Assembly (NCBI GenBank): GCA_902777015.1
Contig: CACYSA010000001.1
Coordinates: forward strand, 1-50,524
Reading direction: 5' to 3'
DNA from: an uncultured Erysipelotrichaceae bacterium
GTDB lineage: Bacteria > Bacillota_I > Bacilli_A > RFN20 > CAG-826
DNA: 50,524 bases
Position numbers and translations under genes: made by a program
The notes under the pieces: generated by a model
What the model saw: the letters and a program-made list of their open reading frames with translations, nothing else
The model's database searches: none
Told to the model about the DNA's origin: nothing
Shown here: one piece after another, positions 1-50,524 of the stretch
Layout of the letters: each line of letters starts with the position of its first letter
Numbering within the stretch: the first letter of the stretch is position 1

Positions 1-25
1 GTGGATTAAAAATATAATTTTTTGG

Positions 26-54
26 TTGACTGATTTAACAGATTTCTATATATT
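26..54 (+). promoter_or_regulatory. Predicted rpsD promoter
   Basis: TTGACT at 26-31 and TATATT at 49-54 are separated by 17 bases, a good match to a housekeeping sigma-A promoter. Transcription would start near position 61, leaving an untranslated leader of about 160 bases before rpsD. Confidence 0.6.
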
Positions 55-60
55 ATTAAC

Positions 61-200
61 TGCATGTAATGCAGCATGTGAATACAATCCGACCGACGTT
101 TGATACGGCTGTGACGAAGTAACCAAAGCTCTAAGGTGAAACGATTAATCAAACATCCGGGATGAGGAATTCACACCTATTCATTATTTTGCAAAAGAAA
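61..200 (+). promoter_or_regulatory. Structured rpsD leader, probable S4 autoregulatory element
   Basis: The leader holds a short hairpin (62-65 with 69-72) and a long-range helix in which GTTTGAT at 98-104 pairs perfectly with ATCAAAC at 148-154. GGTG at 135-138 can also pair with CACC at 174-177, which crosses the previous helix and gives a pseudoknot-like layout. Firmicute rpsD is known to be repressed by its own product through a structured leader. The position, length and crossing pairing fit that, but I have not matched it to a covariance model. Confidence 0.5.
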
Positions 201-222
201 TAAAGGAAAGGAAGGATATATC

Positions 223-828
223 ATGAGATATACAGGTTCAGATTGGAAAAGATCCCGTCGTTTAGGTTTTTCCACATTAGAAACAAGTAAAGAATTAGCA
301 AAACGTCCTTATGGCCCAGGCCAACATGGTAACACCCGTCGTAAAAAGAATTCTGAATACGGCAAACAATTAATTGAAAAACAAAAATTAAGACAAATGT
401 ATGGTGTTAACGAAAGACAATTCAGACGTTTGTTCATGCTTGCTTTAGCAAGTAAAGAAGTTACTGGTGTTGCTTTCATGAAACTTCTCGAATCCCGTTT
501 AGATAACTTAGTTTATCGTATGGGCTTTGCCAGAACTAGAAGAGGCGCAAGACAACTCGTCAACCACGGCCACATCGAAGTTAACGGCAAGAAGTTAGAC
601 ATCCCATCAGCATTATTAAATGTTGGTGACGTTGTCAGCGTGAGAGAAAATAGTAAAGACCTTAAAGTGATTAAAGAATCCTTAGAAACCTTAGGCACAA
701 AAGTTGGCTGGGTTGAAGTGGATGCTGAAAAGTTATCTGGTAAATACGTTAGAGAAGTCGAACGTAAAGAATTACCACAAGATATCACCGAATCACAAAT
801 CGTTGAATACTACAATAGAAAACTCTAA
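223..828 (+). CDS. rpsD: 30S ribosomal protein S4
   Basis: This is S4, which binds 16S rRNA early in assembly of the small subunit. The 201-residue length is normal. The N-terminal region with the PYGPGQHG motif, the conserved helical core and the S4 RNA-binding domain (about residues 90-155, with [13 protein letters not shown] and NHGHIEVNG) are all visible. There is no cysteine, so it is the zinc-free form common in low-GC Gram-positives. A strong AAGGAAGG ribosome-binding site fixes the ATG. It is monocistronic, with its own promoter and leader and a hairpin terminator after the stop. S4 probably represses its own translation or transcription through the leader. Confidence 0.97.
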
Positions 829-847
829 TATCAACAAAGAGCAAATT

Positions 848-877
848 AAAATCGTCCCAGAAATGGAACGATTTTTT
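848..877 (+). terminator. Rho-independent terminator after rpsD
   Basis: AAATCGTCC pairs with GGAACGATTT (one bulged A) and is followed by a run of seven T. The same hairpin may also stop transcripts arriving from the first Nif11-leader gene on the other strand, since that gene ends at 896. Confidence 0.75.
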
Positions 878-895
878 TCTTATATTTTTATGAGA

Positions 896-1171
896 TTATT
901 GTTGTATCCAAGTATAGCCACAGCCTTGACATTCATATTCTCTGCCATCTTTGACAATATCATTACAGCCACATTTTGGGCAATCCCAGAAGCTCATATG
1001 AGATAATATGCTAGATATAGACTTACAACCACCATTGACTGCGGTAAGTTGTTCATCTGTTAATTCAACGCCTTCGGCTTTAGCTAGCGCTAAAAGATCT
1101 TCACTATTCTTACACGCTCTAACCTTTTCAATTTGTTCTTTACTTAAACCTTTTAATAATTCTTTTTTCAT
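896..1171 (-). CDS. Nif11-type leader peptide with zinc-ribbon-like core (copy 1)
   Basis: This 91-residue protein has two parts. Residues 1-48 match the Nif11-like leader family of natural-product precursors: MKKELLKGL, the LLALAKAEGVELTDEQL core, and an AVNGG double-glycine end where such leaders are cut. The 43-residue remainder starts with Cys and contains CPKCGC and CQGCGYTW, a four-cysteine zinc-ribbon pattern instead of a typical lanthipeptide or cyclised core. The ATG at 1171 is chosen because GGAG lies seven bases upstream; an earlier in-frame start at 1216 lies across the promoter element. No maturation enzyme or peptidase-transporter is encoded nearby. Its own promoter carries tandem site A. 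The leader family call is strong; the fate of the peptide is unknown. Confidence 0.85.
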   Translation of the reverse strand: MKKELLKGLSKEQIEKVRACKNSEDLLALAKAEGVELTDEQLTAVNGGCKSISSILSHMSFWDCPKCGCNDIVKDGREYECQGCGYTWIQQ

Positions 1172-1194
1172 TATAGTTCTCCATTTATGGTTAT

Positions 1195-1227
1195 ATATTA
1201 ACAAACCGGTTGTCACAAAAGTGCCAC
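1195..1227 (-). promoter_or_regulatory. Tandem regulatory site A with -10 box
   Basis: On the minus strand GTGGCACTTTTGTGACA (1227-1211) is a direct repeat with an 11-bp period. TAATAT at 1200-1195 follows after 10 bases. The repeat occupies the -35 position, which suggests an activator-dependent promoter for the Nif11-leader gene. It is one of six such sites in the window. Confidence 0.65.
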
Positions 1228-1229
1228 TT

Positions 1230-1538
1230 TTAATAGCGGCTTATGACAACCTTATACTCGTGCCCACAGTCATGACAGATATATGCATCCCAAACCATTC
1301 TACCAATATCATGATGGCCAGTACATTCTGTATTAGTGTGATCACAATTTGGGCATCTCTTTGGATCATTGATATTGCCATCAGGAACACAAGCCCCACC
1401 ATTAACGGCTTCTAATTGCTCATCAGTAAGTTCTATGCCTTCTTCTTTAGCTAAGGCTAATAATTCATTATGGGTTTTACATTCCTTAATCTTGGCGAGT
1501 TGTTCTTTATTTAATCCTTTTAATAATTCTTCTTTCAT
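1230..1538 (-). CDS. Nif11-type leader peptide with zinc-ribbon-like core (copy 2)
   Basis: This 102-residue paralogue of the neighbouring gene starts MKEELLKGL, carries LLALAKEEGIELTDEQLEAV and ends the leader at NGG. The 54-residue core begins Ala-Cys and contains CPNC and CHDCGHEY, plus extra Cys and His residues between them (TECTGHHD), so it could bind one or two metal ions. AGGAGG lies nine bases before the ATG, a very strong ribosome-binding site. It has its own promoter with tandem site B. The leader is much better conserved among the copies than the core, as is usual for families in which a shared processing or export machine recognises the leader. Confidence 0.85.
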   Translation of the reverse strand: MKEELLKGLNKEQLAKIKECKTHNELLALAKEEGIELTDEQLEAVNGGACVPDGNINDPKRCPNCDHTNTECTGHHDIGRMVWDAYICHDCGHEYKVVISRY

Positions 1539-1571
1539 TATTAATGACCTCCTTTATATTGGCTCATCTAC

Positions 1572-1604
1572 AATATAACAAAATTACTGTCACAAAAGTG
1601 TCAC
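1572..1604 (-). promoter_or_regulatory. Tandem regulatory site B with -10 box
   Basis: GTGACACTTTTGTGACA (1604-1588, minus strand) is the most symmetrical of the six tandem sites; both half-sites read GTGACA. TATATT at 1577-1572 follows after exactly 10 bases. It serves the second Nif11-leader gene. Confidence 0.65.
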
Positions 1605-1606
1605 AT

Positions 1607-1632
1607 TAAAAAAGAGCGGGATGACCCGCTCT
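1607..1632 (-). terminator. Terminator of the small lipoprotein gene
   Basis: AGAGCGGG pairs perfectly with CCCGCTCT across an ATGA loop, and on the minus strand six T follow. It lies 16 bases beyond the lipoprotein stop, immediately before tandem site B, so the downstream Nif11-leader gene is a separate transcription unit. Confidence 0.85.
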
Positions 1633-1648
1633 ATAGATTGCTATTTTA

Positions 1649-2083
1649 TTAGGCAACGCCTGGGAATGCTACTGAGAAGGATGTTTCAGAACCGCAATAC
1701 GCGACGTTATTGTGTGAACCAATTCTTGGCTTTAAGTTTTTACCTAAATTAATTTCAATATAAGTATTCATCGCAGCGATGTTACCATGTTCGCCAGTGA
1801 CAAATGCTTCGGCATCTTTAACGTTCTTGAAATAGAACGCTAATAATAAGTCTTGATCATCATCTTTGCCTTTAGAAGCGAAGACACATTCAGTGAAGCT
1901 TAAGCTGTCATCATATTCAATACCTTTAACGCGTGCTTTAGTTTCTTCTTTGTCATAAAGAGAAACGTTGTAAGATTGAGCTTCTAAATTCTTTTTCGCA
2001 TCAGCGGCTTTCATTGTGTCAGCTTGGCAAGCTGTAAGAAGTAAGGAACCTGTTAATAAGGTTGTGAGCAGTAATTTTTTCAT
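1649..2083 (-). CDS. Small secreted lipoprotein of unknown function
   Basis: The 144-residue product starts with a lipoprotein signal peptide: MKK, a hydrophobic stretch, then LLTAC with the lipidated Cys at residue 19. The mature part of about 125 residues is acidic, with a predicted alternating alpha/beta character and two further cysteines (in TECVF and VAYCGS) that could form a disulphide. I do not recognise the family. GGGAG upstream supports the ATG. The gene has its own promoter with tandem site C and its own terminator, and sits among the Nif11-leader genes that share this regulatory site. That suggests it is made under the same conditions. Confidence 0.75.
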   Translation of the reverse strand: MKKLLLTTLLTGSLLLTACQADTMKAADAKKNLEAQSYNVSLYDKEETKARVKGIEYDDSLSFTECVFASKGKDDDQDLLLAFYFKNVKDAEAFVTGEHGNIAAMNTYIEINLGKNLKPRIGSHNNVAYCGSETSFSVAFPGVA

Positions 2084-2128
2084 AATTTATTATCTCCCTT
2101 TTTTATATGAAAACTATTTAACGAATAT

Positions 2129-2160
2129 ATCTTAACATATGCATGTCACAAATGTGCCAC
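2129..2160 (-). promoter_or_regulatory. Tandem regulatory site C with -10 box
   Basis: GTGGCACATTTGTGACA (2160-2144, minus strand) is followed after nine bases by TAAGAT at 2134-2129. It is the same architecture as the other tandem sites, here ahead of the small lipoprotein gene and just after the dehydrogenase stop codon. Confidence 0.6.
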
Positions 2161-2175
2161 AAATTATACTAATAA

Positions 2176-3210
2176 TTAGAAGCACTTAGCGTTTCTTTTC
2201 TTCGCACAGTGTTCTTGATTACCACACCTATAACAGACTTCAAAGTCACTATTGAGTTCGTTATTAAAGAACTTAAGCATATTGTCCACTGTTGTGGAGG
2301 CAATATTACTTAATGCTTCCTTTGTTAAGAATGCTTGATGGGAAGTAATTAAGACATTAGGCATCGCGATTAATTGTAATAAGGTAGAGTCATCCATAAT
2401 ATGGCCTGATTTATTTTCAAAAAAGAGACTACCTTCTTCTTCATAAACATCTAAGCAGACTGTACCAATCTTGCGATCTTTAATACCTTGTAACAAATCA
2501 GCGGAATTAATTAATCCCCCACGGGAAGTATTAATAATAGCGACGCCTTTTTTCATTAAAGCGATGGAATCTTTATTAATGAGATGTGTTGTTTCTGGAG
2601 TTAATGGGCAGTGTAAAGATATAACATCAGATTCTTTAAACAATGTTTCTAAAGAAACATAATTAATATCACTATCTTTCATTGGGAATAAATCATAAGC
2701 GATGACATTCATTCCAAAACCTTTACAGATGTTAATAAAGATTCTACCGATTTTACCTGTACCGATAACACCGACTGTTTTACCATGTAAGTCATTACCA
2801 GTTAAGCCTGATAAAGAGAAGTTATATTCTCTGACTCTATTAAACGCTTTATGGATACGACGGTTACTAGTGAGATATAACGCCATCGCATGTTCTGCGA
2901 CCGCATATGGTGAGTAAGCAGGGACACGGTAGACATGGATTTTACCATACGCTGCACTTAAATCAACGTTATTAAAACCAGCGCATCTTAAGAATATGGC
3001 TTTGACACCATTTTTATATAGTTCATCAATAACCTTCTCGTTTAGTTGATCGTTAACGAAAACACAGACACCATCAAAGCCTTTAATTAAGTTAGCATTA
3101 TCTTCGGTCAATTTGGATTCGAAGTATTTAACTTCAATGTTATTTTCTTTAATTAGATTATCAAATGACTCAATGTCATATTCTTTAGTGTCAAAAAACG
3201 CAATTCTCAT
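2176..3210 (-). CDS. D-2-hydroxyacid dehydrogenase (D-lactate dehydrogenase family)
   Basis: This NAD-dependent dehydrogenase of the D-isomer 2-hydroxyacid family reduces a 2-oxoacid such as pyruvate to the D-hydroxyacid. It begins MRIAFFDTKEYDIESF, as D-lactate dehydrogenases do. The Rossmann motif GVIGTGKIG lies near residue 150, followed by the conserved LHCPLTPET and INTSRGGL segments; the catalytic His is in TSHQAFLT. At 344 residues it is slightly long because of a C-terminal tail with four cysteines spaced CxxC-x5-C-x7-C, unusual for the family. The ATG at 3210 has GGGAG upstream; the earlier in-frame start has none. Substrate is not certain. Confidence 0.85.
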   Translation of the reverse strand: MRIAFFDTKEYDIESFDNLIKENNIEVKYFESKLTEDNANLIKGFDGVCVFVNDQLNEKVIDELYKNGVKAIFLRCAGFNNVDLSAAYGKIHVYRVPAYSPYAVAEHAMALYLTSNRRIHKAFNRVREYNFSLSGLTGNDLHGKTVGVIGTGKIGRIFINICKGFGMNVIAYDLFPMKDSDINYVSLETLFKESDVISLHCPLTPETTHLINKDSIALMKKGVAIINTSRGGLINSADLLQGIKDRKIGTVCLDVYEEEGSLFFENKSGHIMDDSTLLQLIAMPNVLITSHQAFLTKEALSNIASTTVDNMLKFFNNELNSDFEVCYRCGNQEHCAKKRNAKCF

Positions 3211-3219
3211 AATATTTTT

Positions 3220-3258
3220 CTCCCTCTTTATATAATAAAAGAGCACCAGGTTTTATTC
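3220..3258 (-). promoter_or_regulatory. Possible dehydrogenase promoter inside the preceding terminator
   Basis: On the minus strand TTGAAT and TATTAT are 17 bases apart and overlap the terminator hairpin of the upstream Nif11-leader gene. This would give the dehydrogenase its own start just after that terminator. It is weakly supported. Confidence 0.3.
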
Positions 3259-3271
3259 AACCATGGTGCTT
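3233..3271 (-). terminator. Terminator of Nif11-leader gene copy 3
   Basis: AGCACCA pairs with TGGTGCT, extended by CC/GG, with a loop of about 12 bases. CTTTTATT follows on the minus strand. It lies 15 bases after the stop codon. Confidence 0.7.
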
Positions 3272-3285
3272 TATCTTCACTACTT

Positions 3286-3567
3286 TTATCGAGCTTTTTT
3301 AATGATGACGTAACCACATGTTGGATTAGTGCATTCGTATCTAATGTTTTCATTACATTCATACGTGATACGTCTCATACGTTGATAACATATTGGGCAA
3401 TCCATCTGTGTGACAGTGCACATACCACCACTGACAGCTTCTAATTGTTCAGGTGATAATTCCACACCTTCATCTTTGGCTAATGCTAAAAGATCATCAA
3501 GATTATCACACGCTTTTGCTTTAGCAATTTGTTCCTTAGTTAAACCTTTCAGTAATTCTTCTCTCAT
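3286..3567 (-). CDS. Nif11-type leader peptide with zinc-ribbon-like core (copy 3)
   Basis: This is a 93-residue third member of the family: MREELLKGLTKEQ, LLALAKDEGVELSPEQLEAV, then SGG. The core begins Met-Cys and contains CPIC, a lone Cys, and CTNPTCGYVI. Compared with the other two copies, the distal knuckle is CxxxxCGY instead of CxxCG. The ATG at 3567 is ten bases after GGGAG; a TTG two codons earlier is a possible alternative. It is separated from copies 1 and 2 by two other genes but uses the same type of promoter (tandem site D) and has its own terminator. Confidence 0.83.
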   Translation of the reverse strand: MREELLKGLTKEQIAKAKACDNLDDLLALAKDEGVELSPEQLEAVSGGMCTVTQMDCPICYQRMRRITYECNENIRYECTNPTCGYVIIKKAR

Positions 3568-3593
3568 AGTCAAAGTTCTCCCTTGTCGAGATT

Positions 3594-3638
3594 AATTTAT
3601 CATAGCGAGTGTCACAGAAGTGCCACACAGAGTGCCAC
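3594..3638 (-). promoter_or_regulatory. Tandem regulatory site D, with a third half-site
   Basis: GTGGCACTTCTGTGACA (3626-3610, minus strand) is followed after 10 bases by TAAATT at 3599-3594. A further GTGGCAC lies upstream at 3638-3632, 12 bases from the next copy. Three half-sites in a row suggest cooperative binding of more than one regulator dimer. Confidence 0.62.
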
Positions 3639-3677
3639 ACAGAGATAAAATGAAATACATCACGAGAAACAAATAGA

Positions 3678-6600
3678 TTACCTATTTGATTCGATAATTT
3701 CTTTAGCGAGATTGTATAATTCTGAGGTGTCTTTTAAATTAACCAACATTTGTTTTGGTGATTCTTTTTCTACTACTTGAAAACGATACTTAAAGCAAAG
3801 ATTTCCATCTTCTAGCGAGAACCAAAATAACGAAACATTACTCTTCCCTTTTATTCTAAATTGCTTGATCCCATAAAAATTAATGCAAGAAATATGACTA
3901 TAATTAGATTCTACCCATCTAATAAAATCATTCACAATCTTGATCTGTTCTTGAGTTCCGGTACTAACAAGAGTTGTTTTTGTTGCCTTGTTCTTTCCGT
4001 AATGATTCTTAACTAAATCATCGATGATAGCCAAAATATCGTTAAGATTCTCTTGATTTAAAGCAACACTTGTTGGTGAATCGTTAAGGGTTATCGGTTT
4101 GTAGAAAAAAGTTTTTAAAGTCAAATCAACCCAGAACCAAGGCAACATTTTTCCTTTTTTAGTGTAAATTAACTTGTTTTTCTTCTCGTTAAAATCAATT
4201 AATGAGGCATAACTTAAACAATGACTTTTAACATCGTCAACTAGCAACAAAAAGTTATTATCAAGAAACTGATTCTTATCGATAGTTTTCTCTTGATTCT
4301 TTGATACCTTATAAAAATCTTTTATAAGTAGATCTATCGTGTTTAGTATTTTATCAATATTATCTTTATTGATATCAATGGAACAAAAGTCTTCTGTTCT
4401 GGTACTCCTAAAGGTGAATACCAAATGATCTAATAAGATAGTAAACCAAAACCAAGAGCGATCTTTTTTGACATAGGCAAATGCGTTTCTTTTGAAAGAA
4501 TACTTCTCAGTTATGAACTTGCTATAATCATTGCATTTTTGTCTTATTCGAATAACGTATTCGTTATTTTTCTGTTCTTCAACACGCTTTTCTCTTTCGG
4601 CATCAATTACTTTAGGTTCTTGTTTTGTTTCTTTAACTACAGTTCCTGCCTGTCTTAATTCTTTTGCTTTTTGGATAGCTTTATTCGCTTCTAAATGTTC
4701 AATTTTTTCACCATGATATTTCAAAGCATCCCTGTTTGTGAGGTCTTCTAGTTTATATTGTTTAACATTGTTACTACGAGGATATAGCCTTTCAAATTCT
4801 TGGACTGATATTGTGTGATTACAGCCTTTCCCATCTTTTGTGTAGTTCGTACATCCGAGGAAATGCTCGTTTACATTTGTTCTTTTTTTAACAATCATGT
4901 AGCCATTTATGCATTCACCACATTCACGAATTCTTAAGCGACCACCTTTAATATCATTTGTCATAAAACCACAAAGTTCGTGTTCGTTTGAACAAATATA
5001 TAGAGGTAATCCAATAGTTGTTTTTCCATAATATTTAATTGGGAATCCACAATCTGGACAATACAAAACGTCTTTCTTCTCTAGTTTCTCATTGAAAACA
5101 CCTTTGACCGTTATGTTTTGATAACCTTTGTCTCTTATTAATTCAGTAACGAATTCTGAAGGTCTTGTTTCAGGAGCTATGATATAAACTCTGTTGCTAG
5201 TTCTAGTCAAAGCAACATAGAAAAGTCTTCTTTCTTCCGCATATTCGATTGCCCTGTCTCTTTTAATCACCAAGTCCATGACAGGATCATCTTCTTTTTT
5301 AGATGGGAACCCATTTGTTCCATTAAGGCCATTAATGATAATAACATTATCATAGGTAAGACCTTTAGAACTATGTGCTGTCATAAAAGCCATTCTTAAA
5401 GTTGGGTATTTTTTAGATACAACTCTTCTGCTTTCTTCGTAATAATCAAATATGTTATATGGTTCTTTCTCTGTTTCTTTAACGCCAAACGATTCATCTT
5501 TTAGATTTCCAACAGCTAAATGCTCAGCATCAAATCCAAATCGCCCAATTAAAAGAATTGGTTCTTTACCTTTATCCCTGTTTAAGATAGATGGATCTTC
5601 TGACACTAGTTTATCCAAAATCGCCTCTAAAGTGTTTGCTCTTTGGAATCTAGAGTTTCTTAGATTTTGTTCTTCGATTTTTTTATCATCATCACAGTAT
5701 GAGAAAATAATTACTGGATCTTTTAAATTCTTTGGAGACTTCAAAGTTTTTGGCAATTGAGTTATATTGCGTTGAACAAATTCGCCAGCAATATTAATCA
5801 ATTCTTGAGCATTTCTATAAGTATTGTTTATGCGCAATTCAACACATCCAAGCTTTGGATCTAAAATGCATTTTTTAAATTCTGTAAAAAGTGTGATATC
5901 TGAGCCACTAAACGCATAGATTGATTGCCAGTCATCACCAACCGCCATAATTTTGGCATCAGCTATCTTTGATAATTCTTTTGTTAAATTGTATCTTTGA
6001 TGAGAAATGTCTTGGTATTCATCAACGATAATATACTTGTAAGGAATCTTTTCATTGTTTTCCTGCATATTTTTGATGATTTCAACAGAATCATTGATCA
6101 TATCCGAAAAATCAATCGCATAATTAATTTTCAATTCGTTTTGATAATAGTTATATGTCCCTTCGACTATGTCTAAGAACAGTTTGTCTCTTTCGTTATT
6201 AGTTTTTCTTCTGAGCATCTTGAAATGGCCAACGTTATATCCGTTTGTCTTAAAAGCTTCTATAAATGATGTAACCAATTTAATTAGTTTGCCAATGTAT
6301 TTGTTCTGTTCAGTAGAAATAATCTGTGTAAGAATCTCTTCTTCTTGTCTTTGTTGTAACTTAAAGCCATGTTTTATTAGTTCGTCTTTTAAATGCTCGA
6401 CAATATCTCTACCATCACTATAAGCACCAAAAGTTTTCAGTAAAGTGGTTCCATGTTCTTTATGTAATTGAATTTTGTCTTTGATTGCTTTTATATATCT
6501 ATCGATTTCTAATTGAGTCCTATTATTGTTTGTGCCCTTGTCTGAAATCATCCCAAAATGTTCTAAATATGCCTCTTTGCCATCTTGGAAGATATGAAAA

Positions 6601-7655
6601 TCAGGCAAATAAATCTTATTTGAACCATCAATATGGAATTTATATGGATCCTCGTACTTGTAATCAATGCCATTTATAAATAAGAAATTGGCTATTTGCA
6701 ATTCTTGATAGGAGGCAACCTTTTCGTTTTTAATGGTTCTTTGCGCTTTTTCTCTTTGAGCAGAAACTTGCTCCGCATACGCTTTTAAATCGCCACGCAT
6801 AGTGCTGAAATCATTTCTTGATACATAATCAAAAAACTCATCAAGCGGCATATTGAAATTAGGCGGCACATTCAGATAGCTAGCAAAGAAAAGTAATATC
6901 TTACTAGCCATATTTTTATCAGTTAATATTTTTGTTTTTAAGTATTCTCTGACACAACCACCAAGAAAGTTTTCTTCTTTGACTGTCTTTTTATCTTCAC
7001 TAGTATTTATTAAATCAAAACCAACTCTATGGAATGTGCTTATTTTGCAGTCTATGCCAAGCTTTTTATTAATTCTATCTTTTAATTCGTCAACAGCCTT
7101 ATTTGTAAAAGAGATTACCAAAATACTCTTTGGATCTACGTTTCTTTTATCGACCAAGTATTTAACTTTGGCTGCTACTGTTGTTGTTTTTCCAGCACCA
7201 GCACCAGCAATAACGAGAGTGTTATCTTCATCACTTAAAACAACATTAATTTGTTCGCTATCAAGCTTAATGTTTGGATCAAAAGAATCTAAGATATGTT
7301 CCAAATAGTCTTTGTTATCGGCGGCTTCTTTTTTTAGGAATGTATTATTATGTTGATTTCTAAAGTCAGAAGACTCAAAAAGAGAAACAAAATCATTAAC
7401 AACTTCTTCACTAACACCATGTTTATTGCAATATTCAGGAAACATATTTGCCTTTTTAACTGCAACAACCTGATTGTATAAATCAGCATATTTATCGATA
7501 ATATCTAAATACTCTTTTTGTGAGATAAAACCAAGACTTTCCATAGCCTTTTTTATCTCTTTAACAGAATTGGAGAAATGATTATTTTTGTTTATAGAAT
7601 CTATTTGTGGACTATCTTTTTGTTTTTTTCCAAAAAGTTTACTAAAAATACCCAT
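3678..7655 (-). CDS. UvrD/Rep-family DNA helicase with inserted nuclease-like domain and zinc fingers
   Basis: This 1325-residue superfamily 1A helicase shows all core motifs: Walker A GAGAGKTT (151-158), SFTNKAVDELK (182-192), DEYQD (545-549), QSIYAFSGSD (577-586), TYRN (612-615), TAHSSKGLTYDNV (759-771) and VALTRT (814-819). Between motifs Ia and II, residues 315-370 carry LPDF and YLEHFG, a PD-(D/E)xK-like nuclease signature. After the helicase, residues 866-945 hold eight cysteines in topoisomerase-type zinc-finger pairs. The C-terminus (about 1040-1325) has three copies of an unknown 75-residue domain built around WFWF. The ATG at 7655 is preferred because a TGCTATACT extended -10 box lies just upstream. 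It follows the zinc-ribbon nuclease by 54 bases on the same strand. A role in DNA defence or repair is inferred. Confidence 0.85.
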   Translation of the reverse strand: MGIFSKLFGKKQKDSPQIDSINKNNHFSNSVKEIKKAMESLGFISQKEYLDIIDKYADLYNQVVAVKKANMFPEYCNKHGVSEEVVNDFVSLFESSDFRNQHNNTFLKKEAADNKDYLEHILDSFDPNIKLDSEQINVVLSDEDNTLVIAGAGAGKTTTVAAKVKYLVDKRNVDPKSILVISFTNKAVDELKDRINKKLGIDCKISTFHRVGFDLINTSEDKKTVKEENFLGGCVREYLKTKILTDKNMASKILLFFASYLNVPPNFNMPLDEFFDYVSRNDFSTMRGDLKAYAEQVSAQREKAQRTIKNEKVASYQELQIANFLFINGIDYKYEDPYKFHIDGSNKIYLPDFHIFQDGKEAYLEHFGMISDKGTNNNRTQLEIDRYIKAIKDKIQLHKEHGTTLLKTFGAYSDGRDIVEHLKDELIKHGFKLQQRQEEEILTQIISTEQNKYIGKLIKLVTSFIEAFKTNGYNVGHFKMLRRKTNNERDKLFLDIVEGTYNYYQNELKINYAIDFSDMINDSVEIIKNMQENNEKIPYKYIIVDEYQDISHQRYNLTKELSKIADAKIMAVGDDWQSIYAFSGSDITLFTEFKKCILDPKLGCVELRINNTYRNAQELINIAGEFVQRNITQLPKTLKSPKNLKDPVIIFSYCDDDKKIEEQNLRNSRFQRANTLEAILDKLVSEDPSILNRDKGKEPILLIGRFGFDAEHLAVGNLKDESFGVKETEKEPYNIFDYYEESRRVVSKKYPTLRMAFMTAHSSKGLTYDNVIIINGLNGTNGFPSKKEDDPVMDLVIKRDRAIEYAEERRLFYVALTRTSNRVYIIAPETRPSEFVTELIRDKGYQNITVKGVFNEKLEKKDVLYCPDCGFPIKYYGKTTIGLPLYICSNEHELCGFMTNDIKGGRLRIRECGECINGYMIVKKRTNVNEHFLGCTNYTKDGKGCNHTISVQEFERLYPRSNNVKQYKLEDLTNRDALKYHGEKIEHLEANKAIQKAKELRQAGTVVKETKQEPKVIDAEREKRVEEQKNNEYVIRIRQKCNDYSKFITEKYSFKRNAFAYVKKDRSWFWFTILLDHLVFTFRSTRTEDFCSIDINKDNIDKILNTIDLLIKDFYKVSKNQEKTIDKNQFLDNNFLLLVDDVKSHCLSYASLIDFNEKKNKLIYTKKGKMLPWFWVDLTLKTFFYKPITLNDSPTSVALNQENLNDILAIIDDLVKNHYGKNKATKTTLVSTGTQEQIKIVNDFIRWVESNYSHISCINFYGIKQFRIKGKSNVSLFWFSLEDGNLCFKYRFQVVEKESPKQMLVNLKDTSELYNLAKEIIESNR

Positions 7656-7675
7656 ATCCTTAAAAATCCTAATAA

Positions 7676-7684
7676 AGTATAGCA
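7676..7684 (-). promoter_or_regulatory. Extended -10 promoter of the helicase gene
   Basis: TGCTATACT on the minus strand is a TGn-extended -10 box about 20 bases before the helicase ATG. The preceding TGTGCTA matches the -10 region of the neighbouring nuclease gene (TGTGCTACAAT), suggesting coordinated expression. No clear -35 box is visible. Confidence 0.4.
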
Positions 7685-7709
7685 CAAGCAAATAGTTTAA
7701 AACTATTGT

Positions 7710-9935
7710 TTATATTTTGTTCATCGCTCTTTTTCTTCTGCTCATTGCTGATTTAATCTTGCCACATTCTGGACAGCCGCTTCCCTTTTTTCTGGAATAT
7801 GGTTGGGTCCACCAATCGTGCCCACAAATGGAACATTTCCAATGAACTTTTTCATGCGAACTGCAACATACTTTATCAGGAGAGAGAATATTATCCCTAC
7901 AATATTCTTTGACCAAATTAGGCAATTTTTCCGCTATTGAACCATTCTTTTTCAAAGCAAGCTCTTTGTGGCGCAAACCATTCGCTTTGTCAGCGCATTT
8001 TCTACATCCATTCCCAGCGCTTCTTCTAACAGGAGGAGCTTTATATTCGTACCCGCAAACTGGGCATTTCCACCAAACTGGAGTCACTGATTTATAGTGA
8101 ATGTGTTGAGGATCAATTCCAGCGTTTTTTTCATACAGCCATTCATTCAAAAATTCTGGATGCTTAGTCGCGAAATCGTTGTGCCCCACAATAAGTTTCC
8201 TATTTGCACATTTTGGGCAGCCTCTTCCATGATGCCTATTGGCAATTCTTTCTTGCCATTCATGACCACAAATATGGCATTTCCACCACACTTTTTCATC
8301 AGATCCATTAGTGTAGCATTCAGGCCCTTTTACGTTTCTTACATAGTTCCAATCATCTAATAAAATGCGATTCGAGATTGAACCTTTTTCTTTTATAAGA
8401 TTCGCTCTTCTTCTTATCCTCTCGCTTTTTGCTACGCATTTTGGACAGCCATCAGAGTTTACTTGATTATTTATTGTTCTTTCGTATTCACATCCACAGT
8501 CAGGACATAACCACCATGCTTTAAAATCGCTTTTTGATTTAAACATAGTTGGCTTAAGTGTTCCATTCTTAGTTGGATGCCAATACTTTGCCTTATCTGG
8601 ATATGTATCCTGCAAAGAATCTTTGACCTGGGTAGCATATCTCATAATCTCAAATCTATCTCTAGAAAGATTTACATCGATTGTGTTTAACCAATAGATG
8701 TCTGTGTAATCCAAATGCTCTAAAACAATATGAATAACTTTAGTGAAACCTTCTTCTGATTCAAAATCATCTGATGATATCATTTCGTCGGCCAAATCTA
8801 GCCCTAACTCATCAGGCATTTTTTCTTTAATGCGTATTAACTTAATATGTCTTTCTTGACACAAATGATATTTTTTTCTTTCTCTATCAAAGTTTTCATT
8901 CTTATGCCAAGCTACTCCATCATACTCTATAGCAGTACCAATTGAAGGAATAAAGATATCCAATTCCATTCTCCCAAAAGATTCTGGTTTATATCTACTT
9001 ATAACATTTGGATACATTTTTCTTATGTAAAAGCATAGTGCTTGCTCTCTAAAAGAAGTTTGTCTTCCACTATTGCAAATTGGACAGTTAGTTCCATGTG
9101 TAGAAGAACGATGATTAATGTTTGCTTGGTATTCGTGCCCCACTGGGCAAAGCCACCAAACGATTTTGTTTTGGCTAGGAAACACCATATTAGGCTTCAA
9201 ATCGCCATTTCTAGTTGGATGCCATTCACTTGCTAAATTGGGATTAACAGTTGCTAAATCATTGACGCTAGGAACAAGTGTTCTTCTTCCACAACATGGA
9301 CAACCTCTTCCATTTTTCCTGTTGCTGATTTTTGCCTCCCATTCATAACCACAAACATGGCACTTCCAATGAACCTTAATGTTCGCTTTAGGCGTTACTT
9401 CGGTTGGCTTTACTATGTTTTTAGAATAATCCCAATCCAGAAGAAGTCTTTCATCGTTTAGACATCCGTTTTTATTCAGTTCAAATATGTGCCTTTTATA
9501 TGATTGTTCTTTCTTAGAACATTTAGGGCAATTAATTTCTTTCTTTGTTGCTACTCTTACTCGCCCAGTCCATTCAAAAGAGCATTTATGACATTTCCAA
9601 GAAACAATTGTTAAACTTCTTTTGGAAAGTGATGATGGATCAATGTTTTTATTCTTGCTATAGTCCCAATCTAACATCAAAATAGGATAATTTGATTCAA
9701 AGTCATTTATACCCTTTATCACAAGATAATTTGAACAAACTGGACAGCCAAAACTTCTAAATATCTTTTTATCTGGAGAACATAAAAACGATGGATGACC
9801 TTCTTTACATTTCCAAAAGTATTTTTTATTGCTTCTAGGACTGACGTCAGAAGGCTTTATTGGATAGTTCAGCTCAAAGTCCCAGACATCATCTATATTC
9901 GGCATGTAATCATAAATATTTTTCTTTAATTTCAT
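7710..9935 (-). CDS. Nuclease with eight zinc-ribbon (DUF4379-like) repeats
   Basis: The 741-residue protein is built of repeats of about 65-75 residues of the form W-K-C-x2-C/GH...C-P-x-C, joined by segments such as LLDWDYSKN and EWHPTRNG. Four lie before and four after a central domain at about residues 294-375. That domain has FREQ (E297), MELDIFIP (D326) and IEYDGVAWH (E337, D339), the layout of a Vsr-like or PD-(D/E)xK endonuclease. The repeats match the probable zinc-ribbon family often seen with such nucleases. It is likely a DNA-binding endonuclease. The ATG lies only seven bases after a TACAAT -10 box with no ribosome-binding site, so the mRNA is probably leaderless. It lies upstream of the helicase. 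Confidence 0.8.
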   Translation of the reverse strand: MKLKKNIYDYMPNIDDVWDFELNYPIKPSDVSPRSNKKYFWKCKEGHPSFLCSPDKKIFRSFGCPVCSNYLVIKGINDFESNYPILMLDWDYSKNKNIDPSSLSKRSLTIVSWKCHKCSFEWTGRVRVATKKEINCPKCSKKEQSYKRHIFELNKNGCLNDERLLLDWDYSKNIVKPTEVTPKANIKVHWKCHVCGYEWEAKISNRKNGRGCPCCGRRTLVPSVNDLATVNPNLASEWHPTRNGDLKPNMVFPSQNKIVWWLCPVGHEYQANINHRSSTHGTNCPICNSGRQTSFREQALCFYIRKMYPNVISRYKPESFGRMELDIFIPSIGTAIEYDGVAWHKNENFDRERKKYHLCQERHIKLIRIKEKMPDELGLDLADEMISSDDFESEEGFTKVIHIVLEHLDYTDIYWLNTIDVNLSRDRFEIMRYATQVKDSLQDTYPDKAKYWHPTKNGTLKPTMFKSKSDFKAWWLCPDCGCEYERTINNQVNSDGCPKCVAKSERIRRRANLIKEKGSISNRILLDDWNYVRNVKGPECYTNGSDEKVWWKCHICGHEWQERIANRHHGRGCPKCANRKLIVGHNDFATKHPEFLNEWLYEKNAGIDPQHIHYKSVTPVWWKCPVCGYEYKAPPVRRSAGNGCRKCADKANGLRHKELALKKNGSIAEKLPNLVKEYCRDNILSPDKVCCSSHEKVHWKCSICGHDWWTQPYSRKKGSGCPECGKIKSAMSRRKRAMNKI

Positions 9936-9942
9936 TGAAATA

Positions 9943-9973
9943 ATTGTAGCACATTATGGTGTTAAGCTATCAA
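9943..9973 (-). promoter_or_regulatory. Promoter of the zinc-ribbon nuclease gene (leaderless)
   Basis: TGCTACAAT is a TGn-extended -10 box (hexamer at 9948-9943), with TTGATA at 9973-9968 as a loosely spaced -35. Transcription would begin at or one base before the ATG at 9935. Confidence 0.45.
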
Positions 9974-10176
9974 CAGACAAGATTGCAAGCCAATGCTAAT
10001 TACTGTTTAGTAAGCATTAAGGTTGCTATCGAATATTTGTATTTTAAGTAACTATTTGAGCACTTTTGCAGCGAAAAATTATCTTTCTAAAAAGAATCGC
10101 CAAAAATCTATATCTCTTTGCCAATCATTGATGAGTAAACTTTTCTTAAAAGATAGTTTTCAAGTGAATGCATGTT
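9974..10176. other. Intergenic stretch without recognisable feature
   Basis: About 200 bases between the nuclease promoter and the next stop codon. I see no coding potential, clear terminator or repeat here. The composition is AT-rich like the surroundings. Confidence 0.4.
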
Positions 10177-10803
10177 CTATTGGTTAGAATACTTCTTTAA
10201 AGCGTAGTATAGAATTTGAGCTTCGTTAGGATTTTTATAGCTTACAATATAGCATCGACCGAAAAGTAAGAAAGACAGCTGGTTTTCAGACATGACAATA
10301 TTGCTCGAAAATCTCATATTAAGTGAGCTTTCACCGATTTTTATCATGTCTCCACGTATCGAAACATCTGAAAGCTGGAGATTAATCACTTCAAAACCTT
10401 CCCCGTTGTCTTTATCACTAATTTCAGGTTTTAATTCTTCATTGCTAAAAGTTATAACTTTTTCGTTTTTATTTTGAATAGAATGGTTCCCAGAATAATT
10501 ATGATGATAAGAGTAGTTTTCATCTCTTACACAGAACATGAAAATAGAAGCAAGCAATACAACAGGAATGTACAAAAAGGCCATAATATTGATAGCGGTT
10601 TTTGAATCTCTGCTTAAGGCGATCAAACATCCAATACTTGTAACCAAGGCATATCCCCCGTACCCGAAGAAAATCAGCATCGCTTGTTCGACACCGGTTA
10701 AGTTTGATTGGCTTGCTTGTGAAATTGTTATAAGACCAATAAGAATTAAAAATATTGATGCTATTAGCCCAATAATCACAAATACTCTTGATGCACCTCT
10801 CAT
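10177..10803 (-). CDS. Membrane protein of unknown function (pair member B)
   Basis: The 208-residue product has three predicted membrane helices in its first 110 residues (around 8-28, 42-62 and 72-92), then a Tyr/His-rich linker (NYSYHHNYSG) and a soluble domain of about 90 residues. It resembles the upstream neighbour in having three helices and a YxYHxxxY-type linker, so the two may have arisen by duplication or work as partners. GGAG upstream supports the ATG. The gap to the upstream gene is 32 bases, so they are probably one operon. No family is recognised. Confidence 0.65.
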   Translation of the reverse strand: MRGASRVFVIIGLIASIFLILIGLITISQASQSNLTGVEQAMLIFFGYGGYALVTSIGCLIALSRDSKTAINIMAFLYIPVVLLASIFMFCVRDENYSYHHNYSGNHSIQNKNEKVITFSNEELKPEISDKDNGEGFEVINLQLSDVSIRGDMIKIGESSLNMRFSSNIVMSENQLSFLLFGRCYIVSYKNPNEAQILYYALKKYSNQ

Positions 10804-10835
10804 AAGTTAAAACTCCTTATAACTTCAATATCATC

Positions 10836-11606
10836 TTATCCGAGAAGTTCTTTTTTCTTCTGATCAAATTCTTCTTGGGTAATAATATTCAAATCAAGCA
10901 ATTCTTTATATTTTTTGATTTCTTCAAATTTGTCTGTTTCAGTTTCTTTATTTGCGCCAGGAACAAATGCTTGATATAACTCATCTTGTTTTTTTCTTTC
11001 TTGAGCGATGAATTCAGGATTTTTAACTTTAATGTAAACATTATCTAGTGACGTTTCTGCTCTAAATATAGATGTCCCACGATCGACCTGGATAGTTAAA
11101 TATTCGCCATTAACTTCTATAACTTCACAAATATCGTCACTCGCAACTCTTTTGCCAACTGTAGAAGCGTAAAAGCCATCAATAATCTTAATAATAGAAC
11201 CAGCGGATGCTTTATAATTTGCAGACGGTTTAACAAAAATATACTCATCTATTTTTTTCTCTTCTATTGCATTTTCTTGTGGCTTTTGCTGAGATTGAGA
11301 AGAGTAATAACTATGTGCATGGTAAGTATATCTTCCATAGGAGTTTGGAATACAAAGAGTAAGAATACCACCAACTAAACTAATAAAAAGCAAAGTTATG
11401 ACTCCCCAAGCAACTATATGTTCGCCATCTGATACATTTTGTTGTCTAGCTATCAAAATAATTAATCCAACAATTGTGTAAACGACGGCGATTGCAATAA
11501 GCCATTTGAAACCAGATGCCATTGAATAAAAAACCATCCAAATCCAAATTGTTGCAATTTGAATTATGCCACCAGACCAGCTAAATATATTTGAAGCTCT
11601 TTCCAT
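10836..11606 (-). CDS. Membrane protein with C-terminal SHOCT motif (pair member A)
   Basis: The 256-residue product has three predicted membrane helices in the first 100 residues, a Tyr/His/Ser/Gln linker (RYTYHAHSYYSSQSQQ), a soluble beta-rich domain and a final amphipathic segment (KYKELLDLNIITQEEFDQKK). That final segment matches the SHOCT motif, a short C-terminal oligomerisation element. The ATG at 11606 has GAGG nine bases upstream; an in-frame start 54 bases earlier lacks one. It is the first gene of a two-gene unit with the neighbouring membrane protein. Function unknown. Confidence 0.7.
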   Translation of the reverse strand: MERASNIFSWSGGIIQIATIWIWMVFYSMASGFKWLIAIAVVYTIVGLIILIARQQNVSDGEHIVAWGVITLLFISLVGGILTLCIPNSYGRYTYHAHSYYSSQSQQKPQENAIEEKKIDEYIFVKPSANYKASAGSIIKIIDGFYASTVGKRVASDDICEVIEVNGEYLTIQVDRGTSIFRAETSLDNVYIKVKNPEFIAQERKKQDELYQAFVPGANKETETDKFEEIKKYKELLDLNIITQEEFDQKKKELLG

Positions 11607-11677
11607 ACTATATTCCTCGTTTTCTATTTTTAACATAGAGAAAAAGAAAACAAATTTCAATAACGCGTATTCCTATT

Positions 11678-12317
11678 TTGAGTTCCCCGTTTTTTAAAGG
11701 AGTTGATAAGGAAAGCGATAAAATCGCTATAAATGCCATTAAAATCTAGGAATATTGGATAAATTGGGCTATTTTCATACCAAGAAGGCGGTTAGAAAAA
11801 TATCGAAGGTATGAAATTATGAACGAGTCCGTTTTGCTATGTCACAACCTCCTAGAAAAGATGAAAAAACTTATTAGTATAATTGTTGGAAAATCTTCAG
11901 GAAGACAATTTAAAAGCTACCTTGATATGGCATATGGAATTCTTAAAAGCAAAAGCATTGTTTTGAATGAAATCGCCCATGCCTTAAATTAAGAGACATC
12001 GCTCAAAAAAGTGAATGAGAATTATCGATGATGAATCTAATTACTTATATCACGAATTAAAAGGCTATGAAAAATCTATCAAAGAAAAAGTATCAATTGA
12101 ATTCTATAGAATTCTATCTTCAATAAACACTATATTAGGTATGAACAAAAACGGGGTAAAAAACTATAAGCCTATAAGAAACACAAAAACAAAACAATTA
12201 TCACTATTCAAAATTAATGATTTTGCTTAACAGTTCGCCATCAAAAGTATAATTCTAAAAATCACAAAAAATGAGGCAAAATTTACCTCTAAATTTTTGC
12301 AAAAAGGGGGAACTCAA
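11678..12317 (+). mobile_element. Decayed insertion sequence with terminal inverted repeats
   Basis: TTGAGTTCCCC plus a T-run at 11678-11695 is matched in inverted orientation by a G5 run and AACTCAA ending at 12317, giving imperfect terminal inverted repeats about 18 bases long around a 640-bp element. Inside are the two ends of a transposase with the middle deleted. I could not identify a target-site duplication. The element resembles an internally deleted derivative that could have been mobilised in trans. Confidence 0.6.
11819..12230 (+). pseudogene. Transposase remnant (N- and C-terminal pieces)
   Basis: An open stretch at 11819-11992 encodes 57 residues (MNESVLLCHNLLEKMKKL, then LDMAYGILKSKSIVLNEIAH) typical of the N-terminus of DDE transposases that begin with a helical domain. 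It ends in a stop after ALN, but the reading continues as ETSLKKVNENYR. A second open frame at 12015-12230 has the basic C-terminal style of such transposases and ends near QLSLF. The catalytic DDE domain is missing. The piece is inactive. Confidence 0.6.
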
Positions 12318-12324
12318 GCACAAA

Positions 12325-12352
12325 GAAAAAACCTCAACGTTCCCGCTGAGGT
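12325..12352 (-). terminator. Terminator of the 472-residue lipoprotein gene
   Basis: On the minus strand ACCTCA...TGAGGT forms a stem with additional internal pairing (CG/CG), followed by six T. It lies about 10 bases past the stop codon. Confidence 0.75.
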
Positions 12353-12362
12353 ATTTGTGTTT

Positions 12363-13781
12363 TTAGGCTTTTTCGTTAGCGAATGCTAGTTCGATGTACT
12401 CAATATCGAACCTTGCGTTATTGCTGTTATCAACGTGTTCACTTATTAGCGAAAAACTGTTAGGATATACATCCATTCTTCCTATTCCAGCAAAAAATCC
12501 TGCTGATATAGTACCAAATGTATAAGTGTATGTTCCATCTTCCATTGGGAGTTCGTAAGTGCCCCAATCATCATCATATCTAGTAGATCTTTCGTTACCA
12601 TAAATGTTATTATCAAGGCTTGGTACGTAATAAAAGGAAGGAACCAATCTCAAAGTATTAGCATAAGTAGGCATGGTTGCGGCGAATTTAATAGTAAAAG
12701 ATTTAATATTAAACACGTGATAATTCCAAAGATCGAGATCAAAATAAGAGTTCATATCACCAAGCATTCTTATTAAATTGCCATCACTTTTACTCCAAAC
12801 ATAAGCACTAAATTGTGCGTCACAACCTTTTTTGAGACTTAATCTGTCACCATTATATTTAACGGTAGAATTATCAAGTCTTAATGTATTTCTTGTGATT
12901 AATACTTGATTTCTCGTTTCTTCATCTTTAGATACCTTGATTAAATATTCACCACGATATTTTGGTTTTGCAATTTCATTATCATTCATGAAATGTGTTC
13001 TCGAATTGGTATAAAAAGATGAGAAACCATAATATTTGAATTCTTCACCTGTGTAGTTAAAGACACCGAAGTAATCAGTTCTTCTAATATCCATGTTTTG
13101 GAATATAGCGTAACTATGTTCATCAGCTTCAGCATTAGGAGTAATTACACCACTAGTATTATTAAAATTACCGCCTAAAAAATATCCTCTAGTGCTGTTA
13201 TCAAAAGAGAAGGAATAAGTACCCGCAAGACGGGTTGCAATAGCTTTAGACACTACTGGCTCTTCTGCCTCTTTTGATAATGTTAAATAGGCCATCATGA
13301 ATGAATCTTTTTGAGAAGCAGGAATGTCATAAATTGTATAAACAATATACTTGGTATATCCACTGCCTTCATCAGTAGCGGTCATTGGTGTACCGTTATT
13401 ATTTAAAGTATCGTAAGTCACTGTTGATAAATGACCATCAGATTGTGCTTTAACAATAGTTGCATCTTTACCCGCTACCGCTCTAGTCCAAGAAGCAGTT
13501 ACACCATCTGCTAAGCCACTAATAGCGGCAACATATCTCACAGCGTAATATGTCTGTTCTTCTATTTCATATGTGGCGTGTTGGACACCTACTTTAGGGG
13601 CTAGATTCCATTCACTAGCGGGTTCTGGATCCGCTCTTTTTGGATTTAGTTTTCCAAATAATTCTTCGTGAGCAAGATTGTCTTCTTTGATTTTATCAAC
13701 TGGTGATTTTTGATTTAGACCACCACAGCTAGTTAACACTAAGAATGTTGGTAATAACGCTAAAAATATTTTCTTATTCAT
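12363..13781 (-). CDS. Large secreted lipoprotein of unknown function
   Basis: The 472-residue product starts with a lipoprotein signal (MNKKIFLALLPTF, lipobox LTSC). An Asp/Lys-rich linker and a PADPEPASEW-like stretch lead into a long extracellular region rich in Tyr, Asn, Ser and Thr. The last 200 residues look like a beta-sandwich carbohydrate- or ligand-binding domain, but no catalytic motif is seen. The ATG at 13781 is 11 bases after GGGGAG; the ATG three codons earlier is too close. It is the last gene of a three-gene unit that begins at the InlB-repeat lipoprotein and is headed by tandem site E, with a terminator right after. Confidence 0.72.
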   Translation of the reverse strand: MNKKIFLALLPTFLVLTSCGGLNQKSPVDKIKEDNLAHEELFGKLNPKRADPEPASEWNLAPKVGVQHATYEIEEQTYYAVRYVAAISGLADGVTASWTRAVAGKDATIVKAQSDGHLSTVTYDTLNNNGTPMTATDEGSGYTKYIVYTIYDIPASQKDSFMMAYLTLSKEAEEPVVSKAIATRLAGTYSFSFDNSTRGYFLGGNFNNTSGVITPNAEADEHSYAIFQNMDIRRTDYFGVFNYTGEEFKYYGFSSFYTNSRTHFMNDNEIAKPKYRGEYLIKVSKDEETRNQVLITRNTLRLDNSTVKYNGDRLSLKKGCDAQFSAYVWSKSDGNLIRMLGDMNSYFDLDLWNYHVFNIKSFTIKFAATMPTYANTLRLVPSFYYVPSLDNNIYGNERSTRYDDDWGTYELPMEDGTYTYTFGTISAGFFAGIGRMDVYPNSFSLISEHVDNSNNARFDIEYIELAFANEKA

Positions 13782-13783
13782 AA

Positions 13784-13918
13784 TTACCATTTCTCCCCGT
13801 TATCTGTACCATCATCATCAAAGAAGCGTCTACTACCACTTGTAAGGATGATATCTTCAGGTTTGAAATCCACTATTTCGGCAATAGGTTTTTCATATTT
13901 TTTCTTTTTGTTTTCCAT
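13784..13918 (-). CDS. 44-residue peptide of unknown function
   Basis: This is a short gene with GGGAG ten bases before its ATG. Its stop lies two bases before the start of the large lipoprotein, so the two are very likely translationally coupled. The peptide begins MENKKKKYEKPIAEIVDF, continues KPEDIILTSGS and ends acidic (FFDDDGTDNGEKW). The KKYEKPxxEVVxF...EDVI-TSG style recurs in small peptides of gut Firmicutes and resembles a leader followed by a small tail; that comparison is from memory. It has no signal peptide and no cysteine. Function unknown. Confidence 0.65.
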   Translation of the reverse strand: MENKKKKYEKPIAEIVDFKPEDIILTSGSRRFFDDDGTDNGEKW

Positions 13919-13946
13919 AGACTTTATTCTCCCTTTTATTGTCTAA

Positions 13947-14345
13947 TTAGAACCAAATTACTGGACCCCAGTTTTCTTTAGCGATGCTTTTATAAAGCGC
14001 TTTAGTTACTAGATCCATATTGATATTGATTAATGGTTGATCCCAACCAATAAATTCATATTTGAATTCGCTATTTTCTTCTTTTATCGGTGTAACCCCT
14101 ACGTATGTAGCGGTATCACCTTTTAAGACATCAGTTTCATAAAGCAATGTTTCATCATCGTTGATAAAAGAAACATGATAATAGATATCTTTCGATGATT
14201 GTTCGCTTATTGACGATGAGATAGATTCAACACTTAAAACACTTGAACTAGAACTTATAGTTCTTTGTTGTTCATTATTAGTGCATCCTGCCACACTGAT
14301 GAAGACGATATTTAGTAATCCAAATAGTAATCTCTTATTTTTCAT
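13947..14345 (-). CDS. Lipoprotein with one InlB-type beta repeat
   Basis: The 132-residue product has a lipoprotein signal (MKNKRLLFGLLNIVF, lipobox VAGC), a Ser-rich linker of about 30 residues, and one InlB/Flg_new-type beta repeat (YYHVSFINDDETLLYETDV through YEFIGW). Such repeats are common in surface proteins of Firmicutes and Listeria. The ATG at 14345 lies eight bases after a TAATAA -10 box with no ribosome-binding site, so the transcript is probably leaderless. An earlier in-frame start at 14375 falls inside the promoter element and is rejected. It heads a three-gene unit with the 44-residue peptide and the large lipoprotein. Confidence 0.72.
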   Translation of the reverse strand: MKNKRLLFGLLNIVFISVAGCTNNEQQRTISSSSSVLSVESISSSISEQSSKDIYYHVSFINDDETLLYETDVLKGDTATYVGVTPIKEENSEFKYEFIGWDQPLININMDLVTKALYKSIAKENWGPVIWF

Positions 14346-14353
14346 AAGAAGGT

Positions 14354-14386
14354 TTATTAACTTAATTGCTGTCACAAAAGTGCCAC
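14354..14386 (-). promoter_or_regulatory. Tandem regulatory site E with -10 box
   Basis: GTGGCACTTTTGTGACA (14386-14370, minus strand) is identical to site A over 17 bases although the two lie 13 kb apart. TAATAA at 14359-14354 follows after 10 bases. It controls the InlB-repeat lipoprotein unit. Confidence 0.65.
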
Positions 14387-14404
14387 ACCCTGACGAGGTG
14401 TGGC
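14378..14404 (-). terminator. Terminator-like hairpin overlapping tandem site E
   Basis: GCCACACC pairs with GGTGTGGC over eight bases with a seven-base loop, followed on the minus strand by ACTTTTG. It probably ends the 757-residue lipoprotein transcript. Its 3' arm is the first half of tandem site E, so terminator and promoter share sequence. Confidence 0.5.
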
Positions 14405-14434
14405 CACTTACGCTATATATAACCTTATTAATAT

Positions 14435-16708
14435 TTATAAATTATTAGAGATTTCGTTATATAGATTATTAATCTTTGTAGCAAATGTATTAGTGTCCAT
14501 GTAATTGCCACTCATGAATAGTTTCATCATGATTGATGTATTAACGGATGATTCGTATTGACCAATATCTAATAATAATTTGATACCTTTGATCTCTTCC
14601 ACGGTGAGGTTCCATGATTTTTCATCAGAACCAACAATCTTAGACATGGCGTTATCTAAAACACTATAATCAACTTTACTTTCAAGATTAGTAATGATGT
14701 TATATTTAGTTTCACCAATAGCTTCTTTTAGATAAGAAGTATTAACTTGCGCGGTTCTATATAATTTAGCAAGAGCAAGAATAACTTGGTTATTTAAGTT
14801 ATTTAAATCATAAGCTTCTAAATCTTTGACAAAAGCGTAGACCGCTTGGATATCCTTAATGGATTTATCAATAACATAAACTGTGTCTTCATCAATGAAG
14901 TGTTTTTGTTGTTCGCTTAAAGCAAGATATTCTTGATAGGCTTTTTCTAAATCTTCTAAATATTTACGACTTAAATAATTATTAGCCGCTAAATATTCTA
15001 AGCGAGTTTTAAGTGGCAATGTTGCTTCATATACTTCATAGATTTGTTTAGCTTCTTCCATATGTGGAGCATAATCAATAACTTTATTAGCAAAATCTAG
15101 ATGTAAGCTAATAAGTGTTTTAATTGTTTCTTCTTCCCCTTCCGCTCCAGCGATATATTTAAACGCGGCATCTAAGGATTTAATCACACTATTTTCAACA
15201 CTGACTTTGATATCAATAGTTTTAAAGTCTTTATAATTAAGTAATTGCTTAACTAATGCGTAGTTTGGATCTTCCAAGAAGGTATTAATCTTTTCTTTAA
15301 TTGTGTTAACTGTTTCTTCATTTAGCAATATTTCCACTTGATAAGTGTTTTCATCTTTTCCATCAATTCTATTAAATGTTAATAAATCGCTATTCGCACC
15401 ATTAACGAGACTATAAACATTAACTGATTTTAATAATAAATCTAAAATATCAACGGCTTTGATTTTTAAAGCCATTGTAGAAACGTTATCTTTATTATGT
15501 GGGATGAGATAGATACCACCATCACCATCATAAGTAATTTCTAAACTTTGGAAGTCTTTTAATAAATCTTCATATTTACCAAGTTTATCGCCAGCGAAAG
15601 TTTTAACAATGGAGATGACAGAATTAAAATCTGAATTGCCTTCAAGTTTAGCGTAGAGATTTAATAATTGATAAATCTTATCAGTTGATAAACGCGAGAT
15701 ATCAAATGTGAGATTAGCGTCAATATTGAGTTCTAATGGGATACTACTAATGACATCTAATGTGACTTTCCCGTTAGCGTTAACACCGTTTTTAAAATCT
15801 AAATTCTTAACAGCGTCAATTAGTTGGTCTTTAACATTTCTTTCTTTATCGTTATCGATGATTTGTTGCGGTGACGTTCCTAATTGACTAATTAAGAATG
15901 ATTCATTAGGAATGATGACATTCTCATTGATTTTAGAAAATGTGCATTCTCCGTGTTGAGTCGTTCTAGCGGCACCAATAAGAGGTTTACTAGCTTCATA
16001 AACAGCGTCAATAACATAAGAGATTGGGGTAAAATCTCTTTTCATTGATAAAGTAATATTGATACTTTCATATTTTGGATAATCAGATAAACCACCATTA
16101 TTTTTTAAATCTTGTTTTACAAGGTTAGTGGATAATTCGTTATCAAGAGTGTATTTAATTGTGATGACATCTTCTTTATCTGAGATGACTTCACTGTTGA
16201 TAATTGATTGCTCGTTAAATACATAACCCATGATGCAATATTGATCAGGGGAATATGAGATTTTATGATAGTCTTCTAATGTGTAGACATTATATTTTTT
16301 AAGATCTCTACTAATGAGGATTTTATCTTTATCCACCATATAGAACTCATTTTTTAAGGTCAATAAAGTGGAAACGGAATTGTCATTATAATAGAAGGTA
16401 TTACCGTTTTTATTAGTGACACTATCGTAGGTAATGTTGTAATCAATAAATAAAACTTTTGCTTTAACTGTTCCGGTAGTTTTTGATTCATAAGAACGTA
16501 GACCACTTTTGATGTTATAAATATAAGCGTAGGCTACTGATTTATAATCTTTCTTTTTTAAATATTCATCAGTGTTTTTAGCGTCTTTAATAATTGTCGA
16601 TTCTGTTTTATCAGTAATAGGCTCTACTTTCTTATTACAACCTGAAAGGCATAAAGGTAGGCTGATAGATAATATTGATAGAGCGATGAGATTCTTTTTA
16701 ATATTCAT
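14435..16708 (-). CDS. Large lipoprotein of unknown function (757 residues)
   Basis: The product has a lipoprotein signal (MNIKKNLIALSILSISLPL, lipobox LSGC) and a 730-residue extracellular part. The first 270 residues look like repeated beta-strand segments similar to LolA/LppX-type lipoprotein folds (TTGTVKAKVLFID, ITYDSVTN). A second similar segment starts near residue 300 (ANGKVTLDVISSIPLEL). The last 200 residues are helical and rich in Leu and Tyr. No enzyme motif is seen. AGGAGG precedes the ATG. Transcription from tandem site F leaves a leader of about 105 bases containing a hairpin. It is one of the six genes or operons carrying the tandem site. Confidence 0.72.
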   Translation of the reverse strand: MNIKKNLIALSILSISLPLCLSGCNKKVEPITDKTESTIIKDAKNTDEYLKKKDYKSVAYAYIYNIKSGLRSYESKTTGTVKAKVLFIDYNITYDSVTNKNGNTFYYNDNSVSTLLTLKNEFYMVDKDKILISRDLKKYNVYTLEDYHKISYSPDQYCIMGYVFNEQSIINSEVISDKEDVITIKYTLDNELSTNLVKQDLKNNGGLSDYPKYESINITLSMKRDFTPISYVIDAVYEASKPLIGAARTTQHGECTFSKINENVIIPNESFLISQLGTSPQQIIDNDKERNVKDQLIDAVKNLDFKNGVNANGKVTLDVISSIPLELNIDANLTFDISRLSTDKIYQLLNLYAKLEGNSDFNSVISIVKTFAGDKLGKYEDLLKDFQSLEITYDGDGGIYLIPHNKDNVSTMALKIKAVDILDLLLKSVNVYSLVNGANSDLLTFNRIDGKDENTYQVEILLNEETVNTIKEKINTFLEDPNYALVKQLLNYKDFKTIDIKVSVENSVIKSLDAAFKYIAGAEGEEETIKTLISLHLDFANKVIDYAPHMEEAKQIYEVYEATLPLKTRLEYLAANNYLSRKYLEDLEKAYQEYLALSEQQKHFIDEDTVYVIDKSIKDIQAVYAFVKDLEAYDLNNLNNQVILALAKLYRTAQVNTSYLKEAIGETKYNIITNLESKVDYSVLDNAMSKIVGSDEKSWNLTVEEIKGIKLLLDIGQYESSVNTSIMMKLFMSGNYMDTNTFATKINNLYNEISNNL

Positions 16709-16749
16709 GGTATCCTCCTCATAATGTAATATCTACGCGTATTTTTTAT

Positions 16750-16780
16750 CATATATAGCGCTAAAAATGTGCTATATATG
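16750..16780 (-). promoter_or_regulatory. 10-bp perfect inverted repeat in the lipoprotein leader
   Basis: CATATATAGC (16750-16759) and GCTATATATG (16771-16780) are perfect inverted repeats separated by 11 bases. It lies between the inferred start from tandem site F and the lipoprotein ATG, so it could be an mRNA hairpin or a separate operator. Confidence 0.5.
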
Positions 16781-16819
16781 TTTGACAAAAACATAGAATT
16801 TGACATTTGTTGTATTAAT

Positions 16820-16852
16820 AAAGTAACAAAAATGAGCGCACGGAAGTGCCAC
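16820..16852 (-). promoter_or_regulatory. Tandem regulatory site F with -10 box
   Basis: GTGGCACTTCCGTGCGC (16852-16836, minus strand) is the most diverged tandem site: the first half is perfect, the second keeps GTG. The downstream part still fits, with eight bases, GT, then TACTTT at 16825-16820. Confidence 0.5.
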
Positions 16853-16972
16853 AAAAAAACAATTGCAAATACTAGCCATTGTATTATTGAATATAGGTAG
16901 AGACATGATATAGCTATGAAATGCAATAACTGTTGTTTTTATTGTCTTTCATGGTGCAAAGGGGGAGTAATC

Positions 16973-17578
16973 ATGGAAAAGAAAAAACTTAGTCCTTCAA
17001 TTATTTGCCATCTAGTTTTGATGGGCATTTTATTTGGTCTAAACATTGCGATCGCAATTATGGTCTTATCAGGAAACATTCCTGGTGGTTTTGCGGTCAA
17101 TGAAGAAAATGGCAAAGCCACATTAATTCTAGATGGCATTGCCAATATTTTTAACGCTTTAGCATTAGCGTGTGGCGGTTTATATCTTATTAGAGGTGGC
17201 GGAAAGAACATGGCTATTTGGTATAAAGCATTTATTATCCAAATCGCTATTGGTATTGCCTTACGTATGGTAGCATTTAGCCTATTCCCAGGATTTGGCG
17301 CTCCATCAATATTTATGATTTTCTTAGTTTTGGGATTATTATTCTTAGCGTTTTTCCCAAATTTAGGTGAACAAAGATCAATGATTATTTTTGCCATTCT
17401 TATGACTGTTGAAGTCTGCTTAGCCATTGTTATCTTTGAACCAGCAGAAGCAGTTTCTTCTATTGCCGGTAGCTTTACTAGACTTGTTCTTGAAGGTACA
17501 GTTGGCATTTTACTACATCAGAAATTTAAAGATAAAGCCGCTAGAAAAGCTGCGAAAGCAGAAGAAAAATCTGAATAA
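16973..17578 (+). CDS. Multi-pass membrane protein of unknown function
   Basis: The 201-residue product has six predicted membrane helices in short succession and ends in a Lys/Ala/Glu-rich cytoplasmic tail (KFKDKAARKAAKAEEKSE). A Gly-rich segment (ACGGLYLIRGGGKN) lies between helices. The ATG at 16973 is chosen because GGGGGAG lies six bases upstream; an earlier in-frame ATG at 16916 has no ribosome-binding site and adds an unlikely Cys-rich extension. It diverges from the large lipoprotein and is followed by a strong terminator. Family not recognised. Confidence 0.7.
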   Translation: MEKKKLSPSIICHLVLMGILFGLNIAIAIMVLSGNIPGGFAVNEENGKATLILDGIANIFNALALACGGLYLIRGGGKNMAIWYKAFIIQIAIGIALRMVAFSLFPGFGAPSIFMIFLVLGLLFLAFFPNLGEQRSMIIFAILMTVEVCLAIVIFEPAEAVSSIAGSFTRLVLEGTVGILLHQKFKDKAARKAAKAEEKSE

Positions 17579-17598
17579 TATTAAATTATTATTTCAAT

Positions 17599-17626
17599 AG
17601 AAAAGGGGTTATTCCCTTTTCTTTTG
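17599..17626 (+). terminator. Terminator after the membrane protein gene
   Basis: AGAAAAGGG pairs with CCCTTTTCT over nine bases, followed by TTTTGGTTT. A near-copy of this terminator ends the next gene as well. Confidence 0.8.
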
Positions 17627-17662
17627 GTTTATTAATGTTTACTATAAAAACATATTCATTGT

Positions 17663-17668
17663 TATAAT
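17663..17668 (+). promoter_or_regulatory. -10 box of the 244-residue lipoprotein gene
   Basis: A perfect TATAAT lies 13 bases before the ATG; no good -35 is seen. The ribosome-binding site AGGGG follows immediately, so the leader is very short. Confidence 0.45.
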
Positions 17669-17681
17669 AGGGGCAAGTAAC

Positions 17682-18416
17682 ATGAAAAAAATCAAAATCT
17701 TTATTGCTAGCGTTTCTATTATATCCACTTTATGCATGACTGCGTGTAACACTAATAAAACATCAAGTAGTCTTTCATCTTTTGATGACCCACTATTTCA
17801 AGAACTAGTGTTAGTGGAATTCAATTCTTTGATGCTTCAAGAGCACACTGGAATCAAGTACGAAAGATCTTTAATTGGTCCTTCTGGAAGCACATCAGAT
17901 TCATTCTATTTTAAAAAACTTAAAGACGAAGACTATGAAGAATGTTTTATTCACTGTGATTATAATTATAGTCCTTCATCATCTAGCGACTATTTTATTA
18001 ACGATTATTACATAAAGTATGTGCCAAATAATCAAGAACGCACAACGATTAGTAAAAAGAGTGAACATTATGGTCTACAGAATTACATATATGCTTCAAT
18101 AGTTGGCCGTGTCTCATATTGTGACACAAGCGTATTCACCACCACCAAAGAAACTGTTGATGCTTTTGTAACCACATATCGTTTAGATTTCTCTAAATAT
18201 AAAGAAATATTTGAATCATTTATTGACTATTATATCGTACCAAAGAGTTTTTCTATTAAAATCACGGTGATTAATGGTTTATTATCTACAGGATATGTTT
18301 CATTTTCGATGAATAACATTATTTTTAAAGGTTCATTTACTTACGATTATCAACCTTTCGGATATGAGATTCCTCCAGATGTCAAAGAGCTTTATAAAAA
18401 CACAGTTAATCCTTAA
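17682..18416 (+). CDS. Lipoprotein of unknown function (244 residues)
   Basis: MKKIKIFIASVSIISTL and the lipobox MTAC give a clear lipoprotein signal, followed by a Ser/Thr-rich linker (NKTSSSLSSF). The mature domain of about 210 residues is rich in Tyr, Phe and Ser and looks beta-rich. No motif is recognised. It lies between two near-identical terminators, so it is a single-gene unit, and it does not carry the tandem site found at the other lipoprotein genes. Confidence 0.7.
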   Translation: MKKIKIFIASVSIISTLCMTACNTNKTSSSLSSFDDPLFQELVLVEFNSLMLQEHTGIKYERSLIGPSGSTSDSFYFKKLKDEDYEECFIHCDYNYSPSSSSDYFINDYYIKYVPNNQERTTISKKSEHYGLQNYIYASIVGRVSYCDTSVFTTTKETVDAFVTTYRLDFSKYKEIFESFIDYYIVPKSFSIKITVINGLLSTGYVSFSMNNIIFKGSFTYDYQPFGYEIPPDVKELYKNTVNP

Positions 18417-18430
18417 TAGAGTAAATCAAT

Positions 18431-18458
18431 AGAAAAAGGGGTATCCCCTTTTCTTTTG
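18431..18458 (+). terminator. Bidirectional terminator between lipoprotein and lysR
   Basis: AAAAGGGG pairs with CCCCTTTT across a three-base loop and has a T-rich 3' side (TTCTTTTGG). It lies between convergent genes and may serve both. Confidence 0.8.
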
Positions 18459-18473
18459 GTTTGTTACTAATGC

Positions 18474-19367
18474 CTATTTTTTATTATCGTTACCGGATAA
18501 GGCTTTAACATGGTCGATGAATGCTTCATCTAATAAGGATAATGGTTTGTTTTTAAGCCAGACGAATAGATATTCAATATATCTTTCTGGATTGACGATT
18601 TCTTTAGCAACGATATGTTGATTCAAGATATATGATGTTTTAGGGAAGATACTAATACCGATATTACGACCCGCTAAAGCGGCAACATCGAGATAGTTAT
18701 CCATTTTACAAACAATTTTTGGTTCTGATTTGATTTCTTTAAACCACTTATAAATCATAATGTTTGTGGCTTCTCTAGTTGGAACAATTAATGGTTTATC
18801 TTTTAGTTCTGCTAAATCAATTGTGTTACCATGTAAATCCGCGAGAGGATTATCTTTGCTCATAAAGGCAGTCATCTTTTCTTGTCCGACTTTAAAGCTA
18901 TTTAATAAGGTGTTATCACATGGAGAAGTAACCACCGCCATATCGATAAGACCACTTCTTAGTTTTTGGATTAATTCATCACTATTACCATCGATGATAG
19001 AAAATTCAACATTTTCATAATTAACCAAGAATTGTTCAATCCATTCAGCGGCAATATTAGGGGCACTACCTTCCACTAAACCAATGGCGATTTTGCCACG
19101 CATTCCCTTGCCCATTGATCTAATTTCTTCTGATGTTTTGTTAACTAATGAAAGTATCTCTTTAGCGTGTCTATATAATAACTTTCCTGATTCTGTTAAT
19201 TGGAGGTGTCTTTTACCTCTAATAAATAAAACAGTATCTAATTCTTCTTCTAAACTTTTAATTTGACTACTTAGAGGCGGTTGGCTCATGCATAGTTTTT
19301 CTGCCGCTTTGGTGATGTTAAGTTCTTCAGCGATTGTCGCAAAGTAATATAAAGTTCTAATATCCAT
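18474..19367 (-). CDS. LysR-family transcriptional regulator
   Basis: The 297-residue product has the standard LysR layout: an N-terminal winged helix-turn-helix (MDIRTLYYFATIAEELNIT, MSQPPLSSQIKSLEEEL) and a periplasmic-binding-protein-like effector domain from about residue 90. The ATG at 19367 gives the typical N-terminus; an in-frame ATG eight codons earlier has no ribosome-binding site. It is transcribed away from the ammonium transporter gene, the usual arrangement for a LysR protein and its target. A palindrome between them recurs upstream of purA and the aminotransferase. A role in nitrogen or glutamine control is inferred; the effector is unknown. Confidence 0.88.
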   Translation of the reverse strand: MDIRTLYYFATIAEELNITKAAEKLCMSQPPLSSQIKSLEEELDTVLFIRGKRHLQLTESGKLLYRHAKEILSLVNKTSEEIRSMGKGMRGKIAIGLVEGSAPNIAAEWIEQFLVNYENVEFSIIDGNSDELIQKLRSGLIDMAVVTSPCDNTLLNSFKVGQEKMTAFMSKDNPLADLHGNTIDLAELKDKPLIVPTREATNIMIYKWFKEIKSEPKIVCKMDNYLDVAALAGRNIGISIFPKTSYILNQHIVAKEIVNPERYIEYLFVWLKNKPLSLLDEAFIDHVKALSGNDNKK

Positions 19368-19381
19368 ATAGTCACGCTTTC

Positions 19382-19404
19382 TATCATACAAGAAACGTAT
19401 GAAT
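19382..19404. promoter_or_regulatory. LysR-type operator 1 (lysR-amt intergenic)
   Basis: TATCATAC, seven bases, then GTATGAAT is a near-perfect palindrome with TCATAC/GTATGA as its core. Its centre (19393) is about 63 bases upstream of an inferred amt transcription start near 19456, the usual position for LysR-type activation sites. The same palindrome is seen at 21306 and 30277. Confidence 0.6.
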
Positions 19405-19461
19405 TACCTAATATTATACATATTTGATTTATTATTTACAAATATTTAAAATCCCACCATA

Positions 19462-19491
19462 AGCTGAATTTTGTTAATTAAGTATTCAGCT
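19462..19491 (+). promoter_or_regulatory. Inverted repeat in the amt leader
   Basis: AGCTGAAT (19462-19469) and ATTCAGCT (19484-19491) are perfect 8-bp inverted repeats separated by 14 bases, ending just before the GGAGG ribosome-binding site. The hairpin could affect translation of amt or be a second operator. Confidence 0.45.
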
Positions 19492-19506
19492 AATTGGAGG
19501 CATTAT

Positions 19507-21225
19507 ATGACTATAGAATTCTGGTACCTTATTGGTGCCGCACTCGTGTTCTTTATGCAAGCGGGTTTTGCGATGGTTGAAACTGGTTTTACTCGCGCGA
19601 AGAACGCTGGCAACATTATTATGAAAAACTTAATGGACTTCTGCATTGGTACAGTTGTCTTTATGGTATTAGGTTTTGGGCTGATGATGGGTGAAGATAC
19701 TTTCTTTGGCCTTATTGGTATTCCTAATCTTGATTTATTTGCCAAATTTGCATCATTTATTGAAAGCCCAGCGGAAGGTTTTACCGCGGCTTCAACATTT
19801 GTCTTTAACCTTGTCTTTTGCGCTACCGCAGCGACAATTGTTTCTGGTTCGATGGCGGAAAGAACTAAGTTCTTATCGTACTGCATTTATTCCGCAGTTA
19901 TCTCTTTAATTATTTATCCAATTGAAGCCCACTGGATTTGGGGTGGAGGTTGGTTAGCTTCTATTGGCTTCCATGATTACGCTGGTAGCACCGCTATTCA
20001 TATGGTGGGTGGTATCGCTGCTTTAATTGGGGCGATTATCCTTGGACCACGTATTGGTAAATATGAAAGAGATGAGAAAGGTAAAGTGATTAAAGTTAAC
20101 GCTATTCAAGGTCACTCTATTCCTTTAGGCGCTTTAGGGGCATTTATCTTATGGTTTGGTTGGTATGGCTTTAATGGAGCGGCCGCTACTTCACCAAGTG
20201 AATTAGCCACTATCTTTTTAAATACCACTATTGCCCCAGCCGTTGCCACAGTGACCACCATGATCTTTACATGGCTTAAAAACGGTAAACCTGATGTCTC
20301 AATGTGTATCAACGCTTGTTTAGCAGGTTTAGTTGGTGTCACCGCTGGATGTGATGCTTTTGATGCGATTGGTTCAACTGTTGTTGGTTTAGTTTCTGGC
20401 TTCTTAGTGGTCTTTGTGGTTGAGTTCCTTGACCTTAAATTACATATTGATGATCCAGTTGGTGCGGTTGGTGTACATATGGCCAATGGCATTTGGGGAA
20501 CATTAGCAGTTGGCTTATTAGCCAATCCTAACGCTCCAGCGGGATTAAACGGTTTATTCTATACTGGTAACTTCTATCAAATAGGTGTTCAATCTTTAGG
20601 CTTTATCGCAGTGGCTACATATACCGCAGTGTTTATGACTATTACTTTCTTTGTTATTAAGAAAACTGTTGGTTTACGTGTTAGTAAAGAAGAAGAAATT
20701 AAAGGTCTTGATAGCACTGAACATGGCTTAAGTAATGCTTATGCTGACTTTGCTATCGCTTCTAATGCTTACGCTGATTATGTGGCTTTTGAACCTATCA
20801 CTATTACTGGTGAAATATCAGTAGCAGAAGCAATACCAGTGAAGAAAGTAAAATCCACTTCTACTGGCACAAAGTTCACTAAAGTTGAGATTATCTTCAA
20901 AGAAGAAAGATTGTATGCTTTAAAATCTGCGATGAGTAAGATTGGTATTATGGGTATGACAGTAGCCCATGTCATGGGATTCGGTCAACAACAAGCTAAA
21001 CCTGAATATTATAGAGGCGTTCAAGTTGAAGCAGACTTACTTCCTAAAGTACAAGTTGATATCGTTGTTTCTAAAATACCAGTAAGAACTGTGATTGAAA
21101 CCGCAAAGAAGGTTTTATATACCGGTAATATCGGAGATGGAAAGATCTTTGTTTACGATGTTGAAAACGTTGTGAAAGTGAGAACTGGTGAAGAAGGTTA
21201 CGACGCTTTACAAGACGTTGAATAA
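19507..21225 (+). CDS. amt: Ammonium transporter fused to a PII signalling domain
   Basis: This is a 572-residue fusion. Residues 1-420 are an Amt/Rh-type ammonium channel with about 11 membrane helices; AGSTAIHMVGG and GVHMANGIWGTL carry the conserved pore His residues. From residue 455 to the end lies a full PII domain: KVEIIFKEERL, the T-loop segment MGFGQQ...EYYRG with the Tyr at about 502 that GlnB/GlnK proteins use for modification, DLLPKV, and the TGNIGDGKIFVYDV nucleotide-binding B-loop. PII (GlnK) normally blocks Amt as a separate trimer, so here regulator and channel are permanently linked. The ATG at 19507 has GGAGG upstream. It diverges from lysR and is followed by a terminator. 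Confidence 0.92.
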   Translation: MTIEFWYLIGAALVFFMQAGFAMVETGFTRAKNAGNIIMKNLMDFCIGTVVFMVLGFGLMMGEDTFFGLIGIPNLDLFAKFASFIESPAEGFTAASTFVFNLVFCATAATIVSGSMAERTKFLSYCIYSAVISLIIYPIEAHWIWGGGWLASIGFHDYAGSTAIHMVGGIAALIGAIILGPRIGKYERDEKGKVIKVNAIQGHSIPLGALGAFILWFGWYGFNGAAATSPSELATIFLNTTIAPAVATVTTMIFTWLKNGKPDVSMCINACLAGLVGVTAGCDAFDAIGSTVVGLVSGFLVVFVVEFLDLKLHIDDPVGAVGVHMANGIWGTLAVGLLANPNAPAGLNGLFYTGNFYQIGVQSLGFIAVATYTAVFMTITFFVIKKTVGLRVSKEEEIKGLDSTEHGLSNAYADFAIASNAYADYVAFEPITITGEISVAEAIPVKKVKSTSTGTKFTKVEIIFKEERLYALKSAMSKIGIMGMTVAHVMGFGQQQAKPEYYRGVQVEADLLPKVQVDIVVSKIPVRTVIETAKKVLYTGNIGDGKIFVYDVENVVKVRTGEEGYDALQDVE

Positions 21226-21250
21226 GTATATCCTTAATATAATATTAATG

Positions 21251-21280
21251 AGCAAGGTTAGTAATAATCTTGCTTTTTAT
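21251..21280 (+). terminator. Terminator after amt
   Basis: AGCAAG and CTTGCT, extended by partial pairing of GTT with AAT, form a stem followed by TTTTTAT. It separates amt from the purA operon. Confidence 0.7.
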
Positions 21281-21305
21281 TTAGCGGTTATAACCTTCAT
21301 TTTTT

Positions 21306-21328
21306 TATCATATCAAAAACGTATGATA
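21306..21328. promoter_or_regulatory. LysR-type operator 2 (upstream of purA)
   Basis: TATCATAT, seven bases, then GTATGATA matches operator 1 in sequence and spacing. Its centre (21317) is about 65 bases before the start inferred from the TATAAT at 21370-21375, the classic LysR activation position. Confidence 0.6.
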
Positions 21329-21369
21329 AGTAGATAAATTGCATATTAGAAATATATTATTCCTCTTAC

Positions 21370-21375
21370 TATAAT
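21370..21375 (+). promoter_or_regulatory. -10 box of the purA operon
   Basis: This is a perfect TATAAT. The expected -35 position (TAGAAA) is poor, consistent with an activator-dependent promoter. Transcription would start near 21382, giving a leader of about 88 bases. Confidence 0.55.
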
Positions 21376-21395
21376 GCTCCTATGAATTGCTAATA

Positions 21396-21440
21396 TCGGT
21401 TATACCGAAAACGATTAATGTGTCGAACTATTTAATCGTT
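21396..21440 (+). promoter_or_regulatory. Two hairpins in the purA leader
   Basis: TCGGT-TAT-ACCGA forms a 5-bp hairpin, directly followed by AACGATTAA pairing with TTAATCGTT over nine bases with a 13-base loop. Two CGAA cores (CCGAAA and TCGAAC) faintly resemble PurR boxes. It does not match a purine riboswitch. Its role is unknown. Confidence 0.45.
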
Positions 21441-21469
21441 AAAAGCAAATAAAAGGAAACGAAAAACAT

Positions 21470-22744
21470 ATGAAAAATAGCGCGATTGTGGGCATCAACT
21501 GGGGTGACGAAGGTAAGGGACGTATTGTCGACTTATTATGTGGCTCTTACGATTATGTTGTGAGATATCAAGGAGGAGGTAACGCTGGTCACACTGTTGT
21601 CATTGACCAATGCAAATTTGCTTTACACCTCATTCCATCAGGTATCTTCCATCAAGGTGTTGTTAATATTTTAGGTAACGGTGTCGCTCTTGATCCAGAA
21701 AACTTATGGATCGAGATCGAATCATTAAGAGAAAGAGGGGTTTCTGTCACTCCTAGTAATCTAAAGATTAGTGATAGAGCCTCTTTATTATTTCCATGGC
21801 ATAAATTATTAGATGCTTTAGAAGAAGAAAGATTAAAAGATAAGAAATATGGTTCCACTAAACAAGGTATTGCGCCTTTTTATAGTGATAAATATCAAAA
21901 GAAAACTATTTTAGTGGGTGAACTTATTTATAACAACAATTTAAAAGAACATGTTAAAGATATCTTAGAATGGAAAAACTTAACTTTAACTGGTGTTTAT
22001 AACGCTGAACCAATCAGTTTTGAATATATCTCTAAATGGATTGATGAATATAAAGCCAAACTAGCGCCTTTTATTTGTGATACAGGTAAACTTCTTAAAC
22101 AAGCAGAAAAAGAAGGTAAAAGCGTTTTATTTGAAGCACAACTTGGTTCATTACGTGACTTAGATTACGGAATTTACCCATACACCACTTCATCTAATAC
22201 ATTAGCCTCTTATATTCCATTAGGTTCTGGATTAGCGAGCGTTAATATCAATGAGATTATTGGCATTGTAAAAGCTTATTCCACTTGTGTTGGTGAAGGA
22301 CCGTTTGTGAGTGAATGGTTTGGAGAAGCCGCTAATAAACTTAGAGAAGTTGGTATGGAATATGGGGCTAAAACTGGTCGACCAAGACGTGTTGGACCAA
22401 TCGATTTAGTGGCCACTAGATATGGTGTTGAAGTACAAAACGCTACATGTATTGCTTTAACTAAATTGGACTGCTTATCTTATATGGATAAAATACCTCT
22501 CTGTGTGAGATATGAACTTAACGGAAAAGAGATTAATGATTTCCCGTTCCCTTCCTTATTAGATGAATGTAAACCAGTGATTGAATATATGGATGGATGG
22601 AAAAAAGATATATCTAAAGTGAGAAGATGGCTTGATCTTCCTGAAGAAGCCAAAAAATATATTTTATATATTGAGAAAGCCATTGGTTGCCCAATTAAAT
22701 ATATTTCTGTCGGGCAAGAAAGAAATGCTTATATAGAGAGGTGA
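21470..22744 (+). CDS. purA: Adenylosuccinate synthetase
   Basis: PurA joins IMP and aspartate using GTP, the first step from IMP to AMP. The 424-residue length is normal. GINWGDEGKGRIVDLL is the family's GTP-binding N-terminal signature (usually GxQWGDEGKG; here Asn replaces Gln), followed by RYQGGGNAGHTVV. The switch and aspartate-binding segments (GKTGRPRRVGPID in slightly changed form, AKTGRPRRVG) are intact. AAAGGAAA precedes the ATG. It is the first gene of a four- or five-gene operon with purB, guaA and pyrG, with a four-base gap to purB. Transcription is probably controlled by the LysR-type operator and the structured leader. Confidence 0.96.
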   Translation: MKNSAIVGINWGDEGKGRIVDLLCGSYDYVVRYQGGGNAGHTVVIDQCKFALHLIPSGIFHQGVVNILGNGVALDPENLWIEIESLRERGVSVTPSNLKISDRASLLFPWHKLLDALEEERLKDKKYGSTKQGIAPFYSDKYQKKTILVGELIYNNNLKEHVKDILEWKNLTLTGVYNAEPISFEYISKWIDEYKAKLAPFICDTGKLLKQAEKEGKSVLFEAQLGSLRDLDYGIYPYTTSSNTLASYIPLGSGLASVNINEIIGIVKAYSTCVGEGPFVSEWFGEAANKLREVGMEYGAKTGRPRRVGPIDLVATRYGVEVQNATCIALTKLDCLSYMDKIPLCVRYELNGKEINDFPFPSLLDECKPVIEYMDGWKKDISKVRRWLDLPEEAKKYILYIEKAIGCPIKYISVGQERNAYIER

Positions 22745-22748
22745 ATAT

Positions 22749-24185
22749 ATGAATAATTACGATCAATATATCTCTCCTTTTTCTGAAAGATATGCTTCTA
22801 AAGAGATGCAATACCTTTTCTCATATCATAAGAAATTCTCCACTTGGAGAAGACTTTGGCTCGCTTTAGCGGAATCTGAAAAAGAATTAGGTTTAGCGCA
22901 AATTACTGATGAGATGATTAATGAGATGAAAGAACATCTCGATGATATTAATTATGATAAAGCCAATGAATATGAAACTAAATTCCGTCATGATGTGATG
23001 GCCCATATTCATGCTTATGGAGATGAGTGCCCTACCGCTAAAGGCATTATCCATTTAGGGGCGACATCTTGTTATGTTGGTGATAACACTGACATTATCA
23101 TCATGAAAGAAGCCTTAGAATTAGTTAAAAAGAAACTAATTAATTTAATCGATATATTAAGTAGATTCGCTAATGAATATAAAGATTTACCTTGTTTAGC
23201 CTATACCCACTTTCAAGCCGCTCAACCTACCACTGTTGGTAAAAGAGCCACGATGTGGCTACAAGACTTTTTAAGTGATTATGAAGATTTAGAATATGTT
23301 TTATCATCTCTTAAATTATTAGGCTGTAAAGGTACAACTGGTACACAAGCATCATTCGTCGAATTATTTAACGATAAAGATGCACCAGTTAAATTAGATA
23401 AGCTCATCGCTAAAAAGATGGGATTTAATGATACATATCCTATTTCTGGTCAAACATATTCTAGAAAAGTAGATATTAGAGTTTATAACGTACTAAGTGG
23501 CATCGCCACTAGTGCGATGAAGATGACTAACGATATTCGTTTATTGCAGCACGAAAAAGAAATCGAAGAACCATTTGAAAATAACCAAGTAGGTTCTAGT
23601 GCGATGCCATATAAACGTAATCCGATGAGAAGTGAAAGAATTGCTTCTTTAGCAAGATACGTCATCGCTAATATGAATAATCCATATATGACCGCTTCTA
23701 GTCAATGGTTAGAAAGAACATTAGATGATTCAGCGAATAGAAGAATATCTATTTCTGAAGGATTTTTAGCCATTGATGGCGTGCTTGATTTATGTATTAA
23801 CGTTACTGATGGTTTAGTGGTTAATACTAAAGTCATTGAAAAGAACTTAAAAGAAGAACTACCTTTTATGATTACTGAAAATATCCTAATGGATAAAGTT
23901 AAAGAAGGTGGTAACCGTCAAGAACTCCATGAAGAAATACGTAAATTATCTTTGGAAGCAGGATATCGTATTAAACATGAAGGTTTAGAAAATGATTTAA
24001 TTGATAGATTATGCGCTTCTAAAAAATTAAATATTTCTAAAGAAGAAATTAATAAATATTTAGATGCCTCTAAATACATTGGTAGAGCAAGTGAACAAGT
24101 GAACGAATACATCACTACTTTTGTTAACCCTGTTCTTAAAAAGAACAAAGACTTATTAGGTCTAAAAATAAATATTAATAAATAA
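22749..24185 (+). CDS. purB: Adenylosuccinate lyase
   Basis: PurB splits adenylosuccinate to AMP and fumarate and also cleaves SAICAR in IMP synthesis. The 478-residue product carries the fumarase/aspartase superfamily signature [15 protein letters not shown] near residue 280 and the [12 protein letters not shown] segment near residue 97. The catalytic His region ([14 protein letters not shown], then the SSAMP loop) is intact. The longer C-terminal domain fits the eukaryote-like class of PurB, whose length is about 475-485 instead of 430. It begins four bases after purA, giving the two-step IMP to AMP conversion in one transcript. Confidence 0.95.
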
Positions 24186-24195
24186 GGTATATATC

Positions 24196-27343
<3,148 letters not shown>

Positions 27344-27344
27344 A

Positions 27345-27980
27345 ATGGAAAAGAAAAATATCATTTCAGTAGTTAGCGCACTACTGCTCACTTTAGGAGG
27401 TGGCTTTACTGATGCTTATACTTTTATCTATCGTGATGGCGTATTTGCGACGATGCAAACAGGTAACCTCATAAAGTTTTTTATTGCATTAACCAATGGG
27501 GAATTTAAACTTATGTTTTTATTACCAATTATTATTTTCTTATTAGGTTGTGTTGTTGCAGTATTACTTGGTAAAAGCAAATATCAAAGTCAAATTACTT
27601 TAATCACACTGTTTATTTCCTTTATCTTTGCGGGTTTATGCCCTAAAACAGAAGCGTGGAACATCGTTTGTGTTTCTATCCTCTCATTTACTGGAGCGAT
27701 GCAGTTTGAAGCTTTTAGAAGGTGTTTGGGACTGAGATATACTTCTACGATGTGCACGAATAACATGCGATTACTTGGTAAAAGCATCGCTAATAGGAGA
27801 TTAAACGATACATTAATTTATGTTTCGATTATTGTTACTTTTATATTTGGTATTGTTTTAGGAGTTTTAGTGGGTAAAGGAATGGGCATATATGCGATTA
27901 TGCCAATGTCCTCTATTTACGTAGCTGTTCTATTAATAAGCAAAATAGATATCAGAAGTGAGCGATTACAAACTGAATGA
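27345..27980 (+). CDS. DUF1275 (YoaK-type) membrane protein
   Basis: The 211-residue product has six predicted membrane helices and the DUF1275 features GGFTDAYTFIYRDGVFATMQTGN at the N-terminus (only key residues listed: GGFTDA, then MQTGNLI). It starts one base after the pyrG stop without a ribosome-binding site of its own, so it is probably translated by coupling. DUF1275 proteins are widespread and functionally undefined; some are thought to be transporters. Its place behind pyrG may mean nucleobase or nucleoside movement, but this is only a guess. The stop is TGA, which shows TGA is not read as Trp here. Confidence 0.85.
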   Translation: MEKKNIISVVSALLLTLGGGFTDAYTFIYRDGVFATMQTGNLIKFFIALTNGEFKLMFLLPIIIFLLGCVVAVLLGKSKYQSQITLITLFISFIFAGLCPKTEAWNIVCVSILSFTGAMQFEAFRRCLGLRYTSTMCTNNMRLLGKSIANRRLNDTLIYVSIIVTFIFGIVLGVLVGKGMGIYAIMPMSSIYVAVLLISKIDIRSERLQTE

Positions 27981-27999
27981 TTCATTGGTCGATGATAAA

Positions 28000-28929
28000 C
28001 TAGGCTATTTTAATCCAGCACTTATCCTTTAAGAAGTTAGAAATATCTTCTTTTTTGTTTTCATCTTCATAATAAGCAACTAGAATCTTTTTATATTCAC
28101 TAACTAGTTCAGATGGAACCACTATCAAGCCCAATGCATGCGTGATTAAATAATGGTTTGCAAAAATAATAGCGGTTCTTTTGTTTCCGTCTAAGAACAA
28201 TTGCTTCTTCATCACATAAAGAATTAAATCTATAGCCAAATCAATCCCGTCTTCTTTGTGCAAAATATCGTATATATCTAACTTGACTTGATCCTCAAAA
28301 GGAATCGGAGGAATGTATGATGAGCCTCCAATGGTGACTGGTACTTTTCTTATTTTCCCTGCTGTAACAGAAAACCCGTCTTCCACTATTTGGTTAATTT
28401 GACATAATACTGCGTAATTCGTGGGATAGTTTGCTAAATCGATAGACATGATAAATTCCCATGCCCTTTTAAGATTAATAACTTTATCAACGTCAGAAGC
28501 AGTCATATCATTGACTTTTCCACCATTGACCAAAGTCTCGGTATCAGAATAAGTTGTTGCAACGCCTTCCAACATTGATTGCTTGTAAATAGAGTCAACA
28601 AGATTTCTTCTGGCTAAATCAATATTCATAGCCACCATTTCATCGACACCTTCGATATCAACATAATTGAGCTCTTTGAGTTCTTTATTAATCTCTTTGA
28701 GTCTCTTTTTTAATTCTCTAGCGTGGTTTGTGTTATTAATAACTAAGTTATATAAAACATCAGAATATTCACCAACATATTTGGTTGTTAAAACACCATC
28801 TTGTCTAAAGTGAACATAGATGTACTGTTTATCGTCTTTTTGTCTAATTTCTATTGAACCATAATACATAGAGTTCAATTGATCTAATAATTGTTTTCTT
28901 TCTTTTAGTAATGCGGTTATGTTAGCCAT
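28000..28929 (-). CDS. Fic-family protein with altered catalytic motif
   Basis: The 309-residue product has a helical N-terminus with a coiled-coil stretch (ELKKRLKEINKELKEL) and a Fic domain in the C-terminal half. A candidate inhibitory-helix motif is SMLEG near residue 140. The Fic motif reads QLFLDGNKRTA where active enzymes have HxFxxGN(G/K)R, so the catalytic His is Gln while the phosphate-binding DGNKR remains. It may be inactive as an AMP transferase or use another chemistry; I recall Firmicute relatives with the same change. GGAG precedes the ATG, and a TGCTATAAT extended -10 box lies about 25 bases upstream. It is a single-gene unit, convergent with the DUF1275 gene. Confidence 0.82.
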   Translation of the reverse strand: MANITALLKERKQLLDQLNSMYYGSIEIRQKDDKQYIYVHFRQDGVLTTKYVGEYSDVLYNLVINNTNHARELKKRLKEINKELKELNYVDIEGVDEMVAMNIDLARRNLVDSIYKQSMLEGVATTYSDTETLVNGGKVNDMTASDVDKVINLKRAWEFIMSIDLANYPTNYAVLCQINQIVEDGFSVTAGKIRKVPVTIGGSSYIPPIPFEDQVKLDIYDILHKEDGIDLAIDLILYVMKKQLFLDGNKRTAIIFANHYLITHALGLIVVPSELVSEYKKILVAYYEDENKKEDISNFLKDKCWIKIA

Positions 28930-28950
28930 AATAACTCTCCTGCACTACAA

Positions 28951-28976
28951 TTATAGCACCCGTATATTAAGTGTGA
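28951..28976 (-). promoter_or_regulatory. Predicted promoter of the Fic gene
   Basis: On the minus strand TTTCAC and TATAAT are 17 bases apart, and TGC directly before the hexamer makes an extended -10 box. It is a good constitutive-type promoter. Confidence 0.55.
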
Positions 28977-28995
28977 AACATTTTTATTGTTTTTG

Positions 28996-30222
28996 TTACA
29001 CACTATATTTTTTTATTATCTTAGGTAAGCGACTAGCTTCACTTTTGTTAATACCACATAAGGCAATACGAATAGCGCTATGGGTGGAGATGACATATAC
29101 ACCATCTTGATGGAGATTATTAACTAATTTTTCTGGTTCTTTAGAAGGAACACAAATAAAGAAACCTTTCATATATGGTAATGTCTTTAGTCCCACTTCT
29201 TTAGCAGCTTTTAAAAAGGTGATGCTTCTAGCTTCAAGCATGGCGCAGACATATTTCACTTCTTCTTCATATGATTCTCTATAATTATCATCTAGCACCA
29301 TCTTTTCAATTAAAGACATACCAAGAGTACTAGCGGATGACCATTTAGCGCGGCATGAAAATGTATTTACTCTATTAAATGTTTCTACTTCTTCTTTATC
29401 TTTAGATAAGCATAATAACGCACCGATTCTTAAACCATATAAACCAAATGATTTAGAGCCAGAAAAGACAAATAAAGTTAAGGCATTATTAGGCATATCC
29501 TTGAATTTGGCGTATCTACTTCTAATGATATCTGGATTGACGTTATAAAAATCAAAATAAGCCACATCCATTAAATAGATAAAGTTAGTGTCAGGATTAT
29601 TTCTTGCTATATCTAATAAAGCATCATAATCCTTTTCTTCCATACAGAAACCTGTAGGGTTCTCACACGGATCGTTAATTAATATTAGTATTTTATTTTG
29701 TGTCTTTTTTAATTCGTTAACTTGTTTATTTAAATCATCGATATCAAATAAACCTTCTTTATTAAATAAAGAATAAGTACCACTTTTAAAGCCCATTTCT
29801 ATACCATAGCTAAGATAGTTTTCCCACATATGGTTTGGTAATAAAACAGTTTCATCTTTATCAACATAATTAGTAAACGCTAGATTAAGGCCACCACTCC
29901 CTCCAGGAGTCGGTAAGCAGTCTAAATAGCATTCTTTTTTAATATCTTCTAAATATTTGCCAAATAAAGAATATAAAACCGCTCTGGTAAATGATGGTCT
30001 ACCACTTGAATTAGCGTAGGCAAATTTCTCTTCTTCAGTAAGCGAACTTATCGCAGAAACGACACTTTTAAATTCATAAAGATTGCCGCTTTCGTCTTTA
30101 AGCATACCGACAGTCGCGTTAATGACACTGCTATCAGCCTTTTTAGCCGCTTTAGCTTTGCTCGCTAACGCTAAGATATTGTTTTTTAATTCTTTGTTTT
30201 TAGATTGTTTTGCAATAAACAT
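28996..30222 (-). CDS. PLP-dependent aminotransferase, class I/II (aspartate aminotransferase-like)
   Basis: The 408-residue fold type I aminotransferase has the PLP Lys in FSGSKSFGLYGLRIG, the NDPCENPTGF loop and the substrate-carboxylate Arg near the C-terminus (AIRIAL). It probably moves amino groups between glutamate and an oxoacid such as oxaloacetate. Neither the ATG at 30243 nor the one at 30222 has a ribosome-binding site. A TATTAT -10 box lies seven bases before 30222, so a leaderless mRNA starting there is preferred; the longer form would add seven residues. LysR-type operator 3 is centred about 66 bases upstream of that start, which places the gene in the proposed nitrogen regulon. 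Confidence 0.85.
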   Translation of the reverse strand: MFIAKQSKNKELKNNILALASKAKAAKKADSSVINATVGMLKDESGNLYEFKSVVSAISSLTEEEKFAYANSSGRPSFTRAVLYSLFGKYLEDIKKECYLDCLPTPGGSGGLNLAFTNYVDKDETVLLPNHMWENYLSYGIEMGFKSGTYSLFNKEGLFDIDDLNKQVNELKKTQNKILILINDPCENPTGFCMEEKDYDALLDIARNNPDTNFIYLMDVAYFDFYNVNPDIIRSRYAKFKDMPNNALTLFVFSGSKSFGLYGLRIGALLCLSKDKEEVETFNRVNTFSCRAKWSSASTLGMSLIEKMVLDDNYRESYEEEVKYVCAMLEARSITFLKAAKEVGLKTLPYMKGFFICVPSKEPEKLVNNLHQDGVYVISTHSAIRIALCGINKSEASRLPKIIKKYSV

Positions 30223-30276
30223 AGTTAAATAATAACTATGCATATCTAATATTTAAAATACTTATATTATTGGGAT

Positions 30277-30299
30277 TATCATACGTTGTTAATATGGTT
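30277..30299. promoter_or_regulatory. LysR-type operator 3 (upstream of the aminotransferase)
   Basis: TATCATAC, seven bases, then ATATGGTT: the first half is identical to operator 1 and the second keeps five of eight positions. It is also very similar to operator 2 read on the other strand (TATCATACGTT start). The centre lies about -66 from the proposed leaderless start. Confidence 0.5.
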
Positions 30300-30323
30300 T
30301 AGAAAAACACAGCAAAACTAAAG

Positions 30324-30352
30324 CAAAAGAAAAAAGGGGACGACCCCTTTTT
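30324..30352 (-). terminator. Terminator of the structured RNA
   Basis: AAAAAGGGG pairs with CCCCTTTTT across a four-base loop, and on the minus strand TTTTTTCTTTT follows. It ends the GC-rich RNA and is separated from the aminotransferase start by about 100 bases. Confidence 0.85.
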
Positions 30353-30560
30353 CCTTTGAATGTGGTTTTATGCTGGCCGTCAGCCTCATCACCCTTACGA
30401 GTGACTATCGCGTCGATAATATTTTAAGTCCTTATCGTGGACTACGGCTTTCTTCCCAACCGCTGGGCTCAACACCCTTTCGAGCATCTCTAACGTCGTA
30501 GTAATTACCCTGCCTAAGCGCAGCACGGCTTTACGTGCCACCACACGGAACCTATTGGTT
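30353..30560 (-). ncRNA. Structured non-coding RNA, family not assigned
   Basis: About 205 bases downstream of glmS are markedly richer in G and C than the surrounding DNA and have no open frame. Read on the minus strand they fold into many short helices: GAACC-AATA-GGTTC, GCACG/CGTGC, GCTC/GAGC, CCCA/TGGG, AGTCC/GGACT, TATCG/CGATA, TCAC/GGTGA. A closing helix pairs TGTGGT near the 5' end with ACCACA near the 3' end, and CTACG pairs with CGTAG. A TACAAT -10 box lies just upstream (30573-30568) and a strong terminator follows. It is not tmRNA, RNase P, SRP RNA, T-box or the glmS ribozyme as far as I can tell. The raiA motif class is one candidate. Confidence 0.75.
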
Positions 30561-30567
30561 CAATACA

Positions 30568-30573
30568 ATTGTA
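30568..30573 (-). promoter_or_regulatory. -10 box of the structured RNA
   Basis: TACAAT on the minus strand would start transcription near 30560, exactly where the structured region begins. The -35 is weak. Confidence 0.4.
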
Positions 30574-30628
30574 CATCAGTAATAATAAATATGTTAGCGA
30601 TTTTATCATTTCTTGATTGATACTTATT

Positions 30629-32407
30629 TTATTCCACTGTCACACTCTTGGCGAGGTTTCTTGGTTTATCAACGTTTAAGCCTTTGGCTAAAGCAACGTA
30701 ATAGGCTAGATAGAATGCAATAGAAGATACTGCCACACTACTAAGGTAATAAGCATAATCTTCCACCATGATGGTATCTTCTGGTCTAGATAAGCTCTTA
30801 GTGGCGATTGTATATACTTTCGCGCCTCTAGTTTTCACTTCTTCAATATTGCCTCTCATTGATGAAGCAGTAACTGGATCAGTAATAAAGACGATAACAG
30901 GTATACCTTTTTCTATTAAAGCAATTGGACCATGTTTAAGTTCACCACCAGGAATAGCTTCACTATGGATATAACTAATTTCTTTTAATTTTAATGATGC
31001 TTCTAATGATAAGAAGTAATCGAAACTTCTACCAAGGTAGAAGATATTCTTCTTATCTTTTAATTCATCCGCCACTTTCATGATTAATGGTTTGTAGTGA
31101 TATTGGATATCATAGACAACATCTAAGGCTTGAGTTAAATCATCAATTACTTTCGTGTCTTTATCAAGCGCTGCCGCTAAAAGGGCAAGTAATGTTACTT
31201 GTGCGACATATGCTTTAGTGGATGCCACTGATACTTCTACACCACTATGGAGAAGTAAAGAATACATACAGTTTCTATCAAGAGTGGAACCACCAGTATT
31301 GGTAATAATAAGATTTTTTAAATTGTGTTCTTTAATGATATTTAAGCAGTGAATCAAATCAGCGGTTTCTCCAGATTGAGAAATCATAATAATGAATGGT
31401 TTTTTACCAGGATATGTTGGATGAAATGCCCATTCACTAGCGATAAATCTAGACGCAGATTTATCATATTTTTCAAAATATCGACCACCCACTAGACCAG
31501 CGTGATAAGAAGTACCACAGGCAATGAAAATGATATGATCTGATTCTTTTAAGTCTTTTATTAATTCTGGATCAAATAAGAATTTATTCTTTTGGAAATA
31601 GAAAGAGATTAATCTTTTAACGGTTTGAGGAATCTCTTCGATTTCCTTTATCATGTAATGCGGATAACCTTTTAAATCATGAGAGATGAGTTCAACATCT
31701 TTTTGGATGGCTTCTTTTTTGACTTCTTCCCCATCTTTGTTATAAATAACCACTTTATCTTTAGTGACCGCACCAAATTCAAAATCATCTAATTCGATGA
31801 ATTCATTAGTGTATTCAATCATTGGGGAAGCATCAGAAGCCACTAAATTGAAGCCTTTACCTAAACCAATGACTAATGGTGATGCCTTTTTAGCGACATA
31901 TAAAGTTTGATCATCATCGTCAGTAAATATTGATAAAGCGTAACTACCTTTTAATAGGCCCATTACTCTTTTAATTGTTTCTAAGATGTTACCATTTTCT
32001 AAATAATAATAATCGATGAGATTAGCGACGACTTCAGTATCGGTTTCTCCATAGAAACTATAACCTTTTTCTTTTAGAAAACTTTTTAATTCTTTATAGT
32101 TTTCAATGACCCCATTATGCACCATGCAGATGCGTTTATGGAATGATAGATGTGGGTGGGTATTAAGTTTAGTAGGCGCTCCATGAGTGGCCCATCTAGT
32201 ATGGCCAATCATGATATTGCTATTAATAGTTTCTGGAACAATAGTTAAAAGATGTTCCACACTACCGACGTCTTTATAAATCTTGATGCCATTATCTATA
32301 TAAGCGATACCCGCGGAATCATAGCCACGGTAATCAAGCATCTTTAAGCCTTTAAAGACATATTCTTTTGGACTAATAAAGCCTACTGCACCAACAATAC
32401 CACACAT
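30629..32407 (-). CDS. glmS: Glutamine-fructose-6-phosphate aminotransferase
   Basis: GlmS makes glucosamine-6-phosphate from fructose-6-phosphate and glutamine, the entry to peptidoglycan amino sugars. The 592-residue product begins with the N-terminal nucleophile sequence MCGIVGAVGF, has the amidotransferase segment GHTRWATHG, and two SIS sugar-isomerase domains (IIFIACGTSYHAG, MISQSGETAD). It ends with the family's DKPRNLAKSVTVE. It starts one base after the glnA stop, so it is co-transcribed with glutamine synthetase, which makes its nitrogen donor. No glmS ribozyme can exist in the single-base gap, so the usual ribozyme feedback seems absent here. Confidence 0.97.
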   Translation of the reverse strand: MCGIVGAVGFISPKEYVFKGLKMLDYRGYDSAGIAYIDNGIKIYKDVGSVEHLLTIVPETINSNIMIGHTRWATHGAPTKLNTHPHLSFHKRICMVHNGVIENYKELKSFLKEKGYSFYGETDTEVVANLIDYYYLENGNILETIKRVMGLLKGSYALSIFTDDDDQTLYVAKKASPLVIGLGKGFNLVASDASPMIEYTNEFIELDDFEFGAVTKDKVVIYNKDGEEVKKEAIQKDVELISHDLKGYPHYMIKEIEEIPQTVKRLISFYFQKNKFLFDPELIKDLKESDHIIFIACGTSYHAGLVGGRYFEKYDKSASRFIASEWAFHPTYPGKKPFIIMISQSGETADLIHCLNIIKEHNLKNLIITNTGGSTLDRNCMYSLLLHSGVEVSVASTKAYVAQVTLLALLAAALDKDTKVIDDLTQALDVVYDIQYHYKPLIMKVADELKDKKNIFYLGRSFDYFLSLEASLKLKEISYIHSEAIPGGELKHGPIALIEKGIPVIVFITDPVTASSMRGNIEEVKTRGAKVYTIATKSLSRPEDTIMVEDYAYYLSSVAVSSIAFYLAYYVALAKGLNVDKPRNLAKSVTVE

Positions 32408-32408
32408 A

Positions 32409-33743
32409 TTATCTACCCAAGTATTTCTTTAATTCGAATTCGCTAACGGTGGTATGGTATTCTTTCCATTCCTTCTCTTTAGCTTCGATATATTTAGGGA
32501 ACAAGTGTTCTCCTAAAACTTCTTTAAGAATACTACTATCTTTGAAATCTTCAATAGCGGCATGTAATGTTTCTGGTAAGCAAGTAATCTTTCTAGCTTT
32601 GATTTCATCATCACTTAAATCAAATAAATTATCTTTGACTGGTGGGATGATATCTTTTTCTTTGGTATTTTTAATACCTTCAAGGCCACAAGCGAGGATA
32701 CCCGCTAAAGCGAGATATGGATTAGCGCATGGATCAACATTTCTAAATTCTGTTCTAGTGGCTAGGCCTCTAGCGGCTGGAATTCTGACTAACGAACTTC
32801 TATTAGCGTCACTCCAACAAGCATAGATTGGGGCTTCATAACCACTGACTAAACGTTTATAGGAATTAACAATTGGATTAGTTAATAAAGATAATTCTCT
32901 AGCGTGACTAAGAACGCCTGTAATCCATTTTTCACACATGATGCTTAATTGCATTGGGGCTTTTTCATCATAGAATAAGTCACCTTTCTCTTTAGAGAAT
33001 AGTGAACAGTTAGTGTGCATGCCGTTACCCGCTTGTTTATTTAAAGGTTTTGGCATAAAGCTTGCTAAATAACCGTTTTTTCTGGCAATCATTTTAACGA
33101 CTTGCTTGAATGTTTGGACTCTATCGCAAGCGGAGATAACATCTGTATATTTGAAAGTGATTTCATTTTGACCAGGACCAACTTCATGGTGAGAAGCTTG
33201 AACTTCAAAACCCATCTTTTCAAGCATTAAAGCGATTTCTCTTCTAATATCTTCACCACCATCGAATGGGGATAAATCAAAATAGCTTGCTCTATCGCTG
33301 CAGTTAGTGGAAACACTACCATCAGCGTTTAGTTTGAATAAATAGAATTCAGGTTCGAAACCAACATACATAGTTTCAATACCCATATTATTCATCTTCT
33401 TAACTTCTTTTTTAAGAATGTAACGTGGATCGCCAATAAATGGGGTGCCATCAGGCATATAGACATCGCAGATAAATCTAGCAACACCACCGATAGAAGA
33501 ATCTTCAAATGGTAATACTAAGAATGTATCTAAATCTGGATGAAGATACATATCAGCTTCTTTAATACGAACGAATCCTTCAATAGATGAGCCATCAAAC
33601 ATAATTTTATTGTTTAATGCATCATCGATTCTAGAAGCTGGTATTTCCACCGCTTTGATATCGCCTAACATGTCAGTGAATTGCATTCTTAAATAGGAGA
33701 TGTCATTTTCTTTAATTATCTTTTTGATTTCTTCCTTAGTCAT
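32409..33743 (-). CDS. glnA: Glutamine synthetase, type I
   Basis: GlnA makes glutamine from glutamate, ammonium and ATP. The 444-residue length matches the Gram-positive GSI-alpha class. IMFDGSSIEGF, the metal-site segment PGQNEITFKY, the NGMHTNCSLF loop and the NRSSLVRIPAARG segment are all present. There is no NLxxPVxxYE-type adenylylation site at the C-terminus, as expected for this class. The ATG at 33743 has GAGGAAC upstream; an in-frame ATG eight codons earlier lies closer to the promoter with no ribosome-binding site. It forms an operon with glmS. A half-match to the LysR-type operator lies at 33859-33881. Confidence 0.96.
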   Translation of the reverse strand: MTKEEIKKIIKENDISYLRMQFTDMLGDIKAVEIPASRIDDALNNKIMFDGSSIEGFVRIKEADMYLHPDLDTFLVLPFEDSSIGGVARFICDVYMPDGTPFIGDPRYILKKEVKKMNNMGIETMYVGFEPEFYLFKLNADGSVSTNCSDRASYFDLSPFDGGEDIRREIALMLEKMGFEVQASHHEVGPGQNEITFKYTDVISACDRVQTFKQVVKMIARKNGYLASFMPKPLNKQAGNGMHTNCSLFSKEKGDLFYDEKAPMQLSIMCEKWITGVLSHARELSLLTNPIVNSYKRLVSGYEAPIYACWSDANRSSLVRIPAARGLATRTEFRNVDPCANPYLALAGILACGLEGIKNTKEKDIIPPVKDNLFDLSDDEIKARKITCLPETLHAAIEDFKDSSILKEVLGEHLFPKYIEAKEKEWKEYHTTVSEFELKKYLGR

Positions 33744-33773
33744 AAATAGTTCCTCTTTCAAAAACATGCTTAA

Positions 33774-33818
33774 AATCTAATACTAAGGAAAATATGTGTC
33801 AATAAAAATGTGTGTCAA
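33774..33818 (-). promoter_or_regulatory. glnA promoter with duplicated TTGACACA
   Basis: On the minus strand TTGACA at 33802-33797 and TAGATT at 33779-33774 are 17 bases apart. A second TTGACACA lies 16 bases further upstream (TTGACA at 33818-33813), giving either an alternative -35 or a tandem operator. Confidence 0.6.
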
Positions 33819-33858
33819 CTTTGCTTTACATATAGCATTTTATAGGCATTTAACTATG

Positions 33859-33881
33859 TTAATAAATAAAAAAGTATGATA
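33859..33881. promoter_or_regulatory. Possible LysR-type half-site upstream of glnA
   Basis: TATCATAC on the minus strand (33881-33874) is identical to the strong half of operators 1-3, but the other half (TTTATTAA) does not match. It is about 100 bases from the inferred start, so its role is doubtful. Confidence 0.3.
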
Positions 33882-34191
33882 ACCATATAATTTACATATA
33901 ATACAAATTAGCGCCCATACTAGGTAGAAACTGCCTTTTTAATACTTTGCTATAGTTAATCAACAAGCTCGTGCAATAGCGCACACACTAGTCTTAATAA
34001 TTTACTATATATTTTATTGATTGACCCCTATGCTTACATAATAAGAATGGATTGCTAAGAATTATCTTCCAAATAGCAAAACTCTGAATGAAAATGCTGA
34101 AACTCTCGGATTATGGTATTTTTTGGAGTTCAATTCCAATTTTTACCACATTGTCATTTTATTTTGATTACATCGCATTAAATTGCTGAAC
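33882..34191. other. 310-base intergenic region without a recognised gene
   Basis: Between the glnA upstream region and the terminator of the GNAT gene I find no open frame with a ribosome-binding site and no strong secondary structure. A short GTGC/GCAC hairpin near 33973-33986 and scattered -10-like boxes are present. A stretch near 34075-34150 reads in one frame as a short open segment, possibly a degraded gene. Confidence 0.35.
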
Positions 34192-34219
34192 AATATAAAA
34201 AATGAGCAACGAGGCTCAT
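34192..34219 (-). terminator. Terminator of the glg-to-GNAT operon
   Basis: ATGAGC and GCTCAT form a 6-bp stem with a six-base loop, followed on the minus strand by TTTTTTAT. It lies just after the GNAT stop and closes the long operon. Confidence 0.75.
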
Positions 34220-34222
34220 CAT

Positions 34223-34783
34223 TTATTTCAGCATTAGCATCATCATTTCTTCATCTAGATAAGTGCCGTCTTTTAATCTTATGGCTCTAGGAACATCACC
34301 AGTCTTAATGAATCCTTTGGATGTATAGAGTCTTTTAGCAGCAAAGTTATCTTTTATAACCCCTAATTCTAGTTGTGTAGCGCCTTCTCTATTTTTAGCG
34401 ATATTGATGATTTCATCAAATAGGATGGAACCTAATCCTAATCCTCTATATTCTTTTCTAATACCAATACCAATCGTGCCTCGATGTTTTGTTTTAATCA
34501 TCGCACCAAAGCTTAAAGCACAACTACCGATGATGATATCTTTATAGAACACGGCGATCATGTAGTTATTATCACTACTATTATGTCCTTCTAAGAAGGC
34601 TTCTTCTTTTTTCATGTCATCGAGATAGACTTGATAGTCTTCAGGAAGGCCATTCATATAGTCTGTTGTTCTAGTGATATCGATAATACAATCAATCATC
34701 TTTTGAGCATCAGAAATCTCAGGTGATTTAAGTGTCACCTTGATACCATTCTTTAATGTAAATTCTTTAGCTTTATATATCAT
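34223..34783 (-). CDS. GNAT-family N-acetyltransferase
   Basis: The 186-residue acetyl-CoA-dependent acetyltransferase shows the RGLGLGSILF coenzyme-binding motif near residue 110 and the N...AAKRLYTSKGF end of the GNAT fold. IGSCALSFG forms the beta-4 region. The substrate cannot be read from sequence; the ELGVIKDNFAAKRLY pattern is common to amino-acid or protein N-acetyltransferases of this size. It is the last gene of the ten-gene operon, eight bases after pncB, with no ribosome-binding site of its own, and a terminator follows. Confidence 0.85.
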   Translation of the reverse strand: MIYKAKEFTLKNGIKVTLKSPEISDAQKMIDCIIDITRTTDYMNGLPEDYQVYLDDMKKEEAFLEGHNSSDNNYMIAVFYKDIIIGSCALSFGAMIKTKHRGTIGIGIRKEYRGLGLGSILFDEIINIAKNREGATQLELGVIKDNFAAKRLYTSKGFIKTGDVPRAIRLKDGTYLDEEMMMLMLK

Positions 34784-34791
34784 ATTATTTA

Positions 34792-35889
34792 TTAATAAAT
34801 AGGATAGTTAACTTTCTTTAATTTATCGTTTCTATAATTAGCGCGACCTTCTTTAGCTTCGGCTTTGCCATCTCTCATAACAAGGTCGCCAGTAAAGCCA
34901 CATGTCATATTATTAACAAATGATGTACCGACACCATACATGGTGACTGGGACACCTAATTTCTTCCATTCTCTTATCTTTTCGGCGTTAAAACTACTAG
35001 AAACAGTAATACCAACGTAGTTATAACCATTATCATCAAGCGCTTTTCTTAAAGCGAAGATGAGTTCTTTACAAACGCCGTGCGGATCAAATCCACTTGT
35101 GTCTTTATCATCAAAATAATGGTCAATAAGGGCTTTAGATGTATCTACGCGTACACCTCTTAATTTATGACCTAAATGTTTAGCGATGATTAATGTATCT
35201 CTTACAACATTATTATGATAATCAATTAAAGCGGTGACTTGTTCTTCTGGGAAACTCTTTAAATAGCAATCAGCGGCTTTACAAATATCACCTTCACATA
35301 ATTGGATTAACGCATGAGGCATAGTGCCCATACCTTTACCACCCCACCATTTGCCTTGGGCATCAGTAGATACTCTATTAATACCAGCGACATATGTAGC
35401 ATAACCGTCACCGACTTGGGTGAGGTAATCATCTTGACGGTCCGCCATTGAGAAGACTGGTGTGTCACCAGCGGCATCAAGCACTTCTTTAACATTAGTG
35501 GCTACACTACTTCTACGCGCTAAGATGCCATCAATTACTGATTCTAAAAAGCCAAAATCTTCATATTTACCAGTGACTTTTAAAACTGGTTCATTGGCTT
35601 GAATAATATCACCATCATTTAAGGCTTCAATATCTAGATTTTCTGGATGAACAGCGAATGTATGAAGTATAGCGATTGCTTCATCTATACCACACAACAT
35701 GCTATTGTCTCTTCTTTGAAACCACTGCATGGTCACTATGTGTCCAGCAAGGTTTTCAGAAACAATCTTACGAGACTTTAAAAAATAGTTTGCACTATAA
35801 AATCCTTCTCCTAATTCTTTCGGGAAATTAAATGTCTTGTTTGTTAAACGGGAAATCTTTCCTGCTTTTTTTAATTCCACTTCAATCAT
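34792..35889 (-). CDS. pncB: Nicotinate phosphoribosyltransferase
   Basis: This enzyme recycles nicotinate to nicotinate mononucleotide with PRPP for NAD synthesis. The 365-residue product belongs to the shorter Firmicute type: SANYFLKSRKIV at the N-terminus, ARRSSVATNVKEV, KWWGGKGMGTMPHALIQ and VRVDTSKALIDHYF with the phosphate-binding VGITVSSSFNAEKI. It overlaps the preceding gene by four bases (ATGA). NAD salvage next to coenzyme A synthesis (coaX, four genes upstream) puts two cofactor genes in the operon. Confidence 0.9.
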   Translation of the reverse strand: MIEVELKKAGKISRLTNKTFNFPKELGEGFYSANYFLKSRKIVSENLAGHIVTMQWFQRRDNSMLCGIDEAIAILHTFAVHPENLDIEALNDGDIIQANEPVLKVTGKYEDFGFLESVIDGILARRSSVATNVKEVLDAAGDTPVFSMADRQDDYLTQVGDGYATYVAGINRVSTDAQGKWWGGKGMGTMPHALIQLCEGDICKAADCYLKSFPEEQVTALIDYHNNVVRDTLIIAKHLGHKLRGVRVDTSKALIDHYFDDKDTSGFDPHGVCKELIFALRKALDDNGYNYVGITVSSSFNAEKIREWKKLGVPVTMYGVGTSFVNNMTCGFTGDLVMRDGKAEAKEGRANYRNDKLKKVNYPIY

Positions 35890-36383
35890 AATTCACTTTC
35901 CTCCATTTGGAAAAAATCCTTATTTATATCTTTATCGGATATTTCTTCTTTATCTAATACGATGATTTCATTTGGTTCATTAAGATCTAAATCTTGATAT
36001 GTTGCGTATCGATCTTCTTTAACAAAAGTGCCATCCGCGATTAATGTATCTTTTAAGACTTTTACTTTGTAAACATCATTATCTTTAACGATGATAAAGC
36101 CAGAATTAGGTTTAGACATCAGCATAATATCATATTTACCTAAATAGCCATTTAGTATGGCAATTAATTCATAATTAGGTAAGGTGATTAGACCTTTGAT
36201 TTTGATCTTTACATATTTCTTTAAATTGAATATATCAATGCGGTAAATCTTACCTTCTTTTTCATAGATTAATAAATCTTCATCTTGTTTAGGTAATAAG
36301 CCTTTTGGAAGTTCATCAAAAACAATACTTAAATAAGCATTGATTTTATCGAAATGGTTTATTAATCCGTATTTATTAATCAT
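35886..36383 (-). CDS. Small protein resembling the N-terminal domain of YtpR (DUF4479-like)
   Basis: The 165-residue product is hydrophilic and soluble. The segment YRIDIFNLKKYVKIKIKG, then LPNYELIAILNGYL resembles the DUF4479 domain (GYNIFNxSKYxKxKGxG...) found at the N-terminus of the tRNA-binding protein YtpR. The second half should hold the OB-fold tRNA-binding domain but only a poorly matching acidic segment is present, so it may be a shortened or diverged member. It overlaps trmB by four bases and pncB by four bases, so it is tightly coupled in the operon. Assignment is tentative. Confidence 0.5.
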   Translation of the reverse strand: MINKYGLINHFDKINAYLSIVFDELPKGLLPKQDEDLLIYEKEGKIYRIDIFNLKKYVKIKIKGLITLPNYELIAILNGYLGKYDIMLMSKPNSGFIIVKDNDVYKVKVLKDTLIADGTFVKEDRYATYQDLDLNEPNEIIVLDKEEISDKDINKDFFQMEESEL

Positions 36384-36988
36384 AATTTCTCCAATATTAA
36401 GCGGTAGATTGGTTGACCCTGACTACGGAAGTCCGCTTCATATTCAGTAATCTCATCAAAGTTATCTTTACCATCATAAGAATAATTAGCTTCCACGAGT
36501 TTAAAGGAGGAATTTTCTAATAATTCTAATGAATATGTAAATAGGTCATAGTTATCGGTTTTAAAGATGAGTTTTGCACCACTTTTTAGAATGCGTAAAT
36601 ATTGATTCAAAAACGAATCAGAAGTTAACCTTCTTTTAGCGTGTCTCTTCTTTGGCCATGGATCAGAGAAATTTAAGAAAATACCGTTCACACTACCTTC
36701 ATTTATTAAAGGTAAAACTTGTTCCGCATTAGCGTAAACTAGCTTCGCATTGTTCACTTCTTGTTCCACTAGTTTTTTAGCGGTAAAGCCCGCACATGTG
36801 ACGTTTCTTTCCATACCAATAAAGAAACAATCTGGATGATTCTTAGCCATATTAACTAAGAATTGTCCTTTACCTGAACCAATTTCTAAATAATAGTCTT
36901 TATAATTATTCATCATATCGAAAGGACACATCACTTCGACGTGTTCTTCAATATATGGCTTGGCCCAAGGTTTATATTTAGTTCTCAT
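36380..36988 (-). CDS. trmB: tRNA (guanine-N7-)-methyltransferase
   Basis: TrmB methylates G46 in the variable loop of tRNAs using S-adenosylmethionine. The 202-residue product shows the SAM motif LEIGSGKGQFLVNMA, FSDPWPKKRHAKRRL with the catalytic region, FKTDNYDLF, and the C-terminal TEYEADF and GQPIYRL signature. It begins MRTKYKPWAKPYIEEH, a typical start. Its first base overlaps the last of pepV, and its stop overlaps the next gene's start (ATGA). Confidence 0.96.
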   Translation of the reverse strand: MRTKYKPWAKPYIEEHVEVMCPFDMMNNYKDYYLEIGSGKGQFLVNMAKNHPDCFFIGMERNVTCAGFTAKKLVEQEVNNAKLVYANAEQVLPLINEGSVNGIFLNFSDPWPKKRHAKRRLTSDSFLNQYLRILKSGAKLIFKTDNYDLFTYSLELLENSSFKLVEANYSYDGKDNFDEITEYEADFRSQGQPIYRLILEKL

Positions 36989-38355
36989 TATTTAATTTTC
37001 TTTCCAAGTTCAATAATGGCATGAGCATAGATTGCCATTGATTCCACTAAATAGCGCTTTTCTGTGCGTTCATTGACGCCATGCATCACGCAGTCATAGC
37101 CAGGATATTCCATACCAAAAGCCACAACATTATCAGCTTCTTTAGCGTATGTACCACCACCAGAAGCAATGATTGGAGTTTTAGTGTCTCCTGTTTCGTC
37201 TTGATAGACTTTTAGTAAGGTAGTAATTAAATCACTATCTTTTGGATAATAAAGTAAGTGTGATTCACTAGTGAATTCAATATCAAATGGTTTAGCGGCT
37301 TTAACGATGTTATTTTTCATTTGTTCCGCGGTGACTGTTTCAACATGACGGAAGTTAATTGTGACAACTAGTTTACCATTTTCAAAAGAGAATAAACCAG
37401 TATTCATGGAATTAGTACCCATGTCTTCACTATTAGCGGCGGCATTAAGTCCTTCACCTCTTTGGCCTTCTAACATCTTGTATAACTTTTTAAAGTCTTC
37501 GTTTTGATAATATTCGCCTAAATATTTAACGGCGATAATGGCAGCGTTTTTACCCATCCATGGGATAGAACCATGCGCAGCGCGACCATTAAATGTTAAT
37601 AACATTTCATTACCTTTAGCGAGATATGAATAATCGACTTCTTCTTTATTTAAATAATCAACGAAGTTAAGATCTTCTTTCATTAAGACTTCGCATTTTT
37701 CAATGACACTGTTAAAGGCAACACCACCTTTAATGCGTTTGACTTCTGGGAAGTTAATATCTTTTTTAATATCAAAGCCAATAATACCTTTTTCGGCATA
37801 TGTTAATGGGTAAGCACTATCAGGAGAGAAACCAAATGTTGGTTGTTTCTTTTTAAGTGTTTGGAAATAATGTTCCATACAAGCGGAACCTCTTTCTTCA
37901 TTGCCACCTACTAAGAATCTCACTTGATAATTACCTAATAAATTATTATCTCTTAAAGCTTTTAAGCCATAATATGTGCTTAATAATGGACCTTTATCAT
38001 CAGCGACACCACGAGCGTATAATGTATCACCAACTTGGGTTAATTCAAATGGAGATTGTGGCCAGCCTGTTCCTACTGGAACGATGTCAGCGTGGGCCAT
38101 AATGGTAATGTTCTTATCTAATTCATTAGTTAAGATTTCCACGAGATAGTTATCGTAATTATTAACGATAAAGCCATCTTTTTTAGCAAGTTCTTCAATA
38201 TATTTAAGAGCTTTAGAAACACCTTTACCAAATGGATTTTGTTCATCCACGGTAGATTCATCATATGTTGAATTAATAGCGACGAATTCTTTTAATGAAT
38301 TCATCATTTCTTCTTCATATGGTTTTGTTAGTTTTTTGTAAAAATCTTTATCCAT
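36988..38355 (-). CDS. pepV: Dipeptidase PepV-like (M20 family)
   Basis: The 455-residue zinc peptidase cuts dipeptides in the cytoplasm. It has the M20 metal motifs in order: HADIVPVGTGW (His ligand, near residue 88), ADDKGP (bridging Asp, about 117), GGNEERGS (catalytic and ligand Glu, about 150), SPDSAYP (Asp, about 178) and a C-terminal MHGVNER (His). The lid domain lies between. AGGAG precedes the ATG. It is in the middle of the operon, eight bases after coaX. PepV is the best match by length and motifs, but closely related dipeptidases cannot be excluded. Confidence 0.88.
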   Translation of the reverse strand: MDKDFYKKLTKPYEEEMMNSLKEFVAINSTYDESTVDEQNPFGKGVSKALKYIEELAKKDGFIVNNYDNYLVEILTNELDKNITIMAHADIVPVGTGWPQSPFELTQVGDTLYARGVADDKGPLLSTYYGLKALRDNNLLGNYQVRFLVGGNEERGSACMEHYFQTLKKKQPTFGFSPDSAYPLTYAEKGIIGFDIKKDINFPEVKRIKGGVAFNSVIEKCEVLMKEDLNFVDYLNKEEVDYSYLAKGNEMLLTFNGRAAHGSIPWMGKNAAIIAVKYLGEYYQNEDFKKLYKMLEGQRGEGLNAAANSEDMGTNSMNTGLFSFENGKLVVTINFRHVETVTAEQMKNNIVKAAKPFDIEFTSESHLLYYPKDSDLITTLLKVYQDETGDTKTPIIASGGGTYAKEADNVVAFGMEYPGYDCVMHGVNERTEKRYLVESMAIYAHAIIELGKKIK

Positions 38356-38363
38356 ACCTTCTC

Positions 38364-39131
38364 CTAGATATTTTTATTTATTATGATATTTAAACCATCT
38401 AAATTGAGATTCTTATCATAGATAAAATCTTCTCCTAGAATCTCTTTAACATATACCGCTCCTCCGCCTGTAAGAATATGCTTACAAGGGTAGCCTAATT
38501 CTTTTTCATAACGATTAATTAAACCAGTAATCATATCAGCATGACCGTATACTATACCGGCATTCATCGCCGCTAAAGTGTTTTTAGCGACAATTGATTT
38601 AGGGGCAATTAAACTAACTTCTGGTAGTAATGCCGCTTTATTTGATAATGAATTAGCGCTTAATGTTAAACCAGGTACGATTAAGCAACTAGCAAAATCA
38701 CCATCTTTATCAAGAAGTAATATTTTACTAGCGGTACCTAAGTCCGCGATTAAACATGGATAACCATATTTACTTTTAGCGCCCACTAAATCGGCAATTA
38801 AGTCATTACCAATTTCTTCGATTGGGTTATCAACTTTTAAGCCTAAATCAGTTTTAGTATTAACGTTTATTAATAACGGATTAATTTTGAATATATTTTT
38901 TAAAGTATTAATGATACTTAAGTTAATTGGTGGAACCACGGAAGAATAGATGATATTATCGACTTTTTCGTTAGGTAAGTTTAATTCGTTAAACTGTTTT
39001 TTAAATAAGTGATAAAATTCATCTTCTGTTAAGCGGATATCGGTATTAAAAATCATGCGTTCAATAAGAGCGTTATTTTTATAAATACCAATTCCAATCG
39101 TGGAATTACCAACATCAACACAAATGTTCAT
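38364..39131 (-). CDS. coaX: Type III pantothenate kinase
   Basis: CoaX phosphorylates pantothenate, the first step of coenzyme A synthesis. The 255-residue product has the ASKHA-type motifs of this class: DVGNSTIGIG at residues 5-14, GNDLIADLVGA, then LIADLGTASKI (Asp and GTA of the phosphate loop) and LTGGGAVYV near the end. This type is feedback-resistant and needs a monovalent cation. AGGAG precedes the ATG. Eight-base gaps separate it from leuS and pepV. Confidence 0.95.
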   Translation of the reverse strand: MNICVDVGNSTIGIGIYKNNALIERMIFNTDIRLTEDEFYHLFKKQFNELNLPNEKVDNIIYSSVVPPINLSIINTLKNIFKINPLLINVNTKTDLGLKVDNPIEEIGNDLIADLVGAKSKYGYPCLIADLGTASKILLLDKDGDFASCLIVPGLTLSANSLSNKAALLPEVSLIAPKSIVAKNTLAAMNAGIVYGHADMITGLINRYEKELGYPCKHILTGGGAVYVKEILGEDFIYDKNLNLDGLNIIINKNI

Positions 39132-39139
39132 CTTGTCTC

Positions 39140-41536
39140 CTAAATAGCGACGATGTTAACGATTCTATTTTTAACAACGATAATCTTTTTGATTTCTTTG
39201 CCTTCGATGTTACGTTTGACACCTTCAAGTTCTAAAGCGGCTTTTTTCACCACTTCATCATCTTCGTCTTTAGCGATTTCTAGTTCGCCTCTAACTTTAC
39301 CATTAACTGATACACCCATCTTAATAGTATTGAGCACTAATTTAGATGGATCATATTTTGGCCAACTAGCGAAAGCGATTGTTTCTTTATGACCAAGTTT
39401 TTCCCACATTTCTTCACCAAGGTGAGGAGTGATACAAGAAATTAATTTAACGAAACCTTCCGCCATGGATTTATTTAATTTATTAACTCTATAGACTTCA
39501 TTGATGAAAATCATCATTTGGCTAATTGCTGTGTTAAATGATAAGTTTTCATAATCTTCTGAAACTTTCTTTACTGTTTGGTTATAGACCAAATCAAGTT
39601 CTGGAGTTTCTTCGTCAGTTAAAATATTATTTTCAATAATAATACGGTACACTCTTTCTAAGAATTTATGAGCGCCTTCAACCCCTTGATTAGACCAAGG
39701 TTTACTAGCTTCAAGTGGACCCATAAACATTTCGTATAATCTAAGAGTGTCCGCACCATATTGTTCACAAACATCTAATGGGTTAACGACAAATTCTGGA
39801 TATCTTTTACCCATCTTGATGTTATTGGCGCCTAAAATCATGCCTTGATGAACGAGTTTCTTAAATGGTTCATCAAAGCTGATATAGCCTTTATCGTATA
39901 AATATTTAGTCCAAATACGAGAATAGATAAGGTGACCAACAGCGTGTTCTGGTCCACCGATATATAAGTCTACTGGTAACCAGTGATCCGCTAATTTCTT
40001 ATCGCAGAATATCTTATCGTTATGTGGATCAACATATCTTAAGAAATACCAAGATGAACCGGCACTACCTGGCATAGTAGATGTTTCTCTTTTACCGTGT
40101 AAACCATTATGGTTATATTCTTTCCATTCTTTAGCGTTCTCTAATGGTGCTTGACCGTTATGACCTTTATAGTCATCAAGTTCAGGTAAGACTAATGGTA
40201 ATTCATCATCGTCTAAAGCGTGGACTTCACCATTATCTAAGTGAACAACAGGAACTGGTTCGCCCCAATATCTTTGTCTAGCAAATATCCATTCTCTAAA
40301 TTTATAGTTGATTTTCTTTTCTCCAATGCCTTTTTCCTTAAGGAAATCGATCATTTTATTAATCGCGTCTTCTTTATTTAAACCATTAAGGAAACCACTA
40401 TTGATGTGGGTGCCATCTTCTTCATATGCTTCTTTAGAGATATCCCCGCCTTCTAAAACTTGGATAATATCTAAGTTATATTTCTTAGCGAAAGCATAAT
40501 CTCTACTATCATGGGCTGGGACCGCCATAATGGCGCCAGTACCATAACTAGATAAAACATAATCAGAAATATAAATAGGAACTTTCTTTTCATTAGCGGG
40601 GTTAATAGCGTAAGCACCAGTAAAGCAACCAGTCTTTTCCTTGTTTAAAGATGTTCTTTCAATTTCACTCTTTTTACTAGCCTCATCGATATAAGCAAGA
40701 ACATCACTTTCTTGTTCTTTACTCATGATCTTTTTAATTAAAGGATGTTCTGGAGAAAGGACACAGTATGTGCAACCAAAAAGTGTGTCCGCTCTTGTGG
40801 TAAAAACAATAAATGATTCATCGCTATCAGCGACTTTAAATTTGATTTCCGCACCGATAGATTTACCAATCCAGTTTCTTTGAATCTCTTTTGTAGATTC
40901 TGGCCAATCAATTCTATCTAAGCCTTCTAATAAACGTTCAGCGAATTTTGGTTGATCGATGACCCATTGTTTGAGGTTTTTTCTAATAACAGGATAGCCA
41001 CCTCTTTCACTCTTACCGTCAATAACTTCATCGTTACTTAAAACAGTACCGAGTTCTTCACACCAGTTAACTGGCATATCAATGTATTTAGCGTAGCCAT
41101 CTTTAAAAAGGCCTTTAAATATCCACTGGGTCCAGTGATAGAATTTAGGATCACTAGTTAAGATGACTCTATCCCAGTCATAATCAAGACCGATATGTTT
41201 TAATTGTTTAGTGAAATATTCAATATTCTTTTGGGTAAAACCTTCTGGGTTATTACCTGTTTGAATCGCGTATTGTTCAGCGGGCAAACCAAAAGAGTCA
41301 TAGCCGATTGGGTGAAGGACATTATAGCCCTGCATTCTTTTCATACGGCTGATGATGTCTGTCGCGGTATAGCCTTCTGGGTGACCAACGTGTAAACCCA
41401 CACCACTTGGGTAAGGAAACATGTCTAATGCATAGAATTTAGGTTTACTAAAATCATAGACATCAGTCTTAAATGTTTGGTTATCTTCCCAATACTTTTG
41501 CCATTTGGCTTCAATTTCACGATGATTGAATCCCAT
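39140..41536 (-). CDS. leuS: Leucyl-tRNA synthetase
   Basis: The 798-residue class I synthetase charges tRNA-Leu. It has [19 protein letters not shown] with the HIGH motif as HVGH, the CP1 editing domain ([14 protein letters not shown] and [13 protein letters not shown] with the conserved Asp), tRNA-binding and C-terminal domains. The KMSKS loop reads KMGKR (in [12 protein letters not shown]), with Gly replacing the first Ser. AAGGAG precedes the ATG. There is no T-box leader in the 30-base gap after glgA, so it appears to depend on the glycogen operon promoter. Confidence 0.96.
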
Positions 41537-41566
41537 AATACATACTCCTTTAGAAGGGCTAGTTAT

Positions 41567-43003
41567 TTACTTAACTAGCATCTTATAAAGTTTAATGTAT
41601 TCTAAGGTACTCTTCAACCATGAATTATCAGTATTCATGGCGTTTCTCATCAATTGATGAAGTAATTTCTTATCATTATAGGCATCATAAGCGTAATGAG
41701 ATGTACGAGTCATCTCATAAACACTATAGGCATCAAAACCAAAGCCATTACTTGTTTCAGCGTTGTTACCGTCATAGCAAATAACACTATCTCTTAAGCC
41801 ACCTGTTCTTCTCACAATTGGTAATGTGCCATATCTTTGAGCAATCATTTGACCTAAGCCACATGGTTCAAAAAGTGATGGCATGATGAAGAAATCAGAG
41901 GCAGCATAAACCTTATGAGCAAGGTTATCACTATAACCGATAAATAATCCGATTCTATCAGGATATTTGCGTTTTAATTCTTCCCACTTTTCTTCGTATT
42001 GGCGTTCACCACTACCGAGCATGAAGATATTCGCGCCTCGAGCGATTAATTCTTCAACCGCAGGGAAGATGATATCAAAACCTTTTTGCCAGGTAATACG
42101 CGTCACTAATGAATATAAAGGTGCTTTTGTGTTTTTAATACCATATTGGTAACACAAAGCTTCTTTATTAGCCTTTTTACCTGTCACTAAGTTTTTAACT
42201 GTGTATGGCTGAGCGATTTGTTTATCGTGTTCAGGATCAAATTCTAAATAATCAATACCGTTTAAAATACCAGAGAAATCCCATTCTCTATAGCGTAATA
42301 CACCGTCTAAACCCATTCCACCTTCAGGAGATAATAATTCTAAATGATGGGTTGGGGAAACGGTTGTAATCTTATTAGAATAAACAATACCCGCTTTTAA
42401 GGTAGAGACTTGATCTTTAAATCTCACTGAACCATTATCAAAATATTCATCTGTTAAATTATAGAAGTCACCTAAGGTGAATTTTGGCATTAAGCCTTGG
42501 AAGGCGGGATTATGAATGGTGAAAACAAATTTGGTTTTAGCAAACTTATTTTGGCATTCTTCATCCACGCGTAAGACACATGGAAGCATACCAGCTTGCC
42601 AGTCATGAACATGAATGATGTCTGGTCTCATACGTTTAGAGATTAAAAACTGTTTGACCGCCATGGTGAAGAAAGCAAATCTTTCACCATCATCAAAGTC
42701 ACCGTATATATGACCTCTTTCAAAATATTGTTGGTTTTCAATAAAATAATAATTGATGCCTTCATTTTCTAATTGATAAACATCAACGTTTTGTTTTCTC
42801 CATGACATATGTGTCTTAAAGGAGATGGCTTTCTTTAAAGCCGCCTTATTTATCTGACGAGAGATACCGTCATAGAAGGGTAAAATAATTGAGACTTCTT
42901 CCCCCATTTTTACTAACTCTTTTGAGAGGGAATAAACAACATCAGCTAAACCGCCTGTTTTGCAAAACGGGCGAGATTCGCTTGCTACCATCACGATTTT
43001 CAT
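41567..43003 (-). CDS. glgA: Glycogen synthase (ADP-glucose type)
   Basis: GlgA adds glucose from ADP-glucose to the growing alpha-1,4-glucan. The 478-residue GT5 glycosyltransferase starts MKIVMVASESRPFCKTGGLADV, with the KTGGLADV nucleotide-sugar motif (normally KVGGLADV; Thr here). It has VHDWQAGMLP, the GILNGIDYLEFDP segment and the donor-site FFIMPSLFEPCGLGQM (E and GLGQ) near residue 370. GGAG precedes the ATG, whose first bases overlap the glgD stop (TAATG). It is the third gene of the glgC-glgD-glgA block; branching enzyme and phosphorylase are not in the window. Confidence 0.96.
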   Translation of the reverse strand: MKIVMVASESRPFCKTGGLADVVYSLSKELVKMGEEVSIILPFYDGISRQINKAALKKAISFKTHMSWRKQNVDVYQLENEGINYYFIENQQYFERGHIYGDFDDGERFAFFTMAVKQFLISKRMRPDIIHVHDWQAGMLPCVLRVDEECQNKFAKTKFVFTIHNPAFQGLMPKFTLGDFYNLTDEYFDNGSVRFKDQVSTLKAGIVYSNKITTVSPTHHLELLSPEGGMGLDGVLRYREWDFSGILNGIDYLEFDPEHDKQIAQPYTVKNLVTGKKANKEALCYQYGIKNTKAPLYSLVTRITWQKGFDIIFPAVEELIARGANIFMLGSGERQYEEKWEELKRKYPDRIGLFIGYSDNLAHKVYAASDFFIMPSLFEPCGLGQMIAQRYGTLPIVRRTGGLRDSVICYDGNNAETSNGFGFDAYSVYEMTRTSHYAYDAYNDKKLLHQLMRNAMNTDNSWLKSTLEYIKLYKMLVK

Positions 43004-44115
43004 TAGATATTAGCTCCAAAAGAAATGTATAAGAAGTGATCTTCGTCACCTTTGACGTTTCTGACTTCTTTAATCTTCACGTTCTTATCAGCGACAACGT
43101 ATTGTAGTTTACTACCTTTACCAACTTTAGTGCCACTGAAGAGGATGCAATCTCTGACTTCAGCTCCTTCTTCAACAATGACATCACGAGATAAGATAGA
43201 GTTAATAACTGTACCTTTTACTCTTGAACCATTGGAGACGAATGAATTAGAGACATTAGCATTTTCTCCATATTGTGCTGGAGGAGTATTATGTGTTGTT
43301 GTATAAATTGGCCAATCTTCTTTAAATAGTTCTTTTCTATTTTCATAGGATAAAAGATCCATTGAACATTTAACGAAATCATCAAATGTTAAGACTGGGG
43401 CGACATAGCCATCAAAGCTAAAGGCATTAACATTATAAACACCATTAGTCGCACAGTAATTGACTAAGTCACGGATATTGAATAATGTGGAAATTTCTCT
43501 TGTTTTATTAACGAGTTCCACGAATGTTTTGTAATCAAAGATAAATGTTTCTAAAGAAATTGCTGCTTCTTTAGCGGTACCCATATTAATGGAGAAGTTC
43601 TTCACTAAATGGTTATCCATCTTAACGACGTCGCAGTTTAAGAATTGTTCTTTAGCGTTTTTAACTTTTTTATAAATTAAGGAAATTTTATTTCCTGAAT
43701 CGATATGTTTTTCGATATATTTACGATAATCGATTGACATGATGAAGAATGAAGGAGCGATGACGACGTAATCAGCGTCGATATCTTCAAAATGTAAGCG
43801 ATTCGCTAATAAGTTATTAACATCTGTATTAAATTTACTGCTTGGATTATTTTCGTTATAGAAAAGTCTTTGACCACCAGTTTTGGTGTTGTTGACCCAA
43901 ATAGAACCATCTCTCACGTGAGAGACAACACTATGTAAACTACGGTCCACTAGGATACCGACACGGTCGATACCAGAGTTAGAGAAGTTAGATAATGTGA
44001 AGTCCATTAAGCCATATCTTCCTAAGAATGAGACAGTACCAATTGGACGCTTTTCTGTTAATTTACCTAAACGTGGCGCGTCATGTAAATTGCAAAAACC
44101 ATATACTTTAGCCAT
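43003..44115 (-). CDS. glgD: GlgD, ADP-glucose pyrophosphorylase-like subunit
   Basis: The 370-residue product is homologous to GlgC but lacks the GGxGxRL catalytic loop, having LGKLTEKRPIGTVSF in its place. It keeps the left-handed beta-helix C-terminal repeats (SFVSNGSRVKGTVINSIL, VIVEEGAEVRDCI). GlgD proteins pair with GlgC and modulate it. The ATG at 44115 follows AGGTGG; a longer in-frame start overlaps the glgC gene and is rejected. One base separates it from the glgC stop. Confidence 0.93.
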   Translation of the reverse strand: MAKVYGFCNLHDAPRLGKLTEKRPIGTVSFLGRYGLMDFTLSNFSNSGIDRVGILVDRSLHSVVSHVRDGSIWVNNTKTGGQRLFYNENNPSSKFNTDVNNLLANRLHFEDIDADYVVIAPSFFIMSIDYRKYIEKHIDSGNKISLIYKKVKNAKEQFLNCDVVKMDNHLVKNFSINMGTAKEAAISLETFIFDYKTFVELVNKTREISTLFNIRDLVNYCATNGVYNVNAFSFDGYVAPVLTFDDFVKCSMDLLSYENRKELFKEDWPIYTTTHNTPPAQYGENANVSNSFVSNGSRVKGTVINSILSRDVIVEEGAEVRDCILFSGTKVGKGSKLQYVVADKNVKIKEVRNVKGDEDHFLYISFGANI

Positions 44116-44116
44116 A

Positions 44117-45241
44117 TTAACGGACCACCTTTCCACCAACGAGGATGATTTCATCGTTGTTCATATTCACTTCTACACCCGCTTCAATTGTGGTGTATGG
44201 CGCCACAATGGCGTTACGAATTTTAGCGCCTCTTTTAATTGTGGAACCTTCCATAACGACACATCTATCAACGATAGCGTCTTCTTCAATTAAGACTTCA
44301 TTAGAAATAACAGAAGAATTAACGTTACCTAAGATAATTGCGCCTTGGTTAGCGATTGAGGATTTAATAGAACCTTCCCTACCTAAATAATGTGGTAAAG
44401 AATAGGTATCTTCTGTGAAGATTCTTGTGGAATAACCACCGTACAAATCTAAATCACTACGGTTTAAAGCGACGTCCATATTAGCTTCATGTAAGGAATC
44501 TAATGTACCGACATCTCTCCAATAACCTTTAAATCTATAAGCTTGTAATTTTAAGCCATCTTTTAACATCGCTGGGATGATATCACCACCGAAGTCATGG
44601 TTTGTGTCTAGTGCTTTATCCGCCATTAAGTATTTTCTTAAGACTTTCCAAGTAAAGACATAAACACCCATAGAGGCTAAATTGCTCTTTGGTTTCTTTG
44701 GTTTTTCTTGGAATTCAGTAATACGGTCAGTTTTATCAACCGCCATAATACCAAATCTACTAGCTTCTTTTGGATCAACTTCAATAACGGAAATTGTTGC
44801 GTCTGCTCCAGTTTCAACGTGGAGATCAATCATTTCGTTATAAGTTGTTTTATAAATATGGTCACCTGAAAGGATTAAAACGTAATCAGGTTGTAAACCA
44901 TCTAAGAAATCAATATTTTGAGTAATGGCATCGGCTGTACCTTTATACCAGTTAGCGCCTTCATCTGTTTGACGAGGGGCGCAAGAAGTAAGTAAGGCGT
45001 GCACGCCATTGAAACCCCATTTCTCACCATTACCGATATAGCTATCGAGAATTGTTGGCTCGTATTGGGTTAAAACACCTATGGTGTTAATACCACTGTT
45101 AGCGCAGTTGCTCAGTGGGAAATCGATGATGCGGTATTTCGCTGCAAAAGAGACAGCAGGTTTGGCCATTTTTTTAGTTAATAGACCAAGTCTGGTGCCT
45201 TTACCGCCAGCGAGAATCATCGCGACGACATTGTGTGACAT
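44117..45241 (-). CDS. glgC: Glucose-1-phosphate adenylyltransferase
   Basis: GlgC makes ADP-glucose from glucose-1-phosphate and ATP, the committed step of glycogen synthesis. The 374-residue product carries MILAGGKGTRLGLLTKKMAKPAV (pyrophosphorylase loop; key residues GGKGTRL and KPAV), LSGDHIYK with the metal Asp, FQEKPKKPK and a beta-helix tail (VIEEDAIVDRCVV-like repeats). GGAG precedes the ATG at 45241. It is the first gene of a run of ten tightly spaced genes down to the GNAT gene at 34223. Confidence 0.96.
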   Translation of the reverse strand: MSHNVVAMILAGGKGTRLGLLTKKMAKPAVSFAAKYRIIDFPLSNCANSGINTIGVLTQYEPTILDSYIGNGEKWGFNGVHALLTSCAPRQTDEGANWYKGTADAITQNIDFLDGLQPDYVLILSGDHIYKTTYNEMIDLHVETGADATISVIEVDPKEASRFGIMAVDKTDRITEFQEKPKKPKSNLASMGVYVFTWKVLRKYLMADKALDTNHDFGGDIIPAMLKDGLKLQAYRFKGYWRDVGTLDSLHEANMDVALNRSDLDLYGGYSTRIFTEDTYSLPHYLGREGSIKSSIANQGAIILGNVNSSVISNEVLIEEDAIVDRCVVMEGSTIKRGAKIRNAIVAPYTTIEAGVEVNMNNDEIILVGGKVVR

Positions 45242-45267
45242 AATATGCTCCTTTAATATGCATATTA

Positions 45268-45276
45268 AGTATAACA
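45268..45276 (-). promoter_or_regulatory. Extended -10 promoter of the glg operon
   Basis: TGTTATACT on the minus strand is a TGn-extended -10 box about 27 bases before the glgC ATG. The -35 position is poor. The ten-gene unit seems to start here. Confidence 0.5.
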
Positions 45277-45365
45277 TTTATGTTAACTGTAATAAATGTT
45301 TTTTATAGATTTGGCACAACAACAATGATTAGAACCGATTCTATTTTGTTCAATGTGACATACTA

Positions 45366-45381
45366 CCACTTAAAGAAGTGG
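45366..45381. repeat. Isolated hairpin between glgC and the propeller-like gene
   Basis: CCACTT-AAAG-AAGTGG is a perfect 6-bp stem with a four-base loop, flanked by CTA and GGACTC. It has no T-run, so it is not a usual terminator. The form recalls subterminal hairpins of IS200/IS605-type elements, but nothing else of such an element is seen. Confidence 0.35.
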
Positions 45382-45398
45382 GGACTCGCTAAAATATA

Positions 45399-46568
45399 TT
45401 AAATGCCATAAAACCTTCCACAATAAAAAGAAGGACGCAAATATATAGAAGCATCTAGTTCATGAAAGTTTGTGTGAGCTAAACGGTTTGAATATTCGTA
45501 TGGTTTAACTTTTAAACAGGGACCAAATAAGTCGTTGTTAACGTATAAATTCCCATCATAATAGTATTCAACATTATCAAAATCGTAATCGATTAAAAAT
45601 GTTCCAGGTTTGAACTTCTGAATCAAATCTAGTTGCTTTGTGATTAGGTCATATGAGTAGAGATACGATTCTTTTAAACCACAAATGCAAATCTTTGTCC
45701 CGTAAGATGACAGATAATCAAATCCACAATCTTTTTGTTTGACATAGTGATACGTTGCAAAAAGTATCTTATTGTCGCATAAAAAAGCTTTTTTGTAAAA
45801 ATGATTTGATTTGTTATTTGTTTTATATGATGAAAGCGTTCTATCATAAATTATATCGAACTTATTGTTCGATAAAGATATCTCTAGCCCAGCAAGATAT
45901 CTAATTTTTTTATCACCAATATCATCAAACAGTTGTGTTTTTTTATCGCCAATTTTAATGCTGTAATCCTTTCCTACGTAAATACTGCTTTTATCATCAT
46001 TCACAATCATATTTGCTTCAACCGACTCATGAAGCAACACTTTTGTAGACAAAAGAAAATCATATCTAATTAGGCTTTTTTGTTTGGTTGTCCGATTATT
46101 CAATATGACGTAAATATAATCGTCATTGCAAGTGACAAAAACTAAAGAAAAATTACTATCAAAGAAGGCAACAGCTATTTCTTTAAAATCCTTATCAAAA
46201 ACTTTTAGTAAATACTCTGGTGCACCATACCCATACGACAATTCCAAACCGACGCAAATGTATTGTGAATTTGCCGTCGAAGCAATGTAGTTATATCTTT
46301 TTGTTTCATCGTTGAAATCGACTGCTTCATAGCCGTTTTTAGAGTGTGCATTGTATCTAATTAGACTTGTAAAATGATGTGCTGTGTCGTTATTGCTATA
46401 ACATGCGTTTGAGCTGTCTTGAAACATGATTTCCGATTGTTCGAAAACGCATGGCATGTGATAATGGCAAATAACTGAATGGTAAAAAACTAAAGAAAAG
46501 ATATTTAAAAGAATAATGATCCGTGCCGCTTTCATTATTACGATGGCTTTTGTTTTCTTCTTACTCAT
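45399..46568 (-). CDS. Membrane-anchored protein of unknown function, propeller-like
   Basis: The 389-residue product has one membrane helix near the N-terminus (about residues 15-33: ARIIILLNIFSLVFYHS) and a large extracellular part rich in Tyr, Asp and Ser. Repeated units of the type KxxLIRYDFLLSTKVL, ESYLYSYDLITKQLDLI and NSQYICVGLELSYG suggest a beta-propeller-like fold with blades that report a value per statement. Codon use seems more varied than in neighbouring core genes, which may point to recent gain. The ATG at 46568 has GAGG eight bases upstream. A fragment of another gene ends just before it. Confidence 0.6.
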   Translation of the reverse strand: MSKKKTKAIVIMKAARIIILLNIFSLVFYHSVICHYHMPCVFEQSEIMFQDSSNACYSNNDTAHHFTSLIRYNAHSKNGYEAVDFNDETKRYNYIASTANSQYICVGLELSYGYGAPEYLLKVFDKDFKEIAVAFFDSNFSLVFVTCNDDYIYVILNNRTTKQKSLIRYDFLLSTKVLLHESVEANMIVNDDKSSIYVGKDYSIKIGDKKTQLFDDIGDKKIRYLAGLEISLSNNKFDIIYDRTLSSYKTNNKSNHFYKKAFLCDNKILFATYHYVKQKDCGFDYLSSYGTKICICGLKESYLYSYDLITKQLDLIQKFKPGTFLIDYDFDNVEYYYDGNLYVNNDLFGPCLKVKPYEYSNRLAHTNFHELDASIYLRPSFYCGRFYGI

Positions 46569-46578
46569 CACCAAAACC

Positions 46579-46796
46579 TCAAAAATCAAAGATTAAAAAG
46601 AAGTGTGGATCCCTATAATCAAAATAAACATTAACTGATTTAGTTCTCTCAGCGAACCATCCCATTTCATCTAAGTCATAAGCAACGTTGTGCCACACCC
46701 ATTCGTTAAGCATTCTTTCAACGTTTATGCTTTCGTAGCCACTATCGCTATACTTACTAAAAGGATAATTAAAATATGGACAAGTTGATATGTTTT
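46579..46796 (-). pseudogene. 3' fragment of an unidentified gene
   Basis: An open frame of about 70 codons without a plausible start encodes a coherent hydrophilic sequence: NYPFSKYSDSGYESINVERM, then LNEWVWHNVAYDLDEMGWFAE. It ends at a TGA that sits in the ribosome-binding site of the downstream gene, as in an operon with coupled genes. The 5' part is missing, so this is most likely the tail of a truncated gene. Family not recognised. Confidence 0.4.
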
Positions 46797-46849
46797 AATT
46801 ATATCATTCCCTCGCACAACAAAAACATGTTTTTGAATAGATTATGTGA

Positions 46850-46855
46850 TAATAT
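46850..46855 (+). promoter_or_regulatory. Extended -10 box just before the small membrane protein gene
   Basis: TGATAATAT is an extended -10 box whose hexamer ends 12 bases before the ATG. Transcription would begin about six bases before the start codon, giving a nearly leaderless mRNA. Confidence 0.45.
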
Positions 46856-46867
46856 GATTCATGTGAT

Positions 46868-47317
46868 ATGAAAGTTACAGTCGATATCAAAAGAACATTA
46901 AGGATCTTCTTCATCGTTGATATCATCTTCGCTGTTTTATTATTCCTTTCTTGTATCAACTTATTCTTATTTACTAAGTTTGGAGTGCTTCAAGTTTTAA
47001 TTATTCTTTTATATGTTGGTGTCTCTATTATCATGTTAGTGCTCTCACTGAAACGTAATTTTTATGTTATTGAGAACAAATATCTCGTCGCTGTTAGGGG
47101 CTTTAAAAACATGTACTACCACTATAACGATGTAGTGTATATCGATAAAGCGCAAAGTGAGAAGAAAAGAGTGCTATGCTTCTACACTAATAAAGGACAT
47201 GTTAGATATTTACCCTTTGATAAAAACGGTGAAATATATAAAGTGATGATTAAGAAGTGCCATAATCTATTAGATGATGAGCAGTTTAAAGCAAAGTATC
47301 CAAATGTAAAATTATAG
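46868..47317 (+). CDS. Small membrane protein with PH-like C-terminal domain
   Basis: The 149-residue product has two adjacent membrane helices (about residues 11-32 and 38-58) and a soluble C-terminal domain of about 85 residues with alternating strands (YLVAVRGFKNMYYHYNDV, then KKRVLCFYTNKGHVRYLPF). This resembles bacterial PH-like domains found after two membrane helices. There is no ribosome-binding site; a near-leaderless start is inferred. Family assignment is weak. Confidence 0.6.
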   Translation: MKVTVDIKRTLRIFFIVDIIFAVLLFLSCINLFLFTKFGVLQVLIILLYVGVSIIMLVLSLKRNFYVIENKYLVAVRGFKNMYYHYNDVVYIDKAQSEKKRVLCFYTNKGHVRYLPFDKNGEIYKVMIKKCHNLLDDEQFKAKYPNVKL

Positions 47318-47460
47318 GTTAATCAAATTATTTGGTTAATCACGATTTGGTTTTATTGATGAAAATATCAATTTTCAATAATAAACGATTTTGAATTTTC
47401 TTGTTGCTATGACTTTTATCTTATGATAATATATATCGGCAACATTAGGAGGACGATGAT

Positions 47461-47655
47461 ATGTCAAGAGTTTGTCCAGTATTAGGTAAAGGTCCAGTAA
47501 GCGGTAACAACCGTTCCCACTCCTTAAGAGCTACACGTCGTAGATGGAACGCTAATCTCCAATATCGTACCGTCGTTGTTGATGGCAAAGAAATGCGCAT
47601 CCGTATGTCTACAAGAGCATATCGTAGCCTCAACAAGCAATATAAGGATCGTTAA
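47461..47655 (+). CDS. rpmB: 50S ribosomal protein L28
   Basis: The 64-residue product is L28, a small component of the large subunit. It begins MSRVCPVLGKGPVSGNN and continues with the conserved RSHSLRATRRRWNANLQ pattern. Only one cysteine is present, so it is not the zinc-binding form. AGGAGG lies eight bases upstream. It faces the prkC-rsgA-rpe block, a long-conserved arrangement in Bacilli, and is followed by a strong terminator. Confidence 0.95.
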   Translation: MSRVCPVLGKGPVSGNNRSHSLRATRRRWNANLQYRTVVVDGKEMRIRMSTRAYRSLNKQYKDR

Positions 47656-47681
47656 TTCTTTTACAAGAAGACAATATAAAA

Positions 47682-47708
47682 ATCGACTCAGAAACGAGTC
47701 GTTTTTTA
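47682..47708 (+). terminator. Terminator after rpmB
   Basis: CGACTC pairs with GAGTCG across a six-base loop and is followed by TTTTTTATT. It lies between convergent genes. Confidence 0.85.
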
Positions 47709-47750
47709 TTGCAACCAGTAAAAGTAATTCCAGATAACTATTTTTCAAAC

Positions 47751-48431
47751 TTACTTTATAAAGGAAATAATGATTAAAGGTAAGGAAGAAATAAATAAAT
47801 TAAATATCGACCACCACTCATTAAATGCCATGGCGATGAACTTTGGTCTAGCGAATACTTCATTACCATCTTTATCAACGCTTTTATCTAAATAGATTTT
47901 ATAAGTAGCTTTGGGATTAAATAGGAAGATAAGCATTGTTACAGCAATAATAGCCCCGACAATAAAAGCCACTAAATAAATGATCTTTTCATCCCCCACC
48001 ATATTTTTAAAATAAGGATATATATAGCAGCATTCTAAAGCGGGTACCGCAAAAGCAAAAACCATCGCTAAAGTAGAAAGAATCATATGTGTTCTTAAAA
48101 ATTGTAATGGCATAAAAAACAAACAAGCGATAAAGCCAGATAAGGCTACCGCTGCTACGGACAATACAATTAAAGTCACATCTGCTTTATTAACCACAGT
48201 GGATGAACAAATATAAAAGGCAATCATTCCCACTAATGAAACAATAAAGGCAATATTGCCGTATACATTGTTTCTAAAAGAATTTGGATAATTATATTCA
48301 TAAGGAAACATTCTCACGAATGAATATTTCACATCATGCTTTTTAAAATAAAAAGATGAGGAAAGAAATATTCCAAGCATGAAAAATGATAATGATATTA
48401 AAACGATTAATAGGGAGATAACACTATTCAT
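47751..48431 (-). CDS. Multi-pass membrane protein of unknown function
   Basis: The 226-residue product has six or seven predicted membrane helices with short loops and a basic loop near the end (KATYKIYLDKSVDKDGNEVF). No motif is recognised. Its ATG overlaps the rpe stop by one base, so it belongs to the kinase-rsgA-rpe unit. In Bacillus the corresponding place downstream of rpe is taken by thiN, so this gene is an unrelated occupant of that slot. Confidence 0.7.
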   Translation of the reverse strand: MNSVISLLIVLISLSFFMLGIFLSSSFYFKKHDVKYSFVRMFPYEYNYPNSFRNNVYGNIAFIVSLVGMIAFYICSSTVVNKADVTLIVLSVAAVALSGFIACLFFMPLQFLRTHMILSTLAMVFAFAVPALECCYIYPYFKNMVGDEKIIYLVAFIVGAIIAVTMLIFLFNPKATYKIYLDKSVDKDGNEVFARPKFIAMAFNEWWSIFNLFISSLPLIIISFIK

Positions 48432-49090
48432 TATTTTAATAAATTCTTATATGCTTCTTTAAAGTCACTTGCGGAGAATAAATAGTTACCGGCAACAAGG
48501 ACATCCGCGCCGATATTAAGGCAGTCCTTACCAGTAATATCATTAATACCACCATCAACGGAAATTAAAGCATTACTTCTTTCTTCTACCATTTCATTAA
48601 TTAAAGAGGAAATCTTATCTAATGTTTCTGGGATGAATTTTTGTCCACCCATACCAGGTTCAACACTCATGATTAAAACTAAATCAAGATCTGTTAAAAA
48701 TGGGAAGACTTTATCGACAGGTGTACCTGGCTTAATTGATAAGCCGGCTTTCATTTTATTTCTATGGATTTCTTTAATGACTTCTGCAACTTCTTTATCA
48801 TCTTTACAAGCTTCATAATGGAAGGTTAAATAGTCAGCGCCTGCTTTAGCGAACTGTTTAACGAATTTCATTGGTTCTGTAACCATGATATGAACGTCTT
48901 TAACAAAGTCAATTTTAGAAAATAAACGTTCAAAGAATAAATTACCGAAAGAGATGTTTGGAACGAAGTGTCCATCCATGACATCTAAATGAATCCATTC
49001 GCAACCAACTTCCTTAATCTTTTCTAATTCCTTCTCTAAATGTAGATAGTCACATAGAAGGATGGAAGGTGACACGATGACATTTTTCAT
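48431..49090 (-). CDS. rpe: Ribulose-phosphate 3-epimerase
   Basis: Rpe interconverts ribulose-5-phosphate and xylulose-5-phosphate in the pentose phosphate pathway. The 219-residue TIM barrel has the family signatures SPSILLCDYLHLEKEL, HLDVMDGHFVPNISFG with the catalytic Asp and metal ligands, VEPGMGGQKF and SVDGGIN with the second catalytic Asp. It overlaps rsgA by four bases (ATGA) and the next gene by one. Confidence 0.96.
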   Translation of the reverse strand: MKNVIVSPSILLCDYLHLEKELEKIKEVGCEWIHLDVMDGHFVPNISFGNLFFERLFSKIDFVKDVHIMVTEPMKFVKQFAKAGADYLTFHYEACKDDKEVAEVIKEIHRNKMKAGLSIKPGTPVDKVFPFLTDLDLVLIMSVEPGMGGQKFIPETLDKISSLINEMVEERSNALISVDGGINDITGKDCLNIGADVLVAGNYLFSASDFKEAYKNLLK

Positions 49091-49953
49091 TTTTGATACC
49101 TCTCTTTTCTAAATATTGCTTCTTCTGAGAGCTTTTTATAGCACTCATAGGCTAGAGATGAAATCTCTTTTTTATTTACGCTCTCTTTTACTACACACCT
49201 ATTTTCGCTCAAATGCAAGCAATTCGCAAAATAACATTTATTATATAAAGTATTAAATCCTGGATAGAAGATGGCTAAGTCCTCTTTATAGAGATTTAAT
49301 TCTAAAGATGAGAATCCAGGAGTATCAGCGATATAACCACCCTGATAAGGTAAAAGTATTACTTCTTTTGTTTGATGTTTACCTCTACCTAAGGCCATAG
49401 AATATTCACCGATTTGTCTTTCATAATTAGGATCAATGGCGTTAATTAATGATGATTTACCAACACCAGTTTGACCCATGATGCAGCTCACTTCATCTTT
49501 AAATAAGGCCTTGACTTGTTCAATACCTTCATGAGTTTTATTGGAGATAAAATAGGTCTCAATATTAACGGAATTAAATACTTCTTTTATTTCATCGATA
49601 ATCTTTTGATCATGCTCTTTATCAATCTTTGTAATGATGATTTTTGCTCTAATTCCATTCATATTTGAGTAGGTTAGATATTTGAACGCTAAAAGGTAGG
49701 AAAAATCAGGTTCTTTAAGCGAGAAGACTAAAATCATTTGTGAGATATTAGCGATAAGTGGACGCTTAAGGGCACTACTTCTTGGATAGATGACTTCGAT
49801 TGTTAAATTATCTGGATCAAATTCAACATTATCTCCGACGACTGGCTTAACACCTTGATTACGAAAAACACCACGCGGTTTAGTGTTATAAATGACACCT
49901 TCCGCTTCTACGGCATATGTTCCACATGTAATAGCGACGATTAAACCTTTCAT
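49087..49953 (-). CDS. rsgA: Small ribosomal subunit biogenesis GTPase RsgA
   Basis: RsgA is a circularly permuted GTPase that checks late maturation of the 30S decoding centre. The 288-residue product has an N-terminal OB fold (GDNVEFDPDN), G4 TKID (108-111) before the P-loop GQTGVGKSS (160-168), then DTPGFSS (G3), the permuted order typical of the family. A zinc site near the C-terminus follows CYFANCLHLSENRC. Its first base overlaps the kinase stop (TAATG). In Bacilli the neighbouring Ser/Thr kinase phosphorylates RsgA (CpgA), which fits this gene order. Confidence 0.96.
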   Translation of the reverse strand: MKGLIVAITCGTYAVEAEGVIYNTKPRGVFRNQGVKPVVGDNVEFDPDNLTIEVIYPRSSALKRPLIANISQMILVFSLKEPDFSYLLAFKYLTYSNMNGIRAKIIITKIDKEHDQKIIDEIKEVFNSVNIETYFISNKTHEGIEQVKALFKDEVSCIMGQTGVGKSSLINAIDPNYERQIGEYSMALGRGKHQTKEVILLPYQGGYIADTPGFSSLELNLYKEDLAIFYPGFNTLYNKCYFANCLHLSENRCVVKESVNKKEISSLAYECYKKLSEEAIFRKERYQK

Positions 49954-50524
49954 TATTTAAAGCCGAATATCCTCGATATTAATGGTTTCTTTTCTTTTAA
50001 GATTTCAGGTCTTTTGCTGACATCCATTAAATCATCATAAAATTCATCAGCGCCTTTATAACGTTCACTTAAACGTTTCTTAGTAGCGTTAGCGATAATC
50101 TTTTCGATTTCCTTAGGGCAGTTAGGAACATATTTCTTAACTGGGGGGAATCTTTCTTTAACGTGAGCGACAGCGACATTAACTGGTGTATCTTTATCAA
50201 ATGGGACATGGCCCGTTAATAGTTCATAGAATGTCACACCCGCAGCGTAGATATCTGATTGAATAGAAGCGGGTTTACCTTGTGATATTTCTGGAGCTAA
50301 ATAATGGACTGAACCAACAATTTCACTAGTTTTAGTGAAACTATCATCCACTCCACCAGCTTGGGCAATACCAAAGTCACCTAATTTAATTGTCCCATCA
50401 GGCATTACGAAAATGTTATGAGGTTTGATATCACGGTGAATGATATTGTGTTGATGCGCGTAGAATAACGCGGATGTTAATTGAAGCATGTATGAAACTG
50501 CTTCAGCAATAGGAATTGATGTTC
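49953..50524 (-). CDS. Ser/Thr protein kinase, PrkC-like, partial at the window edge
   Basis: The reading frame runs off the window end, so the N-terminal lobe is missing. The visible C-lobe of about 190 residues has the catalytic loop HRDIKPHN, the DFG motif in LGDFGIAQ, the activation segment with YLAPEIS, and SDIYAAGVTFYELLTG. After the kinase fold only about 25 basic residues follow (ILKEKKPLISRIFGFK) and then a stop. There is no membrane helix and no PASTA repeats, unlike full-length PrkC of Bacilli. The gene order kinase-rsgA-rpe is the conserved prkC locus, so this is a naturally shortened, apparently soluble version. Confidence 0.88.
   Translation of the reverse strand, partial: TSIPIAEAVSYMLQLTSALFYAHQHNIIHRDIKPHNIFVMPDGTIKLGDFGIAQAGGVDDSFTKTSEIVGSVHYLAPEISQGKPASIQSDIYAAGVTFYELLTGHVPFDKDTPVNVAVAHVKERFPPVKKYVPNCPKEIEKIIANATKKRLSERYKGADEFYDDLMDVSKRPEILKEKKPLISRIFGFK

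What the first reader, a model, noticed from the sequence alone, without database searches (positions are those of the whole stretch)
3678..9935. Candidate two-gene defence or DNA-processing module: multi-domain helicase plus zinc-ribbon nuclease
Two large adjacent genes share near-identical extended -10 sequences (TGTGCTAyAnT). One encodes a UvrD-type helicase carrying a PD-(D/E)xK-like insert and zinc fingers, the other a Vsr-like nuclease framed by eight zinc ribbons. Helicase-nuclease pairs are typical of anti-phage systems, and the pair sits in an accessory stretch with lipoproteins and an insertion-sequence remnant. I know of no named system with this exact combination.
Basis: inference. 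Interest (0 to 1): 0.75.

Follow-up and report, generated by a model that had tools for sequence, protein, structure and literature searches.

The report
Helicase-nuclease beside a homing-type nuclease
Two real neighbouring genes, one for a helicase with a built-in nuclease and one for a zinc-finger nuclease of the selfish homing-endonuclease kind, sit in a swappable patch of a gut bacterium's genome where a close relative keeps a restriction system instead, but in related bacteria the two are not found side by side, so they are probably chance neighbours and not a new two-gene defence system.

Summary
Both genes are real and the domain reading is largely right. The helicase (3678-7655, minus) is Helicase-IV/UvrD-like. 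Its insert is a confident PD-(D/E)xK nuclease fold (T7 endonuclease I/Bax1-like) whose catalytic acidic residues are invariant in 70 homologues. It also has two topoisomerase-type zinc ribbons and three copies of an unnamed tail domain. The second protein (7710-9935, minus) has eight DUF4379 zinc ribbons around an EDxHD nuclease whose best structural match is the homing endonuclease I-Bth0305I.

The pairing does not hold. In 279 genomes of the order, 34 have the helicase insert, 16 have multi-ribbon DUF4379 proteins and 3 have both (2 expected by chance); only the window has them adjacent. None of 80 helicase loci elsewhere has a multi-ribbon neighbour. DUF4379-EDxHD genes instead lie beside GIY-YIG or NUMOD-HNH homing-type genes.

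The accessory setting is real. In a sister species the same spot holds a BglII-like enzyme, a C5 methyltransferase and DUF2971. The closest helicase relative (83%) directly follows a type II restriction gene.

Best reading: an unnamed, restriction-associated helicase-nuclease, and, independently, a homing-type selfish nuclease. Interest lies mainly in the helicase family.

The parts
3678..7655 (-). Helicase-nuclease gene, 1325 aa from ATG at 7655 (1337 aa if TTG at 7691 is used)
6306..6803 (-). PD-(D/E)xK nuclease domain inserted between the helicase motifs (residues 285-450); E318, D352, E365, H366 and K394 invariant in 70 homologues
4821..5060 (-). Two topoisomerase-type C4 zinc ribbons (residues 866-945), cysteines conserved in the family
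3681..4805 (-). Tail of about 375 aa with three copies of an unnamed WFW domain of about 95 aa; found only in the closest subfamily (two copies in L299; one copy in L301, L302, L309 and L316, of which at least L301, L302 and L309 also end in an HRDC-like segment)
   Evidence: sequence; Pfam finds nothing above threshold
7710..9935 (-). Zinc-ribbon/EDxHD nuclease gene, 741 aa
9063..9911 (-). N-terminal array of four DUF4379 zinc ribbons (residues 9-291)
8721..9077 (-). EDxHD (Vsr/I-Bth0305I-like) nuclease core; E297, E324, D326, E337, D339 and H344 invariant in 12 homologues
7752..8609 (-). C-terminal array of four DUF4379 zinc ribbons (residues 443-728)
7676..7686 (-). Putative extended -10 (TGTGCTATACT) before the helicase ATG
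9943..9953 (-). Putative extended -10 (TGTGCTACAAT) before the EDxHD gene
3273..12326 (.). Variable spot: absent from sister species G004, whose syntenic locus (flanks about 90% identical) carries DUF2971, a BglII-like REase, a C5 methyltransferase and a NERD-like protein instead

Best explanation
Two independent accessory genes that happen to lie next to each other in a swappable genome spot. (1) The helicase is a Helicase-IV/UvrD-type SF1 motor with a T7-endonuclease-I/Bax1-like PD-(D/E)xK domain inserted in its core and zinc ribbons behind it. Most likely it loads on DNA ends or branched intermediates, translocates with ATP, and cuts or resects the DNA with its own nuclease, serving as an add-on to restriction-type defence that finishes off DNA which has been cut or stalled. 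(2) The zinc-ribbon protein is a homing-type EDxHD endonuclease: the eight ribbons would read a long DNA site and the central domain would cut it, which promotes copying of its own gene rather than defending the host. Shown here: the domain make-up, conserved catalytic residues, lack of co-occurrence, the variable spot, and the company each family keeps. Inferred: the biochemical activities, the substrate, and the defence and selfish roles.
For: No pairing: 34 helicase and 16 multi-ribbon genomes of 279, 3 shared against 1.95 expected (P 0.31), one adjacent; none of 80 helicase loci in other lineages. Helicase and defence: the closest homologue (83% over the core, another genus, L299) starts 2-3 bases after a type II REase gene that lies beside a divergent C5 methyltransferase; L301 (65%) lies beside methyltransferase genes; L302 (66%) near HsdR; L309 (65%) in an integrase island with DUF2971 and NERD-like proteins; the more distant L305 is 21 bases from a type IIG enzyme. 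Sister species G004 has an R-M cassette at the window's own spot. Homing type: profile hit to 3r3p 'Mobile intron protein' E 2e-4, Foldseek top hit I-Bth0305I at probability 0.99, PHROGs 'HNH endonuclease' 3.3e-54 and 'homing endonuclease' 1.5e-9, homologues in phage records often named homing endonuclease, neighbours GIY-YIG+NUMOD1 and NUMOD4+HNH, NUMOD1-like C-termini by eye in some relatives, and a published outgroup of EDxHD homing endonucleases with DUF4379/CapR/DUF723-like repeats (PMC12350094).
Against: Across the whole helicase family the R-M link is weak: by motif, methyltransferases within 4 kb in only 4 of roughly 90 loci, so defence may be a clade habit or hotspot hitch-hiking. The window itself holds no REase or MTase near the helicase. 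The K of the E-x-K motif is replaced in the nuclease insert (EHF), so catalysis is not certain. No target site or homing event was seen for the window's EDxHD gene. The two genes are on one strand only 54 bases apart.
Confidence: 0.72

Rival explanations
1. The two genes do form a two-gene defence module, with the zinc-ribbon nuclease as the DNA-reading and cutting part and the helicase-nuclease as the degrading part; the combination is a rare local assembly.
For: Adjacent on one strand with a 54-base gap, similar -10 boxes, both in a spot that carries R-M genes in a sister species; a relative of the helicase (L309) has a single DUF4379-like finger in its neighbour, a metallophosphoesterase.
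Against: No co-occurrence beyond chance and no second adjacent case; each gene has its own putative promoter; the 83% helicase homologue sits beside a restriction gene and without a DUF4379 protein.
Confidence: 0.06
2. The helicase-nuclease is a DNA-repair or recombination enzyme (processing stalled forks or Holliday junctions like RecQ or Hel IV with a resolvase attached), carried by accessory DNA but not for defence.
For: T7 endonuclease I, Hjc and Bax1-like nuclease; HRDC/RQC-like tails and a RecQ gene nearby in a few loci; a recurrent 180-aa partner gene of unknown role in 16 of 80 loci.
Against: Very patchy within a genus and order, neighbours change between loci, and the closest homologue directly follows a restriction gene.
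Confidence: 0.3
3. The DUF4379-EDxHD protein is itself a restriction-like defence or inter-element weapon rather than a homing endonuclease.
For: Many copies on plasmids and viral contigs; EDxHD and Vsr folds are close to restriction enzymes; a weak hit to a REase family (MTES_1575).
Against: No methyltransferase or immunity gene was recognised beside the copies inspected; several neighbours are homing-type nucleases; specific structural match to I-Bth0305I.
Confidence: 0.2

Closest known systems
Helicase IV (HelD, NF008276) and PcrA/UvrD SF1 helicases
   Same: Whole SF1A motor with all helicase motifs; best NCBIfam family is DNA helicase IV (291 bits)
   Different: Falls below the Helicase IV cut-off (543); carries an inserted nuclease, two C4 zinc ribbons and a repeat tail
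T7 endonuclease I (PF05367), archaeal Bax1 and Hjc nucleases
   Same: PD-(D/E)xK fold with E, D, E in matching order; profile and structure matches
   Different: The K of ExK is replaced by EHF with a conserved K394 further on; it is an insert in a helicase, whereas Bax1 is a separate partner of XPB helicase
Gabija (GajB helicase with GajA nuclease)
   Same: UvrD-type helicase; best PADLOC profile is a GajB model (9e-47)
   Different: No GajA among the flanking proteins scanned; the nuclease is in the same chain and of a different fold
EDxHD homing endonucleases (I-Bth0305I) and the DUF4379/CapR/DUF723 outgroup in PMC12350094
   Same: EDxHD core with repeated small DNA-binding domains; same Pfam repeat; phage and plasmid relatives
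   Different: Free-standing, not in an intron; four repeats on each side of the core instead of repeats followed by a C-terminal core; no NUMOD1 in the window copy
Vsr mismatch endonuclease (PF03852)
   Same: Same broad nuclease fold as EDxHD
   Different: The window protein gives no Pfam Vsr match; the closest structure is a homing endonuclease

Membership tests
Gabija defence system | GajB-like UvrD helicase | tested here: inconclusive
   PADLOC GajB 9e-47, but partial stretches, and any UvrD helicase is likely to hit these models
Gabija defence system | Adjacent GajA (OLD-type ATPase/TOPRIM nuclease) | tested here: not met
   No PADLOC hit in the six other window proteins scanned, including both sides of the helicase
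DNA helicase IV (NF008276 equivalog) | Score above the curated cut-off of 543 bits | tested here: not met
   290.9 bits
SF1A UvrD-like helicases | Walker A, Walker B (DEYQD), GDDWQ, and motif VI (VALTRT) | tested here: met
   Core residues of all four conserved at 95% or more in 70 sequences
PD-(D/E)xK nucleases | Fold and acidic catalytic residues E...D...E | tested here: met
   E318, D352, E365 invariant in 70 sequences; AlphaFold/Foldseek and profile matches
PD-(D/E)xK nucleases | Lysine two positions after the second acidic residue | tested here: not met
   Position is F or Y; H366 and K394 are invariant and could substitute
EDxHD homing endonucleases | EDxHD catalytic domain related to I-Bth0305I | tested here: met
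   Profile E 2e-4 to 3r3p; Foldseek top hit 3r3p at probability 0.99 although E 0.011
EDxHD homing endonucleases | Repeated modular DNA-binding domains around the nuclease | tested here: met
   8 DUF4379 ribbons, 4 on each side; NUMOD1-like C-termini by eye in relatives L321, L324 and L325
EDxHD homing endonucleases | Cleavage of an empty allele and transfer of the gene into it | not testable with these tools
   Needs purified protein or a two-allele cross; the sister locus differs over 9 kb, so no clean empty site was available
   1 adjacent case in 34 helicase genomes of the order, 0 in 80 other helicase loci

The most novel reading that the evidence does not exclude
The helicase family is an unnamed anti-phage helicase-nuclease: a single-chain machine that unwinds and cuts DNA, working alone, with a restriction enzyme, or with a small 180-aa partner protein that adjoins it in about a fifth of the wider family's loci. 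The homing-type gene next to it in this window plays no part.
Probability: 0.3. Interest if true: 0.6.

Novelty: new variant of a known kind. Interest (0 to 1): 0.38.

Why it matters
It clears up a tempting but wrong pairing and points to two better leads. First, a widespread, unnamed helicase-nuclease family (Bacteroidales, Clostridia, Bacilli, Spirochaetes) with an invariant T7-endonuclease-I-like insert, linked to restriction genes in the window's own clade and to a small partner gene elsewhere. Second, multi-zinc-ribbon EDxHD nucleases look like homing-type selfish genes in bacterial chromosomes, which warns against counting them as defence genes because they sit in variable spots.

Tried and rejected
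Gabija: rejected, no GajA. RecQ as the regular partner: at first 20 loci seemed to have RecQ (this is also in my notebook), but on inspection few were true RecQ genes; most were a separate 180-aa protein that resembles the end of one long RecQ. General R-M linkage of the whole helicase family: not supported by a motif search, so it is claimed only for the window's clade. PADLOC comparison of adjacent with distant neighbours: 76 against 20 matching models, but much of the surplus is RecQ-like helicase models, so it is weak evidence. Shared regulation from the -10 boxes: rejected as the ordinary promoter consensus. L321/L322: a DUF4379 segment 99.96% identical in two genera, starting at the 3' ends of different tRNA genes, both contigs ending in it; it suggests mobility, but the segment could be a misassembled repeat, so it is not used as proof. 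Literature searches gave no named system with this helicase make-up, within an open-access library only.
Full report
What is there. On the minus strand the window holds a 1325-aa helicase gene (3678-7655, ATG start; the ORF opens at a TTG at 7691) and, upstream, a 741-aa gene (7710-9935). The start at 7655 is preferred because the protein start MGIFSKLF resembles those of relatives (MGFL, MGLF) and the putative -10 box lies upstream of it. The genome is a 1.62 Mb, 45-contig assembly, 82% complete, probably of an uncultured Bacilli; related genomes in the order match public records titled 'uncultured Bacilli bacterium' and 'Bacillales bacterium UBA2450'.

Helicase anatomy. Pfam finds UvrD helicase domains (6.9e-45), and the best NCBIfam family is DNA helicase IV at 291 bits, below its cut-off of 543. 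Between the first motifs and the rest lies an insert, residues 285-450. A profile from 45 homologues hits T7 endonuclease I in the PDB (E 0.0015) and Bax1 weakly; 33 of 45 members match Pfam Phage_endo_I. AlphaFold gives pLDDT 93 and Foldseek ranks Bax1 first, followed by other nucleases including R2 endonuclease, Hjc and RecU; E-values are 0.005 and weaker. E318, D352, E365, H366 and K394 are invariant in 70 family members, and the helicase motifs and the cysteines of two C4 zinc ribbons at 866-945 are conserved. The canonical lysine of ExK is replaced by F or Y, so activity is likely but not certain. The tail (951-1325) has three copies of a roughly 95-aa WFW domain without a Pfam name; it was found only in the closest subfamily: twice in L299 and once in L301, L302, L309 and L316, and I read an HRDC-like end in L301, L302 and L309.

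Zinc-ribbon protein anatomy. There are exactly eight DUF4379 ribbons (4.2e-120), four before and four after a nuclease core. The core's profile (12 homologues) hits one relevant PDB chain, 3r3p 'Mobile intron protein', at E 2e-4. The AlphaFold model (pLDDT 83) has I-Bth0305I as its top Foldseek hit, probability 0.99, E 0.011. E297, E324, D326, E337, D339 and H344 are invariant. PHROGs calls the family HNH/homing endonuclease; phage records with matches (119) often carry such names. A 2025 paper describes group II intron homing endonucleases with repeats related to DUF4379, CapR and DUF723 followed by an EDxHD/Vsr domain, as a large unrecognised outgroup (PMC12350094). In the window's order, relatives lie directly beside GIY-YIG/NUMOD1 (L221), NUMOD4/HNH (L223) and, for a DUF4379/CapR relative, GIY-YIG (L225) genes. 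This is the company of homing-type genes.

Are they a pair? In 279 genomes of the order, 34 have a strong match to the helicase insert (E below 1e-20) and 16 have strong multi-ribbon DUF4379 matches; three have both, 1.95 expected, P 0.31. In the other two (G172, G201) the genes are on different contigs. In 80 helicase loci from Bacteroidales, Clostridia, Spirochaetes, Bacilli and one viral contig, no multi-ribbon EDxHD protein lies nearby; one (L065, also seen as L309) has a single DUF4379-like finger at the end of a metallophosphoesterase, and L123 has a distant weak match. Of 80 viral loci encoding the EDxHD core, none carries the helicase within the flanks held. So the pairing in the window is most likely chance in a shared hotspot.

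The hotspot. A sister species, G004, is about 90% identical on both sides (window 8-3272 and 12327-17641), but window 3273-12326 is replaced by about 4 kb that encodes DUF2971 (3.2e-9), a BglII-like REase (3.5e-6), a C5 DNA methyltransferase and a NERD-like protein (the last two read from sequence). The closest helicase homologue (L299, 82.6% over residues 12-950, another genus) begins 2-3 bases after a type II REase gene and lies near a divergent C5 methyltransferase. The start of that methyltransferase closely resembles the one in G004's alternative allele. L301 is beside methyltransferases; L302 is some 3.5 kb from HsdR, with an FtsK/HerA-like ATPase and an HNH gene between; L309 is in an integrase island with DUF2971. 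L316 shows no defence gene in what was examined. Outside this clade, L305 is 21 bases from a type IIG enzyme, but overall methyltransferases are near in only 4 of about 90 loci. In the wider family the most frequent neighbour is instead a 180-aa protein with no Pfam or NCBIfam name, adjoining in 16 of 80 loci and fused to the helicase in L075 and L079. No homologue of it was found in the window.

How it likely works (inferred). The SF1 motor would move along single strands from ends, gaps or branches; the zinc ribbons would hold DNA; the inserted nuclease would nick branched or unwound DNA. Beside a restriction enzyme this would finish the destruction of cut foreign DNA; a repair role is the main rival. 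The EDxHD protein would bind a long site through its ribbons and cut it, favouring spread of its own gene.

Limits. Neighbours were called as longest ORFs. Counts of helicase and DUF4379 genomes were taken by hand from the tables with E cut-offs of about 1e-20 and 1e-15.

Noticed in passing
window 896-1171, 1230-1538, 3286-3567 (minus); L410 (G000:C15) 5188-9478; L235 1921-2584: A repeated family of about 95-aa proteins: a Nif11-like leader ending in GG (LLKGLTEEQIAKVKACKN...ELTDEQLxAVSGG) followed by a CxxC...CxxC zinc-ribbon-like core; nine in a tandem cluster on contig C15. Weak TIGR03798 leader_Nif11 matches.
   Followed up: partly
L061-L140, e.g. L086:12819-13361, L098:13183-13740, fused in L075 and L079: A 180-aa protein (motif KLANGINP) without a Pfam or NCBIfam name adjoins the helicase gene in 16 of 80 loci and is fused to it in two: probably the true partner of the wider helicase family.
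   Followed up: partly
L321 (G228:C22) 5465-7825 and L322 (G117:C40) 3407-5767: A DUF4379-EDxHD gene with a 94-aa companion lies in a 2361-base segment 99.96% identical in two genera, starting at the 3' end of different tRNA genes; both contigs end within it. Mobile element or assembly artefact.
   Followed up: partly
L065/L309 2783-6406; similar large proteins near G142:C28, G121:C30, G239:C9, G076:C154: A 1207-aa metallophosphoesterase with one DUF4379-like finger near its C-terminus, in an integrase island with DUF2971 and NERD-like genes; several relatives of similar size in the order.
   Followed up: no
window 11676-11815 and 12178-12317: Short repeats with many copies in sister genomes, often at contig ends, at the right edge of the variable spot: likely a small mobile repeat.
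   Followed up: no
L220 (G000:C25) 4494-6381 and L325 (G230:C3) 5713-6906: Two DUF4379-EDxHD genes in different genera both have the same two small genes nearby (an HTH-like 130-aa protein and a 220-234-aa possible HD-type protein), read from sequence only.
   Followed up: no
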